DNA from: Piper betle
Lineage: Eukaryota > Streptophyta > Magnoliopsida > Piperales > Piperaceae
Assembly (NCBI GenBank): GCA_033002965.1
Contig: JAURVB010012608.1
Coordinates: 310,001-374,000 of the forward strand
Length of the DNA: 64,000 nucleotides
Reading direction: 5' to 3'
Each line of letters opens with the position of its first letter. Position 1 is the stretch's first letter. Below, in pieces: positions 1 to 64,000 of the stretch. The notes under the pieces are model-generated. The model was not told where the DNA came from and did no database searches. It saw only the letters and a list, made by a program, of their open reading frames with translations. Position numbers and translations under genes: made by a program.

Positions 1-175
1 AATAAATATTTGACTTGGCAAGTACTTGATTGCACCTAAGCCGGGGTGGAGCTGGGAACGATAATAACAACATATTATATGTGTAAACAAAAAAATGAAC
101 ACCCCAAGCTTCCCTACAAATTGGTGCCTGGTATGTAGAACTGGCTATGGCAGATCGCTGGTCCAAGAATTAACA

Positions 176-2384
<2,209 letters not shown>

Positions 2385-2802
2385 AACTATAATAAATGGC
2401 TCATCAAAATTGACTGGCTCATGGAATAAGCTTATCTATGATTTCTTTTGCATTGCATGTATTTCCAGAAATTTCATTTTTTATGATGAGACAATGTCAT
2501 TTTAGATCATGAGAGTACGAGTCTACTGCAATTAGCAGTCTATATATTCAAAGTTGGTAAAATTTACTCATGTTTGAATTAGATTTCTCAGATATATTAT
2601 TAGGACTTTAATTAAAATAATTAATTTTTTATAGATACTACATTACTGCCACCCTGACTGCAAGGGAACGAAAACATGATAACATGATTCGTGAAGAAGA
2701 TAGAATGGGAAAGTTCTTTTACTGTTTACCTCTTTTATTGTTTAAAAGTTGATTCTGGTCACACCAAAAAACACACATAAATAGCAGGAACGACAGTCTA
2801 AT

Positions 2803-5183
2803 TCAGAGGGGGCGCTTAGAATCTATGAAAGCCTTGATGTAAAAATCATCATTTCCAGCCTTTGTGATGACGCCCTGATCATCAAACGAGAAAGGTTAGC
2901 TACTATACTAATAGAGGATGGAGATCACTTAATGTGGAGGAGGAAAAACGAGACTAACCTTCTGTTGTGATAGCTGCAATCAAATTAGCCGGCGTAACAT
3001 CAAAAGCAGGGTTCCATACTGAAATTCCGGACACAGCTACTTGCTCACCAAGTCCTCCACGAGAATGCAGCAATTATTTGGCAGATCTTTCCTCTATGAT
3101 AATTTCATCCCCAGAAGAAAGAGATAGATCAATGGAAGTCAAGGGTGCAGCAATGTAGAATGAAATACCATGACGCATTGCTGAGACAGCAAGGCTGTAC
3201 GTTCCAATCTTATTTGCAGTGTCCCCTAAAAATGTGAACATAAATGAGAGCAATTGAATGGGATCAGCTAACCATTCATACACTAAAAACCAAAAACAAC
3301 CATCTGCAACATAGCTTTTTAATTAGTTTCTGATATTGATACCATTCGCAGCAACACGTTCAGCACCAACTATGACTGAATTAACAAGACCAGCATTCAT
3401 TAGTGCAGCTGCAACAGAATCAGCTATCAGAATAGCTGGAATTTTTCATAGACCAGTTCAAAGGCAGTAAGTGCCCAGATCCCTGTATACAAGAAAAATG
3501 ATATTGCTTTTGCTTGATCTCATCCTAGGTAGCGGCAAATATGACCAAAGAACATTAGTCTATAATATATTCTGGATAAATAAGCATCTGAATGTGTATT
3601 AGACTCACCAAGGATGTGACTCATTTTACAGGTTGGCTATTGATAGCATTATCAAAGAACTAAAGTGCAAAACCTTAGGGGGTTAATAAACCAACCAATC
3701 AACTACCAATTTGAGTCAGGGAAGACGCACAAAAATTGTGTCGTGGTGCAGCAAACTTTCTAATTGGTAATTGGAAACAGAAATACAAGCAAGATGTTCA
3801 CCTGATTGAAAGGTGTTGTTTCTGTGCAAAAAGCCATAAGTAAAACCGCTTCATTATGAAGTGAACGAATGACACCTGGAGCTGTTCCATATCCAGCTGT
3901 TGCAAGGCTAAAGTAGGAAAAGAACAGTTAATCCGAAGCTCCATCAGAAATACACAATTAAATTAAAAGTATTAATATTTGATAAAAACCTTCCAGTGTT
4001 ACAATGGGTTAAAAACAGACACCTTTTGTGGACTCTTCGACTGAGACTGAATAAAAGCCGATCCATAAGATCCAACAGCCTTGTTGTAAGCAGCAGCATC
4101 TACAAGCATCTTATCAGCTGCTTTAACCTAAACCTGCCCAAACATCAGATTTTAGAAATAAATAATAATTCACATCAGTACGAAGGGGGGAAAATCATTA
4201 AAAATGGCCATGCACCTCAAAAACAGAAGCAGACTTTGCATCATGTGCGGAAGCTTGTTGTACAATATATTTGGACTTATGAGCTGCATCTGATAGGTTA
4301 ACAGCTGTTGGCCTGCTGAAAATGATGAAGAAATATATTGTATAGTTACATCAAGGACAAGCACAAAAAATCTGGTAGTACAGAATAAGATACAAGATCA
4401 ACATTAAGGACCTGGTTAACAGAAAATACCTGGAAACAAGATATTCAAGCCTCTTAACAAGGAAATCAGCAGCATCCACAGAAGAGCCAGAAAAAGACTC
4501 CATGTTTACAACCTAAGCAAATTAAAACCACAAAAAGAAAGGTAAATTAATGTACACGAACATGAAAGAACCAAAGCCATTACCATCCATTTGTGGCATC
4601 TTTGACATCTAAATATACCGTTTCAAGAGATCTCTGCAAATTATTGAGAAATAATATTTTTGAGATTGATGTCAGTGACAGATAGCAGATATCGTTAAGA
4701 ACTCTAGTAAATAAGCAAATGGAGCATCTCAAAATTGTCAATATATGGACAGGTCTTTTATCCAAGTTGCTGAGTAATAATATCCATTCTTTGTAAAACA
4801 CCAATCAAGTTTCTCTAATTGGTGACACAATAAGATTTCTTAATATTATGAATCTTTGTAATACAACGTATATGGTAAAAAGAGTTACTCGCTTCATGAT
4901 CACATTTTCTAGGACACAACCATCTGAACCACATCATCAGTCCTACGGATGAAAATAAACTAAACTAAAATCTAAACACGGGAATAACCACCTGATCAAA
5001 TGGCTGCAAGGGAAACTGATCCAACTAAACTACAACCTCTGTATGGGAATAACCACCTGATCCCGGAAAACTAGACACAGAACGAACCTGATCTAACAGC
5101 CGCAAGGAGCCATTTTTGTAGCAAACCGATTGCAGAATGCTCTCAGGCTGATGGTCACGCCGCGCAGTCGACTCGAAAGCCAT
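2803..5183 (-). pseudogene. Methylthioribose-1-phosphate isomerase (MTNA/eIF2B-alpha-like) pseudogene
   Basis: The intact enzyme converts methylthioribose-1-phosphate to methylthioribulose-1-phosphate in the methionine salvage (Yang) cycle. Blocks in order on the minus strand: start MAFESTARR at 5183 and ICYK-like VCYKNGSLRLLDQ; SLETVYLDVKDATNGW (about 4585); VDAADFLVKRLEYLVS (about 4450); RPTAVNLSDAAHKSKYIVQQ (about 4300); YNKAVGSYGSAFIQSQSK (about 4060); [17 protein letters not shown] (about 3880); [11 protein letters not shown] (about 3200); [18 protein letters not shown] (about 3010); GVITKAGNDDFYIKAF ending at 2803. Lesions: the exon with the RGAPAI substrate-binding motif is absent. An extra T (run 4011-4015) shifts the LTHCNTG segment. 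A one-base loss near 3450 shifts the EKIPA segment. Glu of EERSPKE is a TAA stop at 3074-3076. Catalytic GADR has become GAER and TETRP has become TETTP. Introns are retained, so this is a decayed gene duplicate, not a retrocopy. Confidence 0.9.
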
Positions 5184-6040
5184 GCAAGAAGCACAAAATA
5201 CCAACTTTTGATAGCCGCCAGCTGGAAGTGTTTTTGTTGTTTCACATCTGTAAATGTTTATGGTGTTTGGTTTGCCGTCGATGTGGATTATGCGGTGACA
5301 AATCAGCTGACGGGCAAAGTAGGAGAAGAAGTAAAAAATTAAAGTCGCTTTTATCAGGCAACACGTCATATTTAATTTTTTTTTGGTGGGTCCTATAAAA
5401 TTATATTTAGATATATTATATTATATTTAAAAATTAAATATAAATATTTAAATATTAAATTTCGAATCGAATCAAACCTAACCGAACACTAATCATATTT
5501 TTTCCTTATTTTTTCCTTCTGAAGCATGAATCCTAATTAACTCTCCTTTGAAAGCATTTTAATTGTCTGATTGAGTTAAATTAAGTTCAGTGGCATACAA
5601 TACTTGACCTAGAAGTTGCTCATCTGTGCACTCCAAAGAAATATAGCTAACACTCCCCAACTTACAGGATCAGATTTTTTTGCATTACCTACTGCACCAT
5701 GACTGGAAAACCAATTTATAAAACAATAAATAAACACAGCCCACTAAATTAACATCGACCAAAGGATATAGGGAGAAGAGTTGACTTGTCCTGCAAAAAC
5801 GCCCATTTAAGATGACAGGTATGATATTTTCACAAACTTTTTTAGATTGAACTTTTTACAGAAAAGCACTAGGCGGTCAAAATTGAAAATACCCCATTGC
5901 CAGTGTAAGATAGGCACATAATAACAACCCACATCATGTATCCCGAATTCTCCCACATCTTACATAATCAGTCAGGTTTTGCAGCATCTCAGGTTAGAGG
6001 TAGGTAGGATAAAGCAGATCACACGATAAAAAAATGTTAT

Positions 6041-7929
6041 TTACTGGGTGAGTAACTTCGAATCGCAAGCAACAATTTTGACTCTTCCAACATGTTCCTG
6101 GGTATATTCATTCTTGAATATCGCATCCTGTAAAATAAATGTCCATACGTTGTCACAGAACCGGTATGTATGCAAGTGGCCCTGTTATAAATGGGAGAAG
6201 GAAGATATGAGAAGCACAAAAATAGTAAGTAAACCAAAAGTACTCTGGCATCAATAGGCTATATGAAAACTCTCTCACCAGTCATCACAACAGAGTTTTG
6301 ACATTAAACCAACAAAATGTCTGTCATATTTCATATCAGTATTTCTTTGGAACTAAAGAAAGCACACATTCAAAGCATGATATAAAAACATTAGTTTAAT
6401 ACCAAAATCAACTAACTAACTAGAGATTACCTATGCTGCCCTCCCTACCAACCGCAATCAAACTCTCTTAGACATGTTTCACCTTAACAACCATAACCTC
6501 ACATCACGTTGTGTATCCCTTTTGCTGCTTCCACGGTAAACCACAAGAACCCTCAAGACACAGTAACACACATAGTGTCTAGTAAATTCCAACTTAAAAT
6601 GTCTAGTCTTTTCTTATAAAGATCAAACACAAGGAGTCAATGAAAAACCCGGACCAGGAAGCCTCTCAGATACACAAAAAAGCCTAAAACAATCCACTTA
6701 ACCATAAAGTCAACGAACAATGAGAATCCAAGTTATAGAACCATTACAATTCATTTTTGAGAGTGCCAGTGCCCCTGGGTTCATAAGCAAGAGCAGCTAT
6801 TTGATCCTATCTCAGCATGTATCAGTGACTAACAGAATCTAGTGATTCTGTACATTGTTCAAAGGTGCCATGTTTTTCTTCTCTAAGTAGCTATGCAAGC
6901 ACAGTAATTTGCTGACTTTTTCGTTTACCAATTAATGCGGGCCATCAACAGGAACGCAACTTGCTGACTCCGTCATTTACCAATACAAGCGAGACAATAA
7001 TTAAAAAGAATTCATCAAATGAACACAAGAATCTAGCATCACCTAGACATCACATAGAACAAAATTGTAAGTCGTAACAACTCAGATTAAAGCTACATGA
7101 ACTTAATAAACTTAATGAGTATTCTGGACTTCTCAAACAACTCCTAATGCACATTGCAGCTTCAAGAAAAAATAATTAATGGAAATAAGAATAATATTAT
7201 AAACCTTTTTAAAGTGATTAAAAACCAATATATAGGTTCAGCCACATAATATGTAAACTTTGGGCATAATTCCAAATCAACATGAATTTTTACTTTCAAC
7301 AAAGCAAATGTCATAAGAAATTACTGATGTACATTAACCAATGATAAACAAATAATAACTCATTGCCAAAACAAGATCTTCGAAGAAAACGCCAATATGA
7401 AATCAATTAATACTAAGAAAATTAATGATAATTCTATCATCTCGAACAAAAGCGAATGAATAAAAAAACAATCGTTATTTTTAAAAAATATGGAGTGAAA
7501 ATCTTGACAACCACGTTAAACATCAATTAACATACAAGAAAATATGATATTGCAACCAAAAAAATGTTCACAAAGATGCCGCAACATAACAAACGGGGGA
7601 CAAAGGGATATACCTTGACGCTGACTTTGCTCTTCACTTGTGTTTCCAACGCTTCCATCAAGGACTGCCAGAGTCACCGCCCACCAACCGGCAACAACGA
7701 GGCGCCAACACACAAACACATATCAGACGCGAAGAAACTCGCCGAAACCCACCAAACACAAAGAAAGAAAGAAAGAAAGAATCGGCCTCCCACATCGCAC
7801 CTTGTCGAACTGCACAAGAACTAGGATGGCAAGATCCGGGCTAAGAGTTCCATTGGAGACCATCTCGTCCAGCGCCTCAATCAAGCACATCCCGATCGTC
7901 GATCGCCGGTACAAATCAAAAGTCGCCAT
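6041..7929 (-). CDS. TFIIA-S: Transcription initiation factor IIA gamma (small) subunit, 106 aa
   Basis: General transcription factor subunit that, with TFIIA alpha/beta, stabilises TBP on the TATA box in the nucleus. Three exons on the minus strand: 7801-7929 (43 codons, MATFDLYRRSTIGMCL through VLVQFDK), 7614-7664 (17 codons, SLMEALETQVKSKVSVK) and 6041-6181 (46 codons plus TAA, GHLHTYRFCDNVWTFIL through VACDSKLLTQ). Introns are 136 bp and about 1.43 kb (6182-7613). The total of 106 residues equals the usual plant length, all exons are in frame, and the N-terminal helical part and C-terminal beta part are both complete. Residue 39 is Val, the position altered (V39E) in the rice xa5 resistance allele, so this is the ordinary form. 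The start at 7929 matches family N-termini; two in-frame ATGs lie just upstream of it in the leader reading. A (CCG)20 tract lies in the leader. Confidence 0.97.
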
Positions 7930-7985
7930 CTTTGGGCCCAACTCGAGGCACAAAAAGACGCTGATAGTAACCTCGCGAATGTGAT

Positions 7986-7986
<1 letters not shown>

Positions 7987-8046
<60 letters not shown>
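7987..8046 (-). repeat. (CCG)20 trinucleotide tract in the TFIIA gamma 5' leader/proximal promoter
   Basis: Twenty uninterrupted CGG units on the plus strand (CCG on the coding strand), starting 58 bp upstream of the TFIIA gamma start codon at 7929. The 8050-8090 flank is also G-rich. Such tracts are length-variable and common in plant 5' UTRs. The poly-arginine reading frames that cross it on both strands are artefacts of the repeat. Confidence 0.9.
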
Positions 8047-8214
8047 AGGGCGGCCGGGGAAGAGAGGGGAGATTGGCGGGAGGAGGTTGGAGTTTGCCCT
8101 AATTTATATACCGTCACCCCTTTTATTGAAGACGGATTGCGAAAAGACATATATAACCCTAATGAATGGGCTTTAATCCTGGGTTATTGTTGGGTATTTG
8201 TGTCATTTAGTTGA

Positions 8215-10470
8215 AAGATCGGTCTGATTTGCGCCGCCGGCCACGAAAGAGCTGGTTTAGAGCCATTGCCAACGGCCCAACTGCCACTTGAGGAGGAAAT
8301 GGGAACACACTTGATTAATCACTCAATTTAAGACAATAATGATAATATTAACTTTGCTTTGGATTAAAAAGCGTGATTTGAAAAAAAAATGAAATTGGTT
8401 GGTGGACAATTTTTCATTAAAAATGAATAATCCAATTGTTCACTTTTTTTACATAAATTATTATTCGGTTCATGGGAATGTATATTATTTTGACTTCCCT
8501 TTTTTTTTTGGGTGAAAATTAAATAATTCGAGGGGTGAATGGTTTTTTTTTCTTAAAAAAACATATTATTATGCGTTATTTTTTAAAATTAGATACAATT
8601 ATTCTTATTATCCATCTTTTTTTTTGAAAGATTATCTATCCATATTTTTAGTAATTGATTTCATTGCTACCTAATATAAAAATATCTATATAATTTGATG
8701 TTAATTTTTCACTTAATGACATATTGAATAGATAGCCGATCAGTTTAGACATATTTTGTAAGAGTAATGTGATATATATATATATATACATATTGAAGCA
8801 CTTAGCCTGAGCTATAACTTGGATAATTTTTCTTAACTACTATGTATATAAAATTTTAGATCTAAATGGAGGATTTAGATTAGATTCGGCATTATAATTT
8901 AAGTTATAAATTTATAATGACCACTCTACCCTCATTCCCCTGTGCCCGGCGTTGGAACTAGAGGGTAAATGGCTCGATTACTTACTTTTACGATCGATTA
9001 CAATATCATAATTATATACCATTAAAAAAAATTTACATGCATAATTAATTCATTAACAAAATCTATAAAGTTATGTCATGACCAAATATGTGCCATTTTA
9101 TTGTCAATTAAATGATTAGCCAATGGTTAAATTAGTTCAAATTTATATATCATAAACCCAATATTTTTAAGTTAGTTAAAAATTAAATTATCTAAAATAC
9201 TTTCTCACTTACATATATAAAATGCTCTAGCCATCTAAACTATATTAATATAATATTAAAAATTATGAAATTAGTAAATAAATAATCTAAATTAAGTAAA
9301 TTCATCAAATTAATACTTTCGCAATTGAAATTTTCAAGATTAATGATGATGTAGGAATAAATTTTATAGTCATATATAAAACAATTAAATAATATTCAGT
9401 CAAATTGGTAAATTGTAAAGATTTGTACCATTTATATAAGTTTGTTCTAAACAACATGTACGTAGTTTTCAGCTTGTAGAAGACTAGTAATATAAAGTTA
9501 AACAGAAAGAATCTCCACGATTTCAACAATGAAGAGAAGTCTTTTATTTTTTTTATTTAAACAAAATTATTGAGTCAAATGAATGACTTATTGAACAAAA
9601 TATTGCCGGGGAGATGGTTTTTGTGCTTCTCGACAAATTAAGGGTCATCACATTGAAGGTCGCGTGCGACAGCATGTCGATAAGAAGCTGGCATTGGTGT
9701 AGCTCTAATGCATAATTAATGGGCATGTTACATATAATTCTTTTAACGTTTTACGTATCTCATAAGGTCTTTGCTATAATTTTTATTTTTATTTTTATGA
9801 TGAGATACAATCATACAATGGACACTTGGTTCCAACACCATTCTTAATCTTTTTCATGCAGAAATTTGAAGCCATTGGAAAGTGTAGGACATCTAGAGGA
9901 GAGCATCTAACATTTCATTCAATATAAGGATGCATATGTCTGTGATGAAGCTGAGAGACAGAGATATGATTCCTAGTTGGCCATTGTTACAGAGAAGTTT
10001 ATCACGAAAAGAGGTGAAGAAAGATAATTAGAGACAGGGATAGGAGTTCACTACTCGTGGAGCAAGATCTTGTCACTAATTTATTTACTTTGGAATCCCC
10101 TCTTATACTCGCTCTGTTTCAACTATATCATCCAAAACTAATACCTTCTCTGAGTAACCAATTATGTTAAACTTGAACATTATAATCTCTTCCCTGCTCA
10201 CTATTGGCAACTTCTTGAAGATGGGCAATTGATTAGGACGTACAAATTACAAACAATTGATATAAGAAAAATTTAGCAGTTTAACTACTCATTCTGCAAT
10301 TTACAACAAAACAGATATGAGTCCACTAATGGAGTACATTCATGGTCTAAAAATGCAATCTCGACCACACCATTAGACCTTTTATACATAGATCTAATCC
10401 TCATACACAATTCCCATCGCAGACCTTGTTTAGTGGGAGAAGTAAAGCTGTGCCTGTGGAATCAATGCCT
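8215..10470. other. AT-rich intergenic region, no gene recognised
   Basis: About 2.25 kb upstream of TFIIA gamma and downstream of the PDLP-type gene. It is dominated by A/T runs with a short TA microsatellite at 8773-8788. I found no conserved protein motif on either strand; the short open frames here look random. Confidence 0.6.
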
Positions 10471-10476
10471 TTCGCC

Positions 10477-12415
10477 TCATCTTTTCTGGGCTGGAGCTCC
10501 ACTTTCTTTCCAACTAGCCTTAGCCTTTCCATCTCCTTTTTGAAAACCCCATTGAAGATTCATCGGAAAGAGTGCTAAAAAGAAAAGAAAAGAACATACC
10601 ACGTACCAGCAAACTAAAAGACAAACCGCCCAAGTCTTAAAGACTGAATAATTTGCTTGCTATTTACCACCTGCATGGTCAAATCCATTATATGTGAGGA
10701 ACGGGTGCATGGATGCGTTTGCTCGTATAGAATTTGATGAACTTTTTACCTTTTGGTCGACATGCTTTTCTTAGTACAGCAATGAGGGCGATGAGGAAAA
10801 CAACTCCGGCTATAATTCCTAGTGTGATTGCCCATGTCTTTTGTGCTTCATCATTTGAATCTGAAGAGAGGAACAGAAGAATTGTGAGCTGACAGCTGAC
10901 CAAATATAATTCCTTGCAAGAATGTTGATGCTATTGATTGTGTCAAGCCAATATGAGGTGTTGACAAAGAAATAATCAGAAGCAGTACATACGCATATGA
11001 TTCGTATGAGCAAGGTGCTCTGATTGATAAAGAGATAGATAAGTGTTCAGATAGGCTTCACAAGTTTTGTATGGGCAAATTAACAGACAAGATTGATAGA
11101 AAAGTGGGTCTTATGATGCCTACAATTTAGAGAGAACATATCGCTTGCCCTGTTTTTCTAATTTGTGCAATTTATTTTGTTAACGCATTTCAATCAGCAA
11201 ACAATAAAATTTCAGATAGAAAAAGATCAATAAAAAAATGCTTTGAGCTCCATTTTAACATCGGTGTACAACATATATTCATATATTCATATGTATATGA
11301 TTCAACTCTGTTCAAAAACAGAACAGATCTTCACAAATTAGACACGAGGGAACACCAACTTGTTTCTTCCCAAACAATACCACGTCTGCTGCTATTTGCA
11401 TCATTTCTGAATCACCATCCATATCAAACAGAATTCAAATAAGCAAACTCACCACCAACAACGCGGCAACGCCGGAAAAACCACACCCAAACTTACCATT
11501 GTCGCTTCCCTTGGAGTAGCCGCCGCCCATACCATAACGAGCATAGCACTTGCCTAGGTACGCGTCCGCCCACTCGCTGCCGGAGCACACTCCACGCAGC
11601 GTCTGCCCTGCCTGCGTGACGCAGTCGGTGCACTGGCTGGGGCTTAAGTCGCCGACGCACTGCGCCATCCCCTTCACATACGCCGCCGTCGCCACCCTGT
11701 ACGTCCCCCTCCCGCCGCCAGCCCCTCTAGCACTTCTTCCCTCCGGTCATCCAACCCCATATCATACCTACACCATGATAACATTGTACGTTAATTTGCA
11801 TGCAACCCAGTTTCAATATTTGCTGCAACACCCTCATATTAATGGAGCTATTGCTATGTATTAATTATAGATAGAGATTCGTTATCATTTTTGTAAGTGA
11901 TTTGGTAAAGAAAGAAGAAATCAAGTTGCAAAATTGGAACGTTTGTATGCTTACTTGCTCTGAGGTCCACAGCGTTTCATGACCAAGGACTTATCTTGGA
12001 CGCCGATGATGGCGGCTTTGTCGTACTTGACGTAGCACCCTTCGAGTTGGAGGGTGCCGCCGGTGGCGTCCAGGCAGAGGAGGCCGAGCTGGCCGACGGC
12101 GTGCAGGACGCAGTCGGCGCAGGTGGAGGGGTCGACGTCGCCGCGGCACTGGTAGAGGCCGTAGACGCGGTCGGCGCCTTTACCGCCGGTGGAGGGGACG
12201 GTGATGTTGTTGTAAGCAAGGGAGGTGGCGGAGCTGTCGATGGAGGCGAGGAGGGTGTTGAGGTTGTTTTGGAAGTTGGAGCCCGGCGTGTACTTGAGCT
12301 GGGAGCAGCCGCCGTAGACGAAGGTGTCGGTGGAGGAAGAGGAAGGCTTGGTGAAGAAGAGGAGGTGGAAGAAGAAGAGGAAGAAGATGAAGAAGAAGAA
12401 GAGGGAGCTCGCCAT
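10477..12415 (-). pseudogene. Plasmodesmata-located protein (PDLP; two DUF26 domains plus TM) with one frameshift
   Basis: PDLPs are type I membrane proteins at plasmodesmata that control callose deposition and cell-to-cell traffic. Minus-strand exons: 11955-12415, 11497-11767, 10750-10860 and 10477-10535. Exon 1 encodes a very Phe-rich signal peptide and the first DUF26/Gnk2 domain with the C-X8-C-X2-C motif CRGDVDPSTCADC. Exon 2 has the second domain with CVGDLSPSQCTDC and KCYARYG. Exon 3 has the transmembrane helix (WAITLGIIAGVVFLIALIAV) and basic RKACRPK. Exon 4 gives a short tail ending WKESGAPAQKR. Every splice phase fits, but the exons sum to 902 nt. The frame of YDMGLDDRREEVLEGLAAGGG changes before TYRVATAAYVKGMAQC, at a run of five Gs near 11706 where six would restore a 300-residue protein, the usual PDLP size. 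It is therefore a recent single-lesion pseudogene or a homopolymer sequencing error. Confidence 0.85.
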
Positions 12416-12559
12416 GTTTCGGTTCTTGTTTAGAGACTTGTGTTGACGTGAAGAAGATGGAATAAGAGAAATGTTGTAGTTTTATTTTTTGTGGTTGGAT
12501 TTGGGAAGTGAGTAGTAGTAGTAGTACGTAGGGAGTGGTTGGGAGGAGCCACTCTATTT

Positions 12560-12722
12560 CAACAAGGCTAAAGTGGCCTTGTTCTGTTTATTTGTTTCAT
12601 TGTTTGGAGGTGGTGTTTGTGTAAGCAATTGCTAGTCTTTTGCCTTTTGCTTTGTAATAATTCATGTGAAGGAAAGTTTGGATTATATTAGTTATTCGTA
12701 TTAGCTGCCACTTTTCTAGGTA
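12560..12722 (+). repeat. Dispersed repeat, copy 1 (also at 36135-36283 and 49440-49590)
   Basis: This stretch upstream of the PDLP-type gene resembles a sequence found near the end of each 11-kb unit. Shared landmarks are the start TTTGTTTCATTGTTT, then GAGGTGGTGTTT, then ATAATTCATGTGA, then ATTATATTAGTTA, and CCACTTTT near the end. It is diverged from the other two. I could not define termini or a family. Confidence 0.6.
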
Positions 12723-13967
12723 TGGTTGTCGGAAGGGAAGGGGTGACAAAAAACAAACACATGATTTTTCAACAATGAAAATTTTACATTCATTCACATT
12801 CACATGGTGAAAAAAAATGCCGGGCATTCCTGTTTAAGAAGAGGCTCCGGAGCTTCAAAAGCTTAGAAGCTTAAAACGCTTGGGCTTGTGATCGATGGCC
12901 CCTCTCATCGGAGGCCACAAAGAAGAAAATAGACATGTAGAAATAGGACAAAGGACCTTCACAAGACGTCCACCACCAAGGCCGGAACTCGCTTTCTTAA
13001 GAGATAAGACTAATATTAAAGTTTCCACTATGCTTTTCTATAACCACTCGCCCACTGCCTTCGGAGTTCATAGTGATCATAACCTTATCAAACCCTTCCT
13101 AATTCTAATGCTATGGTCTTCTATAATATACGAGTTTACTAAAAAAATCAACCATTAGAGGATTAATACTTGAATCGTAATCACCACAATAATTGGAATC
13201 ACTGTTGATAAATATCTCCGAAGACCTTCGACGACTAAGCTCACCCACCCCATTTTGCTACATTTAATTTTAGACAACTACATTTCTTTATTGGAAATTG
13301 ATGAAGCTCTTTCGCAAAAACCTAATTGACCCACTACGGTTTAGAGTTTTCTATTCTTCTTTTCGTTGATATCCAAACCCAATCGCTCTGATCATCTCCC
13401 AAATTAGATTTATTTAATGTTGTATTTTATGTGACATTATTGCAAACGTCAAATCTCAGCTGGTGTGGACAAAAGACCTCCTTCCTTAATATTGCATTTG
13501 GAAAAACTATTCAATGGCTTCATAGTCATCTTTATTACTTAAGAGGTACGTATATGGTAGTTACCCTTAATTTATTGGGCCTGCTTTAACTTTTGCCATG
13601 TTCAATATTAGCCGCCTGTGTACATATACATTTGTGTCATCGTGAAGCAAATCCAGAGACTGTTGAAGAGCTCATCAAGGTTGAACAGCTTCTTAAAATC
13701 AATGATAATGAAGACTCCACCTTCACGTACTATGCAGATATATAGTCTTGCATGGAACAGTAGCAACAGCGCGTGGCATTAGAAATAGCCATCTTTAGAT
13801 CGAACATTGTCGTTCTCTAAATACTGTAGTATAGTTACTCACTTTATAATTTGATGGCATCGTTTCGTTAAAAAATTGCCAGCCACAGATAGCAAGTTTT
13901 TTTCTATGATAACAGGCTGTAGAGGACATGAACCGAACGAAAACATTGAGAAAGATGGAACGCATTG

Positions 13968-14073
13968 TAGGACACTAAAAGATGAGAAATCAATGTGGAG
14001 AAGGCAACGTGTGTTTCTCTTAGGACAGTGAAAGATGAGAAATCAATGTGGAGAAGGCAACGTGTGTTTCTCT
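13968..14073. repeat. 53-bp tandem duplication
   Basis: Two adjacent copies: 13968-14020 and 14021-14073. The 40-bp core starting GATGAGAAATCAATGTGG is identical in both; only the leading bases TAGGACACTAAAA versus TAGGACAGTGAAA differ. This implies a recent slippage or template-switch event. Confidence 0.9.
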
Positions 14074-14696
14074 ACGGTACTCGGACTCGAGGCTATTTTG
14101 CCCTGCAAGTTGATTTCTGGAGTCACATCTCCTATTATCTCCTTTTGCCTCGAGTGAGGACCATGCATCCATGTGTATAACTTTAAGCTAGCTCTCTAGC
14201 TATAAGCGAAAGAGATGGATGAGTTTGGTAAGCTTCTGCTATCTTGTCAAGGTTATCTTTATGGCGCTTGTCTTTCCTCGTTAGATTGTCGTATAGTTCA
14301 TTCCATTTAGAGAAGAAAATAATTCCTATCTCACATCATATCCCTCTTGATCATGTTCTACTCGGCACATGCTCTGGTTAACAAAGCCTACACTTTCGTC
14401 GGCCAAGCGCACATTCGATTTTTATGGGTAAAAGAAGTCAGTAAGGATTAATGTTCAACACTAAAAAAACCATCAAAAACAAAGCTACACAGTCATTAGT
14501 TCATTTGAGTAGAATGCAGACGTAACCTCACAAGTTATTAGCACGTATGCTCTCTGCAGCCAAGCAAGTGTACCAACAGTTGCAGCAATAGCAGCAGCAG
14601 CAGCAACAATACCACAACCAGCAACCTCCTGCATCAATCATCCGCACTATTGCTTTCCACACTTGCCCGACGCCCCATCGCCGTGTTTACAATTCC

Positions 14697-14889
14697 GCAT
14701 CCTTCCCAATGGGTTTGACAGTAGGTAGCTCCCCCATTTTTTTTTACAGGGTGTAAAAGGAACAGAAAATAAACCCTATGATGGGAAGGAGCTGCATCCT
14801 TCCCAATGGGTTTGGCAGTAGGCAGCTCCCCCATTTTTTTTACAGGATGCAAAAGGAACATAAAATAAACCTCATGATGGGAGGGAGCT
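14697..14889. repeat. 97-bp tandem duplication
   Basis: Two adjacent copies (14697-14793 and 14794-14889) both start GCATCCTTCCCAATGGGTTT and end with the bases ATGATGGGA(A/G)GGAGCT. A handful of substitutions and a shorter T run separate them. Confidence 0.9.
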
Positions 14890-15387
14890 ACTGCTGGTGG
14901 TTGGACGCTATTTTAGTCCATTAAGAACTTGATCACGTTCCTTGATATTCCTCCGAAAAAAACAAGAAAAACGTCAAGAAAACCATGTACACGATGTCAA
15001 TGGTATTGAAGTTAATGTACTGAGAGAATTCATCCAGAATTGCTCCGTATATGTAGTCAAGCATTGAGGAACAGAGTCCTCTGTTGGCGTGGCTAATTTC
15101 ACACCTTTGAAAATTATGGTAGTAAACCAAAAATGCAGCCAGTGTGGCCAACAAACTGCTCACGACCTGCAACAAACACAACCAAAAAGTTGAAACCAAC
15201 TAAAACACTTTTTAAAGATTCCTAACTTAGAGGTGAGAAATTTTAGTGGAGAACAGTATCAACTCCATAGCTTCAAGAGTGTACATTAATCCCATGCATG
15301 CCATATCTTGCGCGGTTTCCCTCCTACAACACGCTCGACATTGTACATTTGTTGCATACAATTTACAGTGCTGGAATTTGCTTACTT

Positions 15388-18300
15388 TTACCTGGGTTTT
15401 ATCTCAGAAAGTGAATAGCCATTACTGTCAGGGTAGGAGGATTCAGAACTATGGGGATCAATACGAGGACCATCACTGTTAGACCCCGTGTCGATGTCAA
15501 CCCCAGCCAGTTGTGCTATGTTTTCCAGTTCTTTAGCTACTTTGCTTATGGTAGGCCTGTCTGCATCTGCAGATTCTTCAACACAGCTCATTGCTAAGTC
15601 CACAAACTTATCAAACCCACCTGGTCTACTAGTTAACCCAAGTACAGGATCTAGCAGTTCATCAAGGCCATAAAGATCCTTCTCCTTGTCCATTTTCGAC
15701 ACCACCCTTGTCACAATATGTATGCCTTGTTCAATTGGCGCCCTGGCCGTGATTATCTCTAACAATAACACTCCAAAGCTATAAACGTCACTCCTTTTTG
15801 ACAACTGATGTGTCATATAGTACTTTGGATCCAAGTAGCCCTGCCACACGGGAAGGTTTTTATCATGCTTGACATGAGTTGCTCCTAATATTGAAACAGT
15901 TACAATATTACTCAAATGACTTACAAGAGTCCCTTTGACTTGAGTAGTGAAGTGGACCTTGTCACTTCGGACAATAGGTTTGGAAAGACCAAAATCTGAA
16001 ACTTTGGCATTTAGATGCTCATCCAGGAGAATGTTACCGGACTTTATATCCCCGTGTATTATGGGTGGATCAGCTAGTTCATGAAGGTAAGCCAGACCAC
16101 TTGCAGCGCCAAGGGCAATTCGAACTCTCGTCTTCCAGTCCAGCTGAATCCCAGACTTACCTGTAAGTATGAAAACCCAGGAACAATATGTATGAGACTT
16201 GCCAGGAGTTAATGTGAGATCTAAATATAAGAACTATGAAGGAAATTCAATGTATCTTCCTTCCACTCTTAATTTCAATGATCTATACACACATATAGCT
16301 TATGTATGCATGTATATTTTCAAGAGTATGAAAATCAGTATGTAATTTTCATATCACACATACCTGATAGGTTATCTTTCAGATTACCATTTGAAATGTA
16401 ATCATAAACAAGAGTATGTTCTCCATTTTCGAAACAAAACCCAACAAGAGTAACAAGATTTTTATGATGAAGCCTTGAGAGCAGCTCAATCTCAGTATTA
16501 AATTCGTGTCTGCCTTGCTTAGACCCTTGTTGAGATCTTTTTATTGCAATTGCTTGTCCACTGGGAAGTACTCCTTTGTAAACCTGTTATCAAGTTCGCG
16601 ATGAGCAATTCAGATGTTAGAATAAATTATTCCTTTTCTTCCTGGAAGGTAAGGCTCATGCTGAAGAATTAATATAACAGTGTGCCGACCTTTCCATAAC
16701 CCCCACGTCCTATTTCACATGCCTCGGAGAAATTGTCAGTGCTTGCCTTTAGAGCATTCAAGGAATACCACCTCGTTTCTTTTAAATGAAGAACAGTACT
16801 AGCACTGAGCTTACTCTGATCCCTTGTTTTTACTGTTAACAAACAATGAACAAGACGTTGAGATCAATTTTAAATGTTGATATACAAGCCAAAAAATCCC
16901 TGTGGAAAGCTAACCAAAATCATTGCTGTATAGCACACCCCTTTCTCTTTTCTCTTTTGTCTAAGTGCATAAAGCCAAATAGTAATAACCACAAGAAGAA
17001 TAATACATCCTCCCACTGTTGCTGCTCCAGCTATTACTCCCTTGTTAACTGATGATCTAAAATTTCCTTCTCCTACACAAAAAGACAGAAATAAACAATT
17101 ACTGAGAACAAAAATTTTCTCATTTCTGCATGCTTGTAATAAGAGGAAAGTGCCATATAAACAACCATCAAGAGCATTGTACGTATCTCCAACAAAAGAG
17201 AAGGGGCCAAACTCCGTTGGAGGGTTGAAATTCTGATTACTGAGTGTCGAATCAATTTTAGAAACTTCTGAGTGGTTGAATACATTCTCAACTCGAAAAA
17301 TTTCCAAATCGATTTTGAGAAAGCCATTTGCACCTATTTTTAGGTTGTCAAGAGCTACTGAATCTACTGAAGGCAGGTTGAGCTTAAATGCTTTCATAAT
17401 ATAGTCTTCCAGAACATGATAGTGCTTTGAGTTATTGAAATCTGAAAAAGAAGGTGATGAAAAAACAATCTTCCGGCATAAGGTATTGAGCATCTACATT
17501 TTGGACTTCGTTTCTGATGTGAAGGGCAGATTATAGATGGACAATTTTCTGTTTTAGTGGTATACGACCGGCCAGATGTCTGCAGCACTTGGCAATAACT
17601 AATCGCTGCTCCAGATCCCTCACAAACCGGATTACCAACCAATCTGAGGAAAAAAATTGTGAAGTTGTTAGATGAGAAACAATAAGAGAAAAAAAGAGAA
17701 AAATATTTAAACTGGAGTTTTTTTTCTTCTATCGTTCTCAACTCCATACATAACTGAGATATATCTTCCATGTATGTATATATAAACCCTCTAAGTCCTC
17801 TATGATAACTATCAATCCTAATTCCATTCTATGTTCTAACCAGACTTGCAAGTTCAAAACACAAATTCAAGCTGGCAATAATAAGAACAACTCAAAAGAA
17901 TTAATCTTAATGAACTTCTATCCCCTATTGAACGTAATTTCATCCTCTTGGGACCATCTTCAAGAGTACGGAACCCGATGGAAAAGAATATTACGGTGCG
18001 TTTCAAAGTACAAATGACGCTATACTAATTTTGTGTGCAATGTACGGTGCATGCATGTATAACTTTCTACAGTTCAGTAGGATTAAGGAGATGGAGAATT
18101 GGGATCCTATCCCTGATCCCGATAATGAAAACATGTTGACCACAACATAGATATATACAATAAAGATAGTTTTATGATAAGCTCTTGTAAAATGTTATGA
18201 AATAATGTGCAAAAACCAATAAAAAATTTGTAGTTATTCTGAAGGGAATAAAATAGACTTTAAAATAATGAAAACTTCAACTATTTTGAAGAAAACCAGA

Positions 18301-21300
18301 ATCCAGAATTATATGATCCATGGTAAGACAGCCAATTTTCTACCTACCTACATTCTTTGTTCGTACCTACGAGTTTTTCTGCCTTACATATGAAGCCCCT
18401 CATATAAATTTAGTCACAAAGAAATATTTCCAAGAGTGATGATAGATATTTATTACACTATATTTATGCCGTTCTCTTCTCCAAATATCAAACAATCAAT
18501 ACAATTGTCTTGAAGATCGATTGTAAGCTGCTGATTACTGAAGTAGATGGTAATGTCTAAAGTTCCATTTATTTGGTTTCTTCGTAGACTCCTGCCAAAA
18601 GATCCATACATCAGCTCTGATATTTGCACCATTCCCTCAAAATATCTAATTGGATGTTTAGAAAAATAATTGTCATTGACAATACCACCAAACTAGCTAG
18701 CACTCACAAAAGCTGCAGTTCTGGCAAGGTTACTAATGCCTGAGGCAGCTGCCCTTGGAGATTTGTAGAGTCCATCTTACTGCGGTAAAATCACAATGTG
18801 CATATTCAACAATTGACGTACAAGCCTCGTAAAAAAGGAAAGCAGATTTTCTATCATTATTAGCATCAGTACAAAACTTACTGAAATTTGGCATATACCA
18901 ATATACCATTTGTAAGTTGTAAAATTCAAAGAACGTATAGGTAATTGTAAAATGCATAATTGCACAAATAAGTCCATTTGGTACTCCATGCAGGGACAAG
19001 GGAGTGAGAGGAGAACCACTAAATAGGCTTGTTGTTTACTTGTAATTTAAAAAGGTGATACATTTTGCATTTTGCTGATAGGTACTAATATCAGTATAGG
19101 GTACATACAGTGATGTTAAAAACTTTAGTGTTGAGAACCAAGAAGGAATCTCTGCCATGTCAAAGCTGTTGTTACTCAAATCCCTGCATACAGAATGATT
19201 ATTCTTCTCAAAGATAAGCATAGTAATAAACAAAGTACCAACAATGCTACAATCACTACCCACAAGTAATTTAGCTTTTGCAATCCAGACAAGTCAGGAA
19301 TTGATCCTGTCAGCTTGTTGTTGGATAAACACCTGAACCAAGAAGAGGGTTGCTCAAAAAGTTGTATATGCACGAATTTTTGATGAAATAAAAAATAGGT
19401 AAAAAGCTAAACTTACAGTTCGGTTACAGCAGTCAGATTATTTAAATTCGATGGAATAGGCCCATGTAATGAGTTCCCGTCGAGGTGCCTACCATAATCA
19501 CGATGAATCAGTGTAAGACACATTGACACGATAATGCCGCACAAAAGATGACGGTTACATGCTGTGTATATGTATATATCCTAACAAGACATCTAAACTT
19601 TTCATAAAACCAAGTGCTGAACGGATGCACCCACTAAATTAGTAGAGTTAAAGTGACCGCATATGATCATCAGCATGTAGGATTGAGACAAAACAAAAAT
19701 AAAATAAAATTGAAGACTGAACTAAAGCTTTCTAGGATAAAAAGATTCAGTGGGAGTCCGCATCGAATGTTATGTTACTCAACAGCTTACACGTTTATGA
19801 GAGTCATGTTTGAGCTAAAATAGGATTACACAGTACAGATTCTCACAGAACTTGTAGACTTTTCATAGCGCCCAACGTTGAAGGAATGCTACCAGTAAGT
19901 TTGTTTCCATCCAAGAGTCTGCAAGGGAACAACACCCCATGGTTTATCCCACGCAAGATAACTAAGTTGATGGATGCGCAGGTAAGCATATTCTAGAAAA
20001 ATTTTGCCAAGAAGTATACAAGTGTAAGAGAGTCATGTTTGAGCTGAACAATTGAGAGGGGATCTGGCCTGTGAGCTGGTTTTGACCCAAATGGCTGCAA
20101 AAGAAATGTGAAATCACATTCCCAAATATAATTCTGCAAAGTGAATATTGTTCCTAGAAACTTTATGAAGATGAAACCATACAAGTGCCTTGTTTTGGTT
20201 AGCAAGTCCAGACCAGGCGTACCACTGGATGAAACTGGGATCTTTCCAGTAAGAGAATTATCAGCTAGATCCAACCAATAAAGATTAGTCAAATCACCAA
20301 TTGATGGGGGTATACTCCCATGGAAATTGTTCGAGTTTAGTGATCTGCAAGTGCCAAAAAATGGTCATGATCATCAAATGAACAGAATAACAAAATCATC
20401 ATCTCATCACATAGATAAGAAGTGATGAGGAAGGGCAAAAACTAGTTGAATAGTCAAAAACAGGAGTTTAGTATACTATTGTTTCACATACAAGAATTCT
20501 AGGCTTTGTAGCAGACCTATCTCATACGGGATAACACCTGATAAATTGCAACCGCCCAGTACCCTAACGAGTAATAGGAAAGCAAAATTCCTCAGCTATG
20601 ATGATATGTGATTGAATCTGGAAGAATTCTGAATAATCAAATAAGCTGTCATAAGTTTTCTTACAAGATTTTCAGCTTGCTCAATTTTCCAATTGACTTC
20701 GGAAGGGGCCCTTCCAGGCCTCTGTTATAAGATAAATTCCTGCAATGAAACAAACATCATAATAATCATGCAGGTGGCTCTAACTTGAGTACAAGCAACT
20801 GACATTCAAACAAAGAAACTCACAACGACTGCAACTCAGAAAGAGCATTAATGCCATCTGTTAGGTTACCCTCCAGCCCAATGTTGGACAGCAAACTAGA
20901 CAAAGAAATTAAAACGAAACATGTTGACAGAAACTCAAAGCCTAACAATTGCAAGGTATCTAAAGAGAATCCTTAACCTAGCTATACTTTCGTATCCTTT
21001 TGTGTGTGTGTGTGTGTCATCATATACAAAACGAGCTACTCAGTATCTGGGTCGAAGGCTCACATGGAGACTATCCGATTCTCTTGACATTTTATTCCCT
21101 CCCACTGATCACCGCAAGGATCTGTACCTTTCCAATTTAGGAGTGTGGCCGACCAATTTTCTTGAGGGAAATTAAAGCAGTAGCTGGACCAACACCATAA
21201 TAAGTAGTAAGTAGAACGAACATAGGCAAATATAAGAGCAGCGCAGTCTCAAAGCTTCAAGAACACATCATTTCTAACAATTAAGATACAAGAAACAGCT

Positions 21301-21447
21301 GATCTCAAACTTTTTTGAGTAAATGATCAAGGGAAAACATTTGAGTTGAAAGTTAAGACGCTTACCATCCATATGATCAGTAACTGCTGTGATAACCGGA
21401 GAACAAAGTAGCAGCAAGGATAGAACTATCACAAATACTTGGGCCAT
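15388..21447 (-). pseudogene. LRR-VIII-1 receptor-like kinase (HPCA1/At5g49770-type), frameshifted, HGD kinase
   Basis: Plasma-membrane leucine-rich-repeat receptor kinase of the subfamily that includes HPCA1. Minus strand in order: signal peptide MAQVFVIVLSLLLLCSPVI (21447); N-cap WKGTDPCGDQWEGIKC (about 21110); LRR exons near 20860, 20710, 20530, 20280 (NLYWLDLADNSLTGKIPVSS), 20070, 19880, 19465, 19300, 19150, 18740 and 18560; NPVCEGSG linker (17610); C-terminal ectodomain with SFSDFNNSKHYHVLEDYIMK (17430); TM VIAGAATVGGCIILLVVITI (about 17000). Kinase: GRGGYGKV (16700), [20 protein letters not shown] (16570), HGDIKSGNILLDE (16050), SDFGLSKP (15990), YLDPKYYMT and RSDVYSFGVLLLEIITAR (15830), stop at 15388-15390. 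Two frameshifts are visible: one T short in KKIW-SAT (about 21155) and one T short before SSPSFSDF (run at 17460-17465). The canonical HRD is HGD. Either a young pseudogene or two homopolymer errors; the kinase exons are otherwise open. Confidence 0.85.
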
Positions 21448-22462
21448 GGATGCCAGAGCTCCTTTTTTTCTTCTCCAGCAGATGCAGATCATGGATTAAA
21501 AGTCCTTCCTCTAGTGACTGATTATGGAATTTTCTTGAACTACATCTGAAATTTTTCCATCCATGGAATTTCAAGAGTCAAATACTTACCAAGTCTCGCT
21601 CACAGCCCCTAATTGATTATGGATTAACCAGTCTTGTTAAAAAGTTTTAATTTCGAAGAGCATAATGCTTGCTTGTTTCTTATTTTTATGGCAAACGAAA
21701 ACCAGCTGATCTTAAATTTGTTTTTTTATCTTATAATTGTTTTTTATAAAAAAAGAGACCTCGATTGTTCTTGACTGGGCTTGCACTTCTCTTCGTCTTG
21801 AGAATAGTTTCACATTTAAAATGGATGGACATGAGTCTCACGTAAGATGTAAAATCAACATGAGTCATGACCTTTCAAATGGGCAAGACCGTTTCAGACC
21901 AGCTAAATCATAACTTCCCAAATGATATTCTTTATTTGGTGCCTTGATGTTATCCTATCACCTGGACTTGCTAAGCTTATAAACTATGCAACATGGAACC
22001 TGCGAGATGTGGTAATCCACTGTTTCTTCAGCCTTTTTATTAGCACCTTTTGATATATTGGCGTGTCATTAATGTGTCAAACCATTCCAAAGTTACAGAG
22101 GACGTAAATGTCCAGCAGGAATTTATGATAGAGGAAAGGAACAAATAACATTGCATGCAAAAAAATAAAGTACATATAATGGGACCGGGCAATGAGAAAT
22201 AGAATTTTAGAACCGTTTTACACTAGCGTTCGAGTCTTTCTTTTTCACTCTACAATGCAACAGAATCCTTTCTGGGATCATCTGTGGAGTATTCAATGAA
22301 TCTTTTTCAATGATTGTATTTGGAGAATCTTAAAACTCAGTTCTGAAAAGAGTGTAGCAGCATAACGCAGCCACATCCCACTGTGAATGCAAAATGTCTA
22401 GAAAAGCTTACAAGTGATATGCAAGATGGTCGGAGGGAAGAAGTACAAGCGTGGTGGCACTT

Positions 22463-23680
22463 TCACTTGGGTTCTACCTCAGATAGCGAGTAGACAGCAC
22501 CACTATAATCAACCGAAGCTGCAAAGTCGTGAGGATGCTGCCAGAGTCATCCTTGCTCAACACATCATAACTATTTCATATGATTTTTTTCATTTATATT
22601 ATTTTCATACCAACCACACCTAAAAATACTTATCTTCAATTACTGGCACTCATCAACCATATATTTATCTAACTCATTTGATGTGAGAACAAAAAAGTAC
22701 ATACAACAACATCAATTGCATTCAATCCATTTTGGTCGTAAAATCAGAGTATAAAGGAAACTGTAAGACAAATAACTGAGACATATATTATTAATTTAAT
22801 ACCCTACTTACACAAACAGACACAAGGAGCAGTGACTACAATTAACTTACAAGTAATTTAATTGATTCATTCCTGTCGGAATTGGGCCTGTCAACTTCTT
22901 GTTGGATAAATGCCTGAAACAAGGAGAATAATAAAATAAGGGAAACAAATAAATCTTAAAAGCATTAAATGTAAGTCAAGAATAGAGCTCACAGTTTGAA
23001 AACACTTGCAAGATTGTCGAGGTTTGAAGGGACAGAACCACTTAATAACTTCCTATTAAGGCGTCTGAATCAAAACAGAATTTAGTTTGTCATAGCTCGT
23101 ATTTATTACAAACATTACCTCACAAAAAAAACAGAAAATAAGAAGATATTCTCACAAAACTTCTAGACTTTCACTGAGCCAAATGTAGAAGGAATGTTAC
23201 CAGTAAGTTTGTTTCCATAGATCACCCATGGATTATCTCACGTAAGAAAACTCAGTTAAGAATGAATGAAGAAAATTTTGACATAAGCCTATGGCGGATG
23301 CGCAAATGAGCAAATTCTAAATTGATCTTGCTGAGAAACATACACTTGCATGAAAGTCATTTTTGAGCTCAACAATTGGGGGAGATCTGGCCTGTGAACT
23401 GTTTTTTACCAAAATGGCTGCAAAAAAATGTGATAAATCACGTTGCTTAATGTTACTTTGAAAAGTTTTTTTGTTCTTAGTAACTTTACTGACATGGGAC
23501 AGAACAAGTGCTTCGTGTTGGTGAGCAAGTCAAGACCAGGGGTACAACTAGATGAAACAGGAATTTCTCCAGTAAGAGAACCGTTGGCTAGATCCAGCCA
23601 AGAAAGATTTTTCAAATTACCAATTGTGGCAGGTATTGTTCCGCTGAAGTAATTTGAGTTAAGAGATCTGTACATGGCCA
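22463..23680 (-). pseudogene. Second, gutted LRR-VIII-1 receptor kinase copy (LRR fragments joined to a kinase tail)
   Basis: A decayed tandem neighbour of the upstream receptor kinase. The last coding piece, VDYSGAVYSLSEVEPK and stop (22463-22510), matches the extreme C-terminus of the family (the intact-looking neighbour ends NGYSLSEIKPR). Directly beyond it lie ectodomain repeats: SNKKLTGPIPTGMN (about 22890), SGSVPSNLDNLASVFKL (about 23020), a GNKLTGNIPSTFGSVK-like piece (about 23195) and NLSWLDLANGSLTGEIPVSS with TPGLDLLTNTKHL (23510-23670). The transmembrane segment and nearly all of the kinase domain are missing between 22520 and 22850, as are the first exons. It cannot encode a receptor. 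Confidence 0.8.
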
Positions 23681-26072
23681 AAAAGATACAACTCTTTACA
23701 TAAAACAAAAGTTGATGACATTGTGATCGGCTCACATGAAATTTAGTTTGTATAAAATTTGTAAAAAATTCCAACATTTAAATTTTCATTGTTGAAGCTG
23801 CAAATTGAACATTTAAATTAAACTATTCTAGGCCATTTTGCGTCATAAAACTTACAAGTATCGAAGGTTTTGCAGAAAAGTTAGGTAGGGAAATTGATCC
23901 TCACAATCAAAGAAAACACTAAAACAAGACTACCCCTGATTAGCATGGTCCAGAAATAAAGAGAACTACATGCTGAAAAGGACATGAACTGCTTATAAAC
24001 TCATCCTCAAATCCTCACAATCCTTCAGACCATCAAAACCGAAAATCTACTTCCTTCAAGTCAACTGATTCCTCAACCCGATTCATAAGCCACCTCGTGA
24101 ATTACAGAGAGTTAAATGAATACAAATTTTAACTGGCCGCTACTGAATTTGAAATGCACATCACAATAGCTACTTGTTTTCTGTTTCATCATGCATATGC
24201 TAAATGATACCAACTACCAGACACATTAACAACGAAATTGTTAGAGCAGGCTAAGGTATTATTTGACATTAAGTTCGCTTTCAACCGTTGAAGAACGAGA
24301 GCAAAAACTAAAAATGCAGGTTCCTCCTCCTCCCCCCCAAACATCTATTGCATGACAAATCTAGTACAATAGAATAGATAGTTGCAATGTGAGGAACATC
24401 AAGTATGAAGTTGACTATTACCAAGTCAAGCTAAGATGATGGCAGGATTCACAAATTTGATATAAATGAACGCATAAAGGAAAAATCACCCGCAAACATC
24501 AGACAACAAATAAACGCATAATAAACTCCCACCAGCCGAATATGACATCACCCTAAAAACAAATAAGCAAGCAATATAAGTTATTGGAGCTAGAAACTAA
24601 ACTTTAACAAAAGATAAGTCAGTTGACAGCCAAAACAAATAAAAAAAAGTATTATCAAAAGTAATTATCTGCTAGCACAGGCCACGAGTAAACTACAAAC
24701 AACCTTGGACAACTATGGTTGAAGTTTGAACTCGTCCACTCCATTACGTATGGACATGAGAAGGAAGGTGACATAGGCACCACTAGCCAAGAGCTAGTGA
24801 TCATCCGACTCCTTCATGTTACAATGGGTAGTCCTCAGACGTTGCCGCCAAATCTCCCACCACAACTCAGAAAGCGGAGGGACAGGGAAGCTAGACCGAG
24901 GGTGGAGAAGGTGGGAGGCTGTGGGATTGAGGTAGGGAGATGGCAGCAACTTTATGGACGGCCTCAGCTCCTTCGACTCCACACCTGATGTGATCGAAGG
25001 ACCCATTCCCAAACGCCCGACTTCGAAAGACGAAGATCCGCGAACTAGGAAAGTTTTTAGCCACGCCAAACTCCCAACACCCTATTAACGCCAAAATTAA
25101 AGCTTTTTTTAATTTTCCTCGTGGCTAAATATTAGATGCAAAAATAAGATGTGTGGCTGAAAATTAGTGGCAATAGCATTTACCCAAGTTATAGATTATT
25201 AAAAAAACATTTTCCCACCGTACCAGCTTTTATTTATTATTAAAAAGATAACTAAAAGTCGTTCCCTAATAAAAATAAAAGGTTTGGCTAATAAAAATAT
25301 AACAAAAGAAATCAAAATTTTTTCTCATTTATTTAGGATTTAGTTTTTAATTCAAATTTAATTGCAATTTATTTTTATAATAATATTTTATTATAGTCTA
25401 TCACATTATTAAATAATAATTTATCCCTATAAAAATAAAGTCAATTTTAGAAACTTTTGATTGTCACCTCGCCTAGGGATTGCTAGAGAGCGTCAGGGAA
25501 GGTGTTAGTGAAAGGTGTAAATATCATGTTATAGTTAAAAAATTTTAGAGTTTGATATATTTAGAACCGATAAGTAAATCAAGGACAAAACTTCGTTCTA
25601 CTGAAAATGCAAGAGAGCTATATATTAATTGAAGATGTTAGTTATATTATTCATAATTGATAAATAAAACATGATATATACACCTTTTACAAATGTTTTT
25701 AAAAAGTAATTTAATTTTCTTTTGTCAAATATATAATGTTTTTAAAAAGTAATTTAATTTTTATGTCAATTACCCAGAAAAATATTATAAGGGAGCGTGA
25801 TGTGTTGATTAAATTTAAGTAAACTATGAACTTAGGATTGAATTAGTTTGCTCAATTTTAAATTGTTATAAAAGGGAGCTTGTGCCAAGGCGTGTTATAA
25901 TAGACTCAAATCGGTTCAATGTTTGCTTGAGTTTATTAAAGCTTTGCCTATATAAGCAACTACTTTATCCGATTAATAAAAATTGAAATGTCCATTCATG
26001 ATCAAATTCACATAATAGGATCTTCACATGGCCATCGAACACTCATAATCTGATAATCTCTTATTTGAGTTG
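23681..26072. other. AT-rich intergenic region before the duplicated unit
   Basis: About 2.4 kb without a recognisable gene. A weak further LRR scrap may extend to about 23880, where a TCGAAGGTTTTGCAG-like exon border remains. A GC-richer patch at 24830-25060 has open frames on both strands but no conserved motif. The rest is A/T-rich. Confidence 0.5.
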
Positions 26073-26557
26073 TTATGAAATTAATAGTATATCTTAATCC
26101 ATATTTTTATTATTAAGCTTCGTATGTACCCAGTGTACCGCATTAGTTTTTGGCTAATTACATTATAACATGAATAATTTTGGGTCCACTATTAAACCTT
26201 TTCATTAGTCAAGTCCCCTTTGTAATAAGCAAGATATATATACATATATGCTTTTAATGAGTACAGTAATTTATAGAAACATAATCAAATATCATCGTTT
26301 TTCCAAATTATATAATTAGCAATCATGAATTGTAATATATAAAATTATTACAATTAATTTCACAAATACCATTTATTAATTATAAAATATATTTTTATTC
26401 CAAGGCAACTATCATTGAATTGAATGTTGGATATGATATTAGCAGATTAAATTAATCTTGTAACATTATTAACTAATAATGAGGGTTGATACTTGAGTTT
26501 ACGAGAGGCCGGTTTAAGACCAACTTTTTATTATATAAAATAGAGAAAACCTAAACC

Positions 26558-28531
26558 ATGATCGACGCCGACCAGCCACCGCCGGCGGACGCTGCCCAAC
26601 CGCCGGCGTCCTGGGAAACACCTTCCTCACCTAATCCACGCATCCAGGTATTCCGAACTTGATCCAGGGAATAAAGATCTTATCGAATTCCAACTTCTTT
26701 TTTTGTGTGTGGTAATTTTCATGTTCGAAAGTTGCCCCTTTCCGGCGCTACGAAATTTGTGGTTGTCCTATGTTTCTAAGTCCATGAAACCTTGTACAAG
26801 ATCCGAAACCTTGAAAATTTTTTTATTTTTTTTGTTTTTAATTTTTTGGGAACAGGGATTTGATAGGCGATGGCAGCTCCATTCAAACGAATTGCCCGAG
26901 ATTTGGATGCTGAGCGCCACCGTTTTATGGTGAGTGAGTATGGCATCATGCTGCTGCTGCTGCTGCTGAGTGGTGACTGTTTGTTTTATTGAAGTAGCTT
27001 GTTAAGCTTCGATGTGTCTGTTTTTTCAACTTGTTTGTGTGAAATAGCTATTTGTTGAATTTGGCTATTTTTCAACTTGTTTGTGCAAAAATAAACAGTG
27101 TTCGGTAATGTTTTGTTTGATACCACTCGGTTATCCTCTTTAGTAGTTTCTTTATTTATCGCTTAATTTTGTTTCGAATTTGTTCCCCATTGCTTTGCAG
27201 TCGTCTAGCATTAAAGATATGTACCAAAGGCCTAAGCGAGTAGAGTCTGCGGTTCAGGAAGACGCCGACAATGAGGAATTGGACATAAGGAAATTGCTCA
27301 AGGACGTTCATAATTTTGGTAGGAATCCAACAACATCGGAATGTTTCTGTCAATTTTTTTTCTTTAGAGATGCCATGCCTTGCCGGTACAAAAATAGCTT
27401 CTTTAAATTATGGTGACACCTGACAAGCAGACAAGGCATACAAGTTAGGGCAATACTTTGATAGAAGTGTGGGAGGGTTCTGCAATTCATTATTTTTATC
27501 AGTTAGAAATTAGATGTGTTGTTCTATTCGTGCTTTTCATAAAATGATATTGCCATCCTGCAAAACATGATTGCTCTGCAAACTGATTGTCTATTCTGTC
27601 TCAAATTTGTCACTTGTATTTTGAGATTGACACAGCCGGATAGTTTCTTGTTAACTTTATGGAAAGTGTGGTGAAACATGTGGATTTTTTTCCTCCAAAT
27701 ACTTGTGCAAAATCTGAGTTTACACATTAGGTTCAAGGATTGACAGTCTTGAAAGATTTCTCATTCAATGTGGAAAGATGAAATATCTTGGAGAGGATGT
27801 TGCCCAGGATCGTTTCACATTTTATAGTAATATGATCATCAGTTTAGTATCTTATTGCACATCAAAGTTGAAGTATTATTCCATGTTATGCATGATTTAA
27901 ATTTTCATTCTCACCACATGTTGTGTGAATCAACACTTTCGCTCCTGGAAAGTTTTATCAATGCAGTTAAGTCTTTTTTTTTAATTGACAACATTTTTGA
28001 TCTTGTTCAATTGTTTTAGGTTCATCACATATGAGCTGGAAAGAGAGAAAAAAGATTGAGGATAAAAATGTTCTTTCTTTGGGTGGGAAGGTAAGGTTAT
28101 CTCTTGATTTTATCACCTGCTGTGAAGTCCTTGAGATTACTATCTTATTATATTAAACATTTTTAAGTTCTTGTTCATTTTAACAGCCTTCAAAGAAGAA
28201 AAAAGTCCCACTTAACATCGCAAAGGCCACCATGAAAAATCGCAAGCACAAAGAGCAGAAATTGCTGCAGGAGGTTGGCAGTTTATATTTGGCTGGCCAT
28301 ATTTTCTTACTACCCCTTTGCAATTGACCTTATGTCCCCCTGTTTGTGTGCTTTCAGGGTTTTATTTTGGATAAGTTTGTAAAGCTTGGCGGTGGAAGAA
28401 ATGATAAATTGGAGAAGCGCAAACCAGTGGGAAGAGTACTCAAATCATCGGAGGGTCATTTTAGGAACGGAATATTGGATGTTAAGCACTTGTTGCGACC
28501 CGCTTCATCATCCAGAGGGAGAATAATGTAG
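26558..28531 (+). CDS. DUF4602 / C1orf131-like nucleolar protein, unit A copy, about 200 aa, basic tail lost
   Basis: Probable ribosome-biogenesis (small-subunit processome-associated) protein, judged by similarity to DUF4602/C1orf131. Exons: 26558-26647 (MIDADQPPPADAAQPP...), 26867-26929 (MAAPFKRIARDLDAERHRFM), 27201-27318 (IKDMYQRPKRVES... KDVHNFG), 28020-28090 (SSHMSWKERKKIEDKN), 28187-28273 (KKKKVPLNIAKATMKNRKHK) and 28358-28531 (SEGHFRNGILDVKHLLRPAS). Splicing exon 1 to 26867 uses the AG of GATAG; if not used, translation would begin at the ATG at 26870. One base is missing near 28520 relative to unit B, so the frame ends at TAG 28529-28531 and the lysine-rich tail (GKGKKGKKGRKSKKGVRKKH in unit B) is lost. 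The rest is open. Loss of the tail may affect nucleolar targeting (inference). Confidence 0.75.
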
Positions 28532-31078
28532 CAGGTAAGAATGGTAAGGGAAAGAAAGGAAAGAAGGGAAGGAAAAGTAAAAAAGGTGTCAGGAAGAAGC
28601 ACTGATATAAATTTGCAAGACCAAATGATGTTCTTGGCTTACTCTAAATTCAATTTGTTTACAAGATTTTGCTTCTTACATGTGAATGTATTATCTTAAC
28701 CATGGACGGATATGTGCGCTAGAAATTGAATATGTAGTCTAAATATTGAACTCTTTTGATTGAGCTTATATTTGCAGCCAATTTCAACATACGTGATAGA
28801 TATGTGAATGATTTTACGTTGTAGTAAGGTTTGTGAAGTATAACAAGATCAACATCCATTAAGGTCAATAGTAAATTTGCCAGATTTGGTAGGTCTCAAC
28901 TATCCTCGATAGTTTTTGAAGCTTGGGTACATAAATTAGAAGATGTTGTCTTCTCGTAATTCAAATAAAAAAACAGTGAGAATTCTTCCACCAATAAGGA
29001 CTAGTGCAAGATGAGCAATTGGTGTTTGCTTCCCTCATATCGACTTCATGTTTTCAGATGAACGGATGGATTCCTTGGCGAATCCATGAGGAGCATCAGA
29101 ACTACATCCCAGCCAGGGCATAAAAGAAAGGGAACTGTAACACGAGTCTAATTACATCGTTGCGGAACTAGTCACCCAATGTTGCCAAGCCAGAAAAAGG
29201 AGGCCAATGAAACAAAAACATCCCAGCTAGCAGGTAATAGTAATGCAGACTCGAGTATTTCTCACAACTCCTTAATTTCCCAAACAGAACTTTCACAAGG
29301 AAAACGCCCACGGTAATACACATGTCACCAACTTTGCCGTGAATCCTCCAAATATAAGTTTAGTCTACGTTCTTTAAGAACCTTTACATGCACAAGAAAA
29401 TCATCATGAACATGAAGAGCATCATCGTAGTTTCTTGTTTCGGATATAATACCATTTTCACTTCCATTAAGATTTATGAGCCCCGAGAACGTTCCTATTC
29501 AATATGGACTTTGCTGACCAGAAGATATCTGGGATGACCTTCCCGAGCCAGCCCCAGTGGCAGGTCGAGAAGCTAGACAGTGGCAATACAGAAGAACCGG
29601 CACATGCATTGCTCCAAGTGAAGTGACCCCATTTGTAGCACCTACACCAAAAAGAAGCCGCGAAATGGTGATCTCCATGGATAACACCCACTCCCGCCGG
29701 CGCAAGGTTGCAGCTTGCCGGTACTTTATCCGGCAAGCTTATCAGGGCTTCAAATAATTGGTCCCTTATATTACATGCAAGATGTAGCATCCAAAAACAG
29801 TGTTTGTGAAGCACCTTTTTTTCATATGAAATGAAGTGGTTCTTTCGGTGATAGATACTTACATTTAATTAGAAGATACTTGAAGTATAATTTAATTTTG
29901 TTAGCAAGATTGAATGATCTTTGTAATCATTTATATTTCTATTAATTATGGAATATAAGATTATGTAAAGATAGGATTGTATCAATTAGACAAATCCGAT
30001 CATCCTTAATTGGAGCCAATTTGATTTACCCCTAGCTTATAAATAAAGGCCTTCACAACACATCTAAATCATTGAATTGGAATCACATAAATTTGACTGT
30101 GGGGTACTGGAGATCAAGGTTTGCAGTCTTGGGCTCGCTCAATCGTCGTAAGAAGATAGAAACAAATAAGGTTTTACTTTTGTCTCTCATACTCTTTGGT
30201 TTTTTTTTCAATTTTTTTAGCGGCTCGCACTGTTTGAAGATGAACCTTTTTTAATGTTTATAAAATTGTGTATATTATATTAGCGTTCTACGTAATTTTT
30301 TTGTTCGGTTTTTTTGGGCTTCAAAATTTTCTTTGAAACTGGTTGTCTAAAATAACATTCTAACTCCAATTCAATATAATGAGTGAACAATGGGTTTTAA
30401 GATATCAGTGTTTTTTTTTAATATATGTTGAAACTTCGCATGCCCTCTCACATGACCGATGAGGGTCCCGTCAGTAGGACGCATTTCTGGGGAAAAAAAA
30501 CATCTTAATTTGTGTGAGGTTTCGAGAGGCCCATTTATGATTCTCATTCTTTCCACTTTGATTATGAAAAATTGTAATAAAGATGTTCTCAGAATAAGAG
30601 ATCAATTATAAACATCAAAAACTTCGCAGGCCAGTAATTAGTTCATATAATCATGTGTCTCAGTTCGGTTAGTCACAAGAAAATAAAGATATATATATAT
30701 ATATATATATGATGAGGTATAAACTAGTCATAGTCGTGCGAGAATAATCTGAGTGCATCACGTTTCTTGACATGAAGGTTCCCAAAAACTTATTGATTGA
30801 TGAGTAAATTTTACTGTATAACACAGGGTGATAAAATATAAATTACATTAAAAGGTGAATTCTCAATTTGAAGTAGATAGTTAACCACAATTTTACTTTT
30901 AGTTTTTGGCTGCAAAATCTGTAAGGGTGACACACTTCATGCAATATATTCACTTACGTGCACACCTCTCTACATATAGATTGATTGATATGCGAGCATC
31001 CTTCTTAGTTTTTTGCTTTAACTATAGCATAAATTACTACTATGCAACATGCCAGTACTGTTACTTCTCTGCTCCAGG
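28532..31078. other. Unit A region between the DUF4602 gene and small-gene copy A1
   Basis: Contains the 3' flank of the DUF4602 gene, an internal repeat shared with 32222-32394 (at 28770-28942), a possible solo-LTR-like block (about 29899-30170 with a TATAAATA box) and a (TA)n tract at about 30690-30709. The stretch 29480-29625 reads openly as FADQKISGMTFPSQPQWQVE then a stop, also in unit B, but I do not recognise it. Confidence 0.5.
28770..28942 (+). repeat. Internal direct repeat of unit A, copy 1 (partner 32222-32394)
   Basis: About 170 bp running from GCAGCCAATTTCAACATA to TTTTTGAAGCTTGGGTACAT is repeated in the same orientation 3.45 kb downstream with roughly 10% difference. Both copies recur in unit B at about 42176-42345 and 45619-45790. 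Confidence 0.85.
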
Positions 31079-31747
31079 ATGGAGGGACCAAAAAATAGCA
31101 GCCTCAGCAGCCCAGAAGAATCAAAAGTCATCTCTACCATTGAAGATTTTGGAAAACTAGCGACGGTATATATAGCATATATATTACGTGCTCCCAATTA
31201 TGTTAGACTAAACACTACTCTTGTGACGTTGGTCAATGCATTGCACACACAATGCATGGTCACTTATATGTATGTTATTGCCTACGTACCGCAGGAAGCT
31301 AGTTTTTATGCCCCAAAAAGTGTTACCAAAAAGGTGGAGGATGAAAACGACGCAGAAATTTTGGTGAAGAAGAAGAAGGTCGAGATGATTACTGTTATTA
31401 TTATAATAATCTCTACTACAGTGATGATGATGAGGTAAAGTTGTCAGCTTAATTTGCATTTGGTCCATTATATTGCTCATTTCTGATTTAATATATATTA
31501 TTAGTGATATTATATGGCTAAGTCTATAATATGTATGTATGTATAAGTTACGTGGAATTCTGGTTTGGTTGTGTTAAAGGAGGAAGTCCCAGTCAATTTT
31601 GATGAGGAAGACTATGAAAAACTCATGCCATACAAGAAACCTTTGGGGAAGAAGAAGCACCCAAAAAGCGACAAGCGGTGGGGGAAGGTTCTGAGGAGGA
31701 AGGTTGACAGTATGAGGAGTTTGAGAAATCATATTGAAGAAGATTAA
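31079..31747 (+). CDS. Unrecognised small lysine/acid-rich gene, copy A1 (putative multi-exon)
   Basis: I do not recognise this family. ATG at 31079 opens MEGPKNSSLSSPEESKVIS then TIEDFGKLAT, ending at a GT near 31164. A second segment after ACCGCAG (31294) reads ASFYAPKSVTKKVEDENDAE, then in another frame RDDYCYYYNNLYYSDDDE before GT at 31436, implying a frameshift or a changed exon limit. A last segment reads VPVNFDEEDYEKLMPYKKP then KKKHPKS and RRKVDSMRSLRNHIEED with TAA at 31745-31747. The composition (acidic then lysine-rich) suggests a small nuclear protein, but that is only a guess. Five related copies lie in the window. Expression is unproven. Confidence 0.45.
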
Positions 31748-31841
31748 ATTTGATTATCGCCGCTGATCATTGATTTTTCTTCTGAAGTATATATGTTTAG
31801 ATTATCATACGTAATGAAGTTTTGTGATCTCTATGTGTGGG

Positions 31842-31887
<46 letters not shown>
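31842..31887. repeat. (TA)n microsatellite, unit A
   Basis: A long uninterrupted TA tract directly downstream of small-gene copy A1. The matching tract in unit B (about 45231-45269) has a different length and a TATG-rich end, so it has changed since the duplication. Confidence 0.9.
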
Positions 31888-31890
<3 letters not shown>

Positions 31891-32221
31891 CAACTCAAAC
31901 GTTTCGATCGACTTTTAATATGATAAATATGGGTTGTATGTTTTTTTGGTATTAATTGTTATTATGTGACTGCGAGTTCCAATTTCAAATGATCATAATT
32001 TCATTGTTAAGTTAATTTCCCTTAATTTCATTGTGGTTTGGTCGTGCACTTTGGGTTTATATTATAATATTTTTTTTAAAAATATGGGTTTATACACCCA
32101 AGCTTAATTTGGTAGGACGTATATGGGAAGACACACAGTGGAGAGCTTTTTTCTTTTTTCTTCATTTTACCCTTCTTTTGATTGAGCTTTAGATGGACTA
32201 TTTAAGTGAATGGGCTAGTCT

Positions 32222-32394
32222 ATTTGCAGCCAATTTCAACATATGTAATAGATATTTGAATGATTGTACTTTGATGTAGTAAGGTTTGTCAATTATAACA
32301 AGATCAACATCCACTAAGGTCATTTGTAAATTTGGCAGATGTGGTAGGTCTCAACTATCCTCTATAGTTTTTGAAGCTTGGGTACATAAATTAA
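32222..32394 (+). repeat. Internal direct repeat of unit A, copy 2
   Basis: Partner of the 28770-28942 copy. It follows copy A1 of the small gene as the first follows the DUF4602 gene, so each repeat lies just behind a gene's 3' flank. Confidence 0.85.
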
Positions 32395-33121
32395 AGTTCA
32401 TTATGCGCGAAGGTGTTGGCTTTCTAATCGAACCAAGAACCGGGGCTAGTCCATGATGAGCATTTGAGGTGGCTTCGTTTATTAAATTGAACATGAGGAT
32501 TCCTCCGCAAAGCCACTAGAAGTATTAGAACCAAACTTATTTTTTACTCCAAAAGTTGTCTTAGTTAACTCGAATTCGTACATTTTAAACTAAATTTCAT
32601 GAATAATTCTATATTAATTAATTTTATAATTGAATTACTGATTTATACTATAATAATTCCAAGTTGGCTTAGAGGACTCAGAGGCAACTTCACTGAGTTT
32701 TTAAACAATAATAAGAACTGATTAGTGAAACCATATGATTGTTGGCTGAAGCTTATGGATCTCGCCGCCCCAAGCCACTAGAAGATTTATGTAAACAGGT
32801 AAGAGTAACACTATCCCCCTTGTGTACTACAACTATCATCATCTCAAACATTTCAACTGTGGACAGAAAATGAGAAATATATAAGGATAAATAAATTTGA
32901 AAGAGCAAGTTGAACCATAATTTTACTTTTAGTCTTTGGCTACAAAATCTATAAGATAGGAATTCGTGACACACTTCATGTCATATACTCACTTACGTGC
33001 ACACCTATATTTTTATACATTGATTGATATACAAGCATCTTTCTTAGATTTTTGGTTTAAATATAGTATAAGTTACTTCTCTACAACATGCTAGTACTGT
33101 TACTTTGCAATATCAATAAAC

Positions 33122-33527
33122 ATGTCGGGACTGAAAAATAGCAGCCTGCAACTGCCTAGAAGAAACAAAAGTCATCTCTATTATTGAGGATTTTGGAAAA
33201 CTAGTGACAGGTATGTATATGTAGAATACTACGTGCTCTTAGTTGTGGTAGAATAAATACTACTTTTGTGAATCCATGGCGCTTATGTGTATGTGTGAAT
33301 AAGTTACATGGAATTATGGTTTGGTTGTGTTAAAAGAGGAAGATGAAGTTAATTTTGATGATGAAGGCTACGAAAAACTGATGCCAAACAGGAAACCGTT
33401 TGGGGAAGAAGAAGCACCCAATAAGCCACAAATGCCGGGGAAAGTTGTGGAGAGGAATGTTGACATGATGAGGAGTTTGATAAATCAATGGAACAGCCTA
33501 AAATTTGATATCGCAGCTGATCAATGA
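33122..33527 (+). pseudogene. Small-gene family copy A2 (left arm of the inverted repeat), frameshifted
   Basis: Starts MSGLKNSSLQLP at 33122. An extra base relative to A1 in the CCTAGAAGAAAC segment (about 33158) then puts the following VISIIEDFGKL sequence out of frame. The last segment (33321-33527) is open: EEDEVNFDDEGYEKLMPNRK then EEEAPNKPQMPGKVVERNVD. The exon with the YYY/DDDE stretch found in A1 is absent. Confidence 0.6.
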
Positions 33528-33729
33528 TTATGCATTTGGCTTGGGTTTTTCTTTGGTAGTATTTTTAGACAATCATATTTATCAAAGTTAATTTTCGAAG
33601 TTGAACTTTTGAGTTGAACATTTACATATATAACCCACACATAGAGCTCAGAAAATTTCATTAAATATATATGATAATCTAAAAATATATACTGCCATAG
33701 AAAAATCTAGGCCAAATGCATAATTATGA

Positions 33730-34128
33730 TCAGCTGCAATAATCATATTTAAGCTTCTTCAATAGATTTCTCAAACTCTTTATACAGTCAACCTTCCTCT
33801 TCAGAACTTCCCCCTACATTTGTGGCTTTTTCGGTGCTTCTTCTTCTTCGTGGGTTTCTTGTATGACATCAGTTTTTCGGTCTTTTTCACCAAAGTTAAC
33901 TTGGTACTTCCTCCTTTAACACAATCAAACCAGAATTTCATGTAGCTTATTCTCACACTCACACATAAGCGCCATGAATTGACAAGAGTAGTATTTATTC
34001 TAACACAACTGAGAGCACGTAGTATGCTATATATACATACAAATCACTAGTTTTCCAAAATCCTCAATAATAGAGATGACTTTTGTTTCTTCTAGGCAGT
34101 TGAAGCTGTTGTTTTTTGGTCCCTCCAT
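33730..34128 (-). pseudogene. Small-gene family copy A3 (right arm of the inverted repeat), broken
   Basis: On the minus strand the start at 34128 gives MEGPKNNSFNCLEETKVISI and IEDFGKLVI in frame. The downstream segment is out of frame: GKLTDVIQETHEEEEAP-type and KLMSYKKPTRKKKHRKSHK-type readings alternate, and it ends LLKKLKYDYCS at 33730. A separate DDDE-type exon (TDYCKLCYNDDDE) lies upstream on the same strand at 34455-34500, the reverse of the order in A1, so the copy was rearranged as well as inverted. Confidence 0.55.
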
Positions 34129-34488
34129 GCTTGTTGACATTGTAAAGTAACAGTACTAGCATGTTGCAGAGAAGTAATTTATACTATAGTTAAAACAAAA
34201 AGCTAAGAAAGATGCTCGTATATCAATCAATGCATGTAAATAGAGGTGTGCACGTAAGTGAGTATATGGCATGAAGTGTGTCACCAATTCCTGTCGTGTA
34301 GATTTTGTAGCCAAAGACTAAAAGTAAAATTATGGTTCAACTACCTCCTTCAAATTTCTTTATCCTTATATATTTCTCATTTTCTGAGCAATGGACCTGC
34401 ACTAAATCTGCAGATTAGTGGACAAAATACGAATTAGTTGACAGCTTGACCTCATCATCATCGTTGTAACAGAGCTTACAGTAATCAG

Positions 34489-36780
34489 TTGGATTTTCTT
34501 CATTTCCATCATTTTTACCCTCCACCTATTTCATTACAACTGGGGCTTGAAAACGGGAGACATATGAGCGACCACACATTAGTGTACGTTCAATGCATTG
34601 GCAAAGTCATAAGAACATTGAGGGGTGTTCGAAGGGCTGATTTTTTATTTCATCCTACCGAGGAGGACCTTTTCTCCTTCCTCTTGAATAAGATGAAAGG
34701 GAACGAGACTTCTGACGTGCTTGTGTATGATGTTCCTATTGCATTTCTTCCTGACCCTGACAAATTCCAAGTTTTTTTCATTAATTTATTTATCTTTATT
34801 TTTTATGTACATATGAATTAAATAAATTTCAACTATTATAATATAAATCGTAGGAATTTTTGGTTCTGACAGCGAAGTAGAAGAGGTTTACTACTTCTTC
34901 ATCCGACCTTTCCAACAAGAATCCAAAAAACTTAAGGTCGGATAATGACAGATGAAGAATAAGAAAGTGATCTACATCACACATCTGTCTAATAAGATTG
35001 GAAAGAAATTGTTCTACAGATATAATCTGCCCGAATATGTATTTTTTGTCCTCTATTGCATTTATACAGTATCGTTGCTGTCACCTAGTCTTTTTGGTTT
35101 ATTTTTGTAGGCACCAATCAAATGTTTGTATATTTTTGCGTGATAGAAGTAAATGGATGTTGGTTTTATATACTTTGGACAAGCTCTCCAGAAATGTTTC
35201 TGACAACCTTCATGTTCTTTTGTGCTATCAATAATGATGGTTAATTGTACTATGGTAGTTTTGACACTATTAGTTCTCTGTGTATAGTTCGATTGGTGAT
35301 TTGCATGATCGACGATCGTCCTATTACTGTAAATTTGGATGAATTCGGTCTTCATCCCCATAATGCTAACAAGCGCAGGTTTTTATTTTTATTTTAAAAC
35401 AGTTTTGCATTAAATTTTATCATTTAGTTAAATTCACAATATTTTTTACAGGCATGAGCCCGGATCAAATAACTCCTGTAACTGTAGGACTGCAACAAAT
35501 TATGGTTATGTTTCTTTGGATAACATTAGTCTGGATATGCACACTTTTTATCCCAGAACAATGTCTGTAGACAATTATGCTCAGTTTGGACATACAATTG
35601 AAGGTTTGTTTTCCTTGGAAAGCACATATTGGACAATTTTATCATCACTTAAGGGTGTTACTACTATTTGTTCTAAGTGGTGCCCAAGTTTGATGTGCTA
35701 TAGTTTTTGGAAGTTTTGAGGATTACTGTTTTTTTGTGTGTGATTGACAGACAATTGAAGGAAGTTTTTTGTAACTGGAAAGCACATATTAGACAAATTA
35801 TATCAACAACATTTAACCTGTGGGCTAGCTCCCAATGATGCAAATGTTTGATTTGCATATGGTTTTTTGAATGTCTGAAGTTCTGTGAATTAATGATTTT
35901 TTTTAGGTCTGCGTAAATTCTGAGCTGGAACCTTATTCAAAGGTATCTATACTGTGCCACTTTTTGATGAAAGATTTTGTTCTTTCTCTTTAGTAGGCAA
36001 TTCAATGTTTCAAATCGACGCATTGTTCTCCGAGGTTATGGAGAAGTAAATTTTTTCTGATTTCAACACTTTTCAATTACTAAATTTCTTTGGCAGGTCC
36101 TAGTGACCATGAGTGTCATCCTGGAGTAGGTTTGGAGGTGGCCTTGTTATATATTTTTATTTGTTTCATTGTTTAGAGGTGGTGTTTCTGCAAACACTTG
36201 CTGGTCTTCAGATCTCTGTTTGGGATAATTCATGTGATGAAAAGTTTGTATTATATTAGTTAAGCTTCCACTTTTTTAGGTATTATATTAGTTAAGCATC
36301 GAAATTGCTATTCAACAGAAATCATTTTGGTGCACTACAAACTACCTCCAAATTAGCCACTATGATGTTCAATTAAACGTTTACAAAATTTTAAAAACTA
36401 CACAAATGTTGTGTCATGAGTAGTTTAAAAGATACATTTTAATTGTATAGATAAACGTTTATTTAAGTATGAGACAGGTTATAAATACTAAGCAAGATAT
36501 CACTCTATAGCAATACCGATGCCGGATATATTTTTATTTTTATTTCTATATGTACTTTTATTAAAAAATTAAATAGACTGTAATAATAATTTATCTTAAA
36601 TATAGACTGTGATGTATTTGATATATCCTATTTGAATGAAAAGATGAATTATAATTATTTTATTTTTTATTATATTAGTTAAGCTTCCACTTTTTTTCTA
36701 TATTACTAATGAAAAATGGCAATTTTTCAGGTAAACAGTTTCATGAGTTTTTGGTGGTTCATATTGGAGGTAAGGCAATT
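34489..36780 (+). pseudogene. NAC-domain-like gene remnant, unit A
   Basis: The open stretch 34564-34780 contains ADFLFHPTEEDLFSFLLNKM followed by KGNETSDVLVYDVPI, which resembles NAC subdomain A (family: GFRFHPTxEEL) and the start of subdomain B. Next, 34857-34945 reads IFGSDSEVEEVYYFFIRPF (family: WYFF) and stops. Later possible exons with good borders are 35451-35608 (HEPGSNNSCNCRTATNYGYV... SVDNYAQFGHTIE), 35909-35940 (VCVNSELEPYSK), 36097-36126 and 36731-36768 (VNSFMSFWWFILE, a possible membrane segment). Subdomains C-E are not convincing. NAC proteins are DNA-binding transcription factors; this copy looks incomplete. Confidence 0.5.
36135..36283 (+). repeat. Dispersed repeat, copy 2 (unit A)
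   Basis: Shares GAGGTGGTGTTT, ATAATTCATGTGA and ATTATATTAGTTA in order with 12560-12722 upstream of the PDLP-type gene. The unit B partner at 49440-49590 is near-identical. Confidence 0.6.
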
Positions 36781-37133
36781 GTTTCGCATGGAAGTCAGAA
36801 CAGTGGTAGATGTTGTTGTCTTTCCTGTTCTTTCTAGCTTTTTGCTTCATTCTAAATTTAGATGAAAATGAATCCCCTTTCCCATAGCTACTTCATTGCA
36901 GGGACGAGGACAAAAGAGATGGACTATGTCCACTCTCGGACAATCAGCTGCCCTTTTCTGCGCCAAGGATTAAAACTGGTGTCAAGACGTATCACCAAGC
37001 TAGGCTCCTAATAGGCATTTGCCAATGTCCTTTAGTCCATATTCTTTTAGTCACCATTCTTCTCATTAGTCAAGCTAGGCTCCTAAAGGATGTTGAAGAG
37101 TAAGATGTAATATGTTGTAGAAATAATAAAGAG

Positions 37134-37680
37134 TTGGTTGCATGTGTTACTTACAAAGGAGTTGACAGTAAATGCACATGCAGTTGTCAACTTTTAAAAA
37201 GTGAAGGTATTTCATGTAGGCATTTGTTGTATGTATTGAGATTGAATGAGGGTGACATTTGTCCTCAATTATATATCATGAAGAGATGGACAATTGAAAT
37301 AACAAAGGAAATTGTTTTTTATGGTGATAGAGTAAAACTTCGTGGTGATTGCAACAAAACTTTATTAATCGATGGGCCAAAAATGATATTCATCATTTGA
37401 GAAATTTGACCTCGCCAAACAAAAAATTTTGGAGATAGAGAAATTGGTAGAAGATATGGTAGATGATCCACATCATAGAATACAAGTATATTATAGAATA
37501 TAAGTACATCATGAAATACAAGTATATCCATTGGCACAATCAAAGACAAAGAAAAGTGGTAAAAAATGGAAGAGTGGTAAAAAATTTGCAGTGGACCATA
37601 TGGTAAAAGATAGGTTATGCCATGGTTGCAATAAACGGGAGTTGGGCATGATAAGCTCACTTGCCCTGCAATTGTTGCAC
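37134..37680 (+). pseudogene. FAR1/FRS- or MULE-type SWIM zinc-finger fragment
   Basis: The 37134-37400 frame reads CTCSCQLLKSEGISCRHLLY then VLRLNEGDICPQLYIMKRWT, a SWIM zinc finger (C-x-C ... C-x-H) as in FAR1-related transcription factors and Mutator-like transposases. About 200 bp later a C-terminal CHGCNKR piece (about 37620) matches the zinc-knuckle tail of the same families but is out of frame. The DDE transposase-like domain and the N-terminus are absent. It lies in the spacer just right of unit A and has no copy near unit B. Confidence 0.75.
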
Positions 37681-38164
37681 ATAGGTAATGTTGCCTAACA
37701 CAACCCTTATTTTTATCTTTGTTATATATACTTTATGTGATTATTTTCCATATTTTATTTTTAAATATGTAGGCAAAAAAATATTCCATCTGAAGGTAGT
37801 GTAGTGGAGTCTATTCAGGGGCTTCGGTGTGCTTATGGGAATCCCAAAGCATTGATGCAGAATAACTATAATAGCTCTAAATATGGAAGGACTCTATAAT
37901 CTTAATGATTTATAACTTGTTTCCGTGAATTGTTATTGACTTTAATCAAACTTGACAAATTTGTAATTTGTAAGTTTGTACTTGTATTCATCGTGTGGAA
38001 GAAAGTTAAATGAGATGATTGTCACGTGTTTTGATTCTGATGTGTTTCCGACTTCATCAACATAATTTAAATGTTATTAGAATATATAAGAGTCTACTAT
38101 TTTTTTAATATATAGTTGATCGCAAAATTAATTTTACAACCGTTTACCGAGTTAGGACATATTA

Positions 38165-38400
38165 TTTTAGAATATTGACTCGAGTCAGGACCGAATCAAG
38201 TTTTTATTGACTCAAGTCGGGATTGAGTCAAGCTTTTATTGACTTGACTTGAGTTGAGACCGAGTCAATTTTTTATTGACTTGACTCGAGTCGAGATCGA
38301 TTAAAGTTTTTATTTAATTGACTCGATTCGAGACCGAGTCAAATTTTTATTAACTTGACTCGAGTCGAGGCCGAGTATAGTTTTTATTAGCTTGAGTCGA
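38165..38400. repeat. Tandem array of about six GACTCGAGTC-containing units
   Basis: Degenerate repeats of about 35-40 bp, each consisting of a GACTCGAGTCGAGACCGAGT-like block followed by CAAGTTTTTATT. The inner GACTCGAGTC is a palindrome. Units differ by several substitutions. The array ends in the GC-rich patch. A shorter match (GACTCGAGTTAGACTCGAGT) lies at 52543 inside the hAT element. Confidence 0.8.
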
Positions 38401-38870
38401 GGCCGGCGCGGCTGCAAACGGTGGCAGGGGTGGTGGTGGCATGGCGCGGCGGCTAGGGTGGGCCCACTGGTGACAATGGGCGGTGGCGGGGTGGTGGTAG
38501 GGGCTAGTGCCTGGAGTGGGGGCCGCGGCGACTTGGGGTGGGGTGGGGGGGGGGGGGCGGCAGGCGGGTGGTGGTGGTGGGCTACGGTGGAGGGTGGTTG
38601 TCATCGTCGTTGCAAGGGCGGTAGGCGGGGGAGCTGCGATGGCTTGGGGCAGTCGTCGTCGTTGCATGGGGCGATGGGCGGGCAGGCGGGCCGTGGCGGC
38701 TTGGGGTAGACTTCGTCATCACGGGGGGGGGGGTGGGGCGGCTTGGGCGGTCTTCGTCGTTGCAGGGGCCGGCTGGCATGCATGCCACGGCGAGGGGGAG
38801 GGCACGGTCAATCAGGCGGGTCGCGAGGGCGAGGGGAGGGGGGGCTGGGGCTGTGGGCCGATGGATCGAA
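38390..38870. other. GC-rich GGT/GGC simple-sequence patch
   Basis: About 480 bp of G-rich low-complexity sequence (GGTGGTGG, GGGGGGGG and GGCGG motifs) in otherwise A/T-rich surroundings. Open frames of 60-183 codons exist on both strands because A/T-containing stops are rare. The proteins are Gly/Trp- or Pro/His-rich nonsense. A similar GC-rich core occurs in the hAT element at 52580-52880, so this may be the core of a related element. Confidence 0.6.
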
Positions 38871-39955
38871 ATCCAGTAGTTAATGAAGCATGCACTGCCA
38901 AAAATTGCTATATATATATATATATATTATACTATTCTATTCTATTATATATAGGTAGACATTATTTTTCTCCTTGTCAACTCCTTCCGTTAAAGCGTCA
39001 GAAGTCATTGCATTTCAACCAAACTTGTATTGTGGTTAATTCTAATCTGACTGTATAATACTTATTTAATTTGAAATTAATAATATTATTTTATTTATTC
39101 ATTTATTAAGAAAGTGTTAGACTATAATTTTATTCAAATTATGAATTTTAAAAATATTGATAAATTTTTATATATTTGTAATTAAACTATTTGAATTAAA
39201 ATATTTTCTTTCTTAATAATACATGCTTAGTTTAAATTTTTACATAATTTTATTTATTTGTATATTTGTGTATTGCTATTTATTATTAACAAATAACTTA
39301 AAGTATAATTTTGTCCAAACTGAAAATCTTTTAAAAATCAATTCAATTTAATTATTGAAAAATTTTACTTGTTAAAATTAAAAATTGCTTTTAATATTTG
39401 TATGTAACTATATTTTTTGTTAAAATTAAATGAATATTTATAATTTTTATTTAAAAAATATAATAATATTTTATGAAATTAATTGTATATCTTAATCTGT
39501 ATTTTTATTCTTAAGCTTCCTATGTTCCTTGTGTACCGCATTAGTTTTTGGCTAATTACATTATAACATGAATAATTTTGGGCCCACTATTAAACCTTTT
39601 CATTAGTGAAGTCCCCTTTGTAATAAGCAAGATATATATACATATATGCTTTTAATGAGTACAGTAATTTATAGAAACATAATCAAATATCGCCGTTTTT
39701 CCAAATTATATAATTAGCAATCATGAATTGTAATATATAAAATTATTACAATTAATTTCACAAATACCATTTATTAATTATAAAATATATTTTTATTCCA
39801 CGGCAACTATCATTGAAGTGAATATTAGATATGATATTAGCTGATTAAATTAATCTCGTAACATTATTAACTAATAATGAGGGTTGATACTTGAGTATAC
39901 GAGAGGCCGGTTTAAGACCACTTTTTTATTAAATAAAATAGAGAAAATCTAAACC

Positions 39956-42008
39956 ATGAACGACGCCGACCAGCCACCGCCGGCGGACGCTGCCCAACCG
40001 CCGCCGTCCTGGGAAACACCTTCCTCCCCTAATCCACCCATCCAGGTATTCTGAACTTGATCCAGGGAATAAAGATCTTATCGAATTCCAACTTCTTTTT
40101 TTGTGTGGTAATTTTTATGTTCAAAGGTTACCCCTTTCCGGCGCTACGAAATTTGTGGTTGTTCTATGTTTCGAAGTCCACGAAACCTTGTACAAGATCC
40201 GAAACCTCCAAAAATATTTATTTTTTTTGTTTTAATTTTTTGGGAACAGGGATTTGATAGGCGATGACAACTCCATTCAAACGAATTGCCCGAGATTTGG
40301 ATGCTGAGCGCCACCGTTTTATGGTGAGTGAGTATAGCATCATGCTGCTGCTGCTGCTGCTGCTGCTGCTGAGTGGTGACTGTTTGTTTTATTGAAAGTA
40401 GCTTGTTAAGCTTCGATGTGTCTGTTTTTTCAACTTGTTTGTGTGAAATAGCTATTTGTTGAATTTGGCTATTTTCCAACTTGTTTGTGCAAAAATAAAT
40501 AGTGTCAGGTAATGTTTTGTTTGATACCACTCGGTTATCTTCTTTCGTAATTTCTTTATTTATTGCTTAATTTTGTTTCGAATTTGTTCCCCATTGCTTT
40601 GCAGTCGTCCAGCATTAAAGATATGTACCAAAGACCAAAGCTAGTAGAGTCTTCGGTTCAGGAAGACGCCGACAATGAGGAATTGGACATAAGGAAATTG
40701 CTCAAGGACGTTCATAATTTTGGTAGGAATCCAACAACATCGGAATGTTTCTGTCAATTTTTTTTCTTTAGAGATGTCATGCCTTGCCGGTACAAAAATA
40801 GCTTCTTTCAATTATGGTGACACCTGACAAGCAGACAAGGCATTCAAGTTAGGGCAATACTTTGATAGAAGTGTGGGAGGGTTCTGCAATTCATTATTTT
40901 TATCAGTTAGAAATTAGATGTGTTGTTCTATTCGTGCTTTTCATGAAATGATATTGCCATCCTGCAAACAACATGATTGCCCTGCAAACTGATTGTCTAT
41001 TCCGTCTCAAATTTGTCACTTGTATTTTGAGATTGACACAGCCGGATAGTTTCTTGTTAACTTTATGGAAAGTGTGGTGAAACATGTGAATTTTTTTCCA
41101 CCAAATACTTGTGCAAAATCTGAGTTTACACATTAGGTTCAAGGATTGACAGTCTTGAATGATTTCTCATTCAATGTGGAAAGATGAAATATCTTGGTGA
41201 GGATGTTGCCCAGGATCGTTTCACATTTTATAGTAATATGATCATCAGTTTAGTATCTTATTGCACATCAAAGTTGGAGTATTATTCCATGTTATGCATG
41301 ATTTAAATTTTCATTCTCACCACATGTTGTGTGAATCAACACTTTTGCTCTTGGAAAGTTTTATCAATGCACTTAAGTCTTTTTTTTAATTGACAACATT
41401 TTTGATCTTGTTCAATTGTTTTAGGTTCATCACATATGAGCTGGAAAGAGAGGAAAAAGATTGAGGATAAAAATGTTCTTTCTTTGGGTGGGAAGGTAAG
41501 GTTATCTCTTGATTTATCACCTGCTGTGAAGTCCTTGAGATTACTATCTTATTATATTAAACATTTTTAAGTTCTTGTTCATTTTAACAGCCTTCAAAGA
41601 AGAAAAAGTCCCACTTAACATCGCAAAGGCCACCATGAAAAATCGCAAGCACAAAGAGCAGAAATTGCTGCAGGAGGTTGGCAGTTTATATTTGGCTGGC
41701 CATATTTTCTTGCTACCCTTTGCAATTGACCTTATGTCCCCCTGTTTGTGTGCTTTCAGGGTTTTATTTTGGATAAGTTTGTAAAGCTTGGCGGTGGAAG
41801 AAATGATAAATTGGAGAAGCGCAAACCAGTGGGAAGAATACTCAAATCATCGGAGGGTCATTTTAGGAACGGAATATTGGATGTTAAGCACTTGTTGCGA
41901 CCCGCTTCATCATCCAGAGGAGAAAATAATGTAGCAGGTAAGAATGGTAAGGGAAAGAAAGGAAAGAAGGGAAGGAAAAGTAAAAAAGGTGTCAGGAAGA
42001 AGCACTGA
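39956..42008 (+). pseudogene. DUF4602 / C1orf131-like gene, unit B copy, frameshifted in exon 5
   Basis: Same six-exon structure as unit A: 39956-40045, 40261-40323, 40605-40722, 41425-41495, 41591-41676, 41760-42008. Exon 5 is 86 nt instead of 87 because one A is missing from the lysine-codon run (about 41606). The frame changes from KKKKVPLNIAKA to KKKKSHLTSQRPP and stops at TGA 41636-41638. The last exon keeps the complete tail that unit A has lost, ending GKGKKGKKGRKSKKGVRKKH before TGA at 42006-42008. Exon 2 begins MTTPFKR instead of MAAPFKR. As written, the product would be about 130 residues and lack the C-terminal half. Confidence 0.8.
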
Positions 42009-44476
42009 TATAATTTGCAAGACCAAATGATGTTCTTGGCTTACTCTAAATTCAATTTGTTTACAAGATTTTGCTTCTTACATGTGAATGTATTATCTTA
42101 ACCATGGACGGATATGTGCGCTAGAAATTGAATATGTAGTCTAAATATTGAACTCTTTTGATTGAGCTTATATTTGCAGCCAATTTCAACATACGTGATA
42201 GATATGTGAATGATTTTACTTTGTAGTAAGGTTTGTGAAGTATAACAAGATCAACATCCATTAAGGTCAATAGTAAATTTGCCAGATTTGGTAGGTCTCA
42301 ACTATCCTCGATAGTTTTTGAAGCTTGGGTACATAAATTAAAGATCTTGTCTTCTCGTAATTCAAATAAAAAAACAGTGAGAATTCTTCCACCAATAAGG
42401 ACTAGTGCAAGATGAGCAATTGGTTTTTTGCTTCCCTCATATCGACTTCATGTTTTCAGATGAACGGATGGATTCCTTGGCGAATCCATGAGGAGCATCA
42501 GAACTACATCCCACCCAGGGCATAAAAGAAAGGGAACTGTAACACGAGTCTAATTACATCGTTGCGGAACTAGTCACCCAATGTTGCCAAGCCAGAAAAA
42601 AGGAGGCCAATGAAACAAAAACATCCCAGCTAGCAGGTAATAGTAATGCAGACTCGAGTATTTCTCACAACTCCTTAATTTCCCAAAGAGAACTTTCACA
42701 AGGAAAAGGCCGCACGGTAATACACATGTCACTAACTTCGCCGTGAATCCTCCATATATAAGTTTAGTCTACGATTCTTTAAGAACCTTTACATGCACAA
42801 GAAAGTCATCATGAACATGAAGAACATCATCGTAGTTTCTGGTTTCGGATATAATACCATTTTCACTTCCATTAAGATTTATGAGCCCCGAGAACGTTCC
42901 TATTCAATATGGACTCTGCTGACCAGAAGATGTCTGGGATGACCATCCCAAGCCAGCCTCCCCAGTGGCAGGTCGAGAAGCTAGACAGTGGCAATACAGA
43001 AGAACCGGCACATGCATTGCTCCAAGTGAAGTGACCCCATTTGTAACACCCACACCAAAAAGAAGCCGGGAAATGGTGCTGTCCATGGATAACACCTGCT
43101 CCCGCCGGCGCAAGGTTGCAGCTTGCCGGTACTTTATCCGGCAAACTTATCAGAGCTTCAAATAATTGGTCCCTTATATCTCTTACGTGCAAGATGTAGC
43201 ATCCAAAAACCGTGTTTGTGAAGCACCTGTTTTTCATTTGAAATGAAGTGGTTCTTTCGGTGATAGACACTTACATTTAATTAGAAGATACTTGAAGCAT
43301 AATTTAATTTTGTTAGCAAGATTGAATGATCTTTGTAATCATTTATATTTCTATTAATTATGGAATATAAGATTATGTAAAGATAGGATTGTATCAATTA
43401 GACAAATCCGATCATCCTTAATTGGAGCCAATTTGATTTACCCCTAGCTTATAAATAAAGGCCTTCACAACACATCTAAATCATTGAATTGGAATCACAT
43501 AAATTTGACTGTAGGGTACTGGAGATCAAGGTTCGCAGTCTTGGGCTCGCTCAATCGTCGTAAGAAGATAGAAACAAATAAGGTTTTCTTTTGTCTCTCA
43601 TACTCTTGTTTTTTTTTCAATTTTTTTAGCGGCTCGCACTGTTTGAAGATGAACCTTTTTTTAATGTTTATAAAATTGTGTATATTATATTAGCGTTCTA
43701 CGTAATTTTTTTGTTCCGTTTTTTTGGGCTTCAAAATTTTCTTTGAAACGGGTTGTCTAAAATAACAGTCTAACTCCAATTCAATATAATGAGTGAACAA
43801 TGGGTTTTAAGATATCAGTGTTTTTTTTAATATATGTTGAAACTTCGCATGCCCTCTCACATGACCGATGAGGGTCCTGTCAGTAGGACGCATTTCTGGG
43901 GAAAAAAATCTTCTTAATTTGTGTGAGGTTTCAAAAGGCCCATTTATGATTCTCATTCTTTCCACTTTGATTATGAAAAATTGTAATAAAGATGTTCTCA
44001 GAATAAGGATCAATTATAAACATCAAAAACTTTGCAGGCCAGTAATTAGTTCATATAATCATGTGTCTCAGTTCGGTTAATCACAAGAAAATAAAGAAAT
44101 ATATATATGATGAGGTATAAACAAGTCATAGTCGTGCGAGAATAATCTGAGTGCATCACGTTTCTTGACATGAAGGTTCCCTAAAACTTATTGATTGATG
44201 AGTAAATTTTACTGTATAACACAGGGTGATAAAATATAAATTACATTAAAAGGTGAATTCTCAATTTGAAGTAGATAGTTAACCACAATTTTACTTTTAG
44301 TTTTTGGCTGCAAAATCTGTAAGGGTGACACACTTCATGCAATATATTCACTTACGTGCACACCTCTCTACATATAGACTGATTGATATGCGAGCATCCT
44401 TCTTAGTTTTTTGCTTTAACTATAGCATAAATTACTACTATGCAACATGCCAGTACTGTTACTTCTCTGCTCTAGG
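42009..44476. other. Unit B region between the DUF4602 gene and small-gene copy B1
   Basis: Mirrors 28532-31078 of unit A: internal repeat at 42176-42345, the unrecognised open stretch near 42900-43030, and the solo-LTR-like block at about 43313-43580. No further gene is recognised. Confidence 0.5.
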
Positions 44477-45135
44477 ATGGAGGGACCGAAAAATAGCAGC
44501 CTCAGCAGCCCAGAAGAATCAAAAGTCATCTCTACCATTGACGATTTTGGAAAACTAGCGACGGTATATATAGCATATATATTACGTGCTCCCAATTATG
44601 TTAGACTAAACACTACTCTTGTGACGTTGGTCAATGCATGGTCACTTATATGTATGTTCTTGCCTACGTACCGCAGGAAGCTAGTTTTTATGCCCCAAAA
44701 GTGTTACCAAAAAGGTGGAGGATGAAAACGGCGCAGAAATTTTGGTGAAGAAGAAGAAGGTCGAGATGATTACTGTTATTATTATAATAATCTCTACTAC
44801 AGCGATGATGATGAGGTAAAGTTGTCAGCTTAATTTGCATTTGGTCCATTATATTGCTCATTTCTGATTTAATATATATTATTAGTGATATCATATGGCT
44901 AAGTACATATATGTATGTATGTATGTATGTATAAGTTACATGGAATTCTGGTTTGGTTGTGTTAAAGGAGGAAGTCCCGGTCAATTTTGATGAGGAAGAC
45001 TATGAAAAACTCATGCCATACAAGAAACCTTTGGGGAAAAAGAAGCACCCAAAAAGCCACAAGCCGTGGGGGAAGGTTCTGAGGAGGAAGGTTGACAGTA
45101 TGAGGAGTTCGAGAAATCATATGGAACAAGATTAA
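44477..45135 (+). CDS. Unrecognised small lysine/acid-rich gene, copy B1
   Basis: Counterpart of A1: MEGPKNSSLSSPEESKVIS from 44477, the VEDEN... DDYCYYYNNLYY... DDDE segment (about 44680-44815) and VPVNFDEEDYEKLMPYKKP ending in MEQD with TAA at 45133-45135. A run of 8-10 bp in the intron near 44635 is missing relative to A1, and one A of the CCCCAAAAAGTG run has been lost at the second segment's start, so that segment's frame differs. Function unknown; the product is real only if the segments are spliced. Confidence 0.4.
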
Positions 45136-45229
45136 ATTTGATTATCGCCGCTGATCATTGATTTTTCTTTTGAAGTATATATGTTTAGATTATCATACGT
45201 AATGAAGTTTTGTGATCTCTATGTGTGGG

Positions 45230-45230
<1 letters not shown>

Positions 45231-45269
<39 letters not shown>
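45231..45269. repeat. (TA)n microsatellite, unit B
   Basis: TA tract followed by TATG repeats, at the position equivalent to 31842-31887 in unit A but of different length. Confidence 0.9.
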
Positions 45270-45281
<12 letters not shown>

Positions 45282-46251
45282 ATACATATTCAGCTCAAAC
45301 GTTTCGATCGACTTTTAATATGATAAATATGGGTTGTATGTTTTTTTGGTATTAATTGCTATTATGTGACTGCGAGTTCCAATTTCAAATGATCATAATT
45401 TCATTGTTAAGTTAATTTCCCTTAATTTCATTGTGGTTTGGTCGTGCACTTTGGGTTTATATTATAATATTTTTTTTAAAATATGGGTTTATACACCCAA
45501 GTTTAAGCTGGTAGGACGTATATGGGAAGACACACAGTGGAGAGCTTTTTCTTTTTTTCTTCATTTTACCCTTCTTTTGATTGAGCTTTAGATGGACTAT
45601 TTAAGTGAATGGGCTAGTCTATTTGCAGCCAATTTCAACATATGTAATAGATATTTGAATGATTGTACTTTGATGTAGTAAGGTTTGTCAATTATAACAA
45701 GATCAACATCCACTAAGGTCATTTGTAAATTTGGCAGATGTGGTAGGTCTCAACTATCCTCTATAGTTTTTGAAGCTTGGGTACATAAATGCGCCAAGGT
45801 GTTGGCTTTCTAATCGAACCAAGAACCGGGGCTAGTCCATGATGAGCATTTGAGGTGGCTTCGTTTATTAAATTGAACATGAGGATTCCTCAGCAAAGTC
45901 CACTAGATGTATTAGAACCAAACTTATTTTTGACTCCAAAAGTTGTCTTAGTTAACTCGAATTCGTACATTTTAAACTAAATTTCACGAATAATTCTATA
46001 TTAATTAATTTTATAATTGAATTACTGATTTATACTATAATAATTCCAAGTTGGCTTAGAGGACTCAGAGGCAACTTCACTGAGTTTTTAAACAATAATA
46101 AGAACTGATTAGTGAAACCATATGATTGTTGGCTGAAGCTTATGGATCTCGCTGCCCCAAGCCACTAGAAGATTTATGTAAACAGGTAAGAGTAACACTA
46201 GCCCCCTTGTGTACTACAACTATCATCATCTCAAACATTTCGACTGTCGGA

Positions 46252-47780
46252 CAGAAAATGAGAAATATATAAGGATAAATAAATTTGAAAGAGCAAGTTG
46301 AACCATAATTTTACTTTTAGTCTTTGGCTACAAAATCTATAAGATAGGAATTCGTGACACACTTCATGTCATATACTCACTTACGTGCACACCTATATTT
46401 TTATACATTGATTGATATACGAGCATCTTTCTTAGATTTTTGGTTTAACTATAGTATAAGTTACTTCTCTACAACATGCTAGTACTGTTACTTTGCAATA
46501 TCAATAAACATGTCGGGACTGAAAAATAGCAGCCTGCAACTGCCTAGAAGAAACAAAAGTCATCTCTATTATTGAGGATTTTGGAAAACTAGTGACAGGT
46601 ATGTATATGTAGAATACTATGTGCTCTTAGTTGTGTTAGAATAAATACTACTTTTGTGAATCCATGGCGCTTATGTGTATGTGTGAATAAGTTACATGGA
46701 ATTATGGTTTGGTTGTGTTAAAAGAGGAAGATGAAGTTAATTTTGATGATGAAGGCTACGAAAAACTGATGCCAAACAGGAAACCGTTGGGGAAGAAGAA
46801 GCACCCAATAAGCCACAAATGCCGGGGAAAGTTGTGGAGAGGAATGTTGACACCATGAGGAGTTTGATAAATCAATGGAACAGCCTTAAATTTGATATCG
46901 CAGCTGATCAATGATTATGCATTTGGCTTGGGTTTTTCTTTGGTAGTATGTTTAGACAATCATATTTATCAAAGTTAATTTTCGAAGTTGAACTTTTGAG
47001 TTGAACATTTATATATATAACCCACACATAGAGCTCAGAAAATTTCATTAAATATATATGATAATCTAAAAATATATACTGCCATAGAAAAATCTAGGCC
47101 AAATGCATAATTATGATCAGCTGCGATAATCATATTTAAGCTTCTTCAATAGATTTCTCAAACTCTTTATACAGTCAACCTTCCTCTTCAGAACTTCCCC
47201 CTACATTTGTGGCTTTTTTGGTGCTTCTTCTTCCTCGTGGGTTTCTTGTATGACATCAGTTTTTCAGTCTTTTTCACCAAAGTTAACTTGGTACTTCCTC
47301 CTTTAACACAATCAAACCAGAATTTCATGTAGCTTATTCTCACACTCACACATAAGCGCCATGAATTGACAAGAGTAGTATTTATTCTAACACAACTGAG
47401 AGCACGTAGTATGCTATATAATACATACAAATCACTAGTTTTCCAAAATCCTCAATAATAGAGATGACTTTTGTTTCTTCTAGGCAGTTGAAGCTGTTGT
47501 TTTTCGGTCCCTCCATGCTTGTTGACATTGCAAAGTAACAGTACTAGCATGTTGCAGAGAAGTAATTTATACTATAGTTAAAACAAAAAACTAAGAAAGA
47601 TGCTCGTATATCAATCAATGCATGTAAATAGAGGTGTGCACGTAAGTGAGTATATGGCATGAAGTGTGTCACCAATTCCTGTCGTATAGATTTTGTAGCC
47701 AAAGACTAAAAGTAAAATTATGGTTCAACTACCTCCTTCAAATTTCTTTATCCTTATATATTTCTCATTTTCTGAGCAAT
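46252..47780. repeat. Long inverted repeat of unit B with small-gene copies B2 (+) and B3 (-)
   Basis: Same architecture as 32860-34395: left arm about 46252-46970 with copy B2 (start MSGLKNSSLQLP at 46512, open tail to about 46914), short spacer, right arm about 47030-47780 with copy B3 on the minus strand (MEGPKNNSFNC start near 47517). The paired arms have survived in both units with only scattered changes. Confidence 0.88.
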
Positions 47781-47885
47781 GGACCTGCGCTAAATCTGCA
47801 GATTAGTGGACTAAATACAAATTAGTTGACAGCTTGACCTCATCATCATCGTTGTAACAGAGCTTACAGTAATATTAGTAATCAG

Positions 47886-50105
47886 TTGGATTTTCTTCAT
47901 TTCCATCCAAAATTTCCGCATCATTTTTACCCTCCACCTTTTTCATTACAACTGGGGCGTGAAAACGGGAGACATATGAGCGACCACACATTAGTGTACG
48001 TTCAATGCATTGATCTTTTATCCTTCCTCTTGAATAAGATGAAAGGGAACGAGACTTCTGACGTGCTTGTGTATGATGTTCCTATTGCATTTCTTCTTGA
48101 CCCTGACAAAATTTCAGGGTTTTTTTCATTAATTTATTTATCTTTATTTTTTATTTACATATGAATTAAATAAATTTCAACTATTATTATATAAATCGTA
48201 GAAATTTTTGGTTCTGACAGTGAAGTAGAAGAGGTTTACTACTTCTTCATACGACCTTTCCAACAAGAATCCAAAAAACTTAAGGTCGGATAATGGCAAA
48301 TGAAGAATAAGAAAGTGATCTACATTACACATCTGTCTAATAAGATTGGAAAGAAATTGTTCTACAGATATAATCTACTAATGTCAACCCCGAATACGTA
48401 TTTTTTGTCCTCTATTGCGTTTATAAAGTATCGTTGCTTGCGTCTATCAAATGTTTGTATATTTTTGCGTGATAGAAGTAAATGGATGTTGGTTTTGTAT
48501 ACTTTGGACAAGCTCTCCAGAAATGTTTCTGACAACCTTCATGTTCTTTTGTGTTATCAATAATGATGGTAGTTTTGACACAATTAGTTCTCTGTGTATA
48601 GTTCGATTGGTGATTTGCATGATCGACGATCGTCCTATTACTGTAAATTTGGATGAATTCGGTCTTCATCACCACAATGCTAACAAGCGCAGGTTTTTAT
48701 TTTTATTTTAAAACAGTTTTGCATTAAATTTTATCATTTAGTTAAATTCACAATATTTTTTACAGGCATGAGCCCGGATCAAATAACTCCTGTCAGGACT
48801 GCAACAAATTATGGTTATGTTTCTTTGGATAACATTAGTCTGGATATGCACACTTTTTATCCCAGAACAATGTCTGTAGACAACTATGCTCAGTTTGGAC
48901 ATACAATTGAAGGTTTGTTTTCCTTGGAAAGCACATATTAGACAATTTTATCATCACTTAAGGGTGTTACTACTATTTGTTCTAAGTGGTGCCAAAGCTT
49001 GATGTGCTATACTTTTTGGAAGTTTTGAGGATTACTGTTTTTTTGTGTGTGATTGACAGACAATTGAAGGAATTTTTTGTAATTGGAAAGCACATATTGG
49101 ACAAATTATATCAACAACATTTTAACCTGTGGGCTAGCTCCCAATGATGCCAATGTTTGATTTGCATTTGGTTTTTTGAATGTCTGAAGTTCTGTGAATT
49201 AATGTTTTTTTTTAGGTCTGCGTAAATTCTGAGCTGGAACCTTTTTCAAAGGTATCTATACTGTGCCACTTTTTGATGAAAGATTTTGTTCATTCTCTTT
49301 AGTAGGCAATTCAATGTTTCAAAGCGACGCATTGTTCTCCGAGGTTATGGAGAAGTAATTTTTTCTGATTTCAACACTTTTCAATTACTGAATTTCTTTT
49401 GGCAGGTCCTAGTGACCATGGGTGGCATCCTGCAGTAGGTTAGGAGGTGGCCTTGTTATATATTTTTATTTGTTTCATTGTTTAGAGGTGGTGTTTCTGC
49501 AAACAATTGCTGGTCTTCAGATCTCTGTTTGGGATAATTCATGTGATGAAAAGTTTGTATTATATTAGTTAAGCTTCGACTTTTTAGGTATTATAGTAGT
49601 TAAGCATCGAAATTGCTATTCAACAGAAATCATTTTGGTGCACTAACTGAAACTACCTCCAAATTAACCACTATGATGTTCAATTAAACATTTACAAAAT
49701 TTTAAAAACTATGCAAATGTTGTGTCATGAGTAGCTTAAAAGATAAATTTCAATTGTATAGATAAACGTTTATTCAACTATGAGAGAGGTTATAATTACT
49801 AGAGCAAGATATCACTCTATAGCAAGACCTATGCTGGATATATTTTTATTTTTATTTCTATATGCACTTTTATTTAAAAATTAAATTGACTGTAATAATT
49901 TATCTTAAATAGAGACTGTGATTTATTTGATATATCCTATTTGAATAAAAAGATGAATTATAATTATTTAAATTTTTTATTATATTAGTTAAGCTTCCAC
50001 TTTTTTAGGTATTATATTAGTTAAGCTTCCACTTTTTTCTATATTACTAATGAAAAATGGCAATTTTTCAGGTAAACAGTTTCATGAGTTTTTGGTGGTT
50101 CATAT
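47886..50105 (+). pseudogene. NAC-domain-like gene remnant, unit B
   Basis: Counterpart of 34489-36780. About 66 nt (22 codons) have been removed in frame at 48011, deleting the FHPTEED motif and leaving LLSFLLNKMKGNETSDVLVY. A 5-nt loss near 48793 shifts the exon reading HEPGSNNSC, which then stops at TAA. The YYFFIRPF and VNSFMSFWWFILE pieces remain. This copy is more damaged than the unit A copy. Confidence 0.5.
49440..49590 (+). repeat. Dispersed repeat, copy 3 (unit B)
   Basis: Unit B partner of 36135-36283. Confidence 0.6.
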
Positions 50106-50415
50106 TGGAGGTAAGGCAATTGTTTCGCATGGAAGTCAGAACAGTGGTAGATGTTGTTGTCTCTCCTGTTCTTTCTAGCTTTTTGCTTCATTCTAAATTT
50201 AAATGAATATGAATCCCCTCGCCCATAGCTACTTCATTGCAGTGATGAGGACAAAAGAGATGGACTATGTCCACTCTGGGACAATCAGCTGCCCTTTTCT
50301 ACGCCAAGGGTTAAAACTGGTGTCAAGACTTATCACCAAGCTAGGCTCCTCATAGACATTTGCCAATGTCCTTTAGTCCATATTCTTTTAGTCACCATCC
50401 CTTCTCATTAGTCAA

Positions 50416-51623
50416 ATCTCACACTCCCAGACAATCAAAGGATTACATTTCAAGTCTGGTGCGATTGAAGAGATAAGGTAAAAATCAAAGTAGATTTATG
50501 GGGTCTACTTGTCCAAGTTTGTTCTGATTAGACCATTTTACTTAATTTAGATTCGTTTTGATGTAAGGGTAGACAGGCTCTTTGAGGTGTGCGTTCGTGA
50601 CTTCATGTGGAGTAGTTCTGAGCTTGGGGGAGTGATTTATTCATGTTTGTGCCCAGAATCATTAATTGAGTCTGGCATTCGCGTTGTTTCCATTTGGTAG
50701 GAACTCTACTTTAGATGGGAATTGGTCCATTATCGGAGCCGAGATAGAAGTATTAAATCCACGTCCAATGCCCAGTATCCAAACAAGAGGGGATTCATAT
50801 CTATTTTTGTTGGTGTACCCTGTTTTATACGCCAGGGAAGAAAAAGATCGCTTCAAACACACAGTTTCGCATTAAGATCAGAGCCCAAATGTCAATACAA
50901 ATTGAACTAAGAAAAATTGGTGTTGTGGCTTGGATGATGAATGGTTGTAATTTAAGCTGTGCGAATATGTTTTCTTGATATAATCAACTTGACTTCTCGT
51001 TTGAGTCTCTAAACATGCCTAATATAAACTCAATACAAATTGGAAGAAACTAAAGCAACTGCCTCATTTCTGGTATGGAATTCCTAAAACTTTAATTTTT
51101 GGAATAAATTTCTGTGGTGACTTCTCACGCTTTAGTTGAAGTATATACACGCATATTTCTCCTTCATATTAATGGACCGAAAGAATAAATAAGCAATAAA
51201 TGTATTTCAGTTACTTGTCATTTCTCAATTTTCTCGTTGATAAAACAGAACACCATATTAAGTCACATTCATCACAAATTCTCCTTCCAAAGTTCACAAA
51301 TTTGAAGTTTTAGTTTGATTGGCGAAAGTTTTTTCAAAAATATGTACAAAGGCGATTGTTGAAACGTCGACTAAATTGTGTTGGGTCACATCTATACTCC
51401 TTGAATACTTTCTTCTTCTTCCACCAAAATTATAGTACACAGTAAAATGTCAACTAAGCTCTGTTTCATTGCTGGTGTTGAAGAATCCAAACCAGAAAGT
51501 CATCGCATAAAGCCGCTACTGCCATTACTATGGACACGGTTTGAGACCACTAATGTTTAATTACATTCATATACGAACGTTGAATTTCTTACGACTTTCC
51601 TCCACCGCCCATGTCTCAAATAC
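50416..51623. other. Intergenic region between unit B and the OFP gene
   Basis: No family recognised. A stretch at 50573-50699 reads as a plausible last exon (RLFEVCVRDFMWSSSELGG then SLIESGIRVVSIW and TAG) after an AG at about 50568, but I cannot name it. The remainder, up to the 3' flank of the OFP gene, is A/T-rich and contains nothing I recognise. Confidence 0.4.
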
Positions 51624-52163
51624 TTACCTCTCCTTCTTCTTCTTCTTCTTCTCCGGCCGTGCCGCCGGCGAAGAATAAGCTCCATTCCAAATCTCCATGA
51701 ACGCCTTGATGATAATCTCATGGTGGTCAGGAGAGTTCAAGAACAAGTAGCAGTTGAGCAGCTCCTGGAGCTCCTCCTTGGCGTATATCTCCTTCTCCAC
51801 TATCATCTGCAGCATGGACAGCCGGAATTCAACGTACGGATCGTCGGAGTCCTTCACGACGGCGACGCTTTTCTTTATCCTCCCAGACCCAATGGCCGGC
51901 CATCGAGCAAACGGCCCCGCGGACTCGGAGCACGTCGGAGACATGCTAGTAGCCGGGGTGGTTGTAGGGGTGGCCGTGGGGGTGAAGCTCTCCGACGGAC
52001 TCCACGAGTAGGACGGATCCGCTTTCGTCGACGAATTCGACGTCGTGGGTTTCTTTGGCCATCGCCAGAGGAGGAGATGGGCCAGCTTCGGCCGATGGCA
52101 GCCACAGCCGGGGCTCACCACCGCCGGTCTCCGGTGCAACTTCTTCCCACTATAAGATGACAT
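51624..52163 (-). CDS. OVATE family protein (OFP6-like), single exon, 179 aa
   Basis: Plant transcriptional repressors that bind KNOX/BELL TALE homeodomain partners and affect organ shape. The minus-strand frame is intronless, as usual in this family. The N-terminus MSSYSGKKLHRR followed by GCGCHRPKLAHLL is the OFP N-terminal motif. A low-complexity Ser/Thr/Pro middle follows. The OVATE domain near residues 112-160 reads DPYVEFRLSMLQMIVEKEIY, then ELQELLNCYLFLNSPDHHEI and FMEIWNG. The tail is basic (KKKKKKER). The start at 52163 is preferred because OFP6-type proteins begin MSS; an in-frame ATG three codons upstream (52172) is also possible. The frame is intact. A hAT element sits about 110 bp upstream, so regulation may have changed. 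Confidence 0.93.
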   Translation of the reverse strand: MSSYSGKKLHRRPAVVSPGCGCHRPKLAHLLLWRWPKKPTTSNSSTKADPSYSWSPSESFTPTATPTTTPATSMSPTCSESAGPFARWPAIGSGRIKKSVAVVKDSDDPYVEFRLSMLQMIVEKEIYAKEELQELLNCYLFLNSPDHHEIIIKAFMEIWNGAYSSPAARPEKKKKKKER

Positions 52164-52199
52164 CCCACACAAATTAGATATATGTCCATAGCAAGAGAA

Positions 52200-52216
52200 G
52201 TACTATATAAATAACT
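52200..52216 (-). promoter_or_regulatory. Possible TATA region of the OFP gene
   Basis: On the minus strand a TTATTTATATAG stretch lies about 45 bp upstream of the OFP start codon, between the gene and the hAT insertion at 52280. Position and composition only; no transcript evidence. Confidence 0.35.
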
Positions 52217-52279
52217 TAGAACATGGAGGTAGGTGACTGTTTGGCTAAAGAATTACAAAATATTTGGTTGTGTAAAAAG

Positions 52280-53040
52280 CATGGTTGCATAAATCGGAAT
52301 CGGAATCGGAATCGGTTTTCCAGTGAATCGGAATCGGTCTGAATCGGCCAAGAATCGGTTCAGTTGAATCGGTCCAAATTAATTTAATCAGTTATATATA
52401 ATAATTTGACAATTTATAATATAAATATATTAAAATTAAGTATTGATGTTATTTTGATATTATTCTGTGTATTATAGTTTTTGATATTTTTAAATATTTT
52501 TTAAGATTTTTTAAATTATTTCAAATTAATTATTATTTTTGACTCGAGTTAGACTCGAGTCAACTTTAATTACAAGAATGCCACCGTGCGATTTTTACCC
52601 CCGCCGCCACCGGCGGCCGGTCGGCGGCGAGTCTCGCGGCGGCGATGTCGGAGGATGTCGGTAGCCCGGCCGGACGAACCGTCGGCGGCCCGGAGCCGGC
52701 GGCAGAGTCGGCGGCGATTTGTACGTGCCCGATTCGGTCCGGCCACAGGTGGGCGGCGACGATGCGAGGTCGGCGGCGAGGTCGGCAGCCCGGTCGGCGG
52801 CGAGCGCGAGTCGGGGCGGCACGGCGGAGGCGGAAACCGGGCGGCGGCGGGCGGACGAGCGACGGCGGTGTCAGGGGAGCGGGTTTGATTTTAGGTTTTT
52901 AAAATCCAAATTACCATTTTACCCATGCTTAAATAATTTAATAAAAATCATACCTAGGGTATTTTGGTAATTTCTAAAAAAACTGATTTCGATTTAAATC
53001 GGCCGATTCCGCACGGAATCGGCCGATTCCTACAACACTG
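52280..53040. mobile_element. Non-autonomous hAT element, 761 bp, with 8-bp target duplication
   Basis: An exact 8-bp direct repeat GTAAAAAG flanks the element (52272-52279 and 53041-53048), the target size made by hAT transposases. The right end, read inward, is CAGTGTTGTAGGAATCGG, a typical hAT-like terminus. The left end CATGGTTGCATAAATCGG matches it at 12 of 18 positions. Both subterminal zones are full of short motifs: CGGAATCGGAATCGG on the left, CGGCCGATTCCG twice on the right. Such clustered subterminal motifs are transposase-binding sites in hAT elements. The core is A/T-rich, then very GC-rich (52580-52880), and has no transposase. It lies in the OFP 5' flank. Confidence 0.85.
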
Positions 53041-53206
53041 GTAAAAAGTCACGAAGAAGAGTGTTGTGAGGATGGGAAGAAGGAGAGAAGTGGGTCCTGG
53101 TGTTGGGTAAGAGTCATCATCTATGGTAGTTCCTTTGGTGGCAAGGATGTTTTTAAGGAGAAGGGAAAGCGTGAAGGTCTTCTCTATACTTATGGTCCTG
53201 CATGTG

Positions 53207-53212
<6 letters not shown>

Positions 53213-53248
<36 letters not shown>
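53213..53248. repeat. (TA)n microsatellite followed by CA-rich tract
   Basis: Uninterrupted TA dinucleotides followed by ACACACACATGTACACG-type sequence. Confidence 0.9.
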
Positions 53249-53258
<10 letters not shown>

Positions 53259-53271
53259 TGTACACGTACAC

Positions 53272-53815
53272 AAGGGGCCTTGAGGTGAACTTAAGTAAAA
53301 AAATTTTTTTACCCCCGGTTATGATCCGGGCCGTCAAATTACAAGGACGGCTTAATTTTATTATTATTTATTTAAAAATAATAAAATTTTGATTTGGGTT
53401 ATCCGATTACAAGGACAATTCAAATCTTAAAAAAAAAAGAAGATTAGTTGTCTACTGGCCAAATCTGGCCTCAGGGCAGCCAGATCGGACCATACAACTA
53501 AAAATCTTGCCCTCCCCAGCCATGGATGACGCCGTCTTGCTGCGTACGTCCACGTCAGCCGCAATTGGGTGGAGGCTGCGACTAGGCAGTGTCGTCCACA
53601 GTAGGGTGGGGGCATCCACAGTTGGGAAGGGGGGAACAAGGTAAAGGAGGACGTGGTGGGGAGGGGGCAACCGCGGCGGGGCGGCATGATGGCATTTGTT
53701 GGGTGGGGAGATTTTTTTTTAGAATAACAAATCTGAGCTGTCCTTTTAATTGGATAGCTTAGATTAAAATGCGGGGTATAAAATTTTTTCTGCCCAAGGA
53801 GTACCAACACTTTAC
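53272..53815. mobile_element. Degenerate MITE or Mutator-like non-autonomous element
   Basis: The left end (from CCTTGAGGTGAAC) and the reverse complement of the right end (from CCTTGGGCAGAAAA) share an ordered series: an AAAAATTTT block, ACCCC, then CCGTCAAATTACAAGGACGG on the left against CTATCCAATTAAAAGGACAG on the right. This implies long imperfect terminal inverted repeats. A third internal copy (ATCCGATTACAAGGACAATT) lies at 53401. No transposase, and no certain target duplication was found. The Pro-rich open frame inside (53452-53690, -) is probably not a gene. Confidence 0.5.
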
Positions 53816-56303
53816 CCTATATAACTCTACTTATTACTAATGCAAAGCAAAATTGTTGTGGTTCATGACTAGCAAAAAATGGTATTCCTTTGCTTGCATT
53901 TAATCTTTCTCTATTGTTAACAATGCAAGCAATATATAACCATTGGAGAATAATTAATGTAGTCGATATTATTGTAGACCATACTGACGTGGCTTTAAAT
54001 AATAAGGAGAAAAAAACGGATCAACCTAAGCCAACCGTATGCAAATGATTCTTTTCTTTTGGAGTGTCAACATGCCCTGCGTACCAGAAATTAAATAGCT
54101 TCTCTGTTTTTAAGTATATGAGCTACGTACCTTTTTTTCAAGAGGTATATAAACTTGCTATGGACAGCATGGGACGTAGCAACAATTAGAATAGCATAAT
54201 TTTTTTATTAATCTCATTTACATAAAAAATCATATTCTTCACGGCGCCGTACTTGTATAGTCACGGCTCAAGACAGTAACAAACGGCGGGCTTAAAATTT
54301 AAGAGACATAAACAAGGCCAAGGAATTTGATCATTCCACGGCCAAATAGAGGATTACACGCCATTCAATTGGGGATTTGTCATTATATGATAAACCAAGA
54401 CCAGCGGACTGGGAATCACGAGTCACGGACGTCATGGCCGAATAGATGAGATGGGTTTAGGTGGGATTTCTTTGATAAACTGCTGGCGAGCCTTGGATTT
54501 TGTAGCGTTTTAAATGCTCCAAATGCAAGAAATTTAGCACATGCTGTCATTGGCATTGCGATTAGCATTCCTTAATCTGTTCAGAGCCGTCTCTAATGCA
54601 TACTATAATGGTTGCAGAACGTTGACATCAATTGAAGGAACATGTTTGGTGTAGTACTTATTTCCTGGTCTCTACCATCCAGTTTCTTTGTTTTTCTGGA
54701 AGTGTTTCCGCCTGTAGCATCTCAACCCCATGTATGCATGTGAGTGTGCTAATTATATTATTTTGACAATTAATAAAGATAAATATTAAGTAACTTTAAT
54801 CCTGTAAGCAAGATGGGTATTAGTTTAATGGTAAACTTGCAGCATAGTTTAAGTATTGAGTTACAGACTCCGCAGTAGAGATGGATAGAGGGAAAGGCAT
54901 GCATGATAGAGTTGGGCATGATGCAGTGTCTAGCTAATGATCAAGAGCACAAGTCATTCAGACATAAAACCTGGAAAAAGAAGAGGAGAATGATATTCAC
55001 AGCTTATTTTTTCAAGTAATCAGAGACTACAAAGCTAAAAGTTACTTGAAGAGAAAGGAAAATTTGTTGGTAAATTTATAGCAGAGCTGGTGCAGTGCAT
55101 GACGAAGCGTAACATGCAGTTGTAGAACTTGGGTTGGAGAGGTTTCAAATTCCATGCCCCTCAGTTTACAAAAGAGAAGCCACCTGCATTTCTTTTTAGT
55201 ATTGCATTCAAGATAGCTATCACTTGTCACATGGTAATTATTAACTAATAATCATAGTACACAACACATCAAGGTTTTACAAACTTCATCTTGACTGACT
55301 TGCTCTTCAGTATATGCACAAGTACATGGTTTATAGTTTATAAAGACTGGGAATTTTCAAATAAACGTAAACCGTTGGTGGGTCTTTCCAAGGATTGTGA
55401 ATAAGCAATTTGTCTGAGTTTGGTTTAACTACCAAGAAAGTCTTAATGATTTGCTTATGGTATAATTGGTCAAACAAAGGTTCTCTAGGTCAAATTTTTG
55501 CATCCATTTGCTTTTTGACCCGTCTCTTTTTTGCTTGTCTCCTGGACCAGACGACCAATAATTTTAAGAAAGAAAATTTAGAAATCTGACTTTTCACAAT
55601 CAAGCATTGATAATATTTGACGAGAAAATAATGCACGTTGTGCTAAAAAAAATCAACTTACACGTTCATAAACATAAACTTCTCAATAGAAAATAGCCAC
55701 GTAGTTTATTTTTTTTAAAACTACTACACGGTTCTGATGTCATGGGGAAACTTTCTCCCCCTTATTGCCCTCCCATTGTGTTAATAGTTGTTTGACATCA
55801 CATTGATTTTTCATTTCATAAAATCATAACTGGAAAACCAACAATGAGCTATCTCCATTGATGTAATAGCCAACCCTACCTTAGCAGATCACTCTACAGC
55901 ATAGATGCCTTCATAACCCTAATCTTCCATTTCTTGCCAGACTAGTTCTTAGAGTGGTGAGGGATATGGTTATTCAGTTGATTTACTATCTATTTAGTTA
56001 AGTTGATCATTGCTTAGAAATCTCCGCAAGCTACAAAAGAGGTCATGTTATGTACTTATAGAGTTTTATGAACTATTCAAGATTTCCCTCATCTCTATTC
56101 TCTTTTAGTAAAGAACTGGAAGACATAGCTTCTTTGTATCATCTACACTTCGATGCGCTGATATTTTATTAAAACCGATAAATACCACAGGATCATCTCT
56201 CAAAAATGATCATATCGCAACCAGCATCTCTGGCGGTTCCAATTATAGAGCAAAAATTTATAAAGATAAAAAACAAACCAGATATTGGGCGAAAGCTTTC
56301 TAT
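53816..56303. other. Intergenic region, no gene recognised
   Basis: About 2.5 kb between the transposon cluster and the LDAH-like pseudogene. Moderately A/T-rich, no conserved motif on either strand, no repeat noticed. Confidence 0.5.
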
Positions 56304-59300
56304 TTAAAGCTGAAGTTGAACCATTTCTTCTATCAATCTTGCTAAATAATGAGCAACCCATTTGGAACCTGCCTCCGAACAACAAAAGGCATGAGTATGG
56401 CCCTCACTTTCAACAGTTAAGGTGGTTTCGGAAGCTCGTTCAGACATCTGCAAGATTATTACTCAAGATGAACTTGTTGCAACCCAAGGGCAGCTTGATC
56501 TCAAGTCCTCAAAAACAATTAACAGCGAAAGAAGTGAGCGATAATTATTCACCTCTTCCAACAATGACATTGGGCCCCATTGATCATCGGTACCAAACAA
56601 GAAGGCCAACTGATTTTGATTCTCCTTAATGAATGTCCAACCAGGTTCTTCTGCAAACTAAATCAAAAAGGGAAAATTAGAAGAATAATTCTGTTGAGTC
56701 CTCATCCTGATGGAACCAAAAGGAAATTTTGAGGTTGCCCCAGGAAGTTGAGAACACCCCCTTAGAGTCTCTCCCTATTTAGCAGGTATGCAACTAATCA
56801 AAAGGTGAAGACTCAATAACTAATGAATGATCCTTTGTTTTGGAATAGACAAATACGTTCCATATAAATAAATCATTCGCATTTGGAGGCAATAAGTATA
56901 GAGCACAGTCTCATAACGTAGTCCCTTAAAAATGGATAAGTGATGTTATCTGTACCTTCTTGAATTCTGTCATTGCCATATACAAGATATTCCGCATAGT
57001 GTTTTACTGTGGATGCAGAAAAATATGAGGAATATTATTTTTATAAAAGAAAAGAAGAAAAACAAGGCTCTATCAGCTAATTATTGCTCAGGTAAGAAAC
57101 ACAAATACTAATAAAATATAGCAAACACACACCACACAGCAATTCCTATAGATCAGTATTTGTGCTGGACAATCGTAGCCAGTAAACAATTGGATAAAAG
57201 AAAATTTAGATCATAGTTATCATTTCATAAATGGCTGTGTACTGTTCCTACTTGGACCCAACTATTCATCACATATTCGTATTGCAAACTAAATAATCCA
57301 ACCTCCCAACAATTTCAACAACATGAAATAATGGTAACTGGAAACACTATCTTCATTCAATGTGTTTCTTCACTCACAACATAAAGGACAATTTCATATT
57401 TTACAACAATTACTTAATTAATATTTTCATAGACACATTTACCCTGGAAGACCGAGACAAAGATTCTGCTCATCCTACATACTGAAACAATTATCTTACA
57501 TGGGGAAGGTGATGTGATGCAACATCAACAGCTGCGGCTGACCATGAGCACCCAATTAATTTCCTTGCACAAAACTCTTGTGGCCCTAAAAGGAAGCTGG
57601 CCCAGTATTGCAACACAGGAACTAACTGCAGCATACTAAAAAACGCGACCTCAAATGATGCAAAAACTATCATCAGAGAATTTTCCCAGGAATATAAAAT
57701 ATCTACTCTCTGTTTTAAATACAAAAGCATAACGCAAGGCATGCACAAAGTGGGAAAAAGTGTTACCTAGTGATCTTCACAAGAAAAATTTGCACCAATT
57801 ATTTCCTATTCAGCGCCAAAAAAGGATAGACACCAACTGCACATGTTACCTGGAAAAATGAAAAAAAAAATTTTTTCTTCTCTCAGCTGAAGTCGGCCAG
57901 TAAATGTGCCATATAAATGCAGGCATGATTCGAAATGTTTTGCATTAAAATTGGATTCATGTGAAAAATTCATAAGTAAAGATATGCAAACAAGATAACT
58001 CTAGTCAGCTAAAAGAAGTTTTGTTATACACAAACCTCGTTTTGAAATATCTTGTAAGCTTCTAGAGCACCATATGCACCAATGGAATGCCCAACGTTCA
58101 CGCAAACAAAAGTATGAGCTCAGCAGGAAAGAAAGCAGCATTACATTAAAAACCATTCATTCCCTCAAAACATTCCTCACACATATAATTAGTTTTGTTT
58201 AATCACATATGAAGCTATAAAAGAGTTTTTAATGTCATAATTGGGTTCAACTTGAAATAAAATATCTAGCTGGGATCAATAAGAACTGCCCCAGATACCA
58301 AAGGTGTTCTTTATTAAGTTGCAACTTAAAACTGACATTTGCATACCAATATAAATGGAGCTTCCTTCTTTTGAAGATTTTCTCGGCTAAAATCCACCTG
58401 CAAAAAATGAACATTGAAAAAAGACATAATTAATAACTATTACATTTCAACAAAAGAATTAAAACGTCTAGAGATTTTTCTGGATCATTCCCACATGAAG
58501 CAAGGAAAATTTGTTCAATTTCCATGATAATTAATAACATTGGTCACTTAACTGTAATTTTCACCAGAAGAAAGTGCATAGTGATCATGAATAACTGCAA
58601 ATATCACCTCGAGTTTAACTAAAACAATAAATAGATGGTTATAGCTCTTCACACGTTAATAAAGAAAATTACAAAGGTAGAGATACACCATTTTGTGCAA
58701 ACTTATAACTTTTTCCAAACATAAGAATCATCAAAACTTGCAAGGTACATGAGAAAAGTTATCTGCAAAATACCTTATGATTAATTTGTTTCTCCAACTA
58801 GAAGAGTTTTCCTCTTGTCCAATTCTAGCTTGATCAGAAAACAGAATTTTAGCACATCAGGCTGACATAATAAGAGAACAATTAAAAAAAAATCCCACTA
58901 ATTATTATTCATGACCAACACAAAGTATGCTATCCGGCTAATCTCTCCAAGACCAGTAATTGTTCCGAGACATAATCCCTAGCAATATAGGTTTAGACAA
59001 GGTAAATAGCAAATTAAGAAATTGAATTTAAATTTATAATTAACCTTGGTAAAACAGGTTCCTTAAGGATAGGGAGTTTAAAAGCTAATTTAAAATACCA
59101 TTTTAGGCAATGTCAGACTCAGAAAACAGCATCACCTCTGAATTTATTTATACAAAAGCATAAAAAACAAAGATGCTATAAATAACTCAATAATCATCAC
59201 ATCTTAAAATTTATAAGAAGAAAACCTAGCGAAGTACACAAAGAAAAAATCCTGAGAGACTTTCAATAAGTTTTAACTGATCATAACAACAAGGTAGATG

Positions 59301-60070
59301 TGAGTTAGATATAAAAAAACAAGACACTAATAATTTATGATCTTGGAAACAGAACTAAAAGATGAAGTATACGGTTTAATGACTTACCTTTCTCGTGTGG
59401 GAGAGATGACCAATTGCTGAAGAAGAAACAAGCAATAAGTAAACACAGTATTGAAAGATGAGAACTAATACAACAGGCCAAAGAGAAAAGGCCCATGATT
59501 TACCTGTTACAGGTGCCTTTCCCCTTAACAGCTCATAAATTGCTTCCACAAAATCTTGATAAAATCCTACAACACCTGCACTTTGAGGCAGGCCCATGAT
59601 AAACTTTTTCATTTCTTCTGAGGAAGGAACAAAATTCACCCGTCACTGTCACTTCAAGAAAGAGAAAACAATGACATCTATGTAAGGCAAACAATTCTCC
59701 ATAGTTGCCTAATAGGCATCAATTTAATTATGGGCATATCTATATGCTGCTTTACTACATTTGCAAATATGCCAAAACTGAACTTGAGAAACTGTTCAAA
59801 GATGGATTGCATACTCAAGCTCGATCATGCTACCTGGATTCCCTGGTAAAACTAATATATGCAAAGAAGGATCCTCTGAATGAATCTCCCACAATTCAGT
59901 AGTATATCTACAAAAATTAGAACACTAAAAAATTATCAGACAAATTGAAGAATAAAGAAATATTTGTAACACCACCATAGAGACAATGAAATGAGCAAAA
60001 GAGAACGTTGTACCCGGAAACATTACACAATCTACTTCTGGCTTTCTTTATCCTTTCTGACGGCAGAAAA
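56304..60070 (-). pseudogene. LDAH: Lipid droplet-associated hydrolase (LDAH/C2orf43-like) pseudogene
   Basis: Alpha/beta-hydrolase of the LDAH family, found on lipid droplets. Minus-strand pieces: RLCNVSGY (about 60030); VVGFYQDFVEAIYELLRGKA (59504-59575); AIGHLSHTRK (59388-59416); NWTRGKLF-stop-LEKQINHK (58774-58824); VDFSRENLQKKEAPFIL (58347-58397); nucleophile elbow GHSIGAYGALEAYKIFQNE (58036-58095); KLIGCSWSAAAVDVASHHL (about 57520); TMRNILYMAMTEFKK (about 56965); ENQNQLAFLFGTDDQWGP (56553-56650); EGHTHAFCCSEAGSKWVAHY ending at TAA 56304-56306. Ser, Asp and His catalytic candidates are all present. Lesions: TAG at 58798-58800 where the family has Ser of KLFSL; no AG immediately before the GHSIG exon (sequence GTGAAC); the VPGNPG motif is disrupted to VPSSEEMKK. 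Introns are kept, so it was a normal gene that decayed. Confidence 0.82.
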
Positions 60071-62490
60071 GCTTCATTCCTCATCCCAGTCAACATGTAC
60101 CTCCCACCAAATAGCTTTTTAGAATAAATATACAAGTGACATGAAAATGTCCTTTTACCAGATTTAGTCAACAACCACGAGTCATGCCCCACATGAACAG
60201 AAAAGTACTTTTCTGTTTGACCCAGATTTCAAATTACATGAACCAGACAAACAATTGACCCACATTGATAAATAATTAAAAAACCTTTAAAAAATCACAA
60301 AAAAAACAGATATATTGCAGGCTTAGAAACCCCACAGCACTGGTCACAATAAGTGAAACAATGATAACTTTCCTGAATATATTGAAATGATCCAAAATCC
60401 ATCTATCGGAATTGCACGTCTCTAAATGAGCTAGAAGTACGAAAAAGTGGGTAAATGCATCGCGTAACAAAGCTGCACCGAACAGAACAGGATGACTAAA
60501 AAGTAAAGAAAATAACAACCAGCACATTGGGAGGAAAGATGAGAAGGACATGAAAGCACAAGTAGGAGAAGGAATCTATAAGTGAAGTACCTTGGATTGG
60601 AGGAGAAGGTGGGGAAGAATGGGAAGGAGCGAGCAAGGAAGGAGGCGCTAATGCCAGTCGTAGGCTACGCTTTGGTTCCCGCCATTAATCCAACTCTTTG
60701 TCGGGACTTTGGCGGAATTTTCCACTTCGGTTTCGGACCCTCCGATTAGGGATGGCCCGGTCGACATTTTTTAATAAAAAGGCAGCCCTTTCTCACTTAA
60801 TTTTTACAAAATGACATTTTTTAAAAAAAAACCATTTAAAATTTTGATTTTGTGGATAAAAAAAAATTGAAAGAATCGCGAGCGTTTTAATAGGTTTAAA
60901 ATTGGTTTGACACATTAACGAAGATATGAATTTTTTTTCTAAATTTCACATTCTTAATTAAAGCATGATGAGAGTAAATTATCATGGTTTTGTGTAAAAT
61001 AATTTAAATTGAGTATATTAATTTAATTTAGGATGGAGCACATAAACAAGTATAGACTATTTTATGGAAAAAATATTTTTATGTTCTTGTAAAAAATTTT
61101 AGTCATGCAACAATAGTTACGCCCCTATACATGCTTGGATTATTATATACTTAATAAGTCAATTATTTTCATAAAATTTAGAATATTAATAAGTGAACTA
61201 TTTTAATTTAATAAAAATAATTCACTTACTAAACTTACTAGACCTAAAATAAGTAAGTCATGTGTGGGGTGCATAGCAACTAAAAAGAAGAGAAAGAAAA
61301 AACTAAAAAAATTCTCTATATTTAGATCACCTCGGACACAATAATGGACATACATCCATCTTTGAACCGGACTCGGTCCATGTGATTGGATCCACATTAG
61401 GATAAGAATTACCGAATCCGACTGCTGTGGAGATGGGCGCGTGGACCCGAATAGGAACCGCATCCAAACGCGGGTGGACACGAGATGTTCCCGCCATAAT
61501 ATCCAACCACGGGGAACCACCGGAAGAGGGGATTTCTATTTTTCCACAGATTCGATTCGTTTCGTTTTCATTGTTTGTTTTTTCTTCTATTCATATTCTT
61601 TGTGTAGGTTCTTTTTTTAATTGTTTGACTTTTTGTTGTATTCATATTATTTGTGTTGTATAATAATAGGATGATTGATTGATTGATTGTGTTCTTTTTT
61701 TCAGAAGCGATTGTTTTACGTATTTTGATTGGTTGGCATGTTTATTGGATTTAAAATCCTACTTGTTTATTGTTTCTTGCGTTGTCTTAGTTTTTTACCA
61801 TGTGATCTAGTTTGCTGAGTTTGCGTTTCTTTAAAAAATTAAAATAGTTGTAGAAAGGAAGGGTTTATTGCTTGCTTTCTTGCTTCTTCTGTGTTATTTT
61901 ATCTGTTGGCCAAATCTTGACGCACGGGCCGTCAATGAAAATATGGATAGTAGAAAGAGTTACATCTTCGGGCCAAATTTTGATCCATGAATTAAATAAT
62001 GAGATGCATCATTGTGTTTCTTTCCTAGTTTATTCTTACATACTATTATTTATGGTAGCTGTAGACATGAATTTGATATTTACAGTAGCCTACCCAGGTC
62101 TTAAAATTTGCAGATAATTGTTGTTCTTAAATGGTATTCGTTGTGTCATATACTTCATGAAAATTATGGCGTAATGGGGCATACTGGGACATGCATATAG
62201 GCGTTTATGGCCTGGAAAGAATGTTTTCGTTGATGAGATTGTTGGTGTCCACTATGATGCGTAGTGCTTTTGCGTGATTTAAGCTCTATTGAATGTGGAA
62301 GTGCATCCCTGTATAAAAAGTACATCAAACTTTTACCGATATTTTCGGCTGGTGAGGGCACTTATATCACAATAAATTGTCCTTCCCTCTGTGTTTTTCC
62401 ATGTTACTGCTTTCTAGACATATAAGCAGGGTGGTTTGCAATTGGTAAACCATTTTAGTTTACAGTGATATACCACCAGTGCGAGCCTCA
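60071..62490. other. Region between LDAH pseudogene and A3-like fragment
   Basis: The stretch 60590-60720 (minus strand) could be the ancient first exon or leader of the LDAH-like gene, but the only ATG there (MAGTKA) stops after six codons. GC-richer sequence at 61330-61560 may be the promoter or leader of the A3-like gene on the plus strand. No protein family is recognised elsewhere. Confidence 0.4.
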
Positions 62491-62634
62491 ATGGGGGATG
62501 ATGGTAAGGATAAACATAACGAAGTACGCCTAGCTGGTCATTCAGGCTTCTCACCGGCACCGGGGGCCTATCCTCTCTCCCATGGGTATCCTCCTCAAGG
62601 ATACCCACCACAGGGAGGGTATCCCCAAGACTAG
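62491..62634 (+). pseudogene. Glycine-rich protein A3-like (XYPPX-repeat) N-terminal fragment, 47 aa
   Basis: MGDDGKDKHNEVRLAGHSG followed by GAYPLSHGYPPQGYPPQGGY and PQD, stop at 62632-62634. The acidic/Lys start and YPPQG repeats are the hallmark of plant glycine-rich protein A3-like/XYPPX proteins, which usually continue with many more repeats and a Gly/Ala/His-rich C-terminal half in a further exon. Here the frame stops after three repeats and no continuation is visible in the next 1.3 kb, so it is a truncated copy or pseudogene. A micropeptide cannot be excluded. Confidence 0.65.
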
Positions 62635-64000
62635 GAAGAACCAAACATGTATGTTATAATGCCAGTGAAGAACTCGAGATTGTCCACTGTTTAGTGCTTT
62701 GAAACAGAAGCTCATGCACAGCTCTTTTTACCTCTTTACTCTTCAAAATATAACCGGGGGAGCCTAAAAGCTTTGACCTCAACTCATTTGTGAAAATGAA
62801 CATTGAGTTCCACAGTAGGAGTTAGGAAGAACCTAGCAATAAAAGCGTTGGGTTTTATAGGCCTCCAAAAGGAACTCGAAATAGATGTCACAGACATCTC
62901 TTAATTTAAAAATTAATTCAACGAATAAGGTTTTCTCATTAGGACATATGGCAGTCACCGGTCACCTTCAAATATAATGTAGGATAAACTCAGTAATTTT
63001 CCTCATCATATATCATAACATCCAAATTATATTCTCCTCATCACATGTTAGGTCTACATGTTATAGTAAAGTTCGAGGAAACTCTAATTTGAGGGCAAAT
63101 TGAGGCAACACCAAAACCAACTAACCTTTGATACCAGCCTGTTAGGCTCTATTGCCCGTCAAGGGATTTTCTTAATATAAAAATTAGCTCAAAAAATAAA
63201 TTTTTTTATTAATTTATATATAAGTTATTAGTTACTTCCAAATATAGTGTGAGATAAACTCATCTATAAATATACATTTGTATGGTTGAACGAATGTAAT
63301 CATTGAGAATATCTATTGAACTTTTTCTAAAGTTATGAGCATACATACTCATTGAGAAACTCTATCGAAGTTGATTTCTTTGGTTGAATGGTAGTTTTGA
63401 TTGGTTTAGTAGATGGAATGGTCTGCTCTTAGTTAAACGAGTGTGACTGTTGAGCAGAGACATATATATTAGGCAATTAACTGATCAATTATGTTGAGTG
63501 GAAAAAAATACTGACCACTTATGTTCGCACTAAAAGAAGAATAAAGACTGGAATCGGTTTTCATGTTGGGGAAGATAAGGTTTAAGGCAGGCAGGTGAAG
63601 ACAAGTAAATCGGTTTATCTGCTCTCACCACTGTGGTACTCGTGAAGGAGCATCGAAAGGTAGTAGCAAAGCTCACCCAGTCATTGTCCAGTAAAAGAAA
63701 GCTATTAGTGAGGAAAACAAGTTTCTTAATTGCCAAATGAGTAGGTCACAAGTTACAATTTATGCGCGCAAATATGGGCTTTAGAGCTCTATTGTGAAAC
63801 TGTTATTAGAACACCAATCCACCTCCGCTGAAAATTATCTAAAATGAGTTTTTAGAGAAAATTGTTCTTTCTCAAATAACTGTACAAGCCTCGCATATGA
63901 TCTCTTCTTAGCTCCTCTTAGATTCAATCTCTTGTGATCACATATGGGAAAGAGAAGAGACCAACTTAACAACATTGCTCTTTATTTTAGAAGCCAAAAG
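62635..64000. other. Right end of window, repeat remnants only
   Basis: Two related blocks, about 62895-63000 and 63165-63260, share AAAAATTA(A/G)(T/C)TCAA, then TTTTT(T/C)ATTA, then TTCAAATATA/TTCCAAATATA and GATAAACTCA, a loose direct repeat typical of old dispersed transposon debris. No gene is recognised to position 64000. Confidence 0.45.

What the first reader, a model, noticed from the sequence alone, without database searches (positions are those of the whole stretch)
32860..34395. Long inverted repeat of a small gene family, kept in both units: a candidate hairpin siRNA / proto-miRNA locus
Seen: two arms of about 0.72-0.75 kb, separated by about 60 bp, are reverse complements and carry copies A2 and A3 of an unrecognised small gene. 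A sense-oriented relative, A1, lies 1.8 kb upstream. The structure is present again at 46252-47780. Known: inverted gene duplications make long hairpin RNAs that DCL enzymes cut, and they are the proposed origin of young plant MIR genes. Inference: this locus may silence A1/B1 or other family members in trans. It is the best candidate here for an undescribed regulatory system.
Basis: partly seen in the sequence, partly recalled or inferred. Interest (0 to 1): 0.78.

Follow-up and report, generated by a model that had tools for sequence, protein, structure and literature searches.

The report
Decayed inverted copies of plant gene
Two broken copies of a small plant gene lie tail to tail and could form a long RNA hairpin if transcribed, but the sequence tests run here show no clear sign that this has been kept for a purpose, so it looks like an ordinary relic of gene duplication.

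Summary
The inverted repeat (IR) is real: 32864-34386, arms about 85% alike, centre near 33625, again at 46252-47774. The second copy is not independent: it came with a tandem duplication (26073-37073 / 39471-50415). Contig C4841, a colinear segment mostly 80-88% alike, holds the same IR with the same centre, so the IR predates that split. There the hairpin has decayed: much of the right arm's outer half is lost or replaced, predicted MFE is -544 against -922 kcal/mol, and helices of 21 bp or more number 1 against 8. In the window the outer arm halves look homogenised (L-R 90% outside, 81% in exon 3, 70% innermost), and both arms share an exon-2 deletion that C4841's left arm lacks.

Tests for selection are mostly negative: no compensated change (0 of 16 columns), paired sites changed about as often as chance predicts, and divergence from C4841 no lower than in the flanks. 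Low divergence between the tandem units is the exception. The proposed targets A1 and B1 have disrupted frames. Identity to A1 (79-82%) resembles the soybean I locus, so trans-silencing is possible but unshown; nothing supports a microRNA. Verdict: an old, pseudogenised inverted gene duplication, at most a candidate hairpin-siRNA locus of a known kind.

The parts
32864..33625 (+). left arm (L1), degenerate sense copy A2 of the small gene: 5' flank, exon 1, exon 3, no exon 2
33625..34386 (-). right arm (R1), degenerate antisense copy A3, same exon-2 deletion
33585..33665 (.). approximate centre of the inverted repeat; innermost 79 alignment columns of the arms only 70% alike
31080..31750 (+). 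A1, sense relative with three exons; one frame disruption in exon 2 relative to the C3276 copy and P0001
   Evidence: splice sites read by eye
34403..34560 (-). exon-2-like fragment outside the right arm
   Evidence: 34416-34554 aligned to L009 at 67%; for the unit-2 counterpart (47792-47943 against A1, 76%)
46252..47774 (.). the same inverted repeat in tandem unit 2
44470..45150 (+). B1, tandem copy of A1; frame disrupted (approximate limits)
26073..37073 (.). tandem unit 1
39471..50415 (.). tandem unit 2
26774..28600 (+). conserved neighbour gene with an FSAF1 domain (PF15375), copied in each tandem unit (limits approximate)

Best explanation
This is an old tail-to-tail inverted duplication of copies of a small three-exon gene. 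Shown: the same structure with the same centre lies on the colinear segment C4841, the two window copies have broken frames and no exon 2, and the structure was doubled by a tandem duplication. Well supported: it arose before the C9004/C4841 split. Inferred: the outer arm halves were homogenised at least once by arm-to-arm gene conversion, which also spread the exon-2 deletion. Inferred: if a promoter at either end reads through the centre, the RNA folds into a hairpin of about 0.7 kb that DCL2/3/4 could cut into 21-24-nt siRNAs, so a low-level or self-methylating siRNA locus is plausible. Nothing in the sequence shows clearly that such a product has been kept for a function.
For: Self-comparison. 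A genome-wide DNA search lists relatives on four contigs only (counts there are lower bounds). C4841 holds the same structure with the same centre and is colinear with the window at 26774-32452 and 50047-63997. Over exon 3 and the inner end L groups with C2 (89/94) and R with C3 (90/96), both short of the tool's star, and a tree with L+R as one clade is rejected (AU p 0.02). L-R differences are 39/407 outside against 45/236 in exon 3 (p 0.0009), while A1-L is flat (p 0.45). The deletion junction is shared by both arms; C4841's left arm keeps exon 2. Frames of both arms are broken. No compensatory change in 16 changed columns. Divergence from C4841: IR 17.6% centre and 19.0% outer left, spacer 16.1%, A1 13.2%, FSAF1 gene 11.7% (centre against spacer p 0.55, against A1 p 0.016). 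The hairpin has decayed on C4841.
Against: Between the tandem units the IR is among the least diverged parts (17/1522 = 1.12%; A1 2.05%, p 0.06; FSAF1 gene 2.18%, p 0.01; NAC-like part 3.61%, p 9e-7; adjacent spacer 1.47%, p 0.46), which could mean constraint or conversion between units. Unit 2's hairpin has changed less: of the 12 pair-changing columns unit 1 is the unpaired one in 10, and in the IR centre 5 changes polarise to unit 1 and 0 to unit 2 (p 0.06), against 35 and 32 in the FSAF1 gene. The outer-half tree alone does not prove conversion (AU p 0.17 for L+C2, 0.18 for R+C2). An exon-3-only tree left the deep forks unresolved. No expression data exist here.
Confidence: 0.72

Rival explanations
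1. An active endogenous inverted-repeat siRNA (endoIR-siRNA) locus that silences A1/B1 or other family members in trans, like the soybean I locus.
For: Hairpin fold with 8 helices of 21 bp or more, the longest 59. Against the A1 locus 4 of 971 21-mers match the unit-1 IR perfectly and 221 of 971 within two mismatches. The intact copy E1 shares one perfect 25-nt stretch with the unit-1 IR, upstream of its start codon. In soybean the triggers are only 82% similar to their targets, share at most 20 contiguous nt and act with 1-2 mismatches (PMC3804491 passages). Low unit1-unit2 divergence of the IR.
Against: Frame disruptions in A1 and B1. Against E1 only 29 (unit 1) or 30 (unit 2) of 1160 21-mers lie within two mismatches, and unit 2 has no perfect one. 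The hairpin has decayed on C4841. No sign of selection on pairing. No known promoter or transcript.
Confidence: 0.2
2. A proto-MIR gene on the way to a single microRNA.
For: Inverted duplication of a gene is one proposed origin of MIR genes (PMC5223194 passages).
Against: The hairpin still spans the whole arms rather than a short foldback, it is not kept on C4841, and the window has no Rfam match at gathering thresholds (a new miRNA would not be in Rfam).
Confidence: 0.04
3. A foldback or MITE-like transposable element.
For: Long inverted repeat with a short loop.
Against: Matches listed on four contigs of 11211, with gene-family homology (that search skips very common words and scores only the best candidates). 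The centre lies at the gene's 3' end.
Confidence: 0.02

Closest known systems
Arabidopsis endoIR-siRNA loci IR71 and IR2039
   Same: Long inverted repeat able to give a long stem-loop without an RDR enzyme (PMC4687873 and PMC5910406, passages seen).
   Different: Those have demonstrated precursors and small RNAs; here neither is known, and the arms are about 85% alike.
Soybean I locus (inverted CHS1-3-4 clusters)
   Same: Inverted copies of a gene family with diverged family members elsewhere (82% in soybean, 79-82% here).
   Different: Soybean repeats are 10.91 kb, perfect, and silence CHS7/8 (PMC3804491 passages). Here the arms are 0.76 kb and decayed, and the neighbouring family members are frame-disrupted.
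MIR1444, MIR161 and MIR163 (MIR genes from inverted duplication of targets)
   Same: Tail-to-tail inverted duplication of complete or partial gene copies (PMC5223194 passages).
   Different: No mature miRNA and no shortened foldback known here.

Membership tests
endoIR-siRNA locus | long inverted repeat whose RNA folds into a long stem | tested here: met
endoIR-siRNA locus | transcript across the centre | not testable with these tools
   no expression data held
endoIR-siRNA locus | 21/22/24-nt siRNAs made by DCL enzymes without RDR | not testable with these tools
   no small-RNA reads held
trans-silencing gene-family IR (soybean I locus type) | enough identity to family mRNAs | tested here: met
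   at the A1 locus 4 of 971 21-mers perfect and 221 of 971 within two mismatches; in its joined exons 3 of 380 and 60 of 380; soybean figure
trans-silencing gene-family IR (soybean I locus type) | working target genes | tested here: inconclusive
   A1 and B1 frame-disrupted; C3276 copy looks intact but has few near matches, one of them 25 nt perfect; assembly errors not excluded
MIR gene of inverted-duplication origin | pairing kept in related copies | tested here: not met
   C4841 hairpin decayed; 0 of 16 changed columns compensated
MIR gene of inverted-duplication origin | precise miRNA/miRNA* excision | not testable with these tools
   needs small-RNA reads
foldback/MITE transposon | many dispersed copies | tested here: not met

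The most novel reading that the evidence does not exclude
A hairpin trigger older than the duplication separating C9004 from C4841, refreshed by arm-to-arm gene conversion on C9004 and doubled by tandem duplication, still makes siRNAs that silence surviving family members, while the C4841 copy has lost that ability. Conversion between arms would then be what keeps an old hairpin from decaying.
Probability: 0.1. Interest if true: 0.5.

Novelty: new member of a known kind. Interest (0 to 1): 0.2.

Why it matters
As a relic it is a clear example of how an inverted gene duplication ages: one copy apparently homogenised by conversion, its counterpart eroded. If small RNAs were found, the pair C9004/C4841 would allow a direct comparison of a near-continuous and a decayed version of the same hairpin in one genome.

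Tried and rejected
Rejected: independence of the second copy (it is a tandem duplicate); a transposon origin; a known RNA family (0 Rfam matches at gathering thresholds); A1 as source of the arms. On the last, the arms, C2 and the C3276 copy resemble each other before the start codon, whereas A1, C1 and D1 share a different, probably derived sequence; I read this by eye from the alignment and did not test it.

Led nowhere: Pfam gives no family for the small gene's exons or P0001. Two protein searches gave 1 and 3 hits, all unnamed. The sigma-70/terminator scan does not apply to a plant. The DNA pattern was a poor composite and says nothing new. The species was not identified: I guessed pear and then Saururus from memory (paper searches) and neither is supported. 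A chalcone-synthase fragment of the genome scores best with PDB 6cqb, whose organism the call does not give. Outer-half tree tests did not by themselves prove conversion; an exon-3-only tree was unresolved. The paper searches served to find comparisons; I make no claim that anything is absent from print.

Full report
Observation. The window is G000:C9004:310001-374000 of an unnamed 527-Mb genome in 11211 contigs. The inverted repeat is real: 32864-34386 matches its own reverse complement at 84% over 1538 columns, and 46252-47774 does so at 85%; one shuffled window gives no minus-strand hit. As 762-base halves the arms are 85.2% (unit 1) and 86.3% (unit 2) alike. The second copy belongs to a tandem duplication, 26073-37073 and 39471-50415, whose main alignment is 96.5% identical. 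It therefore adds no independent evidence that the structure was kept.

Anatomy. A2 (+) and A3 (-) face each other tail to tail, each with the 5' flank, exon 1 and exon 3 of a small gene. The sense relative A1 has three exons (31080-31169, 31296-31436, 31580-31750; splice sites read by eye). Both arms share one exon-2 deletion junction, and their frames are broken. An exon-2-like fragment lies reversed just outside the right arm (34403-34560). The gene's exons and the related protein P0001 match no Pfam family. Upstream in each unit is a gene with an FSAF1 domain (PF15375, E 1.4e-9), and downstream a NAC-like fragment below Pfam's cut-off.

Relatives. A search of the whole genome lists relatives on C9004, C4841, C4931 and C3276 (its counts are lower bounds). 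C4841 is colinear with the window over 26774-32452 and again over 50047-63997, mostly at 80-88% (74-77% in two stretches), so it is a paralogous segment, probably from a larger duplication. It carries the same inverted repeat with the same centre. Its left arm keeps exon 2; its right arm keeps exon 3 and a remnant of exon 1, with unrelated sequence between (and reading). C4931 lies 94.7-98.3% from C4841 over the FSAF1 and A1 region, and no IR was found in the 3.4 kb held beyond A1; C8411 is 98-99% alike over the stretch upstream of A1. On C3276 a copy (E1) reads as an intact three-exon frame, whereas A1, B1, C1 and D1 each show frame disruptions or a lost start codon (read from three-frame translations); assembly error cannot be excluded. 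Three further unnamed proteins resemble E1.

History. Over exon 3 and the inner end, L groups with C4841's left arm (89/94) and R with its right arm (90/96), neither starred by the tool, and a tree with the window's two arms as one clade is rejected (AU p 0.02). Exon 3 alone left these forks unresolved. The inverted repeat therefore probably predates the split. In the outer part the window's arms are much closer to each other: 39 differences in 407 sites, against 45 in 236 in exon 3 (p 0.0009), while the distance A1 to L does not change (p 0.45). With the shared deletion this points to arm-to-arm gene conversion after the split; an exon-1 tree joins A2 and A3 without C2 (92/94). The outer tree cannot exclude the alternatives (AU p 0.17 and 0.18).

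Is the hairpin kept? (a) Between the tandem units 16 ungapped arm columns changed (19 gapped columns set aside). None changed in both arms; 12 of 16 alter pairing, where 13.9 would be expected from the paired fraction 640/737 (P 0.15 for 12 or fewer). In 10 of the 12, unit 1 is the unpaired one. (b) Against C4841 the IR has diverged by 17.6% (centre) and 19.0% (outer left), the spacer 16.1%, A1 13.2%, the FSAF1 gene 11.7%; the centre does not differ from the spacer (p 0.55) and exceeds A1 (p 0.016). (c) Predicted RNA: unit 1 -921.8, unit 2 -948.4, C4841 -544.4, an A1-region control -341.9 and three mononucleotide shuffles -309.9 to -325.4 kcal/mol; helices of 21 bp or more 8, 8, 1, 0 and 0. 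Against this reading, the IR is among the least diverged parts between the tandem units (17/1522; against A1 p 0.06, the FSAF1 gene p 0.01, the NAC-like part p 9e-7, the adjacent spacer p 0.46, three stretches of 30038-32863 pooled p 0.09), and unit 2 has changed less than unit 1 in the IR centre (0 against 5, p 0.06) though not in the FSAF1 gene (32 against 35). Constraint and conversion between units both remain possible.

Could it silence A1/B1? For A1, 4 of 971 21-mers match the unit-1 IR perfectly and 221 of 971 match within two mismatches; for B1 1 and 210 of 961. In soybean the CHS triggers are only 82% similar to CHS7/8, share at most 20 contiguous nt, and work with one or two mismatches (PMC3804491, passages). 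So trans-silencing cannot be excluded on identity. The nearest targets look like pseudogenes. The intact copy E1 has only 29 (unit 1) or 30 (unit 2) of 1160 21-mers within two mismatches, but one stretch of 25 nt, upstream of its start codon, is perfect in unit 1 and not in unit 2.

Known kinds. Long inverted repeats that give siRNAs without an RDR are an established class (endoIR-siRNAs, IR71 and IR2039; passages of PMC4687873 and PMC5910406). Inverted duplications are a proposed source of MIR genes (passages of PMC5223194 and PMC3086885). Of PMC6710647 I saw the outline and abstract; of PMC6395616 two passages. This locus meets the structural feature of the siRNA class only; transcript and small RNAs are untested.

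Verdict. Ordinary but real: an old inverted gene duplication, pseudogenised, apparently partly homogenised, doubled by a tandem duplication. It is a candidate hairpin-siRNA locus only in the sense that any such structure is.

Noticed in passing
26073-37073 and 39471-50415: Tandem duplication with a repeat distance of about 13.4 kb, carrying an FSAF1-domain gene, the A1/B1 gene, the inverted repeat and a degenerate NAC-like fragment.
   Followed up: partly
L011 (C3276), reverse strand 3301-4480: Intact-looking three-exon member of the small gene family; its relatives have no Pfam match; related unnamed proteins P0002-P0004.
   Followed up: partly
L010 (C4931) 3545-4051: Exon 3 of the small gene is duplicated in tandem there (85% alike).
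   Followed up: no
L009 6608-6755: Unrelated sequence interrupts the right arm on C4841; it begins much like a copia-type LTR boundary (recalled motif, not searched).
   Followed up: no
28769-28942, 32221-32396, 42171-42343, 45620-45790: A ~175-bp segment about 90-91% alike, in the FSAF1-gene region and again between A1 and the inverted repeat, also on C4841, C4931 and C8411.
   Followed up: partly
38175-38401: About six copies of a 37-bp tandem repeat between the two tandem units.
   Followed up: no
7986-8046: Perfect (GCG) microsatellite of about 20 copies.
   Followed up: no
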